A DNA stretch of 64,000 bases from Henriciella sp. GTDB lineage: Bacteria; Pseudomonadota; Alphaproteobacteria; Caulobacterales; Hyphomonadaceae. The position numbers were made by a program, and so were the translations under genes. The DNA lies in contig NZ_JAPYRE010000007.1 in NCBI RefSeq assembly GCF_029936995.1, positions 1 through 64,000 on the forward strand, written 5' to 3'. Below the pieces are notes generated by a model that saw nothing but the letters and a program-made list of their open reading frames with translations, was not told where the DNA came from and searched no databases. Positions 1-64,000 of this stretch are shown here, piece after piece; within the stretch, counting starts at the first letter, position 1; every line of letters starts with the position of its first letter.

Positions 1-248
1 CTCGGCGAAACCAGCCCGCTAAGGTGAGGAAGCGCCAAAAACTCCAGCCCCGAATAAGGGCAATTTTGGGAGCGGTTCAGAAAGGGCTAGACTCTCGAAA
101 TGAGTGAGGGACGCGTGGGGCTCAGGTCAGTCACGCAATCCGTGTCCGCTTCGTTCTGAGGTCGGGCCCGTTTCCTCACATCTCCAAGAGCTTGCTTTTC
201 GAGGTTTTGTTACTCACTTTCCTTGCCAGCTCTTCTAGCAATAATAGC
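1..248. other. left flank, no recognisable gene
   Basis: The stretch before the alkL stop codon holds only short open frames on both strands, none with a convincing ribosome-binding site or family motif. I also see no clear terminator hairpin with a T-run for the leftward alk operon. It may be decayed mobile-element sequence, but I could not recognise it. Confidence 0.4.
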
Positions 249-935
249 TTAAAACCGGTAGGCAATACCGATGTTGAGAATTGTTGGGTCCACCGAAATC
301 TTGCCTCTGACCGGCGCCCCGCCGAGTGTCCCAGAGATATCTGTTTCGAATGGCGTGTAACGTATATCGGCATTAGCAAACCAATTATCGCTCATTTGAT
401 AGCGCATTCCAACTTGGACAGCGGGCGCCCAGGCGTCTTTCAAGTCGAAGTCCGCGAGTGCATCCCCTTGTTCTTCCAGAAACAAGATTCGAGCGATACC
501 GGCACCAACATAAGGGCTAACGGATGAATTAGTCGAAAAGTGATATTGAAGCGACAAAACAGCAGGGCCATATTCCGTCTCTCCAACAGGCAGTCCTGCC
601 AAACTGCCGCTCCCTGCAAGATTAGCGCTGGCAGGCAAACCACCAAAGAAGTTCAACGCTACAGATGAATTCAAAAAATAGGAAACGTCGAAACTCAGCG
701 TGGTGTCATCGGTGATATTGACACCAGCCCCGGGTATTGGCGCACCGCCCGCGCTGATTGAATCCAACGTTTCGTTCGTGAATACTTTCGCCGCATTCAG
801 GCCAAAAAGCCAGTCGCCCTTGGAGTAAAGCGGTTCCGCATTTGCGACGCTGAACGACGAAAAGCCACCGATCATCGTGATTAACACAAACTTCGAGGCA
901 AAAGGCCCCTTGGATTTTACATTAGATTGTTTCAT
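249..935 (-). CDS. alkL: AlkL, OmpW-family outer membrane protein
   Basis: A 228-residue OmpW-family beta-barrel. The N-terminal signal peptide ends near the SVANAEP segment, and the protein ends in aromatic IAYRF as expected for an outer-membrane barrel. In the GPo1-type alkane system the OmpW homologue AlkL imports alkanes and related hydrophobic substrates across the outer membrane. The gene is the last of the leftward alk operon, 93 bases after alkK, with a strong AGGGAGGA ribosome site before ATG 935. The position at the operon end is the same as alkL in P. putida. The family call is firm; the alkane-import role is inferred from context, since OmpW proteins also occur outside alk operons. 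Confidence 0.85.
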   Translation of the reverse strand: MKQSNVKSKGPFASKFVLITMIGGFSSFSVANAEPLYSKGDWLFGLNAAKVFTNETLDSISAGGAPIPGAGVNITDDTTLSFDVSYFLNSSVALNFFGGLPASANLAGSGSLAGLPVGETEYGPAVLSLQYHFSTNSSVSPYVGAGIARILFLEEQGDALADFDLKDAWAPAVQVGMRYQMSDNWFANADIRYTPFETDISGTLGGAPVRGKISVDPTILNIGIAYRF

Positions 936-1028
936 TTATTCCTCCCTTTTGGTCGTTTTTTCGCGCCCTATGCGCGGTCGCAAACAGGCGGAACATGCGA
1001 TCCGCAAACCCGCTTGCCTGATTTCAGG

Positions 1029-2651
1029 CTACGCCAGAAGCACGTCCCCATAGGCTTCCCGCAGCTTGTTCTTCAGCACCTTACCGGTTGCGTTTCGTGG
1101 AAGCTCATCCACAAAAACGACCGTATCCGGGATCTGCCATTTGGCGACTTTGTCAGAAAAGAAGGCAATCAAATCCTTCTCTGACACTTTTGCTCCTGGT
1201 GCCTTGACCGCGACAAGGACCGGCCGTTCGTCCCATTTTTCATGTTTTGCCGCGATTGCGGCGGCATCCACGATACCGGGATGACCGACCGCGATGCCCT
1301 CAAGTTCGACGGTGGAAATCCATTCGCCGCCAGATTTTATGATGTCCTTGGAGCGATCCCGGATCGTCATGAACCCATCGGCATCAATCGAGGCCACATC
1401 GCCGGTTTCAAACCATCCATCGGATGCCAAAGTCGTGCCCGGCTCCGCACAAAAGTAGCTGTCTACGACCCAATGGCCGCGAATGCGAAGATTGCCTTGC
1501 GCCGCCCCATCCTCGGGAAGTGTGCTGCCTTCATCGTCAACGATCTTGAGTTCCACGCCATAGGGCGGGCGGCCCTGGCTTTCTCGCACTTTCGCCTGCT
1601 CTTCCTCGGTCATGCCTGCATGGCGTTCCAGCAAGGCATTCGCGGTCCCGAGAGGCGAGGTTTCGGTCATGCCCCAGGCGTGCACGACTTCGGTGCCATA
1701 TTTGTCGCGGAATTCGGCGATCATCGACGGGGGACAAGCCGACCCACCGACCACTGTCCGTGTGAGGGTTTCGGCTTTGGAGCCGAGTTTGTCGAGCGAT
1801 GCGAGAAGCCCCTGCCAGATTGTAGGAACACCAAGCGCGACCGTCACGCCTTCGTCGTCGATGAGCCGTGTAAGGCTGTCACCATCAAGTCCCGGACCAG
1901 GCAGGACCAGCTTTGCGCCGACCATCGCAGCAGCATATGGGATGCCCCAGGCATTGACGTGGAACATCGGAACCACGGGCATCATCACTTCGCGTGCTGA
2001 AATGTTCAGCGTATCGGGAAGGGCCGCGCCCAACGAATGTAACACCGTAGAGCGGTGCGAATACAGAACGCCCTTGGGGTTTCCTGTAGTCCCGGAAGTA
2101 TAGCAAAGGCTGGATGCATCATTCTCATCGACATCCACCCAATCGGCGTTTTCGTCGCCCGAGGCCAGGAAGTCCTCGTAGAACACAAGTCCGGGGATTT
2201 TTCTTGCTGCTTTTTCATCACGCACGGACATAAGAACGAAGGTATCGACAGTCGTCAGCTTCTCCTTGATCCCCTCAATGATCGGCAGGAACGTCTTGTC
2301 AAAAAAGATGACCCGATCTTTCGCGTGGTTGATGATATAGACAAGCTGTTCCGGGAAAAGGCGCGGATTGATCGTGTGACATACCATTCCACAGCAGGAA
2401 ATGCCAAAGTAGCATTCTAGATGCCGCGCATTGTTCCACGCGATCGTCGCCACGCGATCCCCTTTGAAGAGCCCCATCTTTGTCAGCGCCGAGCCGAGCT
2501 GCCGGGATCTGTCAGAAATACCTTTCCAGTTCGTCTTAGTCTTTGTGCCATCTGTTTCCACCGACACAATCTCGGTGTCGCCGTGGTAGCGAGCTCCGTG
2601 GTCGATCAGTGAATGAATGGTCAGTGGCATAGCCATCATCTGTCCGCGCAT
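1029..2651 (-). CDS. alkK: AlkK, medium-chain acyl-CoA synthetase
   Basis: A 540-residue AMP-forming acyl-CoA ligase. The P-loop-like AMP-binding motif [11 protein letters not shown] is near residue 190, the adenylation-core aspartate lies in GWFETGDVA, and the C-terminal lysine motif is in [11 protein letters not shown]. It activates the fatty acid made by AlkH to acyl-CoA for beta-oxidation. The chosen start (MRGQMM) resembles the GPo1 AlkK start as I remember it, and GAGGAAG lies five bases upstream. The gene follows alkJ in the order alkB-G-H-J-K-L. Length is normal and I see no damage. Confidence 0.9.
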
Positions 2652-2777
2652 TTGGCTTCCTCTTCAGAACTTGAATTTTGGGTTGGAATCGTGCCGTTCT
2701 GAAACTGCTCGAAGCTTCTTACAATAAACCCCATCGCCCCCTGACACCGGACTGTTTTTCGCTTTTCATCATAAAGT

Positions 2778-4406
2778 TCAGGCAACTGAACGACTCCTGT
2801 CAAAAATACGCACCTGCCCCAGAATGATCTCGGCCGCATTCTCAGCGATGACCATGGTCGGGGCGTTGGTGTTTCCAGCGACAAGGCTTGGCATGATGGA
2901 TGCGTCCACCACTCGCAGCCCAGATACACCGCGAACCTTAAGCTCGGGGTCGACCACAGAATCCTTGTCCGCACCCATTCGGCATGTACCAACCGGATGA
3001 TAGATTGTTTCTGCGCTTTCCCGAATGAATGCCGCGATCTCATCGTCGGTCTGTACGGATTTACCGGGGTGCACTTCGTATTTGCTGTGCGCAGACATTG
3101 CCGGCGCTTCGAGTATCCTGCGCCCAGCTTTGAAGGCTGCAATCATCGTTCCCATATCTTCCGGATCGCCAAGATAATTCGGCTGAATCAGAGGATCGTC
3201 CATAGGATCCGGGCTTTTGAGGCCAATATAGCCGCGGCTCTTGGGCAAAAGATCGCAGATGTGAAGCGTATAGCCATAACCAAAAGCGATCTTGCGGCCA
3301 TGATCTTTCAGATATGTGGGCAGGAAGTGAAACTGAACATTCGGCCTATCGCGGTCAGGGGACGACTTAATGAACCCACCGCTTTCCGCAACATTTGACG
3401 TGAGAAACCCTTTACGTCTGAAGATGTAGGAAAGCAAACCACCAATGCCACGCGGCAGAAAGCTGGGCGCGACACCGATCGGGCGCCGTGAGCTAGCAGC
3501 ATGCATAATCGTTACATCGAGGTGGTCGGCCATGTTCTTGCCAACCTCGGGAAGGTCGTGAACGACGGCTAGACCATGCCGTTTAATTTCTTGGGCATCC
3601 CCGATACCGGACAGAAGGAGAAGTTGAGGCGAATTCACGGCCCCGCCAGACAGGATCACCTCGCCGCCGGCATTGAGACGCAGTTGGCGATATTCGCCGC
3701 CCTGCCGCAAGGTGACACCCGTTGCGGACTTTTCTTCCATGACGACGCGGGTCACCCGGGCTTCGGTGATGACTTCAAGATTGGAACGGGACTCAGCCCC
3801 ACGGAGAAAGGCTTGCGCCGAACTCCAGCGCCGTCCGTCCTTTTGCGTGACCTGATACATGCCCAGGCCCTCTTGTTCGGCGCTGTTGAAATCGCCGTTG
3901 TGGGGGATCTGCAGTTCGCGCCCAGCCTGTACGAAATCGCGGCTCAAAGGGTTCACGGTTTTCAGCTCGCTCACGGAAAGCTCGCCGCCCTTACCATGAC
4001 TATCGGTTGCTCCGAACCGATGGTTGTCTTCGATCCGCTTGAACAGGTCTGTCATGCGGTCCCAGCCCCAGACATCCGTGCCTGCCTCGGACGCCCAGTA
4101 GTCGTAATCGGCCTTGTGCCCGCGGATATAGACCATGGCGTTGATGGACGACGACCCGCCCAGTGTTTTGCCACGAGGCCAGAACAGTCTACGGCCATTC
4201 AAATGTTCTTGTGGTTCGGTATCGAATGCCCAGTTCAGCTTTTTGCTATTGGCCAACAATGCGATCCCCACTGGCATGTGAATCAGGGGGTTCTTATCCT
4301 TTGGGCCCGCTTCGATAAGCGCGACGCGTTTTGCCGGGTTTGCAGACAACCGGTTGGCCAGAACGCAACCGGCGGATCCGGCGCCGACGATGATATAGTC
4401 GTACAT
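2778..4406 (-). CDS. alkJ: AlkJ, membrane-associated GMC alcohol dehydrogenase
   Basis: An FAD-dependent GMC-family oxidoreductase of 542 residues. The N-terminal dinucleotide-binding motif is [16 protein letters not shown], the GMC signature lies around GGSSSINAM, and the C-terminal catalytic histidine is in [10 protein letters not shown]. AlkJ oxidises primary medium-chain alcohols to aldehydes and passes electrons to the respiratory chain. The frame is open further upstream, but ATG 4406 is chosen because AGGGAGAG sits just before it and the FAD motif then starts at residue 4. It lies between alkH and alkK in the alk operon. Confidence 0.9.
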
Positions 4407-4437
4407 TTCTTCTCTCCCTATTGGTTCCGGGCGGCTG

Positions 4438-5883
4438 TTATCCAAGCACCCGGACCACGATGTTTATGAGGCGGCGTACAAAGCCCGTGTAAGGCGGGAA
4501 AAGCATGTGAGTGATGGAGTGATTTTCCTCCAGAACGGCTTTTTCATGCGAAAAGGCCTTGAAGCCGTATTCGCCATGGGCCGCCCCGATGCCGGAGTTG
4601 TTGACGCCGCCGAATGGCAGGTTCGGGTGCAGGAAATGCACCACTGTAAGGTTTACGCCCACGGCGCCCGAAGAGGTGCGCGTGATAATCTGGTCAGCGA
4701 AGTCCTTGCTTTTGTCGAAGATATAAAGAGCAAGGGGCTTGGGGTTTGCGTTGATCTTGTCGATAACTTTGTCCAGATCAACATATTCGATGATCGGCAA
4801 AATTGGCCCGAACAGCTCTTCCTGAGTGATTTCCATATCATCCGAAACCTCGGAAATCAGCGTCGGGGCAACGAAGTTCTGGCCCGCATCGGTCTGACCG
4901 CCCTGAAGGATACTTGCGCCTTTGGCACGGGCATCCTCGATCAGGTTGCGCAGCCGGTCAAAATGCCTATCGTTCACGATCCGGCAATAGTCGGGCGTTG
5001 CTTTTTGTGCCTCGGGCGTTTTCCCATAGACCCGACCGATCTCGGCCTGAAGCGCGGTCTTGAACGCGGCCGATACATCGCGGTGCACATACACATGATC
5101 GGGGGCGATACAGGTCTGACCGTTGTTTGAGAACTTGCCCCAGACGATGTTTCGCGCGGCCTTTTTGATATTGGCGTTGGGCCCGACGATAGTGGGCGAC
5201 TTGCCACCAAGTTCCAGAGTGACCGATGTCAGGCTTTTTGCCGCCGCCTCCATCACGACCTTGCCGATCGCCGGGCTGCCCGTGAAGAATATGTGGTCGA
5301 AGGGCAGTGACAGAAGCTCCTGGGAAACCAAGGCATCGCCTTCGATGACCTTGACCAGATCCGGTGTGAACGCCTCTTCCACGATGTCGGTGATGACCTG
5401 GGCCGCATTCGGTGTCATTTCGGACGGCTTGATAATGGCGCTGTTGCCGGCCGCGATTGCCGAAACCAGCGGCCCGAGCGAAAGATTCACCGGATAATTC
5501 CAGGGCGCGATGATCAGGCATACACCCTTGGCCTCGGGGCGAACCCGTGCCTTGGTGCCAAACACCCCCAAAGTGGCGCGCGCCCGTTTGGGGCGCATCC
5601 ACGACTTCAGATGGTGTTTGGTGTGCCGGATTTCCTGAAGCACAGGAAAGATCTCGGTCAGTTTCACTTCTTCGGCGGGTTTGCGAAAATCAGCCGCGCA
5701 AGCCGCGATGATTTTGTCCTCGTTCCGTTTGACGGCCTCTGCCAGGCGGTCCAGCTGTGCGATACGTGCCTTGCGGTCAAAGACCGCCCGCCGGGCAAGT
5801 TGTGCTCGAATCTGGGTGTCAAACGCCGCTCGGATGTCATCGGCACCGGCTGTTTTGGCGGGAAATGAGGCAACCTGATTCAT
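4438..5883 (-). CDS. alkH: AlkH, aldehyde dehydrogenase
   Basis: An NAD(P)-dependent aldehyde dehydrogenase of 481 residues, close to the usual length for AlkH. Visible motifs are the Rossmann-entry APWNYP, the catalytic glutamate in LELGGKSP and the catalytic cysteine in [10 protein letters not shown]. It oxidises medium-chain aldehydes to fatty acids. The hydrophobic C-terminus may associate with the membrane. The frame is open well upstream into alkG, but ATG 5883, ten bases after the alkG stop, fits the operon and the family N-terminus. It sits between alkG and alkJ. Confidence 0.9.
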
Positions 5884-5893
5884 GTTCACGCTC

Positions 5894-6367
5894 TTATTTT
5901 TCTTCGTAGAGGACATAGTCCTCTTTCGTGGCACCACAGTCCGGGCAGCACCAATCATCGGGGATCTGGCTGAACAAAGTTCCCGGCGGAAAACCTTCGT
6001 GTTCGTCGCCAAGGGCTTCGTCGTAGATATGACCGCATGTGATGCAAAGCCATTTCCGGTAGGCGGTTCCGGCGGCGGGGGCCGCCTGTGCCACCGGAGC
6101 AGGCGGCGGTGCGGCGGCAGGAGCGGCAACCGCCACGGGTGCGGGTGCCGGGGCCGGAGCGGATGTCGGTGCCGGTGCCGGGGTTGGTGTAGGCGCTGCG
6201 GCTTCTCCGATCAGCAAAAAGTCCTCTTTGTCGCGGACCGCGCAATCGGGGCACGCAAAGTCTTCGGGCACTTGCGACCACGGCGTTCCCGGCGGGAAAC
6301 CTTCATGCGGGTGGCCCTGGATTTCATCGTAGGTGTATCCGCAATCCGGGCATTGATATTTGGCCAT
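5894..6367 (-). CDS. alkG: AlkG, two-domain rubredoxin
   Basis: A 157-residue protein with two rubredoxin domains, roughly residues 1-52 and 104-157. Each has both iron-binding cysteine pairs: CPDCG with CPDC in the first, CITCG with CPDCG in the second. A long proline/alanine linker joins them. AlkG carries electrons from the reductase AlkT to the hydroxylase AlkB. The two-domain architecture is that of GPo1 AlkG; most rubredoxins have a single domain. Nothing is missing from either metal site. A good ribosome site (GGGAGGAA) precedes ATG 6367. Confidence 0.93.
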
Positions 6368-6490
6368 TGTTCATTCCTCCCTTACACACATGAGTTGACA
6401 GGCAAGCACATGCGTCGTCCCAGATTTTCTGTCGGTTGTGTCTGCGGCCCCGTCTTCGAGTGCGAGCAAGGGGCTGTTTGTCAGGTCAGG

Positions 6491-6511
6491 GTTGGCCCCA
6501 TCGGGGCCAAC
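6491..6511 (-). other. strong hairpin in the alkB-alkG intergenic gap
   Basis: A perfect 9-bp inverted repeat (GTTGGCCCC / GGGGCCAAC) with a 3-base loop lies in the 174-base gap between alkB and alkG. No T-run follows it on the minus strand, so it is not a classical terminator. It could stabilise or process the operon mRNA and set the alkB to alkG ratio; that role is inference. Confidence 0.5.
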
Positions 6512-6541
6512 GCCTTTGTCTGAGATGCCAAGCCTTGGGTT

Positions 6542-7772
6542 TTATTCGGCGGGCATTGCGGCAGGCTGCGCAGGTGCGACCGACCCGAATTTGCGGTCAT
6601 AGTAGTCGCGCATACCGGGTTCGATCTGGATCTTGTTCAGATCGCCTTTGGCCCAGTCCAGGACACGATGATCCATGATCGACCGGAACCAGGAGGGGAT
6701 CAGCGCGGCAAAGAACATCCCGGGATAGCCCGAAGGAAGCGCAGGCAGATCCTTGAAGTCCCGCAGGGATTGATAGGACCGCGTCGGGTGCGCGTGGTGG
6801 TCCGAGTGCCGCTGCAGGTGGAACAGGATCAGGTTGGACATGATATGGTTCGAGTTCCACGAATGGTGCGGCTTCTGATGCTCATACTTGCCGTTGGGCA
6901 GTTTTTCGCGCAGCAAGCCATAATGCTCGATATAGTTGGCCGAAGTCAGCTGCCACCATCCGTACGCCATCTGAATGGGCAGGAACACAAGCATGATGGG
7001 CCCGAAGAATGCCAGCAGCCCGGCGTAAAGAACGACGGTAATGATCAGCGGCTGAAGAATTTCGTTATCCAGGCTCCAGACGCTCTTACCACTCCGCTCA
7101 AGGCGCACCTCTTCTAGCTCCCAAGCGCGTTTGAAAGCCCCGGGGATTTCGCGGGTTGCGAAAGAATAGATGTTTTCGCCCATACGCGAGGTTGCCGGGT
7201 CTTTCGGGGTGGCCACGTCACGGTGGTGCCCTTTGTTATGTTCGATGAAGAAGTGGCCATAGCCCACCACTGCCAGCACCAGTTTTGCCATCCAGCGATC
7301 AAAAGCTTCCTTCTTGTGACCGAGTTCATGGCCGGTGTTCAGCGCCAAACCGTTGACGACCCCCAGCGACAGTGCCAGCGCGACGAATTCGAGCGCATTC
7401 AGAGAATGGGTTGCGACCCACCAGCAAGACCCGATCAAAGCCGCATAATGCATGGGCACCGTCAGATAAGTAAGCACGCGATAATATCGGTCTCTTTCAA
7501 GATCAGGTACGGCCGATTCGGGGGGATTGGAAAAATCCTCGCCAAACATAGCGTCCAGCATCGGAACCGCCAGATACCATAAAATCAGCACAGTCCCGTA
7601 CCAGATGCTCCAGCCGGTTACCGAGACCAGAGCCGGTTACCGAGACCAGATACAGTCCGATTAGCGGCGTTGCCGGCCAGAATACGGACAAAATCCAAAA
7701 ATACCGTTTCTTATCAACGTATACTTCATCGGCGCCAGCTTGCGCCGTGGACGCTTGGCTTAGATCGCTCAT
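6542..7772 (-). pseudogene. alkB: alkB alkane 1-monooxygenase, frameshifted by 19-bp duplication
   Basis: Integral-membrane di-iron alkane hydroxylase, split over two frames. Translation from ATG 7772 (ribosome site GGGAGGAG) gives the expected start through GLYLVSVTG, then leaves the family sequence at a perfect 19-bp tandem duplication (7612-7649) and stops after 89 residues. The second frame carries the rest: the histidine boxes HELGH, HNKGHH and HLQRHSDHH. Deleting one repeat copy gives a 403-residue protein reading smoothly through VTGWSIWYGTVLILWY, including the tryptophan matching W55 of GPo1 AlkB. Restart at an internal GTG (7591) would lack the N-terminal membrane segment. The gene is otherwise undamaged, so the lesion is recent, phase-variable or an assembly error. 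Confidence 0.92.
7612..7649. repeat. perfect 19-bp tandem duplication inside alkB
   Basis: The 19-base unit agccggttaccgagaccag occurs twice with no gap, at 7612-7630 and 7631-7649. Because 19 is not a multiple of three, it shifts the alkB frame. No other sequence in the gene is disturbed. Short perfect tandem repeats can contract by replication slippage, so the change could be reversible. Confidence 0.97.
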
Positions 7773-7896
7773 AGTCTACTCCTCCCAAGGAAAAGGCTGT
7801 TGTAAGTTTCTGTATTGGCCAGAAGAGCATCTCCTTTTCGTACTTGCTGCTTCTTGCCGCTTGGAATTAAGCTGCCTCTCAATCAGGTCACCCCAC

Positions 7897-7916
7897 AACT
7901 ACACGTTCGTGTAGTT
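7897..7916. promoter_or_regulatory. 20-bp palindrome, candidate AlkS operator
   Basis: The sequence AACTACACGTTCGTGTAGTT is an inverted repeat with perfect 9-base arms and a 2-base centre. It lies in the divergent region between alkB (start 7772) and alkS (start 7983). AlkS is a LuxR/MalT-type activator that controls both the alkB operon and itself in the GPo1 system, so this is the obvious candidate binding site. Binding is inferred, not shown. Confidence 0.6.
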
Positions 7917-7982
7917 TAGAGTTTTTGTGCGCTAGGTAAGATGTCGGCACGCCTACGATACATCACTTTCAGGGAGGGAGGG

Positions 7983-10598
7983 ATGATTAAGACCTCCAGC
8001 GCAATCCCGAACGACATCTACGATTTTCTGGAACGCATGAATGTCCGTCAAAAGAAATTGACTCAGGGCTGCCTGAGACGTGACAGACTGGATATTGCGG
8101 GACACCCCGGCGCGAAATGCCTCCTTTATCAGGCACCTCGCGGCTTCGGCAAATCAGTGCAGATCGCCTTGTGCGCCCAATCGGCTGCCGACCGAGGAGA
8201 CGATTGTATCTATCTGGACCTGTCGTCGTTCTGGCCAGAGAGCGTCTCTGAAGCGGACCTTATTGCAACCGCGATTGTCGCAATGCTTTCGCCACCGGAC
8301 CTTCCCGTCACGTCCGGTGATCGCGGCCCAGAGATCATCGCACTGCGCCTTCTTTTCGATTGGAAAAGACCCGTCATGATTTGCTTGGACGGCGTTTCTG
8401 ACTCTGCCGCCACACAGAGATTTCTGAAAACGATCACCCTGGAAACGCCAGAAGCCGTTCGACTGGTAGTAAGCGGGCACCAACCGGGCACGTTGGTCAC
8501 CCTGTCGGTAGTTTCGCATGTGGTTACGATCGGTCCAAGAGAGTTAAGCTTCACTCTTGACGAGACATGTTCAATTCTACCGTTGGAAGCCGACCGGGCG
8601 ACGAAGATATACAACAAGACGGCTGGTTGGCCGCTTCTATGCGCACTGGCTGGCAAATCGAAAGCATCAGGCGACGCGATCGCTGACCTTTCAGAGGTTC
8701 AGGCATACTTCGAAACCGACGTACTGGCACAGATTACGCGGCCGCTCCTCGATCACCTGATTAACGCCAGTTGGCTGGAGGAAATCACGGCAGACTGCAG
8801 CGATTATGTGTTCAAGATTAACGATTCCAGTTGCAAATTGGCAGAACTAGCATCGCGCCACGGGCTTTTGATATCCAGCGTTGAAAAACCAAAATGCTAT
8901 GAAATGAACCGGGCCCTGAAAGAGTACCTGCGCAATCGTTTCATCGAAGCAAATGGATCGCGTCGGTCGTATTTCCTAAAACGTATCGCATTCTGGCATT
9001 GGCGAAAAAAAGAGTACCGTTTGGTCGTGGATGTTGCTCTTCGCGCACACGATCACAACTGGGCCAAACGGCTAACTGATCAAGCTCTGTTCGATCTAGC
9101 CCTGAGACAAGGAGAGATTGAGGCCTTGACGATCTGGTTCACGGGCATTCCCAGAGCCAAACTGCTTCAGATGCCATCCTTGGCTATCGGATATGCTTGG
9201 GTGCTGTACTTCAGTCAACGCGCACAGGAAGCACAGGATGTGCTTTCCAGGCTGAACGACCAGAGGGTTTCCGCACCTTCGGAGGAGGAAGATTCGAATG
9301 GCTGGGGGAAACTGGTGCATGCCATCGGTCTTGCCACCCACGATGAATTGAAAGAAAGCGATGAAAGATGCGCGGCCTGGGTTGATACCTATGGGTCGGC
9401 CAATCCTGTCGGCCATGCCGCGGCACAGACGTGCAGAGCATTCATCGCCGCTTCCGGCAGGCAGTTTGCTGCCCTTTCAGATCAAATAGCCTCCGCCACG
9501 GTCGTGAGCGGCGCGGTCCGTCACCGTTATGCGTTTGGCTGGCTTGCTGCTGCTGGGATTCTGGCTAAGCTGCTCAATGGCGACATCTATGGCGCGCGCA
9601 GCGAGATTCGTCGCGCACAGAAAAACGAAAACGTCGCCCATGAGCGCACACCCTTTATCAAAGGAATGCTCGCGGCCTTCGAGCTTCAGGTCCAAACAGA
9701 AGAAGAGTCGATCACACCCGATGAGCGTCTTGTGCAAGAGGCTCTGGATTTTGCGCTGGAATTCGGGGTGACGGATGTGGTGTGGAACACCGTCCGAAGC
9801 GCGGCCGAGATCTATATTCGCCAGGGTGACACATTGCAGGCGTTCTTGTTGCTTGAACGTTGCCGCCTGATGGCAAAGGATCGCGGTCTGAAGCGGCTGG
9901 GCATTCTGGTGCGATTGGGCTCCGAAGTCTTTGCTATGGGAACCCGAACCAGCACTCCGCTCTCGACCGAGCCGCTTCCGTCCGACGAAGACCTGCTGTT
10001 TCTGCCAAACCAGAATCGCGCCATCCAGGCGGAAATCGCCTTGCTAGAAGCCTCAAGATTTCTGCGAGACGGCAAACTGGGCCTGGCCGAGATGCACGCT
10101 CGAAAAGCCCTTTCCAACTTTTCCGCCGTCCGAGACCAACGCGGAGAAATCAGGGCGCAATATACGCTTGCGACTGCAATTTATCTGATGGGCGAAAAAA
10201 AGCAGGCGCTGAAAAGAATCGCCGATGCCGATCTGAAGGCACAACAACTGGGCGCTTTCAGGTCCTTGATAAACAGGCGGCATTTTCTGCGTGTCATCAG
10301 TCCAGCGGCGAAAGCGTTCTTGGATCAACGGACAACTCAGGTCGCCAGGACCAAAGTACCTGCGCATGATGTGCAGATTACTGAACGCCCCTTTGCATAT
10401 AGATCGGCCCCCATAAGTCAGAAGCAGGTAATCGTCCTGCAACATGCCGCACTTGGGCTGAGCAACAAGGAAATTGCAGTGCGCATGCATGTCACGGAAG
10501 ACACCGTGAAGTGGCATTTCAGAAAAATTTTGCGTGGTCTAAACGTCGCCAATCGCACCGAGGCAGTAATGGCTGCGCGCTCGCTTAGCCTCATCTAA
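7983..10598 (+). CDS. alkS: AlkS, MalT/LuxR-type alkane-responsive regulator
   Basis: An 871-residue ATP-dependent regulator. A Walker A motif (APRGFGKS) is near residue 45, a long helical sensor/repeat region fills the middle, and a LuxR helix-turn-helix (LSNKEIAVRMHVTEDTVKWH) is at the C-terminus. Size and architecture match GPo1 AlkS, which activates the alk operon in response to alkanes. The start at 7983 is preferred over an in-frame ATG at 7941 because a purine-rich GGGAGGGAGGG stretch precedes it, although the spacing is tight. It is divergent from alkB and followed 30 bases later by alkT, as in the alkST pair. Confidence 0.88.
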   Translation: MIKTSSAIPNDIYDFLERMNVRQKKLTQGCLRRDRLDIAGHPGAKCLLYQAPRGFGKSVQIALCAQSAADRGDDCIYLDLSSFWPESVSEADLIATAIVAMLSPPDLPVTSGDRGPEIIALRLLFDWKRPVMICLDGVSDSAATQRFLKTITLETPEAVRLVVSGHQPGTLVTLSVVSHVVTIGPRELSFTLDETCSILPLEADRATKIYNKTAGWPLLCALAGKSKASGDAIADLSEVQAYFETDVLAQITRPLLDHLINASWLEEITADCSDYVFKINDSSCKLAELASRHGLLISSVEKPKCYEMNRALKEYLRNRFIEANGSRRSYFLKRIAFWHWRKKEYRLVVDVALRAHDHNWAKRLTDQALFDLALRQGEIEALTIWFTGIPRAKLLQMPSLAIGYAWVLYFSQRAQEAQDVLSRLNDQRVSAPSEEEDSNGWGKLVHAIGLATHDELKESDERCAAWVDTYGSANPVGHAAAQTCRAFIAASGRQFAALSDQIASATVVSGAVRHRYAFGWLAAAGILAKLLNGDIYGARSEIRRAQKNENVAHERTPFIKGMLAAFELQVQTEEESITPDERLVQEALDFALEFGVTDVVWNTVRSAAEIYIRQGDTLQAFLLLERCRLMAKDRGLKRLGILVRLGSEVFAMGTRTSTPLSTEPLPSDEDLLFLPNQNRAIQAEIALLEASRFLRDGKLGLAEMHARKALSNFSAVRDQRGEIRAQYTLATAIYLMGEKKQALKRIADADLKAQQLGAFRSLINRRHFLRVISPAAKAFLDQRTTQVARTKVPAHDVQITERPFAYRSAPISQKQVIVLQHAALGLSNKEIAVRMHVTEDTVKWHFRKILRGLNVANRTEAVMAARSLSLI

Positions 10599-10628
10599 AC
10601 AATCGGTAAACCCGGGGAGGAAAGAAAC

Positions 10629-11810
10629 ATGAACACAACTGTGATTATCGGCAATGGAGCGGCCGGAACAAATGCTGCCGCAACCTTGCGCATGAATGGC
10701 TACGAAGGTGCGATAAAACTTATTGGCGATGAGGTGTCGCTGCCTTATCAGCGCCCGCCTCTGTCCAAGGCGTGGCTGCAGGGACCGGATAGACCGCAGC
10801 CAACTCTGATACGTCCTCTTTCATTCTACGAAGACAATCGCATCGACCTGATGCGGGCGCGCAAGGTCGTCAAGATTGATAGGAATAAGCGTAGAATCCA
10901 CTTTGCGGACGGGAAGACGATGAAATTCAATACCTTGATCCTTGCCACAGGGGCATCGCCGCGTCGTCTTAATGCGAAGGGCGCGAACCTGAAAGGGATC
11001 CACTATCTGAGAGACCTGGGCGATTCGGCAAGGCTTCGCCAAGCCTTGAGCGATCCTGGCTGTCGCGACGTTGCAATCATTGGCGCCGGTGTTATCGGGC
11101 TCGAAGTGGCCTCTGCCGCGGTCAATCTTGGGAGAACCGTCACTGTTGTCGAGGCCGCCGCTCGCGCCATGGCCCGCGTTGCCTCACCCGCAACAACCAA
11201 TTTCGTTACTCAGAAGCTGAAAGATGCCGGTGTTCAGTTTCTCTTCAATCAGAAGATTGAGAGGTTCGGCGCCGCTGATCGCCGCGTTTCCTCGATCCAT
11301 CTTGGCGATGGATCCCAAATAAAGACCGATCTCGTGTTGGCGGGGATTGGTGCAACACCCAATATTGCGCTTGCCGAAGCCGCGGGCCTGGAATGTGACA
11401 ATGGTATCTGCGTCGATCAGGACATGCGGACATCTGACTCCGAAATATTTGCAATCGGAGATTGTGCCCGCGGTGAAAACGAATTCGCATCCGGAAAACT
11501 GCGTATCGAAACCATTCACAATGCAACCACGCAGGCCCAGATTGCGGCAGCGGCCATTTGCAACAAAGAACGTCCTACCCCAGTTCCCCCACGGTTCTGG
11601 TCCGATCTCAAAGACATGAAGGTTCAGGCGGTCGGAATATCGTCCGGTTACGATCTGGTTCGCAGCGATGCTTCTCAGCATCCACCAACTTTGGAAACGC
11701 ATCTGAAATGCGGCGAACGTCTTATCGCAGCCGAGATCGTAAACCTTCCCAATCGTCAGAGCGCCCTTGCGAGAGCGATTTCTCCGCGCATTCCAGTTGA
11801 CACTCAATAA
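10629..11810 (+). CDS. alkT: AlkT, rubredoxin-NAD(+) reductase
   Basis: A 393-residue FAD- and NADH-binding reductase of the pyridine nucleotide-disulfide type. The FAD motif IIGNGAAGTNAA is at the N-terminus, the NADH motif IIGAGVIGLEVA is near residue 155, and the second FAD motif IFAIGDCA is near residue 280. It passes electrons from NADH to rubredoxin AlkG. PYQRPPLSKA and TPPRFWSDLK are shared with GPo1 AlkT as I recall it. The start has a strong GGGGAGGA site. It forms an operon with alkS and looks intact. Confidence 0.92.
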   Translation: MNTTVIIGNGAAGTNAAATLRMNGYEGAIKLIGDEVSLPYQRPPLSKAWLQGPDRPQPTLIRPLSFYEDNRIDLMRARKVVKIDRNKRRIHFADGKTMKFNTLILATGASPRRLNAKGANLKGIHYLRDLGDSARLRQALSDPGCRDVAIIGAGVIGLEVASAAVNLGRTVTVVEAAARAMARVASPATTNFVTQKLKDAGVQFLFNQKIERFGAADRRVSSIHLGDGSQIKTDLVLAGIGATPNIALAEAAGLECDNGICVDQDMRTSDSEIFAIGDCARGENEFASGKLRIETIHNATTQAQIAAAAICNKERPTPVPPRFWSDLKDMKVQAVGISSGYDLVRSDASQHPPTLETHLKCGERLIAAEIVNLPNRQSALARAISPRIPVDTQ

Positions 11811-11998
11811 TCCACAATCAGGTCTGATTTTGGGGCGAGTTCGGCCACTTTTTCTGCTTCGAAGCCGCATCCAGAGTATTGGACAGATTCCACACCTCGT
11901 TCTTTGCGCCTGGATTTGAATTTTCAATAGGTTGTCCATTGGGCGATGCCGAAGGAGACTGATGTTCCGACACGTCAACTTCGCCGGAGGAACACCAC

Positions 11999-12031
11999 AT
12001 GGACATGCATCAGAATGCGCGCACTGACCCG
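11999..12031 (+). pseudogene. IS481-like transposase N-terminal fragment
   Basis: After a very good ribosome site (GGAGG) the frame reads MDMHQNARTDP and then loses similarity. IS481-family transposases commonly begin with a short H-x-N-A-R-x-T/x-P segment, so this looks like the first codons of such a gene with the rest removed. The fragment is very short, so the family assignment is tentative. Confidence 0.4.
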
Positions 12032-12077
12032 ATCCTTTTGGACGCGGCCACGAACAAAGAATCACCTGGCTGCATTC

Positions 12078-12140
12078 ATGGAGGTAAAGCGATTTCGGCC
12101 TGAAGAAATCATATCGAAATTGCGCAAGGCGGAGGCAACT
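12078..12140 (+). pseudogene. IS3-family OrfA N-terminal fragment
   Basis: The frame from ATG 12078 reads MEVKRFRPEEIISKLRKAEA, the typical first helix of an IS3-family OrfA helix-turn-helix protein, then diverges into non-homologous sequence. Only about 21 codons remain, with no OrfB nearby. It is a truncated insertion-sequence remnant, 46 bases after the IS481-like fragment. Confidence 0.6.
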
Positions 12141-12327
12141 GTGCGCATCGCGACGACTGCCACCCTGCTTTCTTCCCACAAAGACAGCTATACTCAACAG
12201 GACATTGACAGCTGGCGATCCAGCCCTCCCGCCAGGTTCCTCACAGGCGGTAGCCACCGGAAGGCGAAGCTTTTTTGGTGATTGAACGCTCGATGCCTGG
12301 ATGGCCGTGATGATGAAGCTTCGGACA

Positions 12328-12588
12328 TCAGGTGATTTGTGGTTCCGACGTTGACCGGGGGGAGTAAGGCGACCGGCCACTTTTTCGAGATTTCGAGAAA
12401 CCACGATCTGTCGCCATGAACCGCGCCAACATAGGTGCGATAAGCTTTGCGGCTTCGTTCTTCTGTCCGGTCTCACGGGCCAGCACGTCAGCATAGGCAA
12501 CAAGATCGCGATGCACATCGGCGGGAAGTTCAATACTCAATTTGACAGGTTTATCGTCTGGGATGGCGCCGAGTTTCAATTTGGTCAT
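12328..12588 (-). CDS. DUF2274 family protein downstream of trbI
   Basis: An 86-residue protein of the DUF2274 family, a small protein regularly encoded after trbI in alphaproteobacterial conjugative elements. The core (KLSIELPADVHRDLVAYADVL and KLIAPMLARFMATDR) looks like a ribbon-helix-helix-type fold. It starts 3 bases after the trbI stop, so it is probably translationally coupled. The last 15-20 residues (after SRKSG) do not look like the family, and the frame may be running into the rearranged junction downstream. Function unknown. Confidence 0.75.
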   Translation of the reverse strand: MTKLKLGAIPDDKPVKLSIELPADVHRDLVAYADVLARETGQKNEAAKLIAPMLARFMATDRGFSKSRKSGRSPYSPRSTSEPQIT

Positions 12589-12591
12589 GGG

Positions 12592-13770
12592 TCAATTCCG
12601 ATAGGGTTCGAGGATGAGGTCGCGCGTGACCATCACGCGCACTGGGAATCCGGGGCGAATGGTCAAGGTCGGCGGGATGGAAAGCTGACGACGAACAACC
12701 TCCTCACCGGCGCGGCCGATCGTGTCCTGCGTTCCTTCGCGAATGGCGCGGGCGATGTCGTCGTCATCATCGGCGCCAAGCTCCACACCGATATTCAGGA
12801 CAGTGGCGAGCCCGGCCGCCATGAACAGCCGTCCCCAGTGGTTGTTGACGCCGTCTTCGAGGCCGGCATAGCCGGCCTCGTCGGCGCCGGGCTGGCGTTC
12901 GAGAACGATAGAGCGCCCATTGGGCAGAATCAGCCGTGTCCAGGCCAGCAGCACGCGGCTTTGGCCGAAAGCGACGCGGCTATCGTATTCACCGATGAGG
13001 CGCGCGCCTTGCGGGATCAGCAGGAAGCGACCGGTCGGGCTGTCATAGACATTGGATGTCACCTGCGCGGTGATCTGACCGGGAAGGTCCGAGCGCAGAC
13101 CCGTGACCAGCGCCGCCGGAATGACCGCACCGGCCTGGACCACATAGGGGCTTGGCGGATCGGTGAGCCGGTCGTTGCTTGTCGTGCGTCGATCAATGGG
13201 TTCGTCAAGGAAGGCTTCCCGTCTGTCCGTGGCATCTGGTGCTGCGCTTGTTACGCTCGCGGGAAAGAAGGATCCGGCGCCGGATTGTAAAGGACCGACC
13301 GCCGACGAAGTTTGAGGCTGGTCATCGATGGTGGTCGTGGCTTCAGCGAAAAGTCGGCTGAGCCGGGCTGCCTCCAACTCCTGCGACCGGCGCTGTTCGT
13401 CAGGATCGACGGCAGGCGCAGCGACGACCGCCGGCACGGGCTGACCGCGTTGTTGAGCTGACAGGATCGGCCGCCCGAGCTCCCCGGGCAGTGGCGGCCC
13501 AAGTTGGGGTATGTTTGTGTAGTCGGTCGGAAGGCGCGACAGACCTTCGGCTGCCTGGATTCGCTCGGTCGAATAGAGTTCCGGCGGTCCATCGGCCGGT
13601 TTGCGATCTTGCAGAGCCACAATCAGGATGGCACCGAGACCGAGGCCTCCGACCGCGCCAAGCACCGTCAGCGTGCGGCGCGAGAGACGCATGACCGTTG
13701 GCGGATCGGCGCGCAGCCGCAAAGAGGCGGCAATCTCTTTGTCCTCACGGGATTCTCTATCGTCGCTCAT
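12592..13770 (-). CDS. trbI: TrbI, VirB10-like T4SS core protein
   Basis: A 392-residue VirB10/TrbI protein. A cytoplasmic N-terminus is followed by one membrane helix near residues 30-50 (TVLGAVGGLGLGAILIVAL), a proline-rich periplasmic region and a C-terminal beta domain with LIPQGARLIGEYDSRV and GLEDGVNNHWG. It spans from inner to outer membrane in the mating-pore core complex with TrbG and TrbF. The start overlaps the trbG stop by 4 bases. Confidence 0.93.
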   Translation of the reverse strand: MSDDRESREDKEIAASLRLRADPPTVMRLSRRTLTVLGAVGGLGLGAILIVALQDRKPADGPPELYSTERIQAAEGLSRLPTDYTNIPQLGPPLPGELGRPILSAQQRGQPVPAVVAAPAVDPDEQRRSQELEAARLSRLFAEATTTIDDQPQTSSAVGPLQSGAGSFFPASVTSAAPDATDRREAFLDEPIDRRTTSNDRLTDPPSPYVVQAGAVIPAALVTGLRSDLPGQITAQVTSNVYDSPTGRFLLIPQGARLIGEYDSRVAFGQSRVLLAWTRLILPNGRSIVLERQPGADEAGYAGLEDGVNNHWGRLFMAAGLATVLNIGVELGADDDDDIARAIREGTQDTIGRAGEEVVRRQLSIPPTLTIRPGFPVRVMVTRDLILEPYRN

Positions 13771-14804
13771 TTGCGTGGCCCCACGGCGCCGGGGCGTGAC
13801 GCGGTAGGGGCGTTGCGGCTCACCCCGTCGGTGCGGACGATCCGCACGCGTTTCTGCCTGTCGCCGAGACGCAGTTCGGCGGCGGCGAAGAGCCGATCGA
13901 CGATCATGTAGTTGCGGGCGATGCGATAGTTGACGAGCTGGCCTTCGCCTTCCGGACCGATAACGAAGAGCGGCGGCATTTCCCCCTGTCCGATCCCGCG
14001 CGGGAACTCGATGAAGACCTGCCGCCCATCATCGAAAGCGCGAAGCGGCCGCCAGGGCGCGCGGTCGCCCTCGATCCGATAGCGGAAGCGCAAGGAGTCG
14101 AGGACCACGTCACGTCCGATCGGCAAGGCTGCTTCCGCCTCGGCGTTGCGCCGCCTGAGCGCGATCAAGGCATCCTCGGCATAGGTCCACGAGACGGACG
14201 CCATGTAGGCGGACGGGTTCGCTCTCAGTTCGAGATGATAAGTCCGCCGATCCGTATTGATGACGAGGTTGGTCTGAAGATCAGGCCGCGTCGGTTTGAC
14301 CAGAATATGGATGCGCTGATCATCCCCTGAACCGCTCTGGGTGTTGCCGATGATCCAGCGCGCCGTGTCGCCGGCCGCGATCGGTCCGGAGCCAACAAGG
14401 CTCTCTCCGGGCTGCAGGGCGATATCGGTGATCTGCCCCGGCGATGCGTAGACCTGATAGAGCGCGCCCTCGGTGTAGGGATAGAGTTGTACGGCGTTGA
14501 TGAAGCCGTCTCGTACCGGCTCCATCCGGGCGGCGGCGTTCGCCTCGTTCACCCGCTCAGCGGGACCGGCAGATTCCGGCGCTCGGTCTCCCCCATTGAT
14601 CGGCTTGAGTTGACCAGGCAGCGGCAGTGGGCTGGTGCGCTCGACGATCCGCACCGGACTCTCCGGTTCCGGAAGAAGCTTCGCTTCGATCGGAGGGGTG
14701 TCGTAAGCGATCTCCGGCGGTTTGAAGGTCGCGCATCCCGAGAGAGTGGTCGCGGCGAGGAGGACCGTCATGGAGGCTTTGTTCAGGCGAAGTGTCTTTA
14801 TCAT
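13767..14804 (-). CDS. trbG: TrbG, VirB9-like T4SS protein
   Basis: A 345-residue VirB9/TrbG family protein of the outer-membrane core complex. ATG 14804 overlaps the trbF stop as ATGA and gives a lipoprotein-type signal peptide with the lipobox LSGC near residue 22. The C-terminal VirB9 domain includes TWTYAEDAL and FIEFPRGI. The frame is open several hundred bases further upstream through trbF, but that part is antisense-like shadow sequence and is not included. Confidence 0.9.
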   Translation of the reverse strand: MIKTLRLNKASMTVLLAATTLSGCATFKPPEIAYDTPPIEAKLLPEPESPVRIVERTSPLPLPGQLKPINGGDRAPESAGPAERVNEANAAARMEPVRDGFINAVQLYPYTEGALYQVYASPGQITDIALQPGESLVGSGPIAAGDTARWIIGNTQSGSGDDQRIHILVKPTRPDLQTNLVINTDRRTYHLELRANPSAYMASVSWTYAEDALIALRRRNAEAEAALPIGRDVVLDSLRFRYRIEGDRAPWRPLRAFDDGRQVFIEFPRGIGQGEMPPLFVIGPEGEGQLVNYRIARNYMIVDRLFAAAELRLGDRQKRVRIVRTDGVSRNAPTASRPGAVGPRK

Positions 14805-15487
14805 TGGGCGGACTCCCGGGACCAGTTGATGGCGTTGACAAAGATGCCGAGCGGGTTTTTGCGCAGGCGCTCGGCATCGCGCGGCTGTTGCAGAACGATG
14901 GTGAGAATGGCGGTCCAACGTTCCGTTGCGGCGAGTTGTCCGTTGGCGTAGCGGCGCTCGATCCAGGCGATGCGGAAGCTGCTCTCGGAGGCGCGGATAA
15001 CGCTGGAGACTTCGACCGAGATCTGCGTGTCGCCGACCTTGGCGAAGGGATCGTTCACCCGGGCGTAGTCGTTGAGCGCCAGCGCGCCCTTGTCGGTCGT
15101 GAAGTCGTAAGCGTGCAGCCAGTTCTGGCGCAGCACGATCGGATCGGCCGGGATTTGGCGCACATTCTCGATGAAGCGCGAGAGGTGGTAAGCGATCTGC
15201 GGATCGGTCGGTCGGAAGTCGGCGGTGGCAGGCGTCACGGCTTGCGCCGCGCCAAGCCTGTCCACCTCGACAACATAGGGCGTGATCGTCCCTTGTGTGG
15301 ACTGCCAGACAAGCGCGGCGCTGAGCCCGCCTGAGAGCAGCAAAGAGCCGAACGCCATCAGTCGCCAGTTCCTGGCTTGCACGCGGGCGGACCCGATGCG
15401 TTCGTCCCAGACCTGTGCGGCTTTCTGATAGGGCGTGACGGGCTCTGGGGTCTTGGAATAGCGAACGCTTGGACGACGGAACATCAT
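14801..15487 (-). CDS. trbF: TrbF, VirB8-like T4SS protein
   Basis: A 228-residue VirB8-type inner-membrane protein. One membrane helix lies near residues 43-62 (LMAFGSLLLSGGLSAALVW), followed by the periplasmic VirB8 fold with PYVVEVDRLG and ERWTAILTIVLQ. It is a scaffold in mating-pore assembly. It overlaps trbL by 4 bases upstream and trbG by 4 bases downstream, so it is part of a tightly coupled operon. Confidence 0.93.
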   Translation of the reverse strand: MMFRRPSVRYSKTPEPVTPYQKAAQVWDERIGSARVQARNWRLMAFGSLLLSGGLSAALVWQSTQGTITPYVVEVDRLGAAQAVTPATADFRPTDPQIAYHLSRFIENVRQIPADPIVLRQNWLHAYDFTTDKGALALNDYARVNDPFAKVGDTQISVEVSSVIRASESSFRIAWIERRYANGQLAATERWTAILTIVLQQPRDAERLRKNPLGIFVNAINWSRESAQ

Positions 15488-16770
15488 GATTTCTCCGAAA
15501 GGCTGACGGCGGTCCCGCCGCCACCATGGTCGCCAGAGCGAACGGCATGAGCTGCGACGGCGGCGCCGTGGTGAAGGGTTTGCTGTTGTTTCATGCGCCG
15601 CGCCCAGGCTGGCGGTACGCCACTGGCTGAGGGCGAGACGTCGGGGCTGTTACTGAACTTGCCGCCGGTCGCTTCGAAGGCTGCGCGCGAACCTGAGCGG
15701 TAGCTTTCGCTCATGGAACGGCGAAGCGGGTTCGTTGCGGCGCTGACGCCCGCTTTTCCAACGCTAGAGAGACCGGCGGCGACACCGGAGGCGCCGCCGC
15801 CAGCGGCAGCGTTTCCCATGCTGTAGGCGGTCGAGGCGCCACCGGCGACTGCCGCAGCGCCGCGCGCTCCGGCGCCGACTGTTCCGACGGCCATCCGGGC
15901 GCCAGCGACCCCGCCGACAGCAAGCCCGCCGGCGGCGAGACCTGCGCCAACCGCAGCGCCTGCGCCGAGTTGCGGGCCGCCCGAAACGATGCCGTTGGCG
16001 ATGCCCGGACCGAAGATGCCGAGCGCGAGCATGGAAAGCGCGGCGAGAACGATTGCCATGGCGTCTTCAATGGTCGGCTCACCCGTGAACCCCGCGGTGA
16101 ACTCGCCAAAGATGGTCGAGCCGATGCCGACGATCACGGCGAGCACCAGGACCTTGACCCCGGACGAGATCACCAGCCCCAACACGCGTTCAGCCATGAA
16201 GGCGGTTTTGTTGAACAGGCCGAAGGGTACGAGGATGAAGCCGGCCAGCGTGGCGAGCTTGAACTCGATCAGCGTGACGAAGAGCTGGATCGCCAGAATG
16301 AAGAAGGACAGGAGAACGACCAGCCAGGCGAAAAGCAGGATGATGATCTGGAGGAAATTCTCGAAGAAGGAGACAAAGCCCATCAGATCGGAAATCGACG
16401 CGAGAATCGGACGGCCCGCATCAAGGCCGATCTCTGCGATGCGGCCGGGCTGAAGCAGCTCGCCGGGGCTAAGGCTGCCGCCCGAAGCGATGAGGCCAAG
16501 CCCGGCGAAGCTTTCGAAAACGATGCGGGCGAGCGCGTTCCAGTTGCCGATGATGTAGGCGAAGACGCCGACGAAGAGCGTTTTCTTGATGAGCCGGGCG
16601 AGGATGTCGTCGTCGGCGCCCCAGGCCCAGAAGAGCGCAGCGAGCGTCACGTCGATGACGATCAGGGTCGTTGCCAGGAAGGCGACGTCGCCGCCGAGCA
16701 GGCCGAAGCCGCTGTCGATGTAGGAGGTGAAGACCTGCAGGAACCGGTCAATGACGCCAACACCGCCCAT
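15484..16770 (-). CDS. trbL: TrbL, VirB6-like polytopic T4SS protein
   Basis: A 428-residue VirB6/TrbL protein with about six to seven hydrophobic segments in the first 290 residues, followed by a long glycine/alanine-rich, then serine-rich, hydrophilic C-terminus. TrbL forms part of the inner-membrane channel for DNA. It lies between the trbK-like gene and trbF. The length is normal for this element type. Confidence 0.9.
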   Translation of the reverse strand: MGGVGVIDRFLQVFTSYIDSGFGLLGGDVAFLATTLIVIDVTLAALFWAWGADDDILARLIKKTLFVGVFAYIIGNWNALARIVFESFAGLGLIASGGSLSPGELLQPGRIAEIGLDAGRPILASISDLMGFVSFFENFLQIIILLFAWLVVLLSFFILAIQLFVTLIEFKLATLAGFILVPFGLFNKTAFMAERVLGLVISSGVKVLVLAVIVGIGSTIFGEFTAGFTGEPTIEDAMAIVLAALSMLALGIFGPGIANGIVSGGPQLGAGAAVGAGLAAGGLAVGGVAGARMAVGTVGAGARGAAAVAGGASTAYSMGNAAAGGGASGVAAGLSSVGKAGVSAATNPLRRSMSESYRSGSRAAFEATGGKFSNSPDVSPSASGVPPAWARRMKQQQTLHHGAAVAAHAVRSGDHGGGGTAVSLSEKS

Positions 16771-16773
16771 ATC

Positions 16774-17046
16774 CTACTCCTTCTCGGGATCGTCGCCGGG
16801 AAGCCCGAGAAATCGGCGGCGTTGCTCTGCCCAGGCGGCGCGACACATCGTGTCGATTTCCAGCTCTTCCGGCGTCACCGTTCGGCAGCGAGAAAGTTCC
16901 GCCTGCAAAGGATTGTTGGTCACGGGAGGAACCGATGGCGTTTCCGGAGTGACCGTGTTCGCCAGCTCAACCGCGGCGAAGAGCGCAGCGAGCCCGCCCA
17001 AGGCGATGGCGACGGGCCTGATGATTTGGTCGGGAGAATTGCGCAC
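16774..17046 (-). CDS. TrbK-alt, putative entry-exclusion protein
   Basis: A 90-residue protein with one N-terminal membrane helix and a conserved C-terminal region (RCRTVTPEELEIDTMCRAAW) with two cysteines. This is the TrbK-alt family, found between trbJ and trbL and proposed to block entry of a second copy of the element. The role is by family and position only. It starts 5 bases after the trbJ stop and ends 3 bases before trbL. Confidence 0.75.
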   Translation of the reverse strand: MRNSPDQIIRPVAIALGGLAALFAAVELANTVTPETPSVPPVTNNPLQAELSRCRTVTPEELEIDTMCRAAWAEQRRRFLGLPGDDPEKE

Positions 17047-17051
17047 GGGTA

Positions 17052-17792
17052 TTACCGGAACATGCTGACGGCGGTTGGCGTGTAGCCGGTCCCGTAGTCG
17101 AGGAAGCGATTGAGGTTCTCGCGCCCCTGCGCTTTAGCGGACGCGCGCCGAGCCGCGTCCAGCGCGTCCGCGCGGTTCTGCGCGGTGATGGCGGCGGTTA
17201 GGTCCGTCATCTGCTGGCTTTGCAGGGCGAGAAGTTGATTGCCGGCCTGCGCCGCCTGCAAGGTGCCGACCGCACCCTGGCTTTGCGAGACGAGAGTGCT
17301 CAATTCCGTGCGCGTCGCTTCAATATTGCCGACGACGCCGGCCTGGACCTTCAACGCGTCTTCATAGCCTGCAACCGAGGTCCGCCAGCGCGCCTCGGCA
17401 TTGGCGTTCATGGCGGCGAAATCGCCGGTTGCTGCGGCGTCTCCATATTGTTCTGAGAAGACGCGTTCGATTTCGGAGACGACGTATCCAACGCGCTGCG
17501 CTTCGCCCAGCAGATCTTCCGTCTGCTGCATGATCGACCGCAGACGCGCCAGCGATGAGTGCGGCAGGTTTGCGAGGTTGCGTCCCTGGTTGATCAACAT
17601 CTGCGCCTCGTTCTGAAGCTGCGTGATCTGATTGTTGATCATTTCGAGGGTGCGTGCGGCGGTGAGAATATTTTGCGCGAGGTTGGTCGGATCGATGACG
17701 ACGTCGCCGACGCCGAATAGCGCATAGGCCGGTTGCATCGGCGCCAAAGCGATGGCTCCGGTCAGCATGAGGGCGGCGAGTTTCTTACGCAT
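17052..17792 (-). CDS. trbJ: TrbJ, VirB5-like pilus-associated protein
   Basis: A 246-residue TrbJ/VirB5 protein with a signal peptide ending near QPAYA, then a helical secreted domain (ARTLEMINNQITQLQNEAQ) and the late MTDLTAAITAQNRADAL segment. It is exported and is thought to act at the pilus tip or in pilus assembly. The open frame extends upstream into trbE, but ATG 17792 gives a proper signal peptide and overlaps the trbE stop by 8 bases. Confidence 0.9.
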   Translation of the reverse strand: MRKKLAALMLTGAIALAPMQPAYALFGVGDVVIDPTNLAQNILTAARTLEMINNQITQLQNEAQMLINQGRNLANLPHSSLARLRSIMQQTEDLLGEAQRVGYVVSEIERVFSEQYGDAAATGDFAAMNANAEARWRTSVAGYEDALKVQAGVVGNIEATRTELSTLVSQSQGAVGTLQAAQAGNQLLALQSQQMTDLTAAITAQNRADALDAARRASAKAQGRENLNRFLDYGTGYTPTAVSMFR

Positions 17793-20244
17793 GAGTAGTC
17801 TCCGTGGTTTGAGGGGATGGGATCGGATCAGGTGTTTGGCCGAGCAGTTCGACGGCCCAATCGAGACCGCGACGGGCGAGCCAGGCTGCGGCGAAGCCGT
17901 CTCGTCCGTGTTCGGAGAGGATGTCGGTGATGGCGGCGTGATCGGTCTTCGACGATGCGGCCGTGAAGGCGAGCGCGACCTCGCCGAGACCGAGCGAGAA
18001 GAGCCGATTGCCGCGGCGCGACTGGCAGTAATAGTCCCGCTTCGGCATGGCCCGCGCGACGATCTCGATCTGGCGTTCATTGAGGCCGAAGCGGCGGTAG
18101 ATGTCGGCGATCTGCGGCTCGAAGGCACGCTCGTTCGGCAGGAAGATGCGCGTTGGACAGCTCTCGATGATGGCGGGCGCAATCGCGGAATTGTCGATGT
18201 CGGCGAGCGATTGCGTGGCGAAGAGGACGGAGGCGTTCTTCTTCCTTAGAGTCTTAAGCCATTCGCGGAGCTGGCCGCCAAATGTCCCGTCATCGAGCGC
18301 GAGCCAGCCTTCATCGACGATGATGAGGCTCGGACGTCCATCGAGGCGATCCTCGATCCGGTGGAACAGATAGGCGAGCACGGCCGGCGTCGCGGCCGAT
18401 CCGATCAGCCCTTCGGTCTCGAAGGCCTGGAAATCGGCTGTTCCGAGTTCTTCTGTTTCGGCGTCGAGCAAACGCCCGAAGGGGCCGCCAAGACAGAATG
18501 GCGTGAGCGCCTGTTTGAGTTCGGTCGACTGCAACAGGACGGATAGCCCCGTGAGCGTTCGTTCTGCGACAGGCGCCGAGGCGAGCGAGGTCAGCGCCGA
18601 CCAGAGATGATCCCGCGCGACCGGATCGATGGTGACGCCTTCTCGCGCGATCAGGCCGGACAGCCAGTCCTGCGCCCAGGCGCGTTCGCCGATATCGTCG
18701 ATGTTGCGCAGCGGCTGAAGCTGGACGGCGGCTTCGTCATCCGAAAGCGCGCCGGCGAGATCCTGCCAGTCGCCACCACAGGCGACGGTCGCACAGCGGA
18801 TCGAGCCGCCGAAGTCGAAGGCGAAGATCTGCGCGCCCGCATAGCGACGAAATTGCAGCGCCATCAACGCCAGCAACACGGATTTGCCCGACCCGGTCGG
18901 ACCGACGACCAGCGTGTGCCCGACATCGCCGACATGGGGTGAAAAGCGGAACGGAGTCGAGCCTTCCGTCTCCGCGTAAAAGAGTGGAGGTCCGTCCAGA
19001 TGATCATTGCGCGCCGGTCCTGCCCAGACTGCCGATATCGGGATCATGTGGACGAGATTGAGCGTGGAGACCGGCGGTTGACGGACATTGGCGTAGAGAT
19101 GGCCGGGCAACGAGCCGAGCCACGCCTCGATGGCGTTCAAAGTCTCGGGCATGCAGGTGAAGTCACGACCCTGAATGACTTTTTCCGCCGCCTTTAGCTT
19201 GGCGTCCGCGACGGCTTCGTCCTCATCCCAGACGGTCAGCGTAGCGGTGATGTAGGCGGCGCCCGCTATGTCGGCGCCGAGCTCTTGCAAGGCTTCATCG
19301 GCGTCGGCGGCCTTGTTCGCCGCGTCGCTATCGAGCAGCGTCGACGCCTCATTGGTCATCACCTCTTTCAGGATCGCGGCGATGGATTTGCGCTTGGCGA
19401 ACCATTGCCGGCGGATGCGCGTCAGCAGTTTGGTCGCGTCGGTCTTGTCGAGGCAGATAGCGCGCGTGACCCAGCGATATTCGAAGGGTTGGCTATTGAG
19501 CTCATCCAGCAGTCCCGGCCATGTGGCCGTGGGGAATCCGATGATGGAGAGGCTGCGCAGATGCGCCCCGCCCAAACTCGGCGCCAACCCGCCGACAAGC
19601 GCGCTATCGGCCAGGAGCGCATCGAGATGCATCGGCGTTTCGGGCAAGCGCAGGCGTTGACGACGCGTCGACACGGTCGAATGCAGAAAGGTCAGTGTCT
19701 CTTCGTCTGAGAGCCAGGCGGCCTCCGGCATGAAGCCGTCGAGGAGATCGAGCAGGCGATCCGTTCGCGCCATAAAACTCTCGACATGCTCTCGCGGGTT
19801 GAGGCTGCTGTCGGGCGCGTCCTCATAGAGCCATCGTCCCGCGCGGCTCGTATCGTCGAGCGGCGGCATCCAGACGAAAGTCAGGAAGTAGCTGCTTTCG
19901 AAATGTCTGGACGCATCTTCAAACTGGGCGCGTCGTTCCGCGTCCACGAGGGCGGAAACGGCATCGGGAAAATGTGAGAGCGGATAGTCGCGCGCCGGCG
20001 CCCGCTGCGCTTCGACGAACACCGCCCAGCCCGATCCGAGCCGGCGAAGGGCGTTGTTGAGCCGGCTGGACACGGCGACGAGTTCTGACGGTGTCGCGGA
20101 GTCGAGGTCAGGCCCCCGAAACCGTGCGGTGCGTTGCAGACTGCCATCCTTGTTGAGGATGACGCCCTCCGCGACGAGCGCCGCCCACGGAAGAAAATCT
20201 GCCAATAGCGAGGCGGTCGAGCGATATTCGGCGAGGCGCATCAT
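17785..20244 (-). CDS. trbE: TrbE, VirB4-like T4SS ATPase
   Basis: An 819-residue VirB4/TrbE ATPase. Walker A is GPTGSGKS near residue 445, Walker B is LIIVDEGW near residue 635, and a Q-motif-like region LFATQSLADI follows. It energises pilus biogenesis and substrate transfer at the inner membrane. The length is typical for TrbE. It starts 3 bases after the trbD stop and overlaps trbJ. Confidence 0.95.
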   Translation of the reverse strand: MMRLAEYRSTASLLADFLPWAALVAEGVILNKDGSLQRTARFRGPDLDSATPSELVAVSSRLNNALRRLGSGWAVFVEAQRAPARDYPLSHFPDAVSALVDAERRAQFEDASRHFESSYFLTFVWMPPLDDTSRAGRWLYEDAPDSSLNPREHVESFMARTDRLLDLLDGFMPEAAWLSDEETLTFLHSTVSTRRQRLRLPETPMHLDALLADSALVGGLAPSLGGAHLRSLSIIGFPTATWPGLLDELNSQPFEYRWVTRAICLDKTDATKLLTRIRRQWFAKRKSIAAILKEVMTNEASTLLDSDAANKAADADEALQELGADIAGAAYITATLTVWDEDEAVADAKLKAAEKVIQGRDFTCMPETLNAIEAWLGSLPGHLYANVRQPPVSTLNLVHMIPISAVWAGPARNDHLDGPPLFYAETEGSTPFRFSPHVGDVGHTLVVGPTGSGKSVLLALMALQFRRYAGAQIFAFDFGGSIRCATVACGGDWQDLAGALSDDEAAVQLQPLRNIDDIGERAWAQDWLSGLIAREGVTIDPVARDHLWSALTSLASAPVAERTLTGLSVLLQSTELKQALTPFCLGGPFGRLLDAETEELGTADFQAFETEGLIGSAATPAVLAYLFHRIEDRLDGRPSLIIVDEGWLALDDGTFGGQLREWLKTLRKKNASVLFATQSLADIDNSAIAPAIIESCPTRIFLPNERAFEPQIADIYRRFGLNERQIEIVARAMPKRDYYCQSRRGNRLFSLGLGEVALAFTAASSKTDHAAITDILSEHGRDGFAAAWLARRGLDWAVELLGQTPDPIPSPQTTETTHA

Positions 20245-20247
20245 CGC

Positions 20248-20517
20248 TCAGACTCCGAACCAGGTTGGGAAACGAAGATGCCGGCGCGCAACATCGACGA
20301 TCTGGGCATCACGTTTTGCGGCCCAGACCGCGAGGAGATGGCCGACAAGCCAGAGTGCGATCCCGACCACCCAGAGCCTGAGGCCAAGTCCGACGGCTGC
20401 TGCGAGCGTGCCGTTGGCGATGGCGACCGTGCGGGGCGCGCCGCCGAGCAGGATCGGTTCGACCAGGGCGCGGTGGACGGGCGCGTAAAAGCCCGGAATG
20501 TCGGCCAGCTCGCGCAT
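20248..20517 (-). CDS. trbD: TrbD, VirB3-like T4SS protein
   Basis: An 89-residue VirB3/TrbD protein with the family start (PGFYAPVHRALVEPILLGG) and two hydrophobic segments near residues 28-60. VirB3 proteins work with VirB4 (here TrbE) in pilus assembly. It shares one base with trbC upstream and lies 3 bases before trbE. Confidence 0.9.
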   Translation of the reverse strand: MRELADIPGFYAPVHRALVEPILLGGAPRTVAIANGTLAAAVGLGLRLWVVGIALWLVGHLLAVWAAKRDAQIVDVARRHLRFPTWFGV

Positions 20518-20846
20518 CAGATCAGCGCTCCGCCGCCGAACGAGAAGAATGACAGGAAGAAGCTCGACGCCGCGAAGGCGATGGAGAGGCCGAAGACGAT
20601 CTGCACGAGGCGGCGAAAACCGCCGGAGGTGTCGCCGAAGGCGAGCGTCAGTCCTGTGACGATGATGATGATCACCGCGACGATCTTGGCGACCGGCCCT
20701 TCAATGGATTCCAGGATTGACTGGAGCGGCGCCTCCCAGGGCATGCCCGAGCCCGCCGCATGGGCGGGCGCGACGAGCAAAAGGCTGAACGCGAGCGCCG
20801 TCGCGTAAAGCGGCCAGCGCGGATAGAGAATTGTGGTTTTGGTCAT
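20517..20846 (-). CDS. trbC: TrbC, VirB2-like major pilin
   Basis: A 109-residue TrbC/VirB2 prepilin. A long signal segment ends near APAHAAGSGMPWE, followed by two hydrophobic helices separated by a short polar loop, as in conjugative pilins. It overlaps trbB by 4 bases. A TraF-like peptidase that could process it is encoded at 27516-28094, which suggests pilin maturation as in the RK2 system. Confidence 0.9.
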   Translation of the reverse strand: MTKTTILYPRWPLYATALAFSLLLVAPAHAAGSGMPWEAPLQSILESIEGPVAKIVAVIIIIVTGLTLAFGDTSGGFRRLVQIVFGLSIAFAASSFFLSFFSFGGGALI

Positions 20847-21826
20847 GGATGGTCTCCTGTCCTGGGGTGAAGAAGCGGTTGGATCTGGTAGTCCCCGGTC
20901 GCATCGAGGCCCTCGACGCGGGCGAGTTCGGAAAGTCGGCGCGCCGATCCGCGCCCCGAGAGGACGGCGATCAGGTCGATTGTCTCGGCGATCATCGCGC
21001 GGGGCACGGTGATGACGGCTTCCTGGATGAGCTGTTCGAGGCGGCGCAGCGCGCCGAGCGCTGAACCGGCATGGATGGTGCCGATGCCGCCGGGATGGCC
21101 GGTGCCCCAGGCTTTGAGGAGATCGAGCGCCTCAGCCCCGCGCACCTCGCCGATGGGGATGCGGTCAGGCCGCAGGCGCAGCGAGGAGCGAACGAGATCG
21201 GAAAGCGACGCGACGCCATCCTTGGTCCGCAGAGCGACAAGGTTCGGCGTCAGGCATTGGAGCTCGCGTGTGTCCTCGATCAGAACGACGCGGTCGGAGG
21301 ATTTGGCGACTTCCGCCAGCAATGCATTGGTGAGCGTGGTCTTGCCGGTCGAGGTGCCGCCAGCGACAAGGATGTTGGCGCGGGATGTGATGGCGTCGCA
21401 CAATGCCGCCGCCGCATCGTCTGGCATGATCTCGGCGCGGACATAGTCTTCGAGTGTGAAGACCGCGACGGCCGGCTTGCGGATCGCGAAGACCGGGGCG
21501 GCGACCACAGGCGGCAGAAGCCCCTCGAACCGCTCCCTTGTTCCCGGCAGCTCCGCGGACACACGCGGAGCGCCAGCATGAACCTCTGCGCCGACATGGT
21601 GCGCAACCAGACGGACGATGCGTTCGCCGTCAGCGACGGAAAGCTCTTCGCCGGTGTCGGCGAGGCCTTCGCTCAGGCGGTCGACCCAGAGGCGGCCATC
21701 CGGATTGAGCATCACCTCGACAACCGCAGGGTCTTCGAGCCATGCGGCGACGTCGGCCCCCAGAGCGGTTCTGAGCATGCGCGCGCCACGGGCGAGCGCT
21801 TCGGATTTGAATGTATGGACGGTCAT
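20843..21826 (-). CDS. trbB: TrbB, VirB11-like T4SS ATPase
   Basis: A 327-residue VirB11/GspE-superfamily hexameric ATPase with Walker [11 protein letters not shown] near residue 162, the Asp-box LIEDTREL near residue 190 and the His-box [13 protein letters not shown] near residue 245. It is the first gene of the trb operon. The 162-base gap upstream probably contains the operon promoter. Confidence 0.95.
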
Positions 21827-21988
21827 TGGCGGCCCCGCATTGGATTACGGGGTCGATCAAGAAGACCTTTAAAGGCTGATCGGCAACAGCCTTGAAGGCG
21901 TAGTAGTACTACGGCGCGCAACGGCAGGAGAAAGCGAAAAACGGTCGAAACAGTTCACTTCAAAATACCTGGGAAACAGGCTGTAGAT
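21827..21988 (-). promoter_or_regulatory. probable trb operon promoter region with palindrome
   Basis: This gap separates the ribbon-helix-helix gene from trbB, while most other junctions in the module overlap or have only a few bases. It contains the perfect 10-bp palindrome GTAGTACTAC at 21903-21912, about 77 bases before the trbB start. It is a candidate operator, perhaps for the neighbouring ribbon-helix-helix protein; this is inference. Confidence 0.45.
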
Positions 21989-22402
21989 TTACTCTTTCGG
22001 TGTGAAATCTTGCGACACTTCTTTGGCGAAGGTGTTACCCTTTGCGAGCCGCCGACCGAGCGTTTCTACAAAGCCTTCATACCGCTCGCGGCCTTTCGCC
22101 TGCGCGGCATCGCGCATCGTATCTGGCAATGGCGGAGTCGTCGTGAGCCAGAACCGGATGAACAAGGCTATCGCATCGTTGCCGATCGTCACGTCGCGTT
22201 CGAGCCGTTCGACGGCGCGGGTCAGCCGGTCGAGACGTCGCGTAATCGCAGCCTCGCGCTGATCCGCAGCGTCGGGGGAAAGGTAGGAGGCAAGCGCCGC
22301 TTCCACGATCTGGGATTTCGAAACTTTGCGCCGCGCCGCCAGCGTGTCGAGCTCCGCTGATAAAGCTGGATCGAAATACACATTGAGCCGATCTTTCTTC
22401 AT
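21989..22402 (-). CDS. CopG-like ribbon-helix-helix protein
   Basis: A 137-residue protein whose first 50 residues (LNVYFDPALSAELDTLAARR, then SKSQIVEAALASYL) form a ribbon-helix-helix DNA-binding fold, followed by a helical tail. Such genes occur between traG and trbB in this element family and are annotated as CopG-type conjugation regulators. ATG 22402 with GAGG eight bases upstream is preferred over an in-frame TTG at 22414. It lies 8 bases after the traG stop. A plausible role is control of the trb operon. Confidence 0.75.
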   Translation of the reverse strand: MKKDRLNVYFDPALSAELDTLAARRKVSKSQIVEAALASYLSPDAADQREAAITRRLDRLTRAVERLERDVTIGNDAIALFIRFWLTTTPPLPDTMRDAAQAKGRERYEGFVETLGRRLAKGNTFAKEVSQDFTPKE

Positions 22403-22410
22403 GGCGGGCC

Positions 22411-24420
22411 TCAAAGTTCGATGCCGTCATCGGGATCAAGCGAGGCCTGCCGGGCGATGCTGCGGAATCGGCCCTGCATCTGGCGAGCCCGCTGAGCGTC
22501 ATCATCCGTTTCATCATCGAGACCCGCGAACTCTTCTCGCGCAGATGGTGCCGGCTCCGGCGCGATGTCTTCATGCTCGGGCAGTTCCGGCTCACGGCGA
22601 ATGCCGCCGTCTGCATCTTCGCCCGCATCGCTGGAGGCCCTCTTCCTTGGCTTTGGCGCGGCGACGGGTGCGCGGTCACTCCAATCATCTGCCTGCAACT
22701 CTTTCGATACGGTCGGTTCGGCCATCAGTTTGGGCGGTGACAGGATGCGTGTCTTGAGCTGTGGGTCGGTATAGTAGCGCGCCTTTTTGCCCCGGACCGG
22801 CGGCGCGCCGGAGACGAGCACGATTTCATCATCCGGCGGTAATTGCATGATCTCGCCGGGAGTCAGCAAAGGCCGCGCGGTCTCCTGCCGGGAGACCATG
22901 AGATGGCCAAGCCAGGGCGACAATCTGTGCCCGGCATAGTTCTTCATTGCCCGCATCTCGGTCGCCGTGCCGAGGGCATCGGACACGCGCTTGGCAGTAC
23001 GTTCGTCATTGGTCGCGAAGCTCACCCGGACATGGCAGTTGTCGAGGATGGCGTTGTTCTGGCCATAGGCTTTCTCGATCTGATTGAGGGACTGCGCGAT
23101 GAGGAAGGCCTTCAATCCATAGCCCGCCATGAACGCGAGCTGGCTTTCGAAGAAGTCGAGCCGCCCGAGCGCCGGAAATTCGTCGAGCATCAGCAACAGG
23201 CGATGGCGCTTGCGATTGGCGTTCAACTCTTCTGTCAGCCTACGTCCGATCTGGTTCAGCACAAGCCGGACGAGCGGCTTTGTGCGGCTGATGTCGGAGG
23301 GCGGCACGACGAGATAGAGCGTGGTCGGCCGCGCGCCAGAGACCAGATCCTTGATCCGCCAGTCGCAGCGGCTCGTGACCCTGGCGACGACGGGATCGCG
23401 ATAGAGGCCCAGAAAACTCATCGCCGTAGACAGAACACCGGAGCGTTCGTTTTCCGACTTGTTGAGGAGTTCGCGCGCCACCTGCGCCACGACCGGATGC
23501 GGCCGGTCGCCAAGATGCGGTGTGCGCATCATCGCCGCGAGCGTCGCCTCGATCGGCCGGCCCGGATCAGAGAGGAAGGCGGCGACGCCGGCGAGCGTCT
23601 TGTCCGCCTCGGCGTAGAGGACATGGAGGATCGCGCCGACGAGCAGCGAATGGCTAGTCTTCTCCCAATGGTTCCGGCGTTCGAGCAGACCTTCCGGATC
23701 GACGAGGATGTCGGCGACGTTCTGGACGTCGCGTACTTCGCTGTCGCCGCGCCGGACTTCGAGCAGTGGATTGTAGGCCGCGCTCTTCGCGTCGGTCGGA
23801 TCGAACAGGATGGTGCGGGTGAACCGCGCCCGCCACCCGGCGGTGAGCAGCCAATTCTCTCCCTTGATGTCATGGACGATGGCCGAGCCCGGCCAGGTCA
23901 GGAGACTCGGGACGACGAGGCCGACGCCCTTGCCCGAGCGGGTTGGCGCGAAGCAGAGCACATGCTCCGGGCCGTCATGCCGGAGGTAGTGGTTCTCGAA
24001 GCGGCCAAGCACGACGCCGTCCGCGGCAAGCAACCCGGACGATTCAACGTCCTTCCGCTCCGCCCATCGGGCTGAGCCGTAGGTGGTTACGTCGCGCGCC
24101 TCGCGAGCCCGGAGGACGGAGAGGAAAATCGCGACACCGATCGCGGCGATCCCGCCGCTGCCGGCAATGATCGCGCCTTCGACGAACACACGCGGCGCAT
24201 AGGCGTCGTAGAAATACCACCAGACGAAGAAGCTCCAGGGCGGATAGATCGGCCATCCGAGAATGTCCGTCGTCGGCGCGCCGAGCTGAGGCTGAAAGCC
24301 GAGCCGCCATGCGGTCCACTGTGTTGCGGTCCAGATGAAACCGACCACAACGAGCGAGACGATGATGATCTGGCCCCAGAGGATTTTGGTGGCCTGTGTT
24401 GGCTGTGTCTTGATCGGCAT
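22411..24420 (-). CDS. traG: TraG, VirD4-like type IV coupling protein
   Basis: A 669-residue coupling protein. Hydrophobic segments near residues 12-35, 65-90 and 95-120 anchor it in the inner membrane. The NTPase has Walker A FAPTRSGKGVG and Walker B LLMLDEFPALG. The C-terminus is acidic. It delivers the relaxase-DNA complex to the Trb channel. The frame is open into the relaxase gene, but ATG 24420 has a GGAAGGA site and gives the family N-terminus. It lies 23 bases after the relaxase stop. Confidence 0.93.
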   Translation of the reverse strand: MPIKTQPTQATKILWGQIIIVSLVVVGFIWTATQWTAWRLGFQPQLGAPTTDILGWPIYPPWSFFVWWYFYDAYAPRVFVEGAIIAGSGGIAAIGVAIFLSVLRAREARDVTTYGSARWAERKDVESSGLLAADGVVLGRFENHYLRHDGPEHVLCFAPTRSGKGVGLVVPSLLTWPGSAIVHDIKGENWLLTAGWRARFTRTILFDPTDAKSAAYNPLLEVRRGDSEVRDVQNVADILVDPEGLLERRNHWEKTSHSLLVGAILHVLYAEADKTLAGVAAFLSDPGRPIEATLAAMMRTPHLGDRPHPVVAQVARELLNKSENERSGVLSTAMSFLGLYRDPVVARVTSRCDWRIKDLVSGARPTTLYLVVPPSDISRTKPLVRLVLNQIGRRLTEELNANRKRHRLLLMLDEFPALGRLDFFESQLAFMAGYGLKAFLIAQSLNQIEKAYGQNNAILDNCHVRVSFATNDERTAKRVSDALGTATEMRAMKNYAGHRLSPWLGHLMVSRQETARPLLTPGEIMQLPPDDEIVLVSGAPPVRGKKARYYTDPQLKTRILSPPKLMAEPTVSKELQADDWSDRAPVAAPKPRKRASSDAGEDADGGIRREPELPEHEDIAPEPAPSAREEFAGLDDETDDDAQRARQMQGRFRSIARQASLDPDDGIEL

Positions 24421-24443
24421 GTCTTTTCCTTCCGGGGTGATGC

Positions 24444-26201
24444 TCAGATGCCAAGCCCGCGCTTGCGGCCGAGGCTCCAGTCGATCCCACCACCCGGCGT
24501 CATCGTTCCCGTCACGGTCTGGCCGAGATGGCGTTCGAGCTGGGGTTTCCACGGGACGAGTTCGAAGCCGAGGCCGCTATCGACCATGGCGAAACGGCCT
24601 GAGGCGAGATCGAGACGCCGGCGATAGGTTCCCGAGATGCGATCGCCTTCTGCAGAATTTCTGCGAAGCAAGCCTGTCTCGGTTTCGACACGCGCCGCCG
24701 CAGCGTCGAGCTCTCGTTCGCGCAGCGTCTTCAGGAGGTCGCGGGCGAAGGTGACGCGCCGACCATTTCTGGTCGCGAGCCCCTCGGCGACGAGATGATC
24801 GGCGCGCCGGTCGAGCGCTTCGCGAACTTCGGCGCCGAAGCCGCCCATGCTGAGCGGCGCCTGGGTCTTGGCGAGTTGCAGCCGATCGAGCCAGGTCGCA
24901 CCACTCGCGCCGATTTGGGTTTCGAGGTTGAGGTCGGAGCGGCCGACAAGGGCCATGCGCTGACGGCCGCCATTGTCCGAGCGCCAGACCCGCGTCTCGA
25001 CAATCCCGCCTTCGGGCGTGTCGCCCGTGGCGTCGAGATCGTTGAAGCGCAGATGATGGACGCTGCCGTCCACGGCGTCGATCACGGCATAGGCCTCGCC
25101 GCGCAACTCGTCATGCAGCCCGCGCTCGACCAACCGTCCAAGTACTGGGGCAGTCGGTGTGTCCTCAATCGCGAAGTCCGTTTGTGCGCGCCCTGGTCCG
25201 CCGGACATGGCGCGGTGCATGGTCTTGATGATGTCGCCACGCTCGGCGAGATCGCGCAGCGTTTCCTGTGCGCCCGGTTTCAGAGACCAAACCGCCGGGG
25301 CGAGCCTGTCGGCGAGGCCGAGCCCTTCCAGCGTCTGGGCGCGACCAATAAGGAGTTTGCGCAGCTCCGGATCGCGCGGTTCCGGGGAGCCGGGACGCAG
25401 ATCAGCAACCCCGGCACCGTCATCGGCGAGCCCCTGGAGCGCGCGGTCAAGACCCGTCCAGCGTTCGGCTTTCACCTCCGCCTGAAGTTCGGATGCGATC
25501 TCCTGCTCGGCGCGCGGCCCGAGCTCCAGTTCGACCAGTTGCTCGGCGCGGCTGCGGAACCCTCGGCTGATATAGTCGCGGGCGATGACGAGGTCCTTGC
25601 CGTTATCGGCTCGGCCCCGCACGAGAACATGGATGTGCGGATTGTCGGTGTTCCAATGATCGACGCCGATCCAGTCAAGCTTCGTGCCGAGATCGCGCTC
25701 GGCCTGGCTCATCAGGTCGCGTGTGTAGGCGCGCAGGTCTTCGAGGCGGTCGGCGTCTTCAGGCGAGACGATGAAGCGGAAATGATGCCGGTCCTCTTCG
25801 CATCGCTCTGCGAAAGCGCGATCATCGACGCTGTCTGCTTCGGCGTTGAACATGCCCGCATCACGCCCGTCACGGGTCACGCCTTCACGCTTCAGATAGG
25901 CGATGTGTTTGGCGAGCGGGGCGGAACGGAAACGTGCGCCACGATGACGGACGACGCGCGCTTTGATGACGACGCGCCGCTGGGTGCGTGACAGTCCGCG
26001 CGCTGCGCCGGCGAAACGGCCCCGGCCGAATTGCGATCCGCGCCCGCGTCCTTTCGAACCGTTCAGCTTGTATCCGGTGTGTCCGGCCTTGCGGGCGGCG
26101 CCCATTACCTGGCCGACAAAGCTTTGCGCCTTCCGGGCGCTTGTCCCCTTGTTGCGGATGCGGCCGGGCCGGATGCGCATGTCATTATCGCGGTCGCTCA
26201 T
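24444..26201 (-). CDS. DUF3363 (TraI/VirD2-like) conjugative relaxase
   Basis: A 585-residue relaxase of the DUF3363 type common in alphaproteobacterial ICEs. The metal-binding histidine motif is in DHWNTDNPHIHVLVRG near residue 170, and the N-terminus is strongly basic, as expected for DNA binding. It would nick oriT and lead the strand into the recipient cell. ATG 26201 is chosen because MSDRDNDMRIRPGR is a typical start; the frame is open upstream without family sequence. The 247 bases before it are the best candidate for oriT. Confidence 0.88.
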   Translation of the reverse strand: MSDRDNDMRIRPGRIRNKGTSARKAQSFVGQVMGAARKAGHTGYKLNGSKGRGRGSQFGRGRFAGAARGLSRTQRRVVIKARVVRHRGARFRSAPLAKHIAYLKREGVTRDGRDAGMFNAEADSVDDRAFAERCEEDRHHFRFIVSPEDADRLEDLRAYTRDLMSQAERDLGTKLDWIGVDHWNTDNPHIHVLVRGRADNGKDLVIARDYISRGFRSRAEQLVELELGPRAEQEIASELQAEVKAERWTGLDRALQGLADDGAGVADLRPGSPEPRDPELRKLLIGRAQTLEGLGLADRLAPAVWSLKPGAQETLRDLAERGDIIKTMHRAMSGGPGRAQTDFAIEDTPTAPVLGRLVERGLHDELRGEAYAVIDAVDGSVHHLRFNDLDATGDTPEGGIVETRVWRSDNGGRQRMALVGRSDLNLETQIGASGATWLDRLQLAKTQAPLSMGGFGAEVREALDRRADHLVAEGLATRNGRRVTFARDLLKTLRERELDAAAARVETETGLLRRNSAEGDRISGTYRRRLDLASGRFAMVDSGLGFELVPWKPQLERHLGQTVTGTMTPGGGIDWSLGRKRGLGI

Positions 26202-26448
26202 GACAAAGCGCCCGCTTGAAAGCGCGCGGCACGGTGAAACCCGCATAAAAACAGTGGGTTGAGCCGTGGGGCGGCACTGTGCCCATGACCGCAGCGGGCG
26301 AAATACCCAACAACAACAACGACATAGCGCGTATCCGTGCCGCGCCTTTTATCTCGCCCTCCCGTTGTTGTTGCGCCTTCCGTCCCCGTCCTCCCTCCCG
26401 GAAACACGCCATCGCGCGACGGACCGCGCGAGAGTGCGATCAGCGGGA
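26202..26448. other. candidate oriT region with CAA-repeat inverted repeat
   Basis: A non-coding gap between the relaxase and lytic transglycosylase genes. It contains an 11-bp inverted repeat built of trinucleotide repeats: CAACAACAACG at 26311-26321 and CGTTGTTGTTG at 26363-26373. Between the arms is GTATCCGTGCCGC, loosely resembling IncP-type nic regions (TATCCTGC). Position next to the relaxase plus the repeat suggests oriT; this is unproven. Confidence 0.4.
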
Positions 26449-27132
26449 TCATCGCCGATCCCCGTTTCCAGTTGGCGGGAACAGACCGTCCGATGCGCCG
26501 GATGTGTGTGAAGGAAAAGTGCCTGCGCCACTGCTCAGATGCGTTTCATCAGCAGGCGTTTGTCGGTCGGTACGAGCGGAAAAGAGCGGCGCCGCGCGCC
26601 AGTCCACGGTCAGAATTGCGCTCGGTTCTCGCCGTTCTGCTGCAACCGACGCGCCGAGGAGCGGCGCCAACGCCGCAACATAATCGCGGGTTTCTCGGGG
26701 CAACGGTCGGCCTGTAGCTAGATGCTCGGCATAGCGTGTCGGTCCCGCATTGTAGGCGGCGAGGAAGCCCGGCGATCCGAAGCGGTCATGCAGTTCACGG
26801 AGATAAGCGGCGCCCGCCAGAATGTTGTCGCGAGGATCGAACGGGTCGCGCCCCAGACCGTAACGCGCGCGCAGCTCATCCCAGGTATCGGGCATGATCT
26901 GCATCAGCCCCATCGCGCCTTTTTCGCTGACGGCGCGCACGTCGCCGGCGCTTTCCCTGCGCATGACAGCGAGGATCCAACGCGCCGGGAAGCCGAAGCG
27001 CTGCGCAGCTTCGGCGATATAGGCAGCATAGGAATTGCCGCCTTGTTCCGTCCTGGAGGACGCGGTCTCTGCTGATACGGCGTGAGAGACAACCACGCCG
27101 GAGAGCAGACCGCAGAGGAGGAACTTCGCCAT
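26449..27132 (-). CDS. lytic transglycosylase for conjugation (VirB1/TrbN-like)
   Basis: A 227-residue SLT-family lytic transglycosylase. A signal peptide ends near SHAVSA, and the catalytic glutamate lies in AVMRRESAGD followed by GAMGLMQIMP and AAYNAGP, the standard family motifs. It would open peptidoglycan for the mating channel. The open frame extends upstream, but ATG 27132 gives the signal peptide. The C-terminal 50 residues are low-complexity and not family-like. Confidence 0.88.
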   Translation of the reverse strand: MAKFLLCGLLSGVVVSHAVSAETASSRTEQGGNSYAAYIAEAAQRFGFPARWILAVMRRESAGDVRAVSEKGAMGLMQIMPDTWDELRARYGLGRDPFDPRDNILAGAAYLRELHDRFGSPGFLAAYNAGPTRYAEHLATGRPLPRETRDYVAALAPLLGASVAAERREPSAILTVDWRAAPLFSARTDRQTPADETHLSSGAGTFPSHTSGASDGLFPPTGNGDRR

Positions 27133-27154
27133 AATAGCGCAGCGCCGAGACGGT

Positions 27155-27502
27155 CTAGCCGCGCTCATCGCGTTTCTCGGGGCGCTTTGCGGGGCGGTTC
27201 CAATAGAGCGCCCAATGTCCGTCCTCGGCGTCGGTCTTGAAGAGATTGGCGCGGATCGGAAATGCGAAGGTCGGGTCGTCGATCTGCAAAGAGATGTATT
27301 CACCAGCCTTCTCGCCGGTGCGTTTCCAGCCGGCGCCGATCTCCGGTCCGTCGTGATCGCCGTGATGGATGCGATAGTCGGGCGCGTTTTCGCTGTCCGA
27401 CGATGTTGCCGGGACGAGGGTGAGTTCTCGGTAGAGAATGAGCGTGTGAAGGCGTCCGGTGAAGCCGGTTTCTGTGCGGGTGAATTGACCGATCTGAGCC
27501 AT
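27155..27502 (-). CDS. DUF736 family protein
   Basis: A 115-residue DUF736 protein (MAQIGQF start, EIGAGWKRTGEKAGEYISL core, ending in a W-x-R segment). DUF736 proteins are small beta-rich proteins found in nearly all ICEs of this type; their function is unknown. ATG 27502 matches the family start and has an upstream GGAA. A second DUF736 protein is at 30700-31032. It lies between the signal peptidase and the transglycosylase. Confidence 0.85.
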   Translation of the reverse strand: MAQIGQFTRTETGFTGRLHTLILYRELTLVPATSSDSENAPDYRIHHGDHDGPEIGAGWKRTGEKAGEYISLQIDDPTFAFPIRANLFKTDAEDGHWALYWNRPAKRPEKRDERG

Positions 27503-27515
27503 GGGGCAGTTCCTT

Positions 27516-28094
27516 TCATTTGCGGTCGGAAGAATTTTCGAGAGCGTCGGCGTCGTGATCGGCGCGCCAGACATAGTGGCCGTCGCCGTCTTCATCGGTG
27601 AGGATCGGAACGGCGCGCCCGATCACGGCGTCTGCCGGGAGTGCGCCGAAATAGCGACCGTCGAGACTGTCGGGATGGCTTGGATTCAGGAGGAAGAGTT
27701 CCGTCTTGGCGACGAAGTGGCAGCCCTGCCAAACGGGCAGGTCGCGTCCGAAGCGGTCGCTCGGCTGGGCCTGCGCCAGGGGGATGTCGTCGACAGCGAC
27801 AGCGGCGCCATCGCGGCAGACACGTTGTCCGGGAAGCGCAGCGACGTGCTTGAGGAGCGGTACGCCCTCGGGCAGATAGCCGCGCTCGGCGAGATAGGTC
27901 GCAAGCGATTCCGGCGGATCGACGACGACCAGATCGCCTACGGCAAGATCGTCGTCCGACGCAACGGCGTATAGCCCGATGGGCGCGCTTGCGGACGCGT
28001 TCCAGATCAGCTTGGGGCTCACATGAACGAAGGCCAGTCCGCCGATCGCGAGCACCGAGAAATAGGTCGTCATGACGTATCCGAACCGGGTCAT
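27516..28094 (-). CDS. traF: TraF-like S26 signal peptidase
   Basis: A 192-residue S26-family peptidase with an N-terminal membrane helix. The catalytic serine is in SASAPIGLY near residue 37 and the catalytic lysine in LLKHVAALPG near residue 82. In RK2, TraF matures the TrbC pilin. ATG 28094 overlaps the DUF2840 stop by 4 bases. The association with the trb operon and the TrbC pilin supports a role in pilin processing. Confidence 0.88.
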   Translation of the reverse strand: MTRFGYVMTTYFSVLAIGGLAFVHVSPKLIWNASASAPIGLYAVASDDDLAVGDLVVVDPPESLATYLAERGYLPEGVPLLKHVAALPGQRVCRDGAAVAVDDIPLAQAQPSDRFGRDLPVWQGCHFVAKTELFLLNPSHPDSLDGRYFGALPADAVIGRAVPILTDEDGDGHYVWRADHDADALENSSDRK

Positions 28095-28597
28095 GACACG
28101 CTCCCCGCCGACGCGGCTCGCAATGTCAGTGGATCGGGTGGACAGGCTTGGCGCAGGAGCCAGGCGCGATGTTGAGCGGCTGTGTAGCCTCGCGGCTCCA
28201 GGCCTGCTGACAGCCTGTTGTGAACGTGGCGCCAATAGTCCGGCGCGGCGTCGGCCGGGTCGATGCCGAGCGCTTCGATCGCATCGGCGAACTGAAGAAC
28301 CCGTTCGACCTTGAGCCAGCCGGACTGGCGCAGCAGGCTATCGCCGCCGGGTGTCACCTGCGGCACGGTCGCATAGGACTCACCCGGTCGGGGCGCACGC
28401 AGGATGTCGATCCGGCTTTCCGTAGTCCCGAAGTCGTTCGCCTGCCAGCGGACGAAGGCGAAGACGGCGCCGGGATCGAAAGCGACGGTGCTGCCACTGC
28501 GGCTCTGGATCGTTGTCCGCACGATCCGGCCGAAGCGAATCCAGTGCTCGATCTGCTTCTCGATCCAGACGAGTTCGACAGTGGCCCCGCCGCTCAT
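28091..28597 (-). CDS. DUF2840 family protein
   Basis: A 168-residue DUF2840 protein, a family found directly upstream of the TraF-like peptidase in these elements; its function is unknown. Motifs are GRIVRTTIQSRSG, FAFVRWQANDFGT and a C-terminal HRAWLLRQACPP segment. It is coupled to its neighbours by 4-base overlaps on both sides. No membrane segment or signal peptide is seen. Confidence 0.82.
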   Translation of the reverse strand: MSGGATVELVWIEKQIEHWIRFGRIVRTTIQSRSGSTVAFDPGAVFAFVRWQANDFGTTESRIDILRAPRPGESYATVPQVTPGGDSLLRQSGWLKVERVLQFADAIEALGIDPADAAPDYWRHVHNRLSAGLEPRGYTAAQHRAWLLRQACPPDPLTLRAASAGSVS

Positions 28598-28878
28598 GAG
28601 CGGGCCTTCCGTGCATAGGCGGGCGAGATCGCTGCATGCCGCTTGGCGGGCAACACCTCGTCGCCCGTGTCGTCCGAGGTCGAGTTCTTCTCTCCCCGGC
28701 TGACCCAGGCTTGCAGATCCTCGATCGCGTAGACGACGCGCCCGCCGATCTTCGAGTAGCGTGGCCCCGTGCCATAGGTCCGGTGTTTTTCGAGCGTCCG
28801 CCCCGAAAGGCCGAGAAAATGGGCCGCTTCCGGCGTTCTCAAATAGCGTGGGGGAAGTCCGGCATTGGGATCGGGCAT
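28594..28878 (-). CDS. AlpA-like helix-turn-helix regulator
   Basis: A 94-residue protein with a MerR/excisionase-type winged helix: RYLRTPEAAHFLGLSGRTLEKHRTYG followed by a YSKIGGRVVYAIEDLQAWV wing. Such proteins act as regulators or excision factors of integrated elements. It is the first gene of the operon DUF2840-traF-DUF736-transglycosylase. In related elements a replication initiator and a ParA gene often follow it; here DUF2840 follows directly. Confidence 0.82.
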   Translation of the reverse strand: MPDPNAGLPPRYLRTPEAAHFLGLSGRTLEKHRTYGTGPRYSKIGGRVVYAIEDLQAWVSRGEKNSTSDDTGDEVLPAKRHAAISPAYARKARS

Positions 28879-29139
28879 GGGTCGCGTCTCCGGTTAGGCC
28901 ATCCCGCTTCGGGAAGCGCGGGACTGTCGGAGACGAGAAAAGCGTAAGATGCGCGCCGGGAGGGATGACGATCAGCGCGCGGCGAAAACGTCACTCCCCT
29001 TTGGGGGGCATGAGAACGGAGTGTGAAGAGGTATCGTTTGGTGTTAGAAATCTTAAGGTGTAGGACACGGTAATAAGATCGCCCAGTAGGCGCGCATTAT
29101 GGACGTGAGAAGCATATTTACTGATCAATTTTCCTGCCC

Positions 29140-29854
29140 CTACCGAGATTGCCCTTTCAGCAAATTCCTGTACCCATGATCGATCATCATTCGTCCGTAG
29201 GCAGCAAGGCGGGCGATTTGAGCCTTTAGCGAACTGGTCTTCCATGGCTCAGCGGACACGCGGGCGGCTCCAAAAAAGACTGTGGCGACGGCGCGATAAC
29301 TGGCCCCGCGCTGGCGGCCGTCGATTGTTCGCAGGGCTCGTTTCAGGCGTTCGCGTCGCTGTCGCGTGATAGGCGGATGCAGGTCGCGCTCCACAAGTTG
29401 GTGATATAGGCGATCAGCGGCGGCTAGCCGAACTGCCCAGTCGTCATCTAGCGGAAGTAGCAGGCCAACGGGGCGATCACTGAGCAAATTACCAACGAGA
29501 TTAACGCCGTTTTTAAGCCGAACCCAAGAAATCCCGTCGTCGTCGATCTTCTGATATGCGATGCGCGCGGCTGGATTGGCAGAGGTCAAGCCCACGTCCG
29601 GAAGAGCATCGATCAGTTGAACGACGGCGGGTGCTGCGGTTGGAAGCCAGAAAATCGGAGCGCTGAGTGCGTTGAGCTGTGGGTTTACAGCGAAATCGTA
29701 ACCCCCAGTCTGCTGGAGCGCCGCCGCCCTCCCGCATTAGCTCGTAGTCATCACGATAGCGCGAGTTCCGACGAAGGCATTCCCAAGCGAGCCCGGAGAC
29801 ACCGAGATCATCGAAGTGATCATACTGCTTGTCGTCGCGCCAATCTGACGGCAT
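29140..29854 (-). pseudogene. DUF6499/DUF2285-type gene, single-base frameshift
   Basis: Two overlapping frames together give one known-looking protein. From ATG 29854 the frame reads a typical DUF6499 start (MPSDWRDD, FAWE-like LAWECLRRN, PADWGLRF) and then leaves the family. The other frame continues with NPQLNALSAPIFWLP and the DUF2285 domain to 29140. The switch is at the run aaa at 29693-29695 (plus strand); removing one base restores the reading WGLRFAVNPQ. Either the gene is inactivated or this is a sequencing error. These proteins are thought to be ICE-linked DNA-binding regulators. Confidence 0.8.
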
Positions 29855-29983
29855 TGCGAAATCCTCCCAATCGCAAACTGGCGCATGGAATTGCGTCAGT
29901 CAGTCGGGATATTACGCTTTATACCAGCGGTTGCGCTGTGTGGCCACTGGCGTCGTCTTTTACGCATGGTGCCCGCACGCCGA

Positions 29984-30259
29984 TCAACCTGCGGGAAGAC
30001 CATTCTTGAGAAGATCTCGGTAGCCTTGTTCGGTCATCCAACGAGCGCGGGATAGATGACTGTCGTGGACCTGGCGCGCACGTTCCGGCTCCTTGTTGGC
30101 GTCGATACCGAGCAAGAGCGACGCCACATCTTCAAGCGTTGCACCGGCCTCACTTGCATCGAGCAGGCGCATATAGAGCTTCAGGTGATTGCGATCATAG
30201 ACCGTCACAGCCGCATCGTTCGGTGGCGCGTCGGCGATCCTGTGCTGTCTCGAGGGCAT
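29984..30259 (-). CDS. small DUF2285 domain protein
   Basis: A 91-residue protein matching the C-terminal part of DUF2285 proteins (HLKLYMRLLDASEAGATLEDVA, then RARWMTEQGYRDLL). It is a helical, probably DNA-binding, domain of unknown function. ATG 30259 gives the usual MPSRQH-type start. It is divergent from the XRE gene and lies just upstream of the frameshifted DUF6499/DUF2285 gene, with whose C-terminus it shares the YRDLL-type ending. Confidence 0.7.
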   Translation of the reverse strand: MPSRQHRIADAPPNDAAVTVYDRNHLKLYMRLLDASEAGATLEDVASLLLGIDANKEPERARQVHDSHLSRARWMTEQGYRDLLKNGLPAG

Positions 30260-30377
30260 GCGAAATCCTTGCAAGTTGGCCCATATTATTAATGAACTGG
30301 AAACCATAACCTAGCAAGCGCAGGCGGCGCAAACGTCGCCGGGTTGGTTGCAGCTTCGTGGCGGCCGCGTCGTTCGC

Positions 30378-30431
30378 CGCGTATTATAGTGCGTCGCATT
30401 AAAATACGCGATCCGCATTTTACTGGCGGAT
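30378..30431. promoter_or_regulatory. inverted repeats at the XRE gene start
   Basis: Two inverted repeats lie just before the XRE gene. The first has 8-base arms CGCGTATT (30378-30385) and AATACGCG (30403-30410). The second, ATCCGC (30411-30416) and GCGGAT (30426-30431), overlaps the ATG at 30430 and could hide it in an mRNA hairpin. They are candidates for autoregulation of the XRE protein and control of the divergent DUF2285 gene. Confidence 0.45.
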
Positions 30432-30657
30432 GGATATTCGGGAAGTATTTGGCGCGAACCTTCAGTATTTTAGGGAAAAAGCCGGCCTCAGCCAGGCCGC
30501 TCTGGCGGATAGGATGGGCGTTGACCGCGCTCATATAAGCGCGATGGAACGCGGGCAGCAGAACGTCACTATCATCACCCTCTGGCACGTGGCCGAGGCA
30601 CTTGACGTCAAACCGGCCGAACTCTTGGACGATCAGCGGAAAAGCCGAGAGGCATGA
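30430..30657 (+). CDS. XRE-family helix-turn-helix regulator
   Basis: A 75-residue Cro/C1-type regulator. The helix-turn-helix covers LSQAALADRMGVDRAHISAM with the typical ERG end, followed by a TLWHVAEALDVKPAEL helix pair. It is a single-domain repressor with no sensor or peptidase part, of the kind that keeps ICE functions off. It is the only plus-strand gene in this block and is convergent with the DUF736 gene. Confidence 0.88.
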   Translation: MDIREVFGANLQYFREKAGLSQAALADRMGVDRAHISAMERGQQNVTIITLWHVAEALDVKPAELLDDQRKSREA

Positions 30658-30660
30658 TGG

Positions 30661-30691
30661 CAGCCCCGCCTGGGAAGACCGGGCGGGGCTG
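30661..30691. terminator. GC-rich hairpin between convergent genes
   Basis: A perfect 10-bp stem, CAGCCCCGCC and GGCGGGGCTG, with an 11-base loop sits between the convergent XRE and DUF736 stop codons. No T-run follows on either strand, so it would be an incomplete intrinsic terminator or only a pause/stabilising structure. Confidence 0.4.
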
Positions 30692-30699
30692 TCGGGGCG

Positions 30700-31032
30700 T
30701 CAATCGCCGCTCTGGCGGCGTGACCGCGACCAGATAAGGCTGTAGCTCTCTTCGCCTTCGATGACGGTGTCGTCGAAGAGGTTGGCGTAGATCGGAGCGG
30801 TGAAACTCGGATCGTCGAGCTTGAGGCTCAGATAGTCGCGGCCCTCATTCGAGCGCTTGGACCAGGCGGCGCCGATCTCGACTCGGCCGACGAAGACGCG
30901 GTGGCTGGGTGCGTTGTCGTTCGCGCGATCCTCTTCCGGGATGATCCTTACATTCTTCGCTTGAACGCTGAGGGTGACGATTTCGCCGACGTACTCGTTG
31001 GCGGACTTCTTGAAGGTTCCGATGGTGGCCAT
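30700..31032 (-). CDS. DUF736 family protein (second copy)
   Basis: A 110-residue DUF736 protein with the common start MATIGTFKK, the core VEIGAAWSKRSNEGRDYLSL and the end SLIWSRSRR. Function is unknown; it is one of the most conserved small proteins of this ICE family. ATG 31032 has an AAGGAGAA site. It is clearly related to, but different from, the DUF736 protein at 27155-27502. The 557-base gap upstream is unusually long. Confidence 0.87.
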   Translation of the reverse strand: MATIGTFKKSANEYVGEIVTLSVQAKNVRIIPEEDRANDNAPSHRVFVGRVEIGAAWSKRSNEGRDYLSLKLDDPSFTAPIYANLFDDTVIEGEESYSLIWSRSRRQSGD

Positions 31033-31589
31033 GTCAGTTCTCCTTTTGGCTTTCGAGCCCGCGCCCGTCGCGGCCTCGATGGAGATCGACAAGGCCGGGA
31101 CGACCGCCGACGCAGTCCGGAGGACCCGGAGCGTATGCGGAGGACAGCGGAGACGGAGTTTCTTGTTTCGCGAGGAATGGGCGTAGCCCAGGGGAAGAAA
31201 GTTCGGCTCCGCCGTTGCGGCCAAGGCGGTCGAGGCGTCAGCCGATACCGGCCAGATCAGTCCATGAGAGGCCGTGTCGGGCGTGGGTGATGAGGCTCAG
31301 GAGAAGTTCGTCACCGGCCAGCGCGACAGTCGAAAAACGCCGGCAACGAGCGTAGGCGATGAGCGATCGACATCGTTTCAGAGAAAAAGTTAAAACCACG
31401 CCGGATAGATTTGAACGAGACCGCTCCATTCTGACCTTGCGCGCCAAGGGCCGGATTGGGCATGTTCCTTCAACGCACGAAAGTGGCTGCGGAACGTGTC
31501 AAGCACGATCCCGGTTTCCACTTATCTGAACCTTAACCGTGGAGTGAATCCCCATTGACGTGAGCGATTTAGCCGTCTGTGGCTGCGTA
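31033..31589. other. long gap upstream of the DUF736 gene
   Basis: No convincing gene. A 69-codon minus-strand frame (31238-31447) has hydrophobic and basic stretches but no motif I recognise and a poor start. The gap does hold a structured repeat at 31137-31200 (listed separately) that also occurs before the DUF2493 gene. Confidence 0.5.
31137..31200 (-). repeat. structured repeat, copy A
   Basis: After a GCGGAGGAC start, this stretch has an outer stem TTTCTT/AAGAAA (31159-31164 with 31195-31200) around TGTTTCGCGA and an inner stem TGGGC/GCCCA (31178-31182 with 31186-31190). Copy B at 33200-33275 has the same layout with different paired bases. Both lie upstream of minus-strand ICE genes. 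Confidence 0.6.
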
Positions 31590-32033
31590 TCAAGCATGAT
31601 GCGAATTGACACCGCCGGACTGCGTCTCTGGTCCTGCAAGGGATGCGATGCGCACCCATGCTGTCGCGCCGACGATGATTGCACCGATGCTTGCGAAGAT
31701 GAGGGTCCACGTCTCGCCCGCGCCGCCGGTCTCAGAGAGACCCTTGACCGCGTGAAAACCGGCCAACCCGGCCGGCAAGGCATAGAGCGCGCCGATCGCC
31801 AGGCGGATGGTCGGTGACCGTATCGTGGCGAACGCGACTTGCCCGAGGATAAGAGCGACTGCGCCGGCGAATAGTGCGACAGCGATGGCGCCGATCGGCC
31901 CCGCGCCGTTTTCAAACGCATAGTAGCCGACAGTAACGGCGACGAAGAACGGAAGCGCATAGACGGCCAGGCTGAATAACAGCCAGCAGAGAAAGCCGAG
32001 GCCGACAACGCTCAGCAATGCGGACAGAAACAT
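31590..32033 (-). CDS. small polytopic membrane protein, unknown
   Basis: A 147-residue protein with about four hydrophobic helices (roughly residues 5-40, 45-65, 75-95 and 110-130) and a polar C-terminus. I do not recognise a named family with certainty, though similar small membrane proteins occur at this position in related ICEs. It is transcribed in the same direction as its neighbours. Confidence 0.6.
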   Translation of the reverse strand: MFLSALLSVVGLGFLCWLLFSLAVYALPFFVAVTVGYYAFENGAGPIGAIAVALFAGAVALILGQVAFATIRSPTIRLAIGALYALPAGLAGFHAVKGLSETGGAGETWTLIFASIGAIIVGATAWVRIASLAGPETQSGGVNSHHA

Positions 32034-32154
32034 GGGCGGTCTCCTTCATGGATGGAGCGCCTCCACCAACCGCCACGGCGCTTTTCGAAGTATAGCGCAA
32101 AGCAGCGCACGCCGAAACCTTCCGGCGCGCGCATCAGGTGATGCATCTCAGGCA

Positions 32155-33093
32155 TCACGCTGCCTGCGCTTTGTTGTTCTTCGGCCTGAAATCGAAGAGC
32201 GGGACGCCGAGCTTTTTGGCCTTGTCTGCCAGATTGTCCGTAATTCCCGACCCCGGAAAGAGGATGAGGCCGATGGGCATCGCCTCAAGAAGCGCGTCGT
32301 TGCGCTTGAACGGCGCCGCCTTGCCGTGGCGCTTCCAGTCCGGCTTGAAGACGATTTGCTGGCATTTGCGGTTATCGGCCCAGCACGCGGCGATCTTCTC
32401 GGCGCCTTTGGGCGATCCGCCATGCAGGAGCACCATGTCGGCGTGCTTGGCCTTCACACGGTCCAGCGCATCCCAGATCGCCCGATGGTCGGTGACGTCC
32501 AGTCCGCCGGAGAACGCAACCCGTGGTCCGCTTGGCAGGAGGGGTTCGATCTCCGCGCGCCGCTTCGCCGAGAGATAGTCGCGGCTGTCGATCATGGCCG
32601 CCGTCAGCGTCCGGTGACTGATCCGTGATCCCGAGTGCGGTCGCCAGGTCTGACCGATATGGGTCTCGAAGTGGTCGGCGGCGATATCGCGCATGAGCTC
32701 GTAAGCGTTGCGCCGCTCGATCAGCGTGGTTCCTTGCGCCGTCAGGGCTTCAAGTTCGACCGAGCGAATTTCCGACCCGTCCTGTTCGCGCTGCGAGCGT
32801 TTCTGGGCCTGCTCATTGTCGTCCAGGTCGCGGTCGACGCGGGCCGCTGTGCGATGAAACAGGTTGGTCACGGACCAGAGCAGGTCTTCGAGATCCGGTT
32901 CGAGACGCGTGTCTTCCAGCGTGGCGGCGAGCGCGTCGAAGATGTCGGCTATCGCACCCTGGAGGGCGTCGGCTTCGGGCAAGGGTCTCGGGTCGGGTTC
33001 GTCGGCGAAAGGCCGATAGCCATAAAGCTGCAATTCTTCGAGTACGGCCGCGGTTGCGGAGCTGGCCATTGGTTCGGTGGTCTCGGCGGTCAT
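32155..33093 (-). CDS. DUF2493 (SLOG-superfamily) protein
   Basis: A 312-residue protein with a C-terminal DUF2493 domain: VAFSGGLDVTDHRAIWDALD near residue 190, VLLHGGSPKGAEKIAACWA near 220 and LILFPGSGITDNLADKAKK near 285. These glycine-rich loops form the Rossmann-like nucleotide-binding SLOG fold. The N-terminal half is helical and acidic. The family is a standard part of these ICEs and the ligand is unknown. It could be a nucleotide sensor or hydrolase; that is inference. Confidence 0.85.
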   Translation of the reverse strand: MTAETTEPMASSATAAVLEELQLYGYRPFADEPDPRPLPEADALQGAIADIFDALAATLEDTRLEPDLEDLLWSVTNLFHRTAARVDRDLDDNEQAQKRSQREQDGSEIRSVELEALTAQGTTLIERRNAYELMRDIAADHFETHIGQTWRPHSGSRISHRTLTAAMIDSRDYLSAKRRAEIEPLLPSGPRVAFSGGLDVTDHRAIWDALDRVKAKHADMVLLHGGSPKGAEKIAACWADNRKCQQIVFKPDWKRHGKAAPFKRNDALLEAMPIGLILFPGSGITDNLADKAKKLGVPLFDFRPKNNKAQAA

Positions 33094-33199
33094 GGGATCG
33101 TCTCCTGTTCGGCATGAGCCGCGCCTCTCGCGGCCTTCCCGAGCGACGGGAAAGCGGGGGCTGTCCGGGACTGCACCGCCACGGCGGCCGAAGCCAGAG

Positions 33200-33275
33200 G
33201 CGGAGGACGGCGAAGGCGGCGCTCTTTTGTTTCGCGATGCAAAGCCGGGCCATTACGCCCGGCGGCGGAAAAGAG
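33200..33275 (-). repeat. structured repeat, copy B
   Basis: Same order of parts as copy A: GCGGAGGAC, then an outer stem CTCTTTT/AAAAGAG (33222-33228 with 33269-33275), the shared TTTTGTTTCGCGA stretch, and a perfect inner stem GCCGGGC/GCCCGGC (33244-33250 with 33257-33263). It lies in the 316-base gap between the DUF2493 and toprim genes, which shows no coding gene. Confidence 0.6.
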
Positions 33276-33409
33276 TGTCGCCGTAGCCGTTGCCGGCCCG
33301 GCCAGTCTCCGCTCCGTCTCGCTCCTCTCGGAAGGCCGAAGGCGAGGCTCTCCAATTAGGAGGTGATCTGACGATAGCGACCAGACTAATGACGGGCCTG
33401 CTCAGCCGC

Positions 33410-34450
33410 TCAGTGTTCGTCGGAAAGCAGCCGTGAGAAATCGGCCGTGGCCAGTTGCTGACCCAGATGCGTCCTTAGGTCGTCCCGTCCGAGCTTGCGG
33501 AGGTCTTCGTTGAAGTCGCCGCCAAGAGAAATAAGCCGGATCGTTTCGATACCGACGGCTCCTGCGCGTTTGATCAGATTGGCGGTGGCCATGTCGCCTG
33601 CTTCGTCGGCGTCGGCAGCGATGTAGAGACGCTGAAGCCCGGTCGGCAGGATCAGCGCGGCGAGATGATTGGCCGATAACGCGGATATGACGGGCATGTT
33701 GGGCAACGCCATGCGCACGGAGAGCGTGCTTTCCAGCCCTTCGCCAGCAGCGAGGATGTCGCTCGCAGTTCCGATCCGCACGCCATGGCCGAGCAGGTTC
33801 CCCATCGCCTTGCGTGATGGATCGAGGGGCGCCTTGCGAGCCGTCGCCGGATCGAGCCATGTGCGGTGAACGCCGGTGAGATTGCCGTTCACGTCCGTGA
33901 CCTTGGCGAGCAATGCAGGCCAGGTCTCCGGTGGGGTGTCCTTGGGCTGACCTTCTCGCCAATAGTAGCAGCACGGATGAAATCGCAGCGCTGGCGCGTC
34001 GCCAAGCCCGGAAAGACCGCGTCGACGAAGATAGCGCTCGGCGAGCGTTCCACCGACCGGTCTTCCCATGGCGAAGAGGCGCCGTGCAGCCTCCGGCGAT
34101 CCGGTGGGCGCGGATTGACGCTCACGTTGTGGCGGTTCGGGGCGTGGCAAGCTCAGGAATCGTCGCGCCTCATCGAGCGTCTCGCCGAAGGATTGCAAAT
34201 GATGCGCAGCGGCAATGAGGTCTAGCAGGTCGCCATGTTCGCCTGTGGCGGCGTCTGCCCATTTGCCGGCAGCGCCCGGACCGTGGGCTGGTCCCGTCAG
34301 GCGAACATAAAGACTGCGTCCGGGCGTGTTCTCGATGTCGCCGACGATCCAGTAGCGGCCCTGCTTGCGACCGTTGGAGAGGTAATGGCGGCAGACGGCC
34401 TCCGCCTCGCGGCCGAGCCGTCGTGCGATTTCGGATGCTGCGCTGTTCAT
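33410..34450 (-). CDS. toprim-domain DNA primase-like protein
   Basis: A 346-residue protein with an N-terminal primase-type region (GDIENTPGRSLYVRL and GKWADAATGEHGDLLDLI) and a C-terminal toprim domain. The toprim glutamate is in LAAGEGLEST near residue 235 and the DxD pair in YIAADADEAG near 280. It would help replicate the transferred strand or the excised circle. ATG 34450 has a GGAGG site seven bases upstream. A terminator hairpin lies between it and parB. Confidence 0.85.
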   Translation of the reverse strand: MNSAASEIARRLGREAEAVCRHYLSNGRKQGRYWIVGDIENTPGRSLYVRLTGPAHGPGAAGKWADAATGEHGDLLDLIAAAHHLQSFGETLDEARRFLSLPRPEPPQRERQSAPTGSPEAARRLFAMGRPVGGTLAERYLRRRGLSGLGDAPALRFHPCCYYWREGQPKDTPPETWPALLAKVTDVNGNLTGVHRTWLDPATARKAPLDPSRKAMGNLLGHGVRIGTASDILAAGEGLESTLSVRMALPNMPVISALSANHLAALILPTGLQRLYIAADADEAGDMATANLIKRAGAVGIETIRLISLGGDFNEDLRKLGRDDLRTHLGQQLATADFSRLLSDEH

Positions 34451-34471
34451 TTGCGCCTCCATGGTGAGAGC

Positions 34472-34506
34472 AAAAAAGAAGGAGCCCGCCACATTGGGCG
34501 GGCTCC
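34472..34506 (-). terminator. intrinsic terminator after parB
   Basis: On the minus strand, a perfect 10-bp GC-rich stem (GGAGCCCGCC / GGCGGGCTCC) with a 6-base loop is followed by TTCTTTTTT. It lies 40 bases after the parB stop and 20 bases before the toprim start, so it would end or attenuate transcription between the two genes. Confidence 0.85.
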
Positions 34507-34546
34507 AGGGGCGGCTGCGGGAGCCGTTGGGGGGCTTGGCTCCCGG

Positions 34547-36604
34547 TCACTCGGCCGCAGTGGCGAAGGCGTTGCCGGTGACAGGTTCATCATCGGTGAT
34601 GACGGCGTAATCGCCCATGGCCGGTTCGCCGCCGTTATCCGCCGATTGCGCTTCGCTGTCGGGAAGAGCCGGCATGCGCAGCACTTCGGGCAACCAACCG
34701 GTTCCTTCGAGAAGCTCTTCGGCAGCCGCGACCATGTCCGGTTTCTTGAGGCCGGCGATGCGGTCGGATGCATTCTCGCCCTTCGCTTCGCGCACGGCCT
34801 CCAGAATGCGGGCCTTGGTGACGCGAGCGAGATAGCTCTCGCCCGTCGGCGCCCAGCCCGTCGCCGCCATGTCGAGCCCGAGCGTCGCCGCCAGCACATC
34901 GGCATGGGCGAGCGCCCGCGGACGGCGGTTGTACGGTTCCTGGACGGCGTTGACGGTCATGGCGACGCAATGCGCGAACAGCGCCTCGCGGCTATCGTTG
35001 TCGAACCCGACCAGCGCCTCCCACAGATCCTCAGGCGCTTTCGGCAGCGCCCCTAGCCAGCTCGTCGTGCGATCGTCGATGCTGAGCGCGTAAGCCGTGT
35101 CGCCAAGGCCCGGCGCCTGGGCGCCGAAACCGGCGCTGTGCGGGGTGATCTCGACGCAGCTATCCAGCGGATAGTGGTAGAAGAGCCGCAGCGCCATCGC
35201 GTGCAAGGCGGCGAGGAACGCCGTCTGCGGATCGTTGGCAAGCGCGTCGCGCAGAGCGAGCGTGCGATGCGCCGTCAATTCCATGACGAGGCGGTCGGAG
35301 AGAGGCTTCAGGCCATCGTCTTCCTCTTCCGCCTCGTCGCTGGCATCAGGGGGCGTAGCGTCGTCGACGTCCTCCTCGTCAGACGCGTCGATCCCATCGA
35401 CCTCGTCCTGTCCGTCGGATTCGACGGAAGGTTCATCCTCGGGGCGGACATAGCCGCGCTCGACACGCAGGCGGCCGTCATGGCCGATGCTGACGAAGAC
35501 GCCGGCCACGGCGATTTCATCCGGCTCGAAGCGGACGGGACGCTCCTGCAAGGCTTCCATCGCCGTTTCGATCTCGCCGAGCCGGGTGTCGATATCTTCC
35601 GGGAACTCCTCGGCGTCGGCGTAATCGTCCTCAAGCTGATCGTATTCGGCTTTCAGTGCGTGGAAGTTCGCGATCTCGTCCTCGCTCATCGGCTCGGTCT
35701 CGCCGATGATCCGGCGCAGACCGTAGGTATGGCCGTAGGGAAAGTCCGTGCCGATCTCGATCCATTTCCAGCCCTCGGCGCGGATCGCTTCCGCATGGGT
35801 TTCGAGCTTTTCATCGACGAGTTTCGCAAGCAGGCCAGCGTCATGGAGCCATCCGCCGTCGTCGGATTGGAAGAGATCGCGAAGGATGGCGCCGCCGGCC
35901 ACCTCATAGGCGTCGAGCCCGACGAACTGCGCCCGCCGGTCGGAGGCGCGCACGGCGCCTTCGGTCAGCATGCGGCGGATTTCATAGGGCTGTTTCGCAT
36001 AAGTCCGTTTGATCGACTCCCAGACCTGTTCCTGGCGCTCATGGTCGGGATTGACCGTGAAGGCCATGAGTTGGTCGAGGGTCAGTTCCTCCTCGGCATA
36101 GGCGTGGAGAAGCGATGGCGCGATAGCGGCGAGCTTGAGCCGCTGCTTGACGACGTTCGCCGAGACGAAGAAGGCCGCCGCGATCTCTTCCTCGCTCTTG
36201 CCTTTCTCGCGCATCGCCTGGAAGGCGCGGAACTGGTCGAGCGGATGAAGCGGCGCACGCTGAACATTCTCGGCGAGACTGTCTTCTTCGGCGAGGCCGT
36301 CCGTGCGCACGATGCAGGGCACGGGCGCCGTGCGGTTCAGACGCTTCTGCTTGACCAGCAGTTCGAGCGCCCGGTAGCGGCGTCCGCCGGCCGGGATCTC
36401 GAACATGCCGGTTTCAGCGCCGTCCTCATCCAGCACCGGCCGGACGGTGATCGAGGACAGAAGCGTGCGCCGGGCGATGTCTTCGGCGAGCTCGTCGATC
36501 GAGACGCCGGCCTTGACGCGGCGGACATTGGACTGGCTGAGCACCAGCTTGTTGAAGGGGATGTCGCGCGAGGCGCTGAGGGTGATTTTCTGAGACTTGG
36601 TCAT
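34547..36604 (-). CDS. large ParB/RepB-family protein
   Basis: A 685-residue ParB-family protein. The N-terminal ParB/sulfiredoxin domain has VLSQSNVRR, PAGGRRYRALELL and ENVQRAPLHPLDQ within the first 125 residues, then a helix-turn-helix (KSEEEIAAAFFVSANVVKQR). The middle is strongly acidic (EEDVDDATPPDASDEAEEED). It is about twice the length of chromosomal ParB; this large form is typical of ICEs and plasmids of this group. No parA gene is in the window, so a role other than segregation (regulation, transfer) is possible. A 39-base leader repeat lies just upstream. Confidence 0.85.
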   Translation of the reverse strand: MTKSQKITLSASRDIPFNKLVLSQSNVRRVKAGVSIDELAEDIARRTLLSSITVRPVLDEDGAETGMFEIPAGGRRYRALELLVKQKRLNRTAPVPCIVRTDGLAEEDSLAENVQRAPLHPLDQFRAFQAMREKGKSEEEIAAAFFVSANVVKQRLKLAAIAPSLLHAYAEEELTLDQLMAFTVNPDHERQEQVWESIKRTYAKQPYEIRRMLTEGAVRASDRRAQFVGLDAYEVAGGAILRDLFQSDDGGWLHDAGLLAKLVDEKLETHAEAIRAEGWKWIEIGTDFPYGHTYGLRRIIGETEPMSEDEIANFHALKAEYDQLEDDYADAEEFPEDIDTRLGEIETAMEALQERPVRFEPDEIAVAGVFVSIGHDGRLRVERGYVRPEDEPSVESDGQDEVDGIDASDEEDVDDATPPDASDEAEEEDDGLKPLSDRLVMELTAHRTLALRDALANDPQTAFLAALHAMALRLFYHYPLDSCVEITPHSAGFGAQAPGLGDTAYALSIDDRTTSWLGALPKAPEDLWEALVGFDNDSREALFAHCVAMTVNAVQEPYNRRPRALAHADVLAATLGLDMAATGWAPTGESYLARVTKARILEAVREAKGENASDRIAGLKKPDMVAAAEELLEGTGWLPEVLRMPALPDSEAQSADNGGEPAMGDYAVITDDEPVTGNAFATAAE

Positions 36605-36626
36605 GTCAGTTCTCCGTGGGCGGGCT

Positions 36627-36665
36627 GGCCGAAAGCCTCTCTCTCGACCTCCAAACCCGTCACGG
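36627..36665 (-). repeat. leader repeat upstream of parB (copy 1)
   Basis: Thirty-nine bases beginning ggccgaaagcctctctctcg, identical except for one base to 37950-37988 upstream of the DUF932 gene. Both copies lie about 22 bases before a start codon on the minus strand. In the transcript the GAGAGAGGCTYTC part can fold into a small hairpin next to the ribosome site. Confidence 0.8.
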
Positions 36666-36730
36666 AGAACCCGGCCCGCCTCTTCCTCTTGAGGAAGCGA
36701 CGGACCGGAAAGGCGGAGCGCCGGCCGCAG

Positions 36731-37927
36731 CTACGCCGCGCGCTCGAGGAGCTTCTTCGCCTTGCCCTCCATTTCGAGCCGGGTGTCCTGCTGCGGCTTC
36801 GACCGGGCGACGGCGGTGATGCCCTGCACGAAATCGAATACGGACTCCGGCGGCCGACCTTCTTCGGCGAGGACTGTCTCGACGATTCTGGCCGTCTCCG
36901 CCTTGGAGAAGCCCCGTTTGCGGAGGAAGTCGGTGCGGTCATCGTCGCTGTGGGCGACGATGCGCTCGCGCGCTGCTCGAATGCCTTCGACGAAGGGTCG
37001 CGGCGAGGAGTCAGCGAAGCGGGTCAGCGCCGGCGCCGCCTCGTGCGCGAAGCGATTGGCGGCGTATTTGGAATGTCGGATGCTAATTTCCTGGAAGTCC
37101 TCAACGCCCCAGAGATTGCGGTTCTGGCAGACGGCGCGCAGATAGAAACTGGCGATGCCGAGCGTCTTCGCGCCGACTTCAGAATTCCAGCAATAGAAGC
37201 CCCGGAAATAGAGATCGGGAGATCCGTCGGACAGCTTGCCCGCCTCGATCGGGTTCATGTCGTCGACCAGGAAGAGGAAGACGTCTCGGTCGGAGGCGTA
37301 GAGCGTGGTCGTGTCCTTGGTGATGTCGACCATCGGATTGTAGACGCCGCTCGACCAGTCGAGCGTGCCGGGCACTTTCCAGCGCGTATCGCCAGTTCCG
37401 TTCCCCGCGATCTTCTGCACGGCCGCCACGAGTTCGTGGTCGTAGATGCGGCCATAATCCGGGCCGGTGACGGCGCGCAGTTCCGTGCGCCCGTCTTCGG
37501 TTTCCAGCGTCTTGATCTGCTCGGCTCGGTGCGAGGTGAGCCCGTATTGCAGGTTGATGCCCGCAAGCGGCGCCGGGAGCTGGCGCAGATAGGCCGCCGG
37601 CGCGCTGACTAGGCTGGCGAGCTGGCCGAAGCTCCAATGGGTCGGCGCGACCGGCGCCTCGGCGTCGGGCAGGATGAGCGCCAGGTTTTCCGGATCGTCG
37701 CGATGGGCTTCAACGCGGATCGCCGCGCTCTCGACTGTCCGCGTGCGGCTGCGCTCGGCGCGGCCCTTCACCGACGCGTAGAGCTCCGACAGGGACAGAT
37801 AGCGCTCGTCATTCGGCCGGGAAAACCATTCCGAGGAGACGCGGCCGATCCGCTCTCCGCGCGAGATATCGACTTTGTAGCCGCCGCTCGCGTCGCGCCG
37901 GCCGTCCAGGGTTTCAAGGTTGGTCAT
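36731..37927 (-). CDS. DUF932 family protein
   Basis: A 398-residue DUF932 protein, a phage/plasmid-type family sometimes called LGT_TIGR03299-like. Visible conserved parts are HWSFGQLASLVSAPAAYLRQLP, LRAVTGPDYGRIYDHELV and YFRGFYCWNSEVGAKTLG. Function is not established; the family is a constant companion of ParB and DUF2493 proteins on ICEs. The gene is divergent from the tum/integrase genes and has copy 2 of the leader repeat upstream. Confidence 0.87.
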   Translation of the reverse strand: MTNLETLDGRRDASGGYKVDISRGERIGRVSSEWFSRPNDERYLSLSELYASVKGRAERSRTRTVESAAIRVEAHRDDPENLALILPDAEAPVAPTHWSFGQLASLVSAPAAYLRQLPAPLAGINLQYGLTSHRAEQIKTLETEDGRTELRAVTGPDYGRIYDHELVAAVQKIAGNGTGDTRWKVPGTLDWSSGVYNPMVDITKDTTTLYASDRDVFLFLVDDMNPIEAGKLSDGSPDLYFRGFYCWNSEVGAKTLGIASFYLRAVCQNRNLWGVEDFQEISIRHSKYAANRFAHEAAPALTRFADSSPRPFVEGIRAARERIVAHSDDDRTDFLRKRGFSKAETARIVETVLAEEGRPPESVFDFVQGITAVARSKPQQDTRLEMEGKAKKLLERAA

Positions 37928-37949
37928 GGGTCAATCTCCGCGACAGGTC

Positions 37950-37988
37950 GGCCGAGAGCCTCTCTCTCGACCTCCAAACCCGTCACGG
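37950..37988 (-). repeat. leader repeat upstream of the DUF932 gene (copy 2)
   Basis: Second copy of the 39-base leader element, one mismatch from 36627-36665, about 22 bases before the DUF932 ATG (37927). The duplicated position suggests a shared control of the two genes at the RNA or DNA level. Confidence 0.8.
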
Positions 37989-38147
37989 CGAAAGCCGCCG
38001 AACTCTTACTCTTTATCGGGGAACATGTTCGTCTTGATTGGCCAGGCATTTGGCGCAGCACCGCCGAACACCTGTCTTCGCCGCCATTGACGCTTCACCC
38101 GGATGCGGAGCATTTCTCCGCGTACTACGGGGCGGCACAGTCGCTTC

Positions 38148-38426
38148 ATGTCCAATTCCGTACCCAAACGCCGGCAGCGTTCGCGCGCGGCAAAAATTGA
38201 TCTTTACGACTACGCGCAGATTCCGGAACCGAAGCCGCGTGGACGTCCCGAACCAGAGTTGACCGACTGGCGCGTCACCGATGAGTGGCTGAAGCGCGTG
38301 CCGGTCACTTCGTCCGAAGTGGATGTGTTTGAGGCCTGGTTCGGTGATCTGTTCGACGATTTGTTCGGCCCCTTGGGTTCGGTTGGCTCCTTGACAAAGT
38401 TATCATCTAAAGATAACCTAATATGA
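38148..38426 (+). CDS. unknown small protein, first gene of the tum-integrase chain
   Basis: A 92-residue protein with a basic N-terminus (KRRQRSRAAK), a proline-rich middle (PEPKPRGRPEPE) and an acidic/aromatic end (DVFEAWFGDLFDDLFG). I do not recognise a family. Its stop overlaps the next start as ATGA, so translation is probably coupled. The start is uncertain: an in-frame ATG at 38103 is also open and neither has a strong ribosome site. It could be a third component or regulator of the toxin-antitoxin pair. Confidence 0.6.
   Translation: MSNSVPKRRQRSRAAKIDLYDYAQIPEPKPRGRPEPELTDWRVTDEWLKRVPVTSSEVDVFEAWFGDLFDDLFGPLGSVGSLTKLSSKDNLI
38391..38419 (+). promoter_or_regulatory. TTGACA box with inverted repeat at the tumE start
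   Basis: TTGACA (38391-38396) is followed by an inverted repeat GTTATC-N7-GATAAC (38399-38417) directly before the tumE-like ATG at 38423. It could be an internal promoter with an operator for the antitoxin, but the -10 box (TAACCT) is weak and transcription would start almost at the ATG. The inverted repeat itself is clear. Confidence 0.35.
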
Positions 38427-38782
38427 CAGAGGAGACATACGATCCGAGCCTTGACGCCTTGCTCGATCTCGATGGCCAGGTGCTCGTCATCGACCCTGCG
38501 GGCAGGCATTGGGTGAAGTTCGTCGTTACGCGCGTGCCCGTTAGCCCGGAGAAGCCCCATGGGCTCGACTATTCGCTGACGCTGCACGGACCTGACGGCG
38601 AGCGGCTTGTCGGCTTCGACAATGCTCATCCTGTCGGCCGCCGCAAACGCGGAGAACCGCAGGATCACCGCCACCGGCTCCGGACCGTGCGTCCCTATGA
38701 CTATCAGGATGCCGCGAGCCTGATCGTCGATTTCTGGGAGACGGTGGATGCAGTGTTAAAGGAGCGAGGCGTACTGCAATGA
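38423..38782 (+). CDS. TumE-like toxin (DUF6516 family)
   Basis: A 119-residue protein of the DUF6516/TumE toxin family: LDYSLTLHGPDGERLVGFDNAH in the middle and YDYQDAASLIVDFWE near the end. TumE-type proteins are toxins paired with a TumA-like helix-turn-helix antitoxin encoded next to them; the cellular target is not known to me. It overlaps its neighbours on both sides as ATGA. Toxicity is by family only. Confidence 0.75.
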   Translation: MTEETYDPSLDALLDLDGQVLVIDPAGRHWVKFVVTRVPVSPEKPHGLDYSLTLHGPDGERLVGFDNAHPVGRRKRGEPQDHRHRLRTVRPYDYQDAASLIVDFWETVDAVLKERGVLQ

Positions 38783-39171
38783 CGACGTTGAAGATCGGCA
38801 TCGCCGATTATGAGGAGATGAAGGCCCGCACCATGCGGATCGCCCGCGGCGAGCAAAAGCCGGGGCCGGACGATCCGAAGGTATGGTTCACATCGACCGA
38901 GTCCTTTGCCCAGGTGCTGTCAGCCGGTAATCGCGAACTGTTGCGGACCATCGCCGAACGCGCACCGGCTTCGCTTGACGAGTTGGCGGAGATGACTGGG
39001 CGCGCCAAATCGAACTTGTCGCGAACGCTGAAGAAGATGGCCGAATACGGTTTGGTCGAGATGGAACCGGAAGGGCGCCGGCGGCGTCCGCGAGTCCTCT
39101 ACGACCGTGTTTCGCTTGATCTGACGTTGACCGGCGAGGAATGGCGAAAGGCAGCGGGAGGCGCATCATGA
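38779..39171 (+). CDS. TumA-like helix-turn-helix antitoxin
   Basis: A 130-residue protein with a winged helix resembling MarR-type domains: NRELLRTIAERAPASLDELA, then RAKSNLSRTLKKMAEYGLVEME. This is the usual partner of DUF6516 toxins and would neutralise the toxin and repress the operon. The stop overlaps the integrase start (ATGA at 39168-39171), so antitoxin and recombinase are translationally coupled, an uncommon arrangement. Confidence 0.75.
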   Translation: MTTLKIGIADYEEMKARTMRIARGEQKPGPDDPKVWFTSTESFAQVLSAGNRELLRTIAERAPASLDELAEMTGRAKSNLSRTLKKMAEYGLVEMEPEGRRRRPRVLYDRVSLDLTLTGEEWRKAAGGAS

Positions 39172-40895
39172 ACGCACCGCAAAACGCCGTGAAGCTCCGC
39201 GCCGCGCTTTACCTGCGCGTCTCGACGACGCGGCAGGCCGAGCATGACGTCTCGATCCCTGACCAGAAACGCCAGGGCGAAGCGTGGTGCGAGGCGCGCG
39301 GCTACGAACTCGTCGAGACCTATGTGGAGCCAGGAGCGTCAGCAACGAACGACAAGCGCCCCGAATTCCAGCGCATGATCGAGGCGGGTACGTCCAAGCC
39401 CTCAGCCTTCGACATCGTGGTCGTCCACTCATTCAGCCGTTTCTTCCGCGACCATTTCGAGCTGGAGTTCTACGTCCGGAAGCTCGCCAAGAACGGCGTC
39501 AAGCTCGTCTCCATCACCCAGGAGATGGGCGACGATCCCATGCACGTCATGATGCGCCAGATCATGGCGCTGTTCGATGAATATCAGTCCAAGGAGAACG
39601 CCAAGCACGTCCTGCGCGCGCTCAAGGAAAACGCCCGCCAGGGCTTCTGGAACGGCTCGCGCCCGCCCGTCGGCTATCGCGTGGTCGCGGCCGAACAGCG
39701 CGGCGCCAAGACCAAGAAGAAACTGGAGATCGATCCGCTGCACGCCGACACGATCCGGCTGATCTATCGCCTCGCCCTGGAAGGGGACGGAACGCGCGGG
39801 GCCATGGGCGTCAAAGCGATCGCCACGCATCTCAATGGCAGGGGCATCTTCACGCGAGACGGCGGCCGCTGGGGCATCGGACAGGTTCATCGCATCCTGA
39901 CCCGGCGGACCTATATCGGCGAGCATCAATGGGGCAAGCATCGCAAGAACAAGGAGCCGACCAAGCCGGAAGACCTGGTGACGGTTCCGGTTCCGCCGAT
40001 CATAGACCGCAAGACCTTCGACGCCGTGCAGAAGCTGATGCAGGCGCGCAATCCCAAGGTCGCGCCGCCACGCGTAGTGACAGGACCAACCTTGCTGACG
40101 GGGATCTGCTTTTGCGGCAAGTGCGGCGGCGCCATGACCATCCGCACTGGCAAGAGCGGGCGTTACCGCTACTACGCCTGCTCGATCAAGGCGCGTCAGG
40201 GCGAGACTGGCTGCAAGGGCCGGACAATCCCGATGGATAAGCTCGATACGCTGGTTGCTCAGCATCTGGAGGAGCGTCTGCTGACGTCTGATCGGCTGGA
40301 AGAGGTTCTCGTCGATGTGCTCGACCGACGGCAAGAGCGCGCTGAGCGCCGCCGTGAGCACATCGCCGAACTGAACCGGCGGGCAACGGAATCGGAGCTG
40401 CGGCTGAAACGCCTTTACGACGCCATCGAGATCGGCGTCGCCGACCTCGACGATCCGGCGCTGAAAGAGCGCATCGCCGGTCTGAAAGTCCTTCGTGATC
40501 AGGCGAAAACCGACGCGGAACGCGCCGAAGCCATGCTCGACAGCGCCACTCATCAGGCCGTCACGCCGGAAATGATCGAGAGATTCGCCGCAGCGGCCCG
40601 CGAGAAAATGCGGTTGGAGGGCGGCGGCTATCGGCGCGATCATCTGCGCGCGTTAGCTCAGCGCGTCGAGGTCGACGAGCGCGAAGTGCGCATCATGGGA
40701 TCGAAGAACGAGCTTCTGAGAACCCTAGCCGCCGCAAATAGCGCAGAATCGGCGGCGAACGGCGTGCCCAGTTTTATACCGAAATGGCGGAGAGGAAGGG
40801 ATTCGAACCCTCGATACGGGATTACCGTATACTCCCTTAGCAGGGGAGCGCCTTCAGCCACTCGGCCACCTCTCCGCGCCAGCTTGCCTGACTAA
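39168..40895 (+). CDS. large serine recombinase (ICE integrase)
   Basis: A 575-residue large serine recombinase. The resolvase domain has the catalytic serine in YLRVSTTRQA near residue 17 and an arginine-containing VVVHSFSRFFRD. The Recombinase domain lies near residues 180-290, and a zinc ribbon (CGKCGG with a later cysteine in YYACS and GCKGR) and a coiled coil follow. It would integrate and excise the element. The last ~37 codons run antisense through the tRNA-Ser gene, so this C-terminus is supplied by the target site. The true ICE-encoded end may differ in the circular form. Confidence 0.9.
   Translation: MNAPQNAVKLRAALYLRVSTTRQAEHDVSIPDQKRQGEAWCEARGYELVETYVEPGASATNDKRPEFQRMIEAGTSKPSAFDIVVVHSFSRFFRDHFELEFYVRKLAKNGVKLVSITQEMGDDPMHVMMRQIMALFDEYQSKENAKHVLRALKENARQGFWNGSRPPVGYRVVAAEQRGAKTKKKLEIDPLHADTIRLIYRLALEGDGTRGAMGVKAIATHLNGRGIFTRDGGRWGIGQVHRILTRRTYIGEHQWGKHRKNKEPTKPEDLVTVPVPPIIDRKTFDAVQKLMQARNPKVAPPRVVTGPTLLTGICFCGKCGGAMTIRTGKSGRYRYYACSIKARQGETGCKGRTIPMDKLDTLVAQHLEERLLTSDRLEEVLVDVLDRRQERAERRREHIAELNRRATESELRLKRLYDAIEIGVADLDDPALKERIAGLKVLRDQAKTDAERAEAMLDSATHQAVTPEMIERFAAAAREKMRLEGGGYRRDHLRALAQRVEVDEREVRIMGSKNELLRTLAAANSAESAANGVPSFIPKWRRGRDSNPRYGITVYSLSRGAPSATRPPLRASLPD
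40785..40810. other. probable right attachment site (attR) in tRNA 3' end
   Basis: The integrase gene ends inside the tRNA-Ser gene, whose 3' end faces the element. The 3' part of the tRNA (acceptor and T-arm) is therefore the likely recombination core. I saw no second copy elsewhere in the window, so the other attachment site should lie before base 1. Exact core limits cannot be set from one end. Confidence 0.5.
40785..40875 (-). tRNA. tRNA-Ser (anticodon GCT)
   Basis: A 91-base tRNA on the minus strand including an encoded CCA. Acceptor stem GGAGAGG pairs with CCTCTCC, the anticodon loop is CTGCTAA within a CTCCC/GGGAG stem, there is a long variable arm (class II), and the T-arm is GGGTTCGAATCCC. 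The anticodon GCT reads AGC/AGU serine codons. The 3' end points toward the ICE, as expected for a tRNA used as integration target. Confidence 0.97.
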
Positions 40896-40947
40896 CCGCA
40901 AGACCTGCCCCCCGCAAGAGGGCAAGCGCCCCTGATCGCAGATCGTC

Positions 40948-42942
40948 TTACGGTGTCACCACCGGGAACCAGAAATCCGGCTGGTCGAGCGCGCCGAGGA
41001 AAGCGCCGGCCGCCGCCGCCTCGCCCTCGATTGTCAGGGCTCCCGATCCTATGAGTTGCGGCACACCTGCCTCGCGCAGGATGAGGCGGTTGAAGTCTGC
41101 CCGCGAGAGAGTGAGCTTCGCCGCCGCTTCGCCGGCACCTGCACCCGACAGCCGCGGCACCACGACATCGCGGCCTACGGCGACATGCACCGTCTCGCCG
41201 GTATCGGTGAAATCGAAGACAAGGCTGAACGGCTCACGGCTCAGCTTGTCCGGATTGTACCGGCTCGCCAGCGCATCGAAGAGGTCGAGCGTCGGCACCG
41301 CGGCGAGGAAGTCGGCATTGCCCAGGTTTGGCGCACCTGTCTCCGGCAATCCGTCCCGCAGCTCTGCGGCAGCCGTGAGATAATAGCTGCGCCACGCCCC
41401 GCTCTCGGCCTGGAAGCCCATCTGCTCATAGGCGGCTGCCAGCCAGTCCTTCGCCGGCTGGCTCTCAGGTGCCGCAAAGACGGCATGATTGAACAGCTCG
41501 GCGGCCCAGCGATAGTCGCCCCCCTCATAGGCTGCCGCCCCGCGCCGGAGCACAGCTTCAAGACCGCCCATCGCCTCGACATAGCGCGGCGCGGTCTCTG
41601 CGTGAGGCCGCTTGTGATAATTGGCGGGCACACCGCTCCACCAGCCATAATAATACTGGTAGACCGCTTTGGCGTTGTGGGTGAGCGTGCCGTAATAGCC
41701 CCGCGTCGAGAAATCCTGCTTTGAAAATTCAGGCTCCGGCAGGCCTTCTGCCGCCTCCGTCATCGTGGCCCCGGCATTCGCCCGGCGCAGCGTCTGGTCA
41801 TGGACATAGCGATAGACATCACGCTGGTTCTGAAGATAGGTGCGCACATTCTCCCCACCCCAGCTGGGCCAGTGGTGGGAGGCAAAGACAAGCTCGGCCT
41901 CGCCGCCATAATCGCTCAGCGCCCGGTCGATTACCCGGCTCCAGGCCAGCGCATTACGCACTTTTGCGCCCCTAGGCGTCAGTACGTTGTGGAAGGTGCC
42001 GCTCGCGACTTCGGAGGTCGACAGCGCCTTGAAATCCGGCAGGTAGAACATGAATTCGGCCGGCGCCTCGGTGCCGCCTGCATCCATGAACTCGAAGCGC
42101 ACCCCGTCGATCACACGCTCAGTGCCCCAGCCGCCGACCTCTTCGCTTGGCAGGACAAGCCCGGTCGTGCCCTGCGGCAGGCCGGGGCCAAGCCCGGTGC
42201 CGACATTGGCCGTCTCGGAGCGCGGAATGGTATTGCCGAACATAAGCACCGCGCGGCGCTGCATCAGGTTGCCCGCAAGCAGGTTTTCCGCCACCGCATT
42301 CTCGGTGAAGCCCTCAGGCGCAATCACCGGTACGCCGCGTGCTTCCATCTCCTCTTCGGAGATCACACCGCGTGCCCCGCCGAAATGGTCGGCATGGGAA
42401 TGAGTATAGAGGACCGCGCTCACCGGCCGCTCGCCCAGCGTGTCATTGACGAGCTTCAGCGCGGCGGCCGCGGTCTCCTTCACCGTCAGCGGGTCGACAA
42501 TGATCCAGCCGGTCTCCCCCTCGATCACCGTCATCACGGAGAGGTCATAGCCACGCACCTGCCAGATTCCGTCCGTCACCTCGAAGAGGCCATGCTTCGC
42601 CGCCAGCATGGACTGGCGCCACAGCGACGGGTTCACCGTGTCCGGCGCTTCGCCCGCAATGAAGTCGAATTGCGGGATAGACCAGACCGTGTTGCCATCA
42701 GCATCGGTGATCGCATCGGCCTCGATCGCGGCGATAAAACCGCGCGAGGCATCCTCGAAATCACTCTGGTCATCCAGGGGCAGACGGGCCGCCACCGAAG
42801 CATTCGCCTCCGCCGTCGCCGACGTGGCCTCACCGGCGGGCGGCGCAGCGGGCACATCGGACGGTTTCCCGTTTTCCTGCGCACCGGCTGAGAAACACAC
42901 AACCAAAGCAAACACGGTTGAAAGGACGGATGTAGTTTTCAT
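40948..42942 (-). CDS. alkyl sulfatase (SDS hydrolase, SdsA1-type)
   Basis: A 664-residue metallo-beta-lactamase-fold alkyl sulfatase with a signal peptide (ends near CFSAGA). The zinc motif is YTHSHADHFGG near residue 185 and other ligands lie in FASHHWPSWGG near 350. The dimerisation domain and a C-terminal sterol-carrier-like substrate domain follow. The enzyme cleaves primary alkyl sulfates such as dodecyl sulfate to alcohol and sulfate in the periplasm. ATG 42942 with GGGGAGG is chosen over an upstream ATG. It is the first chromosomal gene beyond the tRNA. Confidence 0.9.
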   Translation of the reverse strand: MKTTSVLSTVFALVVCFSAGAQENGKPSDVPAAPPAGEATSATAEANASVAARLPLDDQSDFEDASRGFIAAIEADAITDADGNTVWSIPQFDFIAGEAPDTVNPSLWRQSMLAAKHGLFEVTDGIWQVRGYDLSVMTVIEGETGWIIVDPLTVKETAAAALKLVNDTLGERPVSAVLYTHSHADHFGGARGVISEEEMEARGVPVIAPEGFTENAVAENLLAGNLMQRRAVLMFGNTIPRSETANVGTGLGPGLPQGTTGLVLPSEEVGGWGTERVIDGVRFEFMDAGGTEAPAEFMFYLPDFKALSTSEVASGTFHNVLTPRGAKVRNALAWSRVIDRALSDYGGEAELVFASHHWPSWGGENVRTYLQNQRDVYRYVHDQTLRRANAGATMTEAAEGLPEPEFSKQDFSTRGYYGTLTHNAKAVYQYYYGWWSGVPANYHKRPHAETAPRYVEAMGGLEAVLRRGAAAYEGGDYRWAAELFNHAVFAAPESQPAKDWLAAAYEQMGFQAESGAWRSYYLTAAAELRDGLPETGAPNLGNADFLAAVPTLDLFDALASRYNPDKLSREPFSLVFDFTDTGETVHVAVGRDVVVPRLSGAGAGEAAAKLTLSRADFNRLILREAGVPQLIGSGALTIEGEAAAAGAFLGALDQPDFWFPVVTP

Positions 42943-43092
42943 GGCATGCCTCCCCACGGATGTTCTGTGTGGCAAGCGTATGCGTCCGGCGATACTTCGG
43001 GAAGGGCTTTCTTTAGAAAAACCTTTGCGCCTGGAACGCTCAGAATATGGTGGGCGTGCGCATCCACACCAGCGAAGAATAATCCAGCGTCA

Positions 43093-43893
43093 TCAAGCCT
43101 GACCTAGAAATTTTCCAAGCAACTGAATAACAGCATCCCGTTTTTCCCTGTCGAGGGCGTCCGGGTGAGGGTTTGCGAACTGGCCGCTGTCATTGTCGAA
43201 ATAGAGACCAGAGGTGTCCCGGAAGTTCTCGGAAAGTGCAGCCTGCACCAGAACATCCGCTCCGATTCCGACATCACCGCCGTCAATGCCATAGCCATCC
43301 TTCACCATTTTCGTCCCAAGAAGCGAGCCGGGATTGACGGCCACAACCATCACCCCGTCAGAATGAACCTCTTTCGCAAAATCGATAGACCACATGGTCA
43401 GGGCTAATTTGCTCTGGGCGTAGGCTGCGTTGTCGGGCAGCTTGCGGTGCCCTTCCAGTGCCTCGTGACTGACAGGTGCCTGCGCAGCCGATGACAGGTT
43501 GACGATCCGTCCGCCCCTTCCCATCAGGCGCACAAGGCGCTGCCCTAGCAACATCGGGGCAAGCGTGTTGACCACGAAGCGGACATCAAGCCCATTCGCG
43601 GCAATCGGCTTAGTGGTCTTTAAGACACCCGCATTGTTGATGAGCACGTCCAACGCCTCATGCTCGCTCGACACGGCATCAGCCAGCATCGACACGTTGT
43701 TCAGGTCGGACAGGTCAGCAAGATAGGGTTTCACCCGCGCTTCACCGTATTTGTCAGCCAGTTGCTTCCTGACCCTCTCAAGCTTTTCTGAATTGCGCCC
43801 GTGAAGAAGCACCTTGTGCCCTCGGGCGAGCAGCTGTTTGGCAGTTTCGAGCCCGATGCCGTCAGTGGCGCCAGTTATGAGGATAGTCTTCAT
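43093..43893 (-). CDS. SDR-family NAD(P)-dependent oxidoreductase
   Basis: A 266-residue short-chain dehydrogenase. The cofactor motif TGATDGIG is at residue 7, NNAG is near 88 and the catalytic YAQSK near 160. An RNSEKLE segment after strand 2 (HGRNS) suggests NADP preference. Substrate unknown. It is the last gene of a three-gene operon with a cupin and nitroreductase, transcribed away from an HxlR regulator, which suggests detoxification of quinones or other electrophiles. Confidence 0.88.
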   Translation of the reverse strand: MKTILITGATDGIGLETAKQLLARGHKVLLHGRNSEKLERVRKQLADKYGEARVKPYLADLSDLNNVSMLADAVSSEHEALDVLINNAGVLKTTKPIAANGLDVRFVVNTLAPMLLGQRLVRLMGRGGRIVNLSSAAQAPVSHEALEGHRKLPDNAAYAQSKLALTMWSIDFAKEVHSDGVMVVAVNPGSLLGTKMVKDGYGIDGGDVGIGADVLVQAALSENFRDTSGLYFDNDSGQFANPHPDALDREKRDAVIQLLGKFLGQA

Positions 43894-43968
43894 TCTAGTT
43901 CTCCCGCGTAGTGACAGCGTCAGAGGCCCGCCACGATAGCGATCGCCCCCGACGCGTGAGATAGGTCA

Positions 43969-44658
43969 TCATATCTCGGTCAAAACGGTTGATAGCGGCA
44001 GACGGGACTTTGGTGTCCCGGCATTATAGTCATTGTTTTCGTCACGATAGCCGAGCGCAACAACCACGAGGCTGGTGAAGCCTTTTTCACGCAACGCAAA
44101 CTCCGCGTCCAGAACAGCCACTTCGATACCTTCCATTGGACGGGCGTCTACACCAAGAGCTGCCGCGCCGAGCATGAACTGGCCGATATTCAGGTAAACC
44201 TGCTTGTCCATCCAGTGCTGGACATCCTTCATGTCCTGCTTGTGGAGATTCACAAACATGGACCGTGCCCCATGCGTCTGCGGCTTCAGGGTTTCAGGGT
44301 CGAAGTCAAACCGGCCATCCCGGTCTTCCTGTTCAAGGACGTCCTGCAGGAAGGTCTCCTCAACGCCAAGGCGGCTGGCAAAGACCACAACATGCGAAGC
44401 ATCAAGAATGGACTGGGAGTTGAATGGATACAGCCGCTCAGTTGATTTGGCGACCTTTGCCTTTCCTTCCTCACTCGATGCCAGAATGAAATGCCAAGGC
44501 TGCACGTTCGTGCTTGAGGGGCTGAACTGCAGCAGTGTCTTCAATTTTCCGACCGTTTCGGACGGGATTTTCTTCATCGGGTTAAAAGCCTTGGCGGTGT
44601 AGCGCGACTTGGCAACATCAGTGATGTCCTGACGAACTTCGGTTGCAAGCAGGGTCAT
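43969..44658 (-). CDS. nfsB: NfsB-type oxygen-insensitive nitroreductase
   Basis: A 229-residue FMN-dependent nitroreductase of the NfsB/dihydropteridine-reductase group. The FMN-binding start RYTAKAFNP and FSPSSTNVQPWHF are typical, as are MEGIEVAVLD and VVVALGYRDE. It reduces nitro compounds and quinones with NAD(P)H in two-electron steps. It lies 75 bases upstream of the SDR gene and 45 bases downstream of the cupin gene. Confidence 0.9.
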   Translation of the reverse strand: MTLLATEVRQDITDVAKSRYTAKAFNPMKKIPSETVGKLKTLLQFSPSSTNVQPWHFILASSEEGKAKVAKSTERLYPFNSQSILDASHVVVFASRLGVEETFLQDVLEQEDRDGRFDFDPETLKPQTHGARSMFVNLHKQDMKDVQHWMDKQVYLNIGQFMLGAAALGVDARPMEGIEVAVLDAEFALREKGFTSLVVVALGYRDENNDYNAGTPKSRLPLSTVLTEI

Positions 44659-44703
44659 GGGAGGATCCTATTCATCTTGATTTGGATATGAGGTCGTTGG
44701 AAT

Positions 44704-45603
44704 TTACTGCTGCGCTGGCGCAGCCGTGAGGGTGAAGCGCTGGTCGGCGCGCACATAGAGGAGGCAGGTTTCATCGGCTGAACAGGTGAGGGGCTGGCTC
44801 TCGCCGCCAGCAATACCGAAATAGCCGCCAGCGCCGAGAAGACCATCGGCACCATTAAGGGCGAGCGCACCATCTATGATAATGGCACGGAGGTTCTCGC
44901 CCTGGTGCGAGAGGGTTCCGGCAAACCCGTCCTTCAGGCGAACCATGTAGCCGCTATCGCCAATGCCTGTCGGCTCACCCCAAAGGAAGGCGATCTCGGC
45001 TCCACTATCGCCCGTGCCTGTGGCAGGAATCCAGGTCAGGCTATCAGCCCTTAGCCATACGAGGTTTCCGGCATCGACATTGATCGGGCGTTCGCCATTG
45101 TCGAATGCGGCTTCGCTCGGCTGCACGAGGTATGGGCCTTCATCAATCTCGACATAAGCGATGTTGGTGCTGCCCGATGCGGCGGTCACATGAGACTCTC
45201 CGGCCGGCTGGGTCCAGAACGAGCCTTTCGGCAGCCACATGTCGGCAGCGTCGGGGTCGTCATTATGGATTGCGCCGCTGATCACGACAGCACGGTAGGC
45301 GACATTGTGGATGTGCGGCGGGGACGCAAAGCCCTCATCAAAGCGGACGAGAAATCCCGAAGCATCTTCACGAGTCCGGTCCCCCCAAAGGGTCCCGGCA
45401 CGCGGGCTGGCATCGCCACGAGCCGGGTTCAACGCACCCCAGTCGACGTCTTCAGCATGTATAATCTGCACTGCGCCATCTGTTTGCTGTGTGTCAGCCA
45501 CAGAGCCTGCAGTGGCGAGGCCGGCAAAAGCGGCCAAAAGCGCAGCAGCGCGAAAGGGATAGGCGGACAAAGTTTCGGGTTTCTGGGGCACGGGCATCTC
45601 CAA
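44704..45603 (-). CDS. DUF4437 cupin-domain protein
   Basis: A 299-residue protein with an N-terminal hydrophobic signal segment and two cupin-like halves. The first is built around FDEGFASPPHIHNVAYRAVVI with a likely metal-binding HIH, the second around LKDGFAGTLSHQGENLRAIII. It matches the DUF4437 cupin family; the substrate is unknown. It is the first gene of the operon facing the HxlR gene and appears to be exported. Confidence 0.75.
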   Translation of the reverse strand: MEMPVPQKPETLSAYPFRAAALLAAFAGLATAGSVADTQQTDGAVQIIHAEDVDWGALNPARGDASPRAGTLWGDRTREDASGFLVRFDEGFASPPHIHNVAYRAVVISGAIHNDDPDAADMWLPKGSFWTQPAGESHVTAASGSTNIAYVEIDEGPYLVQPSEAAFDNGERPINVDAGNLVWLRADSLTWIPATGTGDSGAEIAFLWGEPTGIGDSGYMVRLKDGFAGTLSHQGENLRAIIIDGALALNGADGLLGAGGYFGIAGGESQPLTCSADETCLLYVRADQRFTLTAAPAQQ

Positions 45604-45670
45604 TGTGGCTTCCTCAGGTTGACGCTGACCGATTTAAAGATACCCTCGAATTAAACAAGAACGCACTTTT

Positions 45671-45699
45671 TTGGCACATACCCACAAAAAGTATACTAT
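45671..45699 (+). promoter_or_regulatory. promoter for the HxlR gene
   Basis: TTGGCA (45671-45676) and TACTAT (45694-45699) are 17 bases apart, 16 bases before the HxlR ATG. The AT-rich GTATACTATA overlaps the region where the divergent cupin promoter should lie, so HxlR binding here could control both directions. Confidence 0.45.
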
Positions 45700-45714
45700 A
45701 GGACGCATAAGCCC

Positions 45715-46050
45715 ATGACTCGTTTCACTGAGTATGATTGCTCTGCCGGGTGCCCTGTCGAAGCAGCGCTGGAGCAGATTGGCGGCAAATGGAAAGGGGT
45801 TACGCTCTTCCACCTGCTCGATGGCGTAAAGCGCTTCAACGAGCTGCAGCGGAATGTCGGCTCGGTAACCCAGCGCATGCTGACCAAACAGCTACGCGAA
45901 CTGGAAGACTCCGGCCTCGTTCACAGGGAAGTTTACCCAGTGGTGCCGCCCAAGGTCGAATACAGTCTCACACCGAAAGGTGAGACCCTCAGACCTATCC
46001 TCATGGCTCTCAAGGCCTGGGGCGAAGAACACGTGTTTGCCACGGCCTGA
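45715..46050 (+). CDS. HxlR-family redox-type transcriptional regulator
   Basis: A 111-residue HxlR/YodB winged-helix regulator: [41 protein letters not shown] and the [16 protein letters not shown] wing. Two N-terminal cysteines (C9 and C13, in DCSAGCP) resemble the sensing cysteines of quinone/aldehyde-responsive members. It is divergent from the cupin-nfsB-SDR operon, which it probably represses until electrophile stress. Confidence 0.88.
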
Positions 46051-46058
46051 TCAAGTGT

Positions 46059-46092
46059 AAAAAAGGGCCGCCCCAAACGGGGCGGCCCTTTT
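46059..46092. terminator. bidirectional intrinsic terminator
   Basis: A perfect 14-bp stem AAAAGGGCCGCCCC / GGGGCGGCCCTTTT with loop AAAC, flanked by A-runs and T-runs, so it works in both directions. It separates the convergent HxlR gene and the VOC gene. Confidence 0.95.
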
Positions 46093-46115
46093 CAATTTCG
46101 TGCGGTGGAAAGCCC

Positions 46116-46673
46116 TCAGCTCTCCTCAGCGATCTTCTCGTGTAGCCAGGCGGCGTGGCGAGGCGCCTTCTTGGTGCGCGCCCATTCGTCCAGCATGTCA
46201 TGCGCGACCGATTTCAGCTCGCTCATCTGTTCCGGCGTGCCGATGTCGCAGGCAAGCTCGAGGCGGTGGCCGTTCGGGTCGAAGAAATAGATCGACTTGA
46301 AGATGCCGTGATGGGTCGGCCCGACCACGTCGAGGCCCATCTCTTCGGCCCGCGTCTTGGCGTTCATCAGGTCGTCCATCGTCTGGACCTTGAAGGCGAT
46401 ATGCTGGACCCACTCCGGCGTATTGCGGTCCCGGTCCATGTCCGGCTTGGTCGGCAGCTCGAAGAAGGCGAGCACGTTGCCGTTCCCGGCGTCCAGGAAG
46501 ACGTGCATGTACGGGTCCGGCGCACCGGTCGAGGGCACCTTGTCCTCGGCAATGGCAAGCTGGAAGTCCATGCCGAGCACGCGGTTATAGAACTCGACTG
46601 TTTCTTTCGCATCCTTGCAGCGATAGGCGACGTGATGGACGCCGCCGAGTTTGGGAGCATTTGTGGTGGTCAT
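46116..46673 (-). CDS. VOC-family (glyoxalase/dioxygenase) protein
   Basis: A 185-residue vicinal-oxygen-chelate protein. Likely metal ligands are the first histidine pair in GGVHHVAYR, a histidine in WVQHIAFKV and the glutamate in GHRLELACD. Similar proteins are annotated as glyoxalase or extradiol-type dioxygenases. It ends the operon that starts with the hydroxyphenylpyruvate dioxygenase gene, so a role in aromatic amino acid breakdown is possible. Substrate unknown. Confidence 0.8.
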   Translation of the reverse strand: MTTTNAPKLGGVHHVAYRCKDAKETVEFYNRVLGMDFQLAIAEDKVPSTGAPDPYMHVFLDAGNGNVLAFFELPTKPDMDRDRNTPEWVQHIAFKVQTMDDLMNAKTRAEEMGLDVVGPTHHGIFKSIYFFDPNGHRLELACDIGTPEQMSELKSVAHDMLDEWARTKKAPRHAAWLHEKIAEES

Positions 46674-46721
46674 ATCCGTTACCTCATATTGCCCTGTCTA
46701 CGCAGGAGACTCAAAAGCGGT

Positions 46722-47009
46722 TCACTCGAAGGCGCGGGCCTGTTCGGCCTCGCAGTAGCGCTGGTCGATGTCCCACTTCTTCGCACCCCCAAGCAGCGAG
46801 AAGACCCCCGGCGCACAGGCCGCAACGATCGCGGTGTCCATCGCAAGCCAGTCGAGCCAGAAAGCCGCCGGAACAAGTATCAGGAGACCGATCACCGGCG
46901 GGATGCCAATCTGCAGGATACGCCATTTCGTCCGGTTTATATCCTGAGACCATCCGGGCCGATCATTGACCTGCGCCCACCAGGCCGAAAGTTCCCGCCG
47001 GTTCAACAT
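46722..47009 (-). CDS. small two-helix membrane protein, unknown
   Basis: A 95-residue protein with hydrophobic helices near residues 30-52 and 55-72 and hydrophilic ends. No family recognised. It is transcribed between hppD and the VOC gene with small gaps (30 and 48 bases), so it is part of that operon. Confidence 0.65.
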   Translation of the reverse strand: MLNRRELSAWWAQVNDRPGWSQDINRTKWRILQIGIPPVIGLLILVPAAFWLDWLAMDTAIVAACAPGVFSLLGGAKKWDIDQRYCEAEQARAFE

Positions 47010-47039
47010 CGGTTTTCTCCCGCATCAGGAGAAACGCGT

Positions 47040-48143
47040 TTATGCGTCCTCCTCGACCTTCAGCGCACCGCGCTTGATCTGGTCGCGTTCCATGGATTCG
47101 AAGAGTGCCTTGAAATTGCCTTCGCCGAAACCCTGTTTGTAGTCACCCTTGCGCTGGATGAACTCGAAGAAGACCGGCCCGATCTGCGGTTCCGCGAAAA
47201 TCTGGAAAAGAAGCCGCGGTTCGCCGCCATCGGTCGTGCCGTCGAGCAGCAGGCCGCGCGTGCGTAGTGCTTCCTCGTCCTCGCCGTGGCCCGGCAGGCG
47301 TTCGCTCAGCATCTCGTAATAGGTATCCGGCGGCGGTGTCATCATCGGCACGCCACGCTCTTTCAGCCGGTCATAGGCGGCGACCAGGTCGTCGCAGATC
47401 AGCGCGATATGCTGGATGCCCTCGCCATTATACTCCTTGAGGAATTCCTCAATCTGGCCCTTGCCGCCATCGGCTTCCTCGTTCAGCGGAATGCGGATCT
47501 TGCCATCCGGCGCGGTCAGCGCCTGCGAGGTCAGGCCGGTATATTCGCCCTTGATGTCGAAATAGCGGATTTCCTGGAAGTTGAAGAGCTTCTCATAGAA
47601 GTCCGCCCAGTATTTCATCCGGCCCTTGTAGACATTGTGGGTCAGGTGATCGACCAGCTTGAAACCGGCGCCTTCCGGATACTTCTCGACGCCCGGCAGG
47701 TACTCGAAATCAATGTCATAGATGGAAAGGCCATCCTCGCCCTCATCGGCATAACGGTCGATGAGATAGATCAGGGAGTGGCCGATGCCGCGAATCGCGG
47801 GCAGCTTCAGCTCCATCGGCCCGGCCGGTACGTCGCACGGCTCTGCATCATTCGCGAGCAGATGGTCGTAGGCTGCCTTCGCATCGCGCACGCGGAAGCC
47901 CATGCCACAGGCGCTCGGCCCGTGCTCCTTGGCGAAATAATAGGCCGGCGTACCCTTCTCATAATTCGTGATCAGGTTGATGCCGCCCTGGCGCCACAGC
48001 TCGACATCCTTGGAACGGTGGCGGGCGACCTTGGTAAAGCCCATCACCTCGAAAACAGGTTCGAGCTGGCCCTTCTCGGGCGCGGAAAATTCAATGAATT
48101 CGAAGCCGTCGAGGCCAGCCGGATTTTCAAACAGGTCCGCCAT
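47040..48143 (-). CDS. hppD: 4-hydroxyphenylpyruvate dioxygenase
   Basis: A 367-residue 4-hydroxyphenylpyruvate dioxygenase, two VOC-type domains. Iron ligands are the histidines in VDHLTHNV and [10 protein letters not shown] and the glutamate in [10 protein letters not shown]. It converts 4-hydroxyphenylpyruvate to homogentisate in tyrosine degradation. The gene faces a divergent MarR regulator 80 bases away and leads an operon with a small membrane protein and a VOC protein. No homogentisate dioxygenase gene is in the window. Confidence 0.95.
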
Positions 48144-48223
48144 GTGCTTTATCCTCCAGTAAGATTACGTTACGCATATTAGTTGCATCTGCAACTAAAT
48201 CAAGCTCTGGAGCGGAAAAACGA

Positions 48224-48724
48224 ATGACGACATCGACTGACAAGACGCAGGACCCAGCCCGTGAGCCGCTTCGACTCGACGGGTTCCTGCCCTACCGGCT
48301 GTCGGTCCTGTCCAACGCCGTCTCTGGCAGGATCGCCGAAATGTACGAACGCGAGTTCAACATCTCGATCTGGCAGTGGCGCATCATCGCCGTTCTCGGT
48401 GAGCATGAAGGGCTTACCTCGACAGAGGTCGCCAGCCGCACCCTGATGGACAAGCCGGCCGTCAGCCGGGCCGCCGCCAGCCTGACCGAACGAGGCATCA
48501 TCTCCCGCAAGTCCGATCGCGCCGACCGGCGCAAGGCGGAACTGCGCCTGACCGACAGCGGGCGCGAAATCTATGATGCCATCATGCCGCGTGCGATCGC
48601 CTATGAACAGGAGCTGCTCGCCTCGCTCAGCGAGGATGAAGCCGAAACCCTTCACGCCCTGCTAACCCGTCTGTCGCATATCGCGTCACCTGAACGCGAT
48701 CTCTGGTCACACAGGCGGGGCTGA
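48224..48724 (+). CDS. MarR-family regulator
   Basis: A 166-residue MarR protein: LSVLSNAVSGRIAEMYERE, the recognition region LTSTEVASRTLMDKPAVSRA and the wing RKSDRADRRKAELRLTDSG. It is divergent from hppD, whose promoter it probably controls in response to an aromatic ligand; this is inferred from position. Length and domain are normal. Confidence 0.9.
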   Translation: MTTSTDKTQDPAREPLRLDGFLPYRLSVLSNAVSGRIAEMYEREFNISIWQWRIIAVLGEHEGLTSTEVASRTLMDKPAVSRAAASLTERGIISRKSDRADRRKAELRLTDSGREIYDAIMPRAIAYEQELLASLSEDEAETLHALLTRLSHIASPERDLWSHRRG

Positions 48725-48753
48725 CCGGCGGAACACGAAGGGGGACAAGGGAC

Positions 48754-49842
48754 ATGCAGGCCGCGCTCGATATCTATTTCGACGAAATACGCGACAAGCG
48801 CCCGGAATTCGATGCCGCGATCACGACATGGCGCGAACGGCTCGCACCTGAACTTGAGCGTATGGAAGCCGAACGCAAGGCGATCATTTCGCGCGCCATC
48901 AAACGCACTGCAACGCTTGCCGCCATCGCATTCGGTGCCCTCATCCTGATCGCGATTGCGACACGCGGCGCATTCCTCTTCCCGTTCAGCATCATGCTGG
49001 CCGTGGCGGCTGTGACAATCGGCTCAGCCGCCGTCTGGGTGCCGGTCTTTGCCATGAAGTCCCAGACCAAGTCCCTTGTCGTGGGCGCGGCCTGCGAAGC
49101 GTTCGGTTTCCGCTATGAAACCCTTCACCCGGACATGTCCGGGGTTTCCAGCTGGCGCACACTCGGTAACTGGATCCGGTCACGCCCTTCGATGAGAGAC
49201 GCTTTCACAGGCTTTGCCGACACCGCCGAGCCCCCAACTCCGGCCTTCGACCGGTTAAAAGGCGCGAGCCTCTTGCCTTCCTATGACAGCCGCAAGTTCG
49301 AGGACATGATCGAGGGCCGCCGCGCCGATGCCGATTTTACACTCGTCGAATGCAAGCTGACCGAACAGCAGGGCTCCGGCAAGAACCGGCGCACGGTCAC
49401 GAAATTCCAGGGCATCCTGTTCAATATCGACTATCCGGACCGTTTCCTCGGGCGCACCCTGCTCGCGCGGGATGGCTGGTGGAGCTGGGGGCGGACAGGT
49501 GACATGGACAAGGTCGCGCTGGTCTCCAAGGAGCTCGAAGACGCCTTCACCGTCTATTCAACCGACCAGGTCGAGGCGCGCACCCTGCTTACCCCGGACC
49601 GGATGGAGCGGCTCATCGCGCTGGAGCGCCATTTCAGCGGCGGCAAGCTTCGCGGTGTCTTCGAGGATGGTCACGTCACCCTCGCCCTGGAGGCCGATGA
49701 CCAGTTCGAGGCTGGCTCGGTCTTCAAGCCACTTGTTGATCCTGACCGTTTCATAAGGACGCTGACAGAGATCGGGCTCGTCTGTGACCTGATCGACGGT
49801 TTCCTCACGCGCGACTGGTACAAGGACAAGCTCGGCTACTAG
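48754..49842 (+). CDS. DUF3137 membrane protein
   Basis: A 362-residue protein. The N-terminal 45 residues are helical and charged, two membrane helices follow (about residues 48-70 and 72-95), and the rest is a soluble DUF3137 domain (FEDMIEGRRADADFTLVECKLTEQ, KFQGILFNIDYPDRF, and EDGHVTLALEADDQFE). Function unknown. It starts 29 bases after marR in the same direction with a good ribosome site. Confidence 0.82.
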   Translation: MQAALDIYFDEIRDKRPEFDAAITTWRERLAPELERMEAERKAIISRAIKRTATLAAIAFGALILIAIATRGAFLFPFSIMLAVAAVTIGSAAVWVPVFAMKSQTKSLVVGAACEAFGFRYETLHPDMSGVSSWRTLGNWIRSRPSMRDAFTGFADTAEPPTPAFDRLKGASLLPSYDSRKFEDMIEGRRADADFTLVECKLTEQQGSGKNRRTVTKFQGILFNIDYPDRFLGRTLLARDGWWSWGRTGDMDKVALVSKELEDAFTVYSTDQVEARTLLTPDRMERLIALERHFSGGKLRGVFEDGHVTLALEADDQFEAGSVFKPLVDPDRFIRTLTEIGLVCDLIDGFLTRDWYKDKLGY

Positions 49843-49982
49843 GTGGAGCTCCCTGGGGAACTTTCTGCCCTGGCACCCCCCTGCAGACAATCAGTTTAAT
49901 GAAATTCAACCGGGCGTGGTAACGTGAAATTGACGCTGATATACAATACTTGTGGCGGGACGTAATTGCACAGGACCATTGG

Positions 49983-51515
49983 ATGGCTGAGGGGTATACA
50001 AGTTTTGGGCTGCCGGCAGATAGCGCGGCATCCACGCCCGAGGTAAGCGCCGGGTCGACACTGACGACCCGTCGGGCCAGCCTGAACGAAGCTGCCAAAC
50101 GCATCCAGCCCCGCCATTTTGCCACGAACCGCCCGTTCATACGCGAGTGCCTGAAACTCACGGACATAGCCTGTTCTGCCTTAACAGCCTGGATGGCGCT
50201 CACTATCGCCGGGTATCAGCTTCTCAGCGCTCCGGTCGCCGCCGTTCTTCCGTTTGCCGCCATCCCTGTAGTCATGAGCTGGGGCCTGCGCAGTGCTGAT
50301 GCCTATCGCCTGTCCTATTCCCGCCCTGTGATTCACCAGATGATGCGCACATGTCTGGGCGCCGGACTTGCCCTGTCCGCACTGGTTTTCGTCACATCGC
50401 TTCTCTACCCGGAAAGCCATACACGCTGGGTCCTCGGAGCAGCCTACCTGTCGCTCATTGTCACCTTCATTCTCCATGCTCACGTCATTGTCCTGTTCAA
50501 GGTTCTGACCCGGCAGGGTACGCTTTCTGAAAATGTCGTGCTGGTCGGCGCAACACCGAACGCCCAGCGTCTGCTTGAACGCAACAACTCCACGCGCGAG
50601 CTGAACATTGTCGGTGTTTTCGATGACCGCCTCTCGCGGGCACCCGAGTCCATGCAGGGTGTGCCCGTTCTCGGCCGCCTCGATGAGCTCATGCATTGGG
50701 ACCGCCTGCCAGATATCGACCGCATCATCGTTACCGTCACATCGGATGCCCGCGCCCGTGTAAGGGAGCTGATCGACCGTCTCCGCGTGCTGCCCCAGCG
50801 GGTCGTCCTGCTGCTTGACCTCGAAGGCTTCGATCCCGAAACCCAGTCGCTGGCCGAGATCGCGCAATCCCCCGCCGCCTATGTCTCAGGCGCACCTGAA
50901 GATGAGCGCCGTGCGATGCTCAAGCGTATCTCGGACATCGCCTTCGCGTCCATCATGCTTGTCGCCTTCGCGCCGACCCTCCTGCTCACGGCGCTTGCCA
51001 TCAAGCTCGAAAGCCGCGGGCCGGTCTTCTTCCGCCAGAAGCGGCATGGCTTCAACAACCAGATCATCCGTGTCTGGAAGTTCCGCTCCATGCAGCACAA
51101 TCCGGAAGCCGAGGAACGGATGAACCGCCAGACGACCGCGAATGACCCGCGTGTGACCCGTATCGGCCGTCTCATCCGTGCCACATCGCTGGATGAGCTG
51201 CCCCAGCTGTTCAATGTGCTGACCGGCGAGATGTCGATTGTCGGCCCTCGCCCGCACGCGATAGGTATGACGGCAGAGGACGCCGAGGTGCAGGGCCTTG
51301 TCAGCGACTATGCCCACCGTCACCGGGTCAAGCCGGGCATCACCGGCTGGGCGCAGATCAATGGATCACGCGGGCCGGTCCACACCCGCGCCGGCGTGCG
51401 CGAACGTGTGCGTCTCGACATGGAATACGTGAACCGTGCCTCGTTCTGGTTCGATGTCTATATCATGCTGCTGACCGCGCCCTGCCTGCTGGGCGACTGG
51501 AAGCGCCAGCGCTAG
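49983..51515 (+). CDS. hfsE: HfsE-like undecaprenyl-phosphate sugar transferase
   Basis: A 510-residue initiating sugar-1-phosphate transferase. Four to five membrane helices lie in residues 45-190, then a CoA-binding-like domain (VLVGATPNAQRLLERN) and a C-terminal bacterial sugar transferase domain with VWKFRSM, TSLDELPQLFNVL, SIVGPRPHA and KPGITGWAQINGSRG. It loads the first sugar onto the lipid carrier. ATG 49983 with AGGA is preferred over an upstream start. As the first of several genes matching the holdfast set it is probably HfsE; generic EPS function is the alternative. Confidence 0.82.
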   Translation: MAEGYTSFGLPADSAASTPEVSAGSTLTTRRASLNEAAKRIQPRHFATNRPFIRECLKLTDIACSALTAWMALTIAGYQLLSAPVAAVLPFAAIPVVMSWGLRSADAYRLSYSRPVIHQMMRTCLGAGLALSALVFVTSLLYPESHTRWVLGAAYLSLIVTFILHAHVIVLFKVLTRQGTLSENVVLVGATPNAQRLLERNNSTRELNIVGVFDDRLSRAPESMQGVPVLGRLDELMHWDRLPDIDRIIVTVTSDARARVRELIDRLRVLPQRVVLLLDLEGFDPETQSLAEIAQSPAAYVSGAPEDERRAMLKRISDIAFASIMLVAFAPTLLLTALAIKLESRGPVFFRQKRHGFNNQIIRVWKFRSMQHNPEAEERMNRQTTANDPRVTRIGRLIRATSLDELPQLFNVLTGEMSIVGPRPHAIGMTAEDAEVQGLVSDYAHRHRVKPGITGWAQINGSRGPVHTRAGVRERVRLDMEYVNRASFWFDVYIMLLTAPCLLGDWKRQR

Positions 51516-51519
51516 AGCG

Positions 51520-52518
51520 ATGAGCGAACAGCCCGGCCCCGGACAGGACAAGGCATCTGATACTGCGCTGCTTGAAGCCGGTCACACCGCGCATGGTGAG
51601 ACCGTGCTTTCCAACAGCGTGTCCAGCGAAGTGAAGCTGAGCATCTGCGTGCCCTGCTATCACGATAGCGCCGATCCGCTCATGGCCGCGCTCCGGTGCC
51701 AGGAAGACGCCGGCCGCACTGCGCTGCTGCTCTTTGATGACGGCTCCGGCGACGCCGCCCTGACCCGTCAGCTCGCCAGCCATGTCGCCGCCTGGCCTGG
51801 CCCGGCCCGACTCGTCACCGCCAGTGATAACAAAGGCCGCGCCCATGCCCGCAACCGCCTTGTCGACCTGGCAGAAGCTGTGTGGATCCTGCTGATTGAT
51901 GCAGACATGCGCCCCGATGATGATGGCTTCCTCGCCCGCTATGCTGAAGCCGCCGCAGCCGCACATGGCCCGGCCCTGATCGCTGGCGGCTTCACGCTGC
52001 AACACGCCACCCCCACCCGTGAGACTGCCCTGCACGCCGCCCAGTCGCGCCGTTCCGAATGCCTGCCCGCCAGCACCCGCGCCACAGCGCCTGGCCGATA
52101 TGTCTTCACGTCGAACATCCTCGTTCACCGCGCCATCATGGAGACGGTCGGCTTCGATGACGGCTTTCAGGGCTGGGGGTGGGAAGATGTCGACTGGGGC
52201 CTGCGCGTGGCCGCGCGCTACGAGGTGCGCCATATCGACAATACCGCCACCCATCTCGGCCTCGACACGACCGAGGCCCTGCTCGCCAAGTTCGGCGGCT
52301 CGGGTGCCAATTTCGCCCGGCTGGCAGAGCGTCACCCGGCAGCGGTCCGGGACATGCGCCTCTGGACGATGACCCAGCGCCTGAAGCGCCTGCCCCTGCG
52401 TGGTGCCTGGATCTGGCTCACTCGCCAGTCGGCCCGTCAGACCTGGCTGCCGATGCGCCTGCGGCTGCTCGCATTAAAATGTTTTCGTGCCTTTTCATAT
52501 GGCGGGAAGCTTGCATAA
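51520..52518 (+). CDS. GT2 glycosyltransferase (HfsG-like)
   Basis: A 332-residue family 2 glycosyltransferase. The fold starts at LSICVPCYHDS, the metal-binding DxD is DADM near residue 128, and the acceptor-site motif WGWEDVDWGLR is near 225. It would add a sugar to the lipid-linked unit on the cytoplasmic side. Lying directly before the deacetylase gene, it occupies the place of hfsG in Caulobacter; the assignment is by position. It starts 4 bases after the hfsE stop. Confidence 0.8.
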   Translation: MSEQPGPGQDKASDTALLEAGHTAHGETVLSNSVSSEVKLSICVPCYHDSADPLMAALRCQEDAGRTALLLFDDGSGDAALTRQLASHVAAWPGPARLVTASDNKGRAHARNRLVDLAEAVWILLIDADMRPDDDGFLARYAEAAAAAHGPALIAGGFTLQHATPTRETALHAAQSRRSECLPASTRATAPGRYVFTSNILVHRAIMETVGFDDGFQGWGWEDVDWGLRVAARYEVRHIDNTATHLGLDTTEALLAKFGGSGANFARLAERHPAAVRDMRLWTMTQRLKRLPLRGAWIWLTRQSARQTWLPMRLRLLALKCFRAFSYGGKLA

Positions 52519-52526
52519 GAACAGCC

Positions 52527-53300
52527 ATGATCACCGCGTATGAGCCCGACCGTTCCATTCCGGCAAAGATCCGCCGGCGCCTGACCCGCTGGTCGGTCGC
52601 TCATCCGCTCGATCACGCGCCACGCAAGAGCTATATCTGCTTCACGTTCGATGACTTCCCGAAGTCCGCCGCCGACACCGGGGCTGAAATCCTCGATGAG
52701 GTTGGCGCGAAAGGCTGTTTCTATGCCTGCACCGGGATGTCCGGCGAACGCCATGCAATCGGCGAACTTTTCGAGCCTGAAGATCTTGCGGCCCTGACAC
52801 GTGCCAGCCATGAAATCGGCGCCCACACGGAAACCCATCTCGATTGCGCGCGTGCCGGCAATGACGACGTTCTCGCAGATATCGACACCAATCTTCGCCG
52901 CCTGATCGACATGGGGCACGACACGCCCGTCACCCAGTTCGCCTGGCCCTATGGCGAGACAAACCGCAGCCTGAAGTCGAGACTGGCCGGGCGCTTCGAT
53001 GTTGCCCGCGGCGTCCTTGCCGGAACCAATGGCAAGGGCAGCGACATGATGCAGCTCTCGGCCTATGAGCTTGACGAGACGGAGACCAGCACCGCCCGCG
53101 CGGCCGCGGCGATTGAACACGCTGCGTCGAATCCCGGCTGGCTCTTTATCTTCACCCATGATGTCCGGGAAAAGCACAGTTCCTGGGGCACGACCCCGGC
53201 CGCACTGCGCAAACTGGTGCGGCTTGCCCGCGACACAGGCGCCGAGTTGGTCACGCCTTCTATGGCCCTGACCAGAATCCGCGATACAATCCATGCATGA
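52527..53300 (+). CDS. hfsH: HfsH-like polysaccharide deacetylase
   Basis: A 257-residue NodB-type deacetylase. The catalytic/metal aspartates are in CFTFDDFP near residue 38 and the HxxxH metal pair in IGAHTETHLD near 100. FAWPYGETN and FIFTHDVRE complete the site. There is no signal peptide, so it acts inside the cell. In Caulobacter HfsH removes acetyl groups from holdfast N-acetylglucosamine and is needed for adhesion; the cytoplasmic form and length agree. It overlaps the next gene by 4 bases. Confidence 0.82.
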   Translation: MITAYEPDRSIPAKIRRRLTRWSVAHPLDHAPRKSYICFTFDDFPKSAADTGAEILDEVGAKGCFYACTGMSGERHAIGELFEPEDLAALTRASHEIGAHTETHLDCARAGNDDVLADIDTNLRRLIDMGHDTPVTQFAWPYGETNRSLKSRLAGRFDVARGVLAGTNGKGSDMMQLSAYELDETETSTARAAAAIEHAASNPGWLFIFTHDVREKHSSWGTTPAALRKLVRLARDTGAELVTPSMALTRIRDTIHA

Positions 53301-54337
53301 ACAGCCCTGAGCAAAGTGCAACGGACCATACGACCGCTGACGTCACCGTCGTCATCCCGACATTCAACCGCCCGGAAAGCCTGCACAGGGCTGTAGAAAG
53401 CCTGTTCTGGCAGGGTGCACGGCATACCGGTTTCCGGGTTCTCATCGCAGACAATTCACAGGACGCCTCGGCGCGTTTTGCCTATGAGGCGCTGCTCGCC
53501 GCCGCACCGGACACGATCGCCCTCACCTACCTGCACGTGCCGGAGCCGGGTGTCGCTAATGCCCGCAATGCCGCGATGGAAGCGGTCGAGACCCCACTTG
53601 TTGCCTTTCTCGACGATGATCAGAGCGCGCCGATCGAGTGGCTCGGCAACCTGCTGGCCGCCTATGAGCGTTTCGGTGCAGCCGTTACTTTCGGGCCAGT
53701 GCTGACCGCCCTGCCGGAAGAGATCACCCGCCACCGCGCCTATTTCGAACAGTTCTTCGCGCGAAATCCTGATCGCGAGAGCGGGATTATCCGAAAGCCC
53801 TATGGCTGCGGGAATGCCCTGCTCGACACCCGTCAGGTGGCAGGGCCCAGGCCCTGGTTCGACACACGTATGAACGAAGTCGGTGGCGAGGATGACCTGC
53901 TCTTCGCAAGGATCCGCAAGGCGGGTGGCAAATTTGCCTGGGCGGCCCGCGCGCCGGTAAACGAACACCCGCTGCCCCAGCGCATCCGGCTCAGATACAC
54001 GCTGCGGCGTGCGCTCGCCTATGGTCAGGGGCCCTGCACGCTGGCCCGCCGGGCAAACCCGCCACAATATGGCAGGCTCGTCATGTGGATGGGGATCGGG
54101 GCAGGCAAGTTCGCCCTGCACGGTGCCGCCTGGATTGTCCAGTTCTTGATCCGCCACCCGCGCCGCGCTTTCCAGCTGGATGAGGCCGTTCGCGGGCTCG
54201 GCAAGGTTCTGTTCTGGAAAGAGATGCGCTTCTACGGCAATGCCACAGTGAGTCAGGCACCGGCAGTGCCGACATCAGGCCGTGCGGATGAGACCGGGCC
54301 GACCGGGCCGGGCAGCACTTCCGCGTCCGGGCGCTGA
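53297..54337 (+). CDS. GT2 glycosyltransferase (ExoM-like, possibly HfsL)
   Basis: A 346-residue family 2 glycosyltransferase: TVVIPTFNRPESLHRAVESL at the start, DDDQSAP as the DxD region near residue 110 and VGGEDDLLFARI near 195, as in ExoM-type enzymes. The C-terminus has a hydrophobic stretch and a low-complexity tail that overlaps the convergent polymerase gene by 63 bases. A second GT2 in this cluster could be HfsL; that is inference. Confidence 0.78.
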   Translation: MNSPEQSATDHTTADVTVVIPTFNRPESLHRAVESLFWQGARHTGFRVLIADNSQDASARFAYEALLAAAPDTIALTYLHVPEPGVANARNAAMEAVETPLVAFLDDDQSAPIEWLGNLLAAYERFGAAVTFGPVLTALPEEITRHRAYFEQFFARNPDRESGIIRKPYGCGNALLDTRQVAGPRPWFDTRMNEVGGEDDLLFARIRKAGGKFAWAARAPVNEHPLPQRIRLRYTLRRALAYGQGPCTLARRANPPQYGRLVMWMGIGAGKFALHGAAWIVQFLIRHPRRAFQLDEAVRGLGKVLFWKEMRFYGNATVSQAPAVPTSGRADETGPTGPGSTSASGR

Positions 54338-55615
54338 AGGCTTGATGGGCGGCGCTTTCCGCACAGATTGCATCTTGTTGCGAACGCTATTGGCCACCTT
54401 TCCGGCCACCGCGACGTACGTCACCCAGACAATCGTGTTCTGCTGCAAGGCGATACTCTCCGACAGGCTGAACAGCAGGAACTGTCCGCAAAGCCCCAGC
54501 GCGAAAACGCCATACCAGTCATGCACCGCCAGCCAGGCCGAACGGACCAGCAGAAGCAGGAAACTGAGCATAAATCCGCCAAGCCCGATCAGGCCGATGC
54601 TGAGGGCGGTTTCCAGCCATCCGTTATGCGCGGTCGGCACAAGCCACTCCGTGGCCAGGCGCACCATATAGGCAGGCTCCGAGTGCAGCCCCCAGAAGGC
54701 GCCATATCCATAACCGAGCCAGGGCCGGGCCGCGATGGCATCCAGCAATGCTGTCCAGATATCGGTTCGCCCCGTCAGGGTCGCGTCGCGGCCGAGCAGC
54801 TGGAACACCAGTTGCGGCTCGATCAGGATGACCAGCCCGATCGCGCCGAGCGATATCACCCCCAGCCATATGGTCGAAAGCGTTGTCGCTATCCCCCGCC
54901 TCATCCAGGCCGCCACTACCAGTACGGCAAAGCCGGCCATCATGCCGAGAAGTGCCGTCTTGGAGGTCGACAGCAGGACAAGCGCCACGCTCATGACCAG
55001 TCCACCGCCCCAGACCAGCCTCCATGGCCGGTCAACAATCATGAGAAGGGCCAGAAGGAAGGCCGCACGCGCCATATGCCCGCCCAGGGCATTCTTTTCC
55101 CACCACATGCCACGCCAGGCACCGGGGTGAACCTCGCTCATCACACCAAAGCCTGGCGTCAGCAGCCCCGATGCAAACGAAATGACAGCCATGAATAACC
55201 AGACCGCCCCAAGCAGGCGCAGCAGCGTGCGCCAGTCATAGCGCACGGCAAGAAAAAGCCCGCCCAGTGTTGTTGCAAAGATTGCGATCGCCCGGCGCTC
55301 GGTCACTTCCGGATTGATGGACCAGGTCCAGGACAGGCAGGCCAGGGTGAGGATGAACACAAGGAACGGTAATCGCACCACCGTTTTCAAGAAACGCGGC
55401 AGGGTTGCGGCACAGCCAATGCCGATCAGGGCATAGACCGGCAGCCACAAGAGACGCAGGAAAGTGCTTTCAGGATCGCTCTCCGATGCAAACAGCCGTG
55501 GCAGCAGGCCTTCCGTGAAAACAACCAGGCACACAAAGACCAGGGCATACTCGGCATAGCGGGCCAGTATGAGAAGCGGCGGCCTATCCGGCGAGGCGGT
55601 CTGCGAAACGGGCAT
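54275..55615 (-). CDS. hfsC: HfsC-like O-antigen ligase/polymerase family protein
   Basis: A 446-residue polytopic protein with about eleven membrane helices and the Wzy/ligase-type periplasmic loop containing VPTAHNGWLETALSIG. It would polymerise lipid-linked repeats. The open frame also has GTG 55618; ATG 55615 is used. Its start overlaps the hfsB-like gene by about 32 bases and its 3' end overlaps the convergent glycosyltransferase gene by 63 bases. HfsC is assigned by context; ligase-family members are hard to separate by sequence. Confidence 0.72.
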   Translation of the reverse strand: MPVSQTASPDRPPLLILARYAEYALVFVCLVVFTEGLLPRLFASESDPESTFLRLLWLPVYALIGIGCAATLPRFLKTVVRLPFLVFILTLACLSWTWSINPEVTERRAIAIFATTLGGLFLAVRYDWRTLLRLLGAVWLFMAVISFASGLLTPGFGVMSEVHPGAWRGMWWEKNALGGHMARAAFLLALLMIVDRPWRLVWGGGLVMSVALVLLSTSKTALLGMMAGFAVLVVAAWMRRGIATTLSTIWLGVISLGAIGLVILIEPQLVFQLLGRDATLTGRTDIWTALLDAIAARPWLGYGYGAFWGLHSEPAYMVRLATEWLVPTAHNGWLETALSIGLIGLGGFMLSFLLLLVRSAWLAVHDWYGVFALGLCGQFLLFSLSESIALQQNTIVWVTYVAVAGKVANSVRNKMQSVRKAPPIKPSAPGRGSAARPGRPGLIRTA

Positions 55616-56294
55616 CACTGCCTATACGGTTTAGCACAGCCCCGGCCACACGTCCGCCATGCGCCTCGATTTCACCACGCAGGTTTGCCACATCGTCCGC
55701 CCCGGTCGCATCCGCCTGCACGACGATGAACACCCCGTCCATCTGTGCGGCCATGGCCAGGCCGGCAGGCGATTCAGACAGGGCCGGTGCATCAACGACT
55801 ATCCAGTCTGCCGCCTTGCGCACAGCCCCCCACCAGCCCGGCTGTGTGCGCAGCCGGACACGCTGGCCCTCGCCCAGCATTTCATTGCGAAACCGCGTCA
55901 CCAGCAGGCGCGTACGTTCAATTTCATGAACCGCGAGCAGCTTTGTGGACGCATTGGCAGACCCCTGCCTTACACTTGCAGATGAGACAGCATAGATCGG
56001 GTCGGTTCGCAGGGAGGCGTCATAGGCCCGTCCCGGCTGGCCCACCCCCCTGGCAAAACCTTCACGGAAGGCGCCGTATGCCGCATTGCGACGCAGGTCG
56101 AGATCGACCAGCCACGCGGCCTTGTCGGACTTGGCGGCCGCCATCAGCGCGAACGAGGCTGCGACACTACTCGTGCCTTCCTCCGGTACGGCTGAAATAA
56201 ACATGACACAGCGTCCGCCACTCGCAGCCGTCAGCCGCGACGCCGAGCGCCATACGCTTGCCATTTCCTCACGAAGATCCTGCATCCGGCCCAC
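55584..56294 (-). CDS. hfsB: HfsB-like CpsD-family protein with degenerate P-loop
   Basis: A 236-residue protein related to the cytoplasmic ATPase part of bacterial tyrosine kinases (CpsD/Wzc C-terminus): Walker A-like AVPEEGTSSVAASFA near residue 35, VDLDLRRNAAYG near 63 and DWIVVDAPALSESPAG near 165. The P-loop lysine is replaced by threonine, and there is no tyrosine-rich C-terminal tail. It therefore may bind nucleotide poorly or not at all. It would work with the Wzz-like protein at 59500-61014 in chain-length control. HfsB is the best match by context. Confidence 0.72.
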   Translation of the reverse strand: MGRMQDLREEMASVWRSASRLTAASGGRCVMFISAVPEEGTSSVAASFALMAAAKSDKAAWLVDLDLRRNAAYGAFREGFARGVGQPGRAYDASLRTDPIYAVSSASVRQGSANASTKLLAVHEIERTRLLVTRFRNEMLGEGQRVRLRTQPGWWGAVRKAADWIVVDAPALSESPAGLAMAAQMDGVFIVVQADATGADDVANLRGEIEAHGGRVAGAVLNRIGSDARFADRLAG

Positions 56295-56326
56295 TTCCTC
56301 TGAAGGTTTGGGCTATCACGCGCTGG

Positions 56327-56342
56327 TTAATGCTTTTCTTAA
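56327..56342 (-). promoter_or_regulatory. CtrA-like TTAA-N8-TTAA before the hfsB-like gene
   Basis: Two TTAA half-sites (56327-56330 and 56339-56342) lie 33-48 bases before the start of the hfsB-like gene. CtrA boxes have TTAA-N7-TTAA; this spacing is one base longer, so the call is weak alone, but similar half-sites occur at other genes of the locus. Confidence 0.3.
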
Positions 56343-56427
56343 GGAGCGGACTTGGATGCGTCCTGCTTCACGTTCGACACCATAGACTCGGATGCGCTCA
56401 GATCCTCAACAAGGTAATCGGGCACCA

Positions 56428-56784
56428 TCACCAGCGGAAAAGTCCCTGTTTTGACCCAAAAACGCCCTGAACGATGGCCGCCGCGAGACACGTCAAGGAA
56501 AAGACTGCCAGTAAAAACAGGTTGATCAATTCGAACAGGTCTATGAATTGAGCCATCATAAAATATAGCAATGGCGGTGCGAGCCAAAGCACCAGAGGCA
56601 CCCGAAGCACCCAAATCATGGTTGTGGTGATCAGGATCGCCACGGTCCATAGACTAAGCGTCTTGGCCTCCGCACTGGAGGGGTACCACATGAAATTATA
56701 ATCCAGTGTGAACCAGATGACTGTGAGGATAACAGGCAAAGCGATCAGAGCGGCCAACCGTCGAAGGGTGACTGCGCCACACAT
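56428..56784 (-). CDS. four-helix membrane protein, unknown
   Basis: A 118-residue protein with about four hydrophobic helices and short loops, no family recognised. It starts 7 bases after the stop of the 2-oxoglutarate oxygenase gene and is probably co-transcribed with it. No catalytic motif is seen. Confidence 0.65.
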   Translation of the reverse strand: MCGAVTLRRLAALIALPVILTVIWFTLDYNFMWYPSSAEAKTLSLWTVAILITTTMIWVLRVPLVLWLAPPLLYFMMAQFIDLFELINLFLLAVFSLTCLAAAIVQGVFGSKQGLFRW

Positions 56785-56791
56785 CCTGCGA

Positions 56792-57733
56792 CTAAGCCTT
56801 CACCAGCCCGATCTCGCGCAGGCGTTCCATGAGATAGTCCTGTGCAGTAATCGGGGCTTGCGGCTCACCGCCCTCTTCGAGGCACTGCGGCAGCTGCTCG
56901 ATCAGAACATCCTGGTTGAAGTGCAGGAAGAATGGCGTTGAATATCTTGGAAATTTCGCCCGCTCCGGCTCAGGGTTCACGACGCGGTGCGTCGTCGATG
57001 GCAGTACGCCGCCGGTCAGCCGCTGGAGCATGTCGCCGCAATTGATGACCAGCGATCCGGGCGGCGGGTTCACGGAAAGCCACTGGCCGGACCGGTGCCA
57101 GACTTCCAGCCCCGCCTCCTCGGCCCCCAGCAACAGCGTGATGACATTGATATCCTCATGCGCGGCAGCACGCACCGTCCCCTTGGGCGGCGGGTTCTCC
57201 TGCGGCGGATAGTGAAGCAGACGCAGGATGGAGTTGCCCATCTCCACCTTGTCATCGAACCAGTTTTCGGGAAGCGCCAGGTGGATGGCAACGGCGCGCA
57301 GCAGGTCGCGGCCAAACGTGTCGAGCGCATCATAGAAGGCGCGCATCGCCGCATCGAAGTCCTCGACCTCGCCGACATGCGGGGTGTCCTTCATCGTCTC
57401 GCGGTACTTCGAGCCTTCAGGCAGCTCGCGGCCTGTATGCCAGAACTCCTTCAGATCGGCCTGCTTGCGGCCCTTGGCGTTCTCGGTGGCGAATGGTGTG
57501 TAGCCGCGCTGGCGTCCGCCCGCGGCGTCGTGATAGCGCTCCTTCACTTCTTCCGGCAGGGCGAAGAAGGCTTTCGCGGCCGCGTTCGCGCGCTCGATTA
57601 TGGCGTCATCGACCGGGTGGCCGGTAATGACGGCAAAGCCCGTCTCGCGGAAGGACCGGCCGAGCTGGCCGGCAAAGGCGGCTTTGTCCTCGCGCCAGAG
57701 CGGCCAGGCGATGGGTTCGAAGAGGTCTGTCAT
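56792..57733 (-). CDS. 2-oxoglutarate/Fe(II) oxygenase, isopenicillin N synthase type
   Basis: A 313-residue non-haem iron dioxygenase. The iron triad is H-x-D in AAHEDINVITLL and the histidine in STTHRVVNP; the RxS carboxylate-binding motif is FPRYSTPF. The N-terminal DIOX_N region is present (GFAVITGHPVDD). Substrate unknown; members of this group oxidise diverse small molecules. It sits inside the polysaccharide locus but has no evident link to it. Confidence 0.88.
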   Translation of the reverse strand: MTDLFEPIAWPLWREDKAAFAGQLGRSFRETGFAVITGHPVDDAIIERANAAAKAFFALPEEVKERYHDAAGGRQRGYTPFATENAKGRKQADLKEFWHTGRELPEGSKYRETMKDTPHVGEVEDFDAAMRAFYDALDTFGRDLLRAVAIHLALPENWFDDKVEMGNSILRLLHYPPQENPPPKGTVRAAAHEDINVITLLLGAEEAGLEVWHRSGQWLSVNPPPGSLVINCGDMLQRLTGGVLPSTTHRVVNPEPERAKFPRYSTPFFLHFNQDVLIEQLPQCLEEGGEPQAPITAQDYLMERLREIGLVKA

Positions 57734-57812
57734 GGCCGTGAATATAGCCCAGACATTCCCTCACGCCCAAGCCCGATCCGCATGGCGCACTGCGCTCTTT
57801 TCAGCTGCCGCG

Positions 57813-58028
57813 CTAGCGGAAGTCCTCCGCACCCGCCAGACGCCGGTGGATCGGCCACTCGGCAAAGGCGAAATAGAGCACGGCCACAATGTTCACGAGC
57901 GGTATCAGCATCAGGAGCGACAACGCGCCATTAAAGCCCGCCTTGCTCCAGATCTTCCAGTTCGCCACCAGAAACAGCACAATCATCGCCAGCGAGAAGA
58001 CGAGCGAGAATATTCCGAGACCTTCCAT
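57813..58028 (-). CDS. small two-helix membrane protein
   Basis: A 71-residue protein with two membrane helices (residues 5-25 and 35-58) and a charged C-terminus (EWPIHRRL). It resembles short membrane proteins often annotated as hypothetical. ATG 58028 has a GGAGGGAA site; the frame is open upstream without sense. Function unknown. Confidence 0.7.
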   Translation of the reverse strand: MEGLGIFSLVFSLAMIVLFLVANWKIWSKAGFNGALSLLMLIPLVNIVAVLYFAFAEWPIHRRLAGAEDFR

Positions 58029-58152
58029 GATTTCCCTCCTTGGTCCTTGGATACGCCGGCAAGGCCAGCCACAGCAGTGACCATTTTTCCCAACGCCCCA
58101 ACAACGCCCGTTCGGGTCTGAAATGGATTTCGGGCATTTTTCGGGGATATGG

Positions 58153-58212
58153 TTAACCACGCGGCTGCCACGGTTAACACACAGGCCGTTTTGGCGTTTT
58201 CGCGTTAACCAT
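58153..58212. promoter_or_regulatory. three GTTAAC elements, CtrA-like
   Basis: GTTAAC occurs three times in 60 bases: TTAACCAC at 58153-58160, TTAACACA at 58174-58181 and a perfect TTAACCAT at 58205-58212. TTAACCAT is the half-site form of the alphaproteobacterial CtrA box. The cluster lies between a minus-strand gene and the plus-strand Sel1 gene. Confidence 0.4.
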
Positions 58213-58332
58213 ACAGCAAAGCTCTCACGGCAACTTCATCTGCGTCACCGAGGCGTGACGTGATGGTTTTTCGACCCGGAAAGACGGCCCCAGAAAAAGC
58301 CGCGACCGGGTGGGTGGAAAAGGAGAATGAAG

Positions 58333-58608
58333 ATGCCGTACTCAGAGATGGCCGTAGATATTGCCCCCGAAACGGGGATCGGTTCAGCCGCCAGTGGCGA
58401 TGAACTTTACCGTGTAGGCCTTGCCTATTCGACAGGTGTTGGCGTCGATGCCGACATGGTCGCTGCACACAAATGGTTCAATCTGGCCGCGCTCAAGGGC
58501 TCGGAAGAAGCCAAGGAATACCGCAGCCAGATTGCCGACATGCTCTCAAGCGAAGAAATCAACCGTGCCCTGCGCTCGGCCCGCGACTGGCTCAACCTGA
58601 TGAACTAG
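58333..58608 (+). CDS. Sel1-repeat protein
   Basis: A 91-residue protein with one to two Sel1-like repeats (ELYRVGLAYSTGVGVDADMV, then AHKWFNLAALKGSEEA), which mediate protein-protein contacts. ATG 58333 is preferred over ATG 58327 because AGGAG is 7 bases from the former and only 1 from the latter. CtrA-like sites lie upstream. It is divergent from the polysaccharide genes' minus strand; the role is unknown. Confidence 0.75.
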   Translation: MPYSEMAVDIAPETGIGSAASGDELYRVGLAYSTGVGVDADMVAAHKWFNLAALKGSEEAKEYRSQIADMLSSEEINRALRSARDWLNLMN

Positions 58609-58669
58609 AGGCCCGCAAGGCCCGGTTACAGATCCGGCAGCCACATGCGAAAGGGCGGCAGAAGCCCCC

Positions 58670-59374
58670 TTACCGGAACTCGCCCGAGACATCGTAGAAC
58701 AGCGAGAACTCGATCGGCAAGGCGTTGCGGAACCACTGTTGCATGAACAGGTTCTCTTCCGCGATTGCCGACTTCGGCACATAGACCACATCAAAACGGC
58801 GCAGTGGTGTGAAGTCCGCAAAGCGCGGATCGTTCAGCCCGCTACGCACATCGAAGACCGCGGTCATGACCTGCCCGCCAGGCATACGCCGCATAAGCGC
58901 GACCTGGCTTGGCTTCGCCTCATCGGTAAAGCCACCCGCCATGATGATCGCCTGCAGCGGATCAATCTGTCCCGGCAGTTCGACCATGCCGGGCGTCCCC
59001 ACTTCTCCGCCGACAAAGATACGCTGACTTTCGAATCCTGTCGGAATGACGTCGATATCCGGTGACTTCAGCTCACTGGCATAAGCGTCGAGAAGCTGGC
59101 TGCGCAGCTCTGTTGCGGTGCGCGCAGATGCCCGCAGAGATCCGACATAAGGCAAAGTGACCGACCCGTCCGGCGCGACCCTTATTTCCCGGTCAAGCTC
59201 CGGTGCCGTGTGAAAGATCACTTCCAACGTATCGCCAGGCGCCAGCAGATAGGCCGGATCGGCCCCGTCTTCATAGCGCCACTCCGCGACAGGGAAATAT
59301 TCCGAGGACACCGGCTCCACGCTCTGGCAGGCGGCGATAGCAGTAAGCGGCAAGACCAGGAGTAAGCGTTTCAT
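58670..59374 (-). CDS. hfsD: HfsD-like polysaccharide export lipoprotein (Wza family)
   Basis: A 234-residue polysaccharide export protein. The signal peptide has a lipobox (AIAACQ) at residue 16, followed by a Poly_export domain (LAPGDTLEVIFHTAPELD) and an SLBB-like domain (RIFVGGEVGTPGMVELPG). It forms the outer-membrane export channel. It is divergent from the Wzz-like gene, the same pair as hfsD and hfsA in holdfast loci. Confidence 0.82.
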   Translation of the reverse strand: MKRLLLVLPLTAIAACQSVEPVSSEYFPVAEWRYEDGADPAYLLAPGDTLEVIFHTAPELDREIRVAPDGSVTLPYVGSLRASARTATELRSQLLDAYASELKSPDIDVIPTGFESQRIFVGGEVGTPGMVELPGQIDPLQAIIMAGGFTDEAKPSQVALMRRMPGGQVMTAVFDVRSGLNDPRFADFTPLRRFDVVYVPKSAIAEENLFMQQWFRNALPIEFSLFYDVSGEFR

Positions 59375-59462
59375 GTCCAGACCGGGCGAAATCTTCAGGT
59401 TGGGAAGTCGAACGCAAGGCTCGTTGTTAATGTTTAAGGAATTATCAAGCGGCTTGAGGCAC

Positions 59463-59478
59463 TTAATCTGCTAACCAT
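59463..59478 (+). promoter_or_regulatory. CtrA-like motif between hfsD and hfsA
   Basis: TTAA at 59463-59466 is followed by CTAACCAT at 59471-59478, one mismatch from the half-site TTAACCAT, 20-40 bases before the hfsA-like start. A second TTAA pair (59427-59430 and 59434-59437) lies nearby, toward the hfsD-like gene. Confidence 0.35.
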
Positions 59479-59499
59479 AAGCGTGGAGCATAAAAGCGT

Positions 59500-61014
59500 A
59501 TGGCATCGACGGGAGACTGGGGAGCGGCAGGCAGTGACCATGCTGGGACTGGCGTCGTGCGTCACCGTCCACGGCTGGGAGCCGTCGAGATCGGGCTACA
59601 GCTCTGGCGCGCCAAATGGGTCATGCTGCTCGTTTTCATTCCAATCTTTGTGCTCGGTATTCTCGCTGCCTTGCAGATGCCCACCACTTACGAAGCAAAT
59701 TCCCGCCTGTATGTCCGGCTCGGGGACGAGAACGTGTATCGCCCACGGGTCGGCACGGAAGGCGCCGGCGCCATGCCGGAAACCGAACAGCTGATCCAGG
59801 CCGAAATCGAAGTCCTGCGCAGCCCGATCGTCGCCGAACGTGCGCTTGAAGGCTTCTCTGTGGCCCGCGTCTTTCCTGAACTGCATGAGGCCACGCAGGA
59901 AAAGCTCGCCGAAGCCCCTGCAAGCCAGCACGCGGCAATCGAGGAAAAGGGGTATGAGCAGGCCGTTGCCGCGCTAAGGGAAGCCTTCGAGACCGGGTCT
60001 GCACCCAAGACACCCGTCATCGGCACCGCGCTTACCCACAAGGACGCCACCCTGTCTGCGGAACTGCTCAACGCTATCGTTGCGGCCTATCTGGAATACA
60101 GGACGGAGGTTTTTTCCTCCAGCAGCTCGGCCTCCCTCGCCGGTCAGCGGGAAAAGTTCGAGGCCCAGTTGCTTGATGTCGAGGATGATATCCGCGCCTT
60201 CCTCAAACGCCACGACATCGGGGACTTCGAGAGCGAACGACAGACCGCCCAGCAACTCTATGCCACGATCAATAGCGAGCTTTTGACCAACCAGTCCCGT
60301 GCCAGTGCCGTGGAAGGTCAGCTTGATATCTATAACCGCCAGCTCGCCAGCATGGACCCGCAACAGGACCTCTATGTCGAGGACAGCTCCGCCGAACGCC
60401 TGACAGAGCTACAGGTCGAGCGCGAGGAACTGCTTTCGCGCTATACAGAAGACTCGCGCGCCGTGCAGGCTGTTGACCAGCGCATTGCGCAACTGCGTGA
60501 ATATCTCCAGTCCCGCCAGGGTCTGTCAGGAACGACCCGGCGCGGGCCAAACCCCGTCTATCAGGAGATCGAACAGTCCGCCAATAACCTCGAGGCCGAG
60601 GCCCAGTCCCTTGCGCTCCAGGAAGACGAGCTGGAACGCCAGCTGGAGCGCGTGGAGGCCCGCCTTGAGCGCCTCAATGACCTGGCTCCCCAATGGCAGG
60701 AACTGCAAAGGCGCAAGTCGCTCATGGAGGCCAATGTCGAGAACTTCTCTGTCCGCGAGCTCGAGGAACGGGCCCTGTCTGAAATCTCCGACACGTCCGC
60801 CGAAAGTGTCCGTGTGCTGGAACCGGCCCGCACCCCGATCGAAGGGTCCAGCCTGAAACTGCCCATAGCCGCGCTGGCCTTCCTGTTCGCAGGCTTCACC
60901 GCCTTCATGGCCGGTCTGCTGCGCGCGCTCACCCGACAGGGTTTCCCCACAGCCCGCTCGGTCGAACGCACCGTCGGCGTGCCTGTCGTCGGCTCCCTCA
61001 AAAAGGCCGCCTGA
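59500..61014 (+). CDS. hfsA: HfsA-like Wzz/GumC chain-length protein
   Basis: A 504-residue polysaccharide co-polymerase. Membrane helix 1 lies near residues 45-64 (MLLVFIPIFVLGILAALQMP), a long periplasmic coiled-coil region spans about 200-420, and membrane helix 2 lies near 463-485. It has no C-terminal kinase domain, so the ATPase part is separate (the HfsB-like protein). The start at ATG 59500 lacks a strong ribosome site. It would set chain length and connect the export channel. Confidence 0.8.
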   Translation: MASTGDWGAAGSDHAGTGVVRHRPRLGAVEIGLQLWRAKWVMLLVFIPIFVLGILAALQMPTTYEANSRLYVRLGDENVYRPRVGTEGAGAMPETEQLIQAEIEVLRSPIVAERALEGFSVARVFPELHEATQEKLAEAPASQHAAIEEKGYEQAVAALREAFETGSAPKTPVIGTALTHKDATLSAELLNAIVAAYLEYRTEVFSSSSSASLAGQREKFEAQLLDVEDDIRAFLKRHDIGDFESERQTAQQLYATINSELLTNQSRASAVEGQLDIYNRQLASMDPQQDLYVEDSSAERLTELQVEREELLSRYTEDSRAVQAVDQRIAQLREYLQSRQGLSGTTRRGPNPVYQEIEQSANNLEAEAQSLALQEDELERQLERVEARLERLNDLAPQWQELQRRKSLMEANVENFSVRELEERALSEISDTSAESVRVLEPARTPIEGSSLKLPIAALAFLFAGFTAFMAGLLRALTRQGFPTARSVERTVGVPVVGSLKKAA

Positions 61015-61150
61015 TCTTCTCCTTTCCGCCGGCCTGCTGTTGGCGTCAGACCGCACAAGACTCCCGATAGACTCCCGCCGTACCGCCACGAGACCATTCT
61101 CACACCATAAATTTGTCCGCTCCCGCCGCGGCTGAGCCATAGTGGCGCGT

Positions 61151-61801
61151 ATGGCCCTTCAGCCCGCCGCACGTCTCTGCCTGAAACAGGCCCTGCCGCA
61201 TCTGGCGGTGGTGGTGGCGATGATCCGTGCGCTGATTTCGTCTGAGGAGACACTGTCACCCGGCTTGCGCCGTCGTATTGTCGCGCTGTTGCGTCCCGCC
61301 GAGGCGCTCGCCCGACGCCTGCTCATATTGCTGGCAAAACAGCCTGCCATTCGGGCTGCCCGGCAGGGCCGCCCCCTTCCGGACTGGTCTTGCCTGCCGA
61401 AGCCTGGCCGCAAGGCCGCGCCGAGCTTCAGGCTGAGTGAACCGCTCGTCACCTTCGCCGTTCTGCTTCAACGCCAGAAAGCGAAAGGCCCAAACCTTCT
61501 CCACTGGCACCGCCCGGCCCCCAACACATTTGTGAAAACAGACCAGCAGGATCGCCTTCTGAAGCGTCTTGCCGCCCTGGAAGCCGTCAGCTCAAACCCG
61601 CAACGCGCCGCCCGGCGCATGGCCCGCTGGCTCGTCCGTCATGCCCGCCAGCCGGGCCGGACAAGTCCGTTGCGTATCGGCTATCCGCCCGGCCTGTCTG
61701 ACCGCCCGCCGGATGCACGGCTCGACTGCCTGCTGCGTGACGCGCAAATGTTCGCCCGATCTGCGCTCGACCCGCCACCGGGCGAGACTGCCTGCCCCTG
61801 A
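61151..61801 (+). CDS. unknown basic protein
   Basis: A 216-residue, very basic, alanine/leucine/arginine-rich protein with no signal peptide or clear domain. A GTG at 61142 is in frame and could be the start. Helical N-terminus (LRRRIVALLRPAEALARRLL). Base composition is coding-like. No family recognised, and a link with the polysaccharide locus is only by position. Confidence 0.55.
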   Translation: MALQPAARLCLKQALPHLAVVVAMIRALISSEETLSPGLRRRIVALLRPAEALARRLLILLAKQPAIRAARQGRPLPDWSCLPKPGRKAAPSFRLSEPLVTFAVLLQRQKAKGPNLLHWHRPAPNTFVKTDQQDRLLKRLAALEAVSSNPQRAARRMARWLVRHARQPGRTSPLRIGYPPGLSDRPPDARLDCLLRDAQMFARSALDPPPGETACP

Positions 61802-61937
61802 AGTCTCTGCCCGCCTGTTCCAGCGCGGCTGCTTGCCCCTGCCCTGACCCCGCGTCGGCCTTGTCATCCTATGCTGTTTGCGCCCGTATGGGCGAAAAGG
61901 CGCGTCAGACGCCAGGCAGGAAAGGGAGACACGGCAA

Positions 61938-62954
61938 ATGTTCGACAATGATGACTGGGTAAACCAGGTCCGCGAAGAGGCGATTGACCCGGACCGGGAG
62001 ATCGTGGACCCCCACCACCATCTCTGGCCAAAGCCCAATGATCGCGACATCATCTATGATCTGGAAGACCTCTGGCGCGACACCGATGACGGCCACAATG
62101 TCAGCCAGACCGTCTTCGTCGAATGCGGGGCTGCCTATCGTGAGGACGGGCCTGACCATCTGAAACCTGTCGGTGAAACCGAGTTCGTCGCCGCAGCCGC
62201 CGCGCGCTCTGCCGCCGATCCGGACAGGGCAACCATCGCTGCAATCGTCGCCCATGCCGATCTCCGCCTCGACAATCTCGACGAAGTGATCGACGCGCAC
62301 ATTGATGCATCACAGGGGCTTTTTCGCGGCATCCGCCACGCCGGCCCGCACGATGCGGCAAGCGAGCATTTCCGGATCCGTCCCCGCTCCCCCGCCGGGC
62401 TTTACCGCGACGAGGCGTTCCGGCGCGGCGTCGCCCGGCTCGGCGAGCGCGGCTTTACCTACGATACCTGGAATTACCACCACCAGCTCGGCGACTTCAC
62501 AGACCTCGCCACGGCTGCGCCCGGCACCACCATCATCCTCGACCATTTCGGCACCCCCCTTGGCGTCGGCCCGTATGAAGGCAAGCGAGAGGAGATTTTT
62601 GCCAAGTGGAAAGATGACATCGCCGCCGCCGCACAAGCCCCAAACGTCTATGCCAAGCTCGGCGGCCTTGCCATGCCGGACAATGGCTTTGGCTGGCATG
62701 AGCGCGATACCCCGCCCACCTCGGATGAGTTCGTCGAGGCACAAGCAGCCTATTACCACCACACCATCAAATGCTTCGGGCCCGAGCGCTGCATGTTCGA
62801 GAGCAACTTCCCCGTCGACCGGCTGTCCATCGGCTACAGCGTCATGTGGAACGGGCTTAAGAAGATCGCGGCCGAGTATTCCGACGCCGAACAGGATGCC
62901 ATGTTCTCCGGCACTGCCCGGAAGGTCTACAGCATTGATGCGCCCGGCTCGTGA
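61938..62954 (+). CDS. amidohydrolase-2 family hydrolase
   Basis: A 338-residue TIM-barrel amidohydrolase (COG3618-like). The metal-binding start is VDPHHHLWPKP near residue 22, with VFVECGAAYR, TIILDHFGTP and MFESNFPVDR as later active-site strands. Members hydrolyse lactones or decarboxylate small acids. It is followed 10 bases later by a crotonase gene, suggesting a short catabolic operon. Substrate unknown. Confidence 0.85.
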   Translation: MFDNDDWVNQVREEAIDPDREIVDPHHHLWPKPNDRDIIYDLEDLWRDTDDGHNVSQTVFVECGAAYREDGPDHLKPVGETEFVAAAAARSAADPDRATIAAIVAHADLRLDNLDEVIDAHIDASQGLFRGIRHAGPHDAASEHFRIRPRSPAGLYRDEAFRRGVARLGERGFTYDTWNYHHQLGDFTDLATAAPGTTIILDHFGTPLGVGPYEGKREEIFAKWKDDIAAAAQAPNVYAKLGGLAMPDNGFGWHERDTPPTSDEFVEAQAAYYHHTIKCFGPERCMFESNFPVDRLSIGYSVMWNGLKKIAAEYSDAEQDAMFSGTARKVYSIDAPGS

Positions 62955-62964
62955 GGGAAACGCC

Positions 62965-63858
62965 ATGTTCGACGAGATTATCTACGAAACTGCCAATGGC
63001 CGTGCACGTATCACGCTGAACCGGCCCGAGAAGCTCAATGCGCTTACCCTCAGGATGCAGGCAGAGATGGCCGAGGCTTTCTGGCAGGCCGACAATGACC
63101 GCGATGTCCACTGCGTCATCATCCGCGGCGCAGGCCGGGCCTTCTCCGCCGGGTATGATCTTGCAGGCAACAGCGATGTTCCGGTCTCGCGCGTTGAGAC
63201 AGACAATCCGCGTGGGAGCCGGTCCGTCGATGACGACATCTGGCAGCTTGAACGTGCCCAGCGCTACCGCATGGCCATCTTCGACATGCACAAACCGGTC
63301 ATCGCAGAGGTCCACGGCCCCTGCATCGCCGGGGGCACCGACATCGCCCTGCTGTGTGATATGGTCATCATCGCTGACGACGCGACCGTATCCTTCCCTG
63401 CGGGCCGCAATCTCGGCGCGCTGCCCAACCAGATGTGGCTCTACAATGTCGGCCCTCAATGGACCAAGCGCCTGATGCTCACGGGTGACTCCATCACGGG
63501 CACGGAAGCCGCCCAGCTGGGCTTCGCCATGAAGGCTGTCCCGGCTGGCATACTCGAAGCGGAAGTCGAAGGGCTCGCCGCGCGCATGGCACATATCGAT
63601 CCTGATATCCTCGCCGCCAACAAACGCGCGGTGAACCTCGGCATGGAGCTGATGGGCGCGCGCACCATGCAGCGCCTTGCTGTCGAGAACGATGTGCGCG
63701 GCCACCAGGCCGCCTCAGCCCACGCTTTTGTCAAACGTGCCAGCGAAGCGGGCCTCAAGACTGCGCTAAGCGAACGCGATGCCCCGTTTGGCGATGGCCG
63801 TGTCCGGGTCAACGGACCTGAAATCAGGGACGGAGATGGAAGACTGACCGAGGACTAG
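62965..63858 (+). CDS. enoyl-CoA hydratase/isomerase (crotonase) family
   Basis: A 297-residue crotonase-fold protein. The oxyanion-hole elements are GAGRAFSAGYDL near residue 62 and the VHGPCIAGGTDIALLCDMV segment near 118. The glutamate normally expected in the second loop for hydratases is not obvious, so it may be an isomerase or hydrolase-like member. It is coupled to the amidohydrolase gene. Its stop overlaps the convergent gene's stop by 3-4 bases. Confidence 0.85.
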   Translation: MFDEIIYETANGRARITLNRPEKLNALTLRMQAEMAEAFWQADNDRDVHCVIIRGAGRAFSAGYDLAGNSDVPVSRVETDNPRGSRSVDDDIWQLERAQRYRMAIFDMHKPVIAEVHGPCIAGGTDIALLCDMVIIADDATVSFPAGRNLGALPNQMWLYNVGPQWTKRLMLTGDSITGTEAAQLGFAMKAVPAGILEAEVEGLAARMAHIDPDILAANKRAVNLGMELMGARTMQRLAVENDVRGHQAASAHAFVKRASEAGLKTALSERDAPFGDGRVRVNGPEIRDGDGRLTED

Positions 63859-64000
63859 GAAGACCGTTCCCGCACGTTCGCCAGCCACGCCTCACGGGTA
63901 ATTTCCCATATCTGCGAAGGCCGAAACGTGCCGTCGGGGCGCACGCTTTGGGTATCGCCCTTGTGCTCGAACCCCATACGGGCAAAGAGCTTCTGCATCC
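63855..64000 (-). CDS. probable GNAT acetyltransferase, 3' end only
   Basis: The last 48 codons of a gene that begins beyond the window. The fragment contains KLFARMGFEHKGD, the usual final strand of a GNAT N-acetyltransferase, and ends at a TAG that overlaps the stop of the crotonase gene. With only the C-terminus visible, the family is likely but the substrate cannot be told. Confidence 0.6.
   Translation of the reverse strand, partial: MQKLFARMGFEHKGDTQSVRPDGTFRPSQIWEITREAWLANVRERSS

Follow-up and report, generated by a model that had tools for sequence, protein, structure and literature searches.

An apparently fresh 19-base tandem duplication breaks the alkB reading frame of a putatively mobile alkane-degradation cluster in Henriciella sp.

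The alkB gene in the window, by which we mean the whole 64-kb stretch of Henriciella sp. DNA analysed here, harbors two identical 19-base units arranged head to tail (7612-7649), and identity at a period of 19 extends over a 39-base array. An earlier inspection of the letters alone, hereafter the sequence-only reading, had claimed two identical adjoining units within alkB, and this claim is confirmed to the base (Table 1). It is quite probable, in our judgment, that a single spontaneous and very recent tandem duplication created a young null allele, which low-rate slippage could revert. The phenomenon is an ordinary one, a fresh frameshift through a short tandem duplication, and most likely represents an ordinary mutation that could in principle reverse itself rather than an evolved switch.

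The array has the top score (78, with 49 for the next) among the 18 tandem-repeat rows of the window. Simulation of 100 stretches of 64 kb under a first-order Markov model gave seven perfect tandem duplications with periods of 10-60 in total. Because none of them had a period above 12, a chance origin of the 19-base pair in alkB is excluded. The single-copy site lacks repeats of 8 or more bases, and its folding is unremarkable (z -0.64); with neither feature seen, a hot spot acting through repeats or a hairpin was rejected. By eye, the ends of the unit have one base in common, which is weak support for an origin by slippage, and a pair of CCAG motifs at the same site is spaced by 17 bases, not 19. 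Slippage during replication or a comparable short copying error probably made the duplication and thereby shifted the frame.

Translation from the native alkB ATG, which has GGAGGAG upstream, yields 89 residues before TGA 7505-7503, and the first 47 of these are the same as in the relative L003. Beyond residue 47 the correct frame is lost, at a point that falls between hydrophobic peaks with centres at 34-37 and 49-62. As far as it refers to this broken frame, the proposal that alkB is switched off stands. It had also been proposed that one unit would restore a 403-residue AlkB with its histidine boxes, and the one-unit relative indeed encodes 403 residues with four such boxes, which by the known box motifs start at residues 142, 171, 273, and 313. 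None of the four is present in the 89-residue product, as they fall later in the protein. The AlkB of the intact relative has these boxes and matches solved alkane monooxygenases (8sbb, E 7.5e-168; 8f6t, E 3.3e-123), as expected for this type of membrane enzyme. The two-unit allele is presumably null: AlkB function would be lost, with a product ending after the first membrane segment. The remaining alk cluster is open. The cluster was likewise said to be intact in every other alk gene, and the seven other translated alk frames, named from domains and gene order, do each contain one stop and the expected Pfam domains. A search of the window's own genome (G000) for a second alkB gave one AlkB match; its other matches to the fatty-acid-desaturase family number four, one of them under the cut-off. 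Programmed frameshifting at the duplication was rejected by inference, since the relatives, with their open alkB frames, need none.

Table 1. Positions of the duplication, the alk genes, and the conjugation part of the carrying element in the window
Feature	Position	Strand	Remarks
19-base unit, copy 1	7612-7630	.	window orientation
19-base unit, copy 2	7631-7649	.	array continues to 7650
alkB (alkane 1-monooxygenase)	6542-7772	-	frame broken by duplication; ATG 7772, stop 6542
Premature TGA	7503-7505	-	after 89 codons
Open downstream frame	6542-7591	-	349 codons from internal GTG 7591
alkG	5894-6367	-	two rubredoxin stretches, open; Pfam domains
alkH, aldehyde dehydrogenase	4438-5883	-	open; start picked by reading, scans took 4438-5901
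alkJ, GMC oxidoreductase	2778-4406	-	open; ATG picked by reading, Pfam scan took 2778-4445
alkK, AMP-binding enzyme	1029-2651	-	open
OmpW protein in alkL position	249-935	-	open
alkS-like protein	7941-10598	+	LuxR-type DNA-binding domain, open
alkT-like pyridine-nucleotide reductase	10629-11810	+	open
Conjugation part of element	12592-40895	.	
TrbI	12592-13770		Pfam
TrbE/VirB4-type ATPase	17785-20244		Pfam
T4SS coupling protein	22411-24552		Pfam
DUF3363 protein	24444-26246		
Large serine recombinase	39141-40895		584 residues; Resolvase, Recombinase, and zinc ribbon domains
tRNA-Ser	40785-40875		overlapped by serine recombinase gene

The sequence-only reading had suggested a comparison with close relatives, and this comparison, which drew on genomes of the family and order, returned a single unit in the relatives examined. 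In the family survey, 11 of 105 genomes matched the alkB region: the window's own, eight with close full-length copies (G039, G121, G120, G035, G011, G132, G021, and G115, with G021 from the same genus), one with a distant copy (G137), and one with a short match (G025). Each of the eight close copies (L051-L058) contains one unit and aligns over the entire gene with just one gap, of 19 bases; across the 1212 bases, five are free of mismatches and the other three have 6, 28, and 43. A single unit and a mismatch-free alkB are likewise seen in Oceanicaulis sp. HTCC2633 (L064), and Henriciella pelagia LA220 carries the same locus. The alkB frame is open in G039, G035, G011, and G021 as well as in named records, several of which are the same genomes. 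The 38-base double unit was found in one of 398 genomes of the order, a sample from a larger group, and that one is the window's own. Among 66 alkB loci fetched from named genomes, a single open frame spans at least residues 18-379 in 61; the remaining five (L122-L126) are fragments, a split gene, or cut by a contig end. No frame-shifting insertion is present in any of the 65 that cover the site, where three distant loci (L114, L116, and L117) with balanced two-residue gaps nearby were counted as having no insertion. Separately, alkB of Sphingobium sp. Ant17 (L125, 8473-9700) is split over three open frames, and in Marinobacter salarius R9SW1 three incomplete alkB stretches (L122, L123, and L124) lie far apart on the chromosome.

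The block around alkB allows the event to be placed in time. Over window positions 5001-15000, in a comparison from which row L066 was left out, there are no mismatches in three copies that all come from outside the genus, Hyphomonadaceae bacterium TMED5 (L017) and two records titled Hyphomonas sp. (L065 and L087). The 19 bases are the sole gap in L017 and L087, and L065 has an additional 3-base gap. Since the relatives have one unit and no substitution is seen over 5001-15000, the duplication appears to be derived and very young, or else it is not real and reflects an assembly error. The lack of mismatches nearby and the continued identity of the two units would mean that no decay has followed the break. 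Judged from these alignments, the duplication would postdate the last shared ancestor of the 5001-15000 block, with nothing else changed there since. The allele therefore has the features of a recent loss of function, a derived lesion that breaks the frame next to intact sister copies and, beyond the 19 bases, no further change in alkB relative to at least six genomes.

The main rival to a fresh mutation is an assembly or sequencing error, in which case the second unit would be absent from the DNA and alkB would be intact; we regard this as unlikely. The identity of the relatives over about 10 kb is what would be expected had nothing happened, and the assembly is in 20 contigs. In addition, a scan of 610,406 of the 3,400,460 bases of the genome, made without N runs, found no second perfect tandem duplication with a period of 13-200, a solitary status that would suit an error. 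The part scanned, however, gave no sign that the assembly makes such duplications elsewhere; one of period 12 lies at C11 194831. Moreover, ordinary reads are much longer than the 39-base array, and neither the window nor the remainder of its contig contains an N or ambiguous base. The duplication is presumably present in the DNA. A general tendency of this genome to form such duplications was rejected on the same count of 610,406 bases.

Loss of AlkB need not mean loss of alkane growth. The genome (3.4 Mb) encodes five P450s, and a comparison with the PDB covered three of them. For the two on contigs C6 and C9, the best match is CYP153A7 (3rwl, deposited as an alkane hydroxylase; E 1.1e-188 and 4.5e-146, respectively), and the one on C17 best matches CYP125-type proteins. 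Because two CYP153-type P450s are present elsewhere in the genome, alkane growth may survive. Genome bins of Henriciella without AlkB, as well as CYP153 from Henriciella, are described in the available portion of one study (PMC10654063). The accessible parts of the literature on Henriciella and alkanes contained no record of growth of this strain on alkanes. The CYP153-type gene at C6:9600-12200 (L154), on a 22-kb contig, has a P450 bit score of 67.6, and a CYP153-type gene in G132 (C1), at a distance of about 18 kb from the alk cluster there, has the equal score of 67.6; given this equality, the L154 gene may be carried by the same element or by a related one.

Slippage between copies had also been proposed to act as an on/off switch for alkane growth. 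In such an evolved phase-variation system, the two-unit state would flip at useful rates and yield populations mixed in their alkane use, and we find this very improbable. The locus does contain a perfect, frame-changing tandem repeat inside a gene, as phase-variable loci do; perfect copies could slip, and the unit size of 19 is not a multiple of three. There is also a precedent among capsule genes, as the part of the report available describes capsule loss through a tandem duplication within wchA in serotype 8 pneumococci (PMC4022640). However, relatives did not show the repeat retained in differing copy numbers: the close family copies, the order-wide sample, and the 65 covering loci offer no second unit or frame-shifting insertion outside the window's own genome, and the switch is not borne out. 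The array comprises just two copies, the single-copy site showed no hot spot, the 610,406 bases scanned contain no further duplication of this kind (period 13-200), and the CYP153-type enzymes could act as a back-up. Further, the same capsule report, as far as it was available, expects reversion of at most about 1e-5, and does so for its own insertions of up to nine bases, not 19 (PMC4022640). We likewise give little credence to a scenario in which alkB, carried on a mobile element, toggles between one and two units such that part of a marine population keeps a costly membrane enzyme off with the rest of the pathway ready. In what was accessible of the literature on alkB phase variation, alkane hydroxylase frameshifts, tandem duplications, and Henriciella, nothing on alkB switching was seen; the sole mention of phase variation in the available text of one paper concerns siderophores (PMC12128166), and the frameshifts in that of another are in genes other than alkane hydroxylase (PMC11945736). 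The duplication would also not be a null allele if an internal start gave rise to a shortened, working AlkB, but this is highly unlikely, for although the 349-codon frame past the lesion remains open and holds all four histidine boxes, its product would be without the first hydrophobic segment and the beginning of the second, and neither GTG 7591 nor the ATGs at 7561 and 7549 have a GGAGGAG-like ribosome-binding site upstream (by eye, unscored).

The simplest reading is a fresh accident that is tolerated, or favoured, where alkanes are lacking; the allele would be neutral or favoured as long as they are absent, and slippage between the two copies could restore alkB at a low rate. Of the earlier suggestion that the event is recent or reversible, recency is supported by the sequence of the relatives, and reversibility is plausible by precedent. 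The 19-base pair might revert more often than insertions of up to nine bases. The published precedent is mixed on this point: according to the portion available, no revertants could be raised from a Staphylococcus aureus isolate with a duplication within agrA, and another isolate, with a duplication plus an inversion, did revert (PMC6686034).

The carrier of the allele would be a conjugative-type element spanning window positions 1-40895, with the alk cluster as its cargo, because conjugation genes and a recombinase adjoin the cluster and blocks of it are common to several genera. The region combines type IV secretion genes and a coupling protein with a recombinase located at a tRNA gene, all hallmarks of an integrative conjugative element. 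Blocks of about 12-17.6 kb occur at 95-99% identity in Hyphomonas, Oceanicaulis, Henriciella, and uncultured Hyphomonadaceae records; L017 is more than 99.9% identical to L065 and L087 across 17 kb. On plasmid CP104101 of Phaeobacter sp. G2, the alk genes follow the same order and again lie next to type IV secretion genes, with 81% identity in the 4.9 kb that were compared. Outside 5001-15000, L017, L065, and L087 all differ from the window, L017 by 33, 6, 15, 33, and 17 in the successive kilobases of positions 1-5000, and the element is thus a mosaic. Per-kilobase divergence between element copies is strongly uneven over window positions 1-18000, which points to recombination among them. The window's contig starts inside the shared block (contig C11). 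On another contig, a stretch of about 1.96 kb (C17:4344-6299, L156) is 99% identical to the part of L017 that leads into the window start, with a slight overlap.

An inventory based on gene presence would count this strain among the AlkB alkane degraders despite its broken alkB frame. The near-identical sister copies, in turn, form a clean natural pair, with one lesion in about 10 kb of otherwise unchanged DNA, for measuring reversion under alkane selection.

In the pneumococcal type 3 capsule locus, in cap8E, and in tts, tandem duplications reportedly control phase variation (Waite and others 2001, 2003). As in those capsule genes, alkB loses its open frame to a short tandem duplication within it; in contrast to them, alkB is catabolic and is represented by one sequence state in one assembly. 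By domains, the gene set here is comparable to the Pseudomonas putida GPo1 alk cluster (alkBFGHJKL), a system that also has alkST. However, the alkS- and alkT-like genes adjoin alkB here in divergent orientation, a single alkG contains two rubredoxin stretches with no separate alkF noticed, and the cluster resides on a conjugative-type element whose recombinase gene overlaps tRNA-Ser. Sphingobium sp. Ant17, finally, also has a broken alkB, but over three frames, whereas the alkB described here bears a single lesion and no further change.
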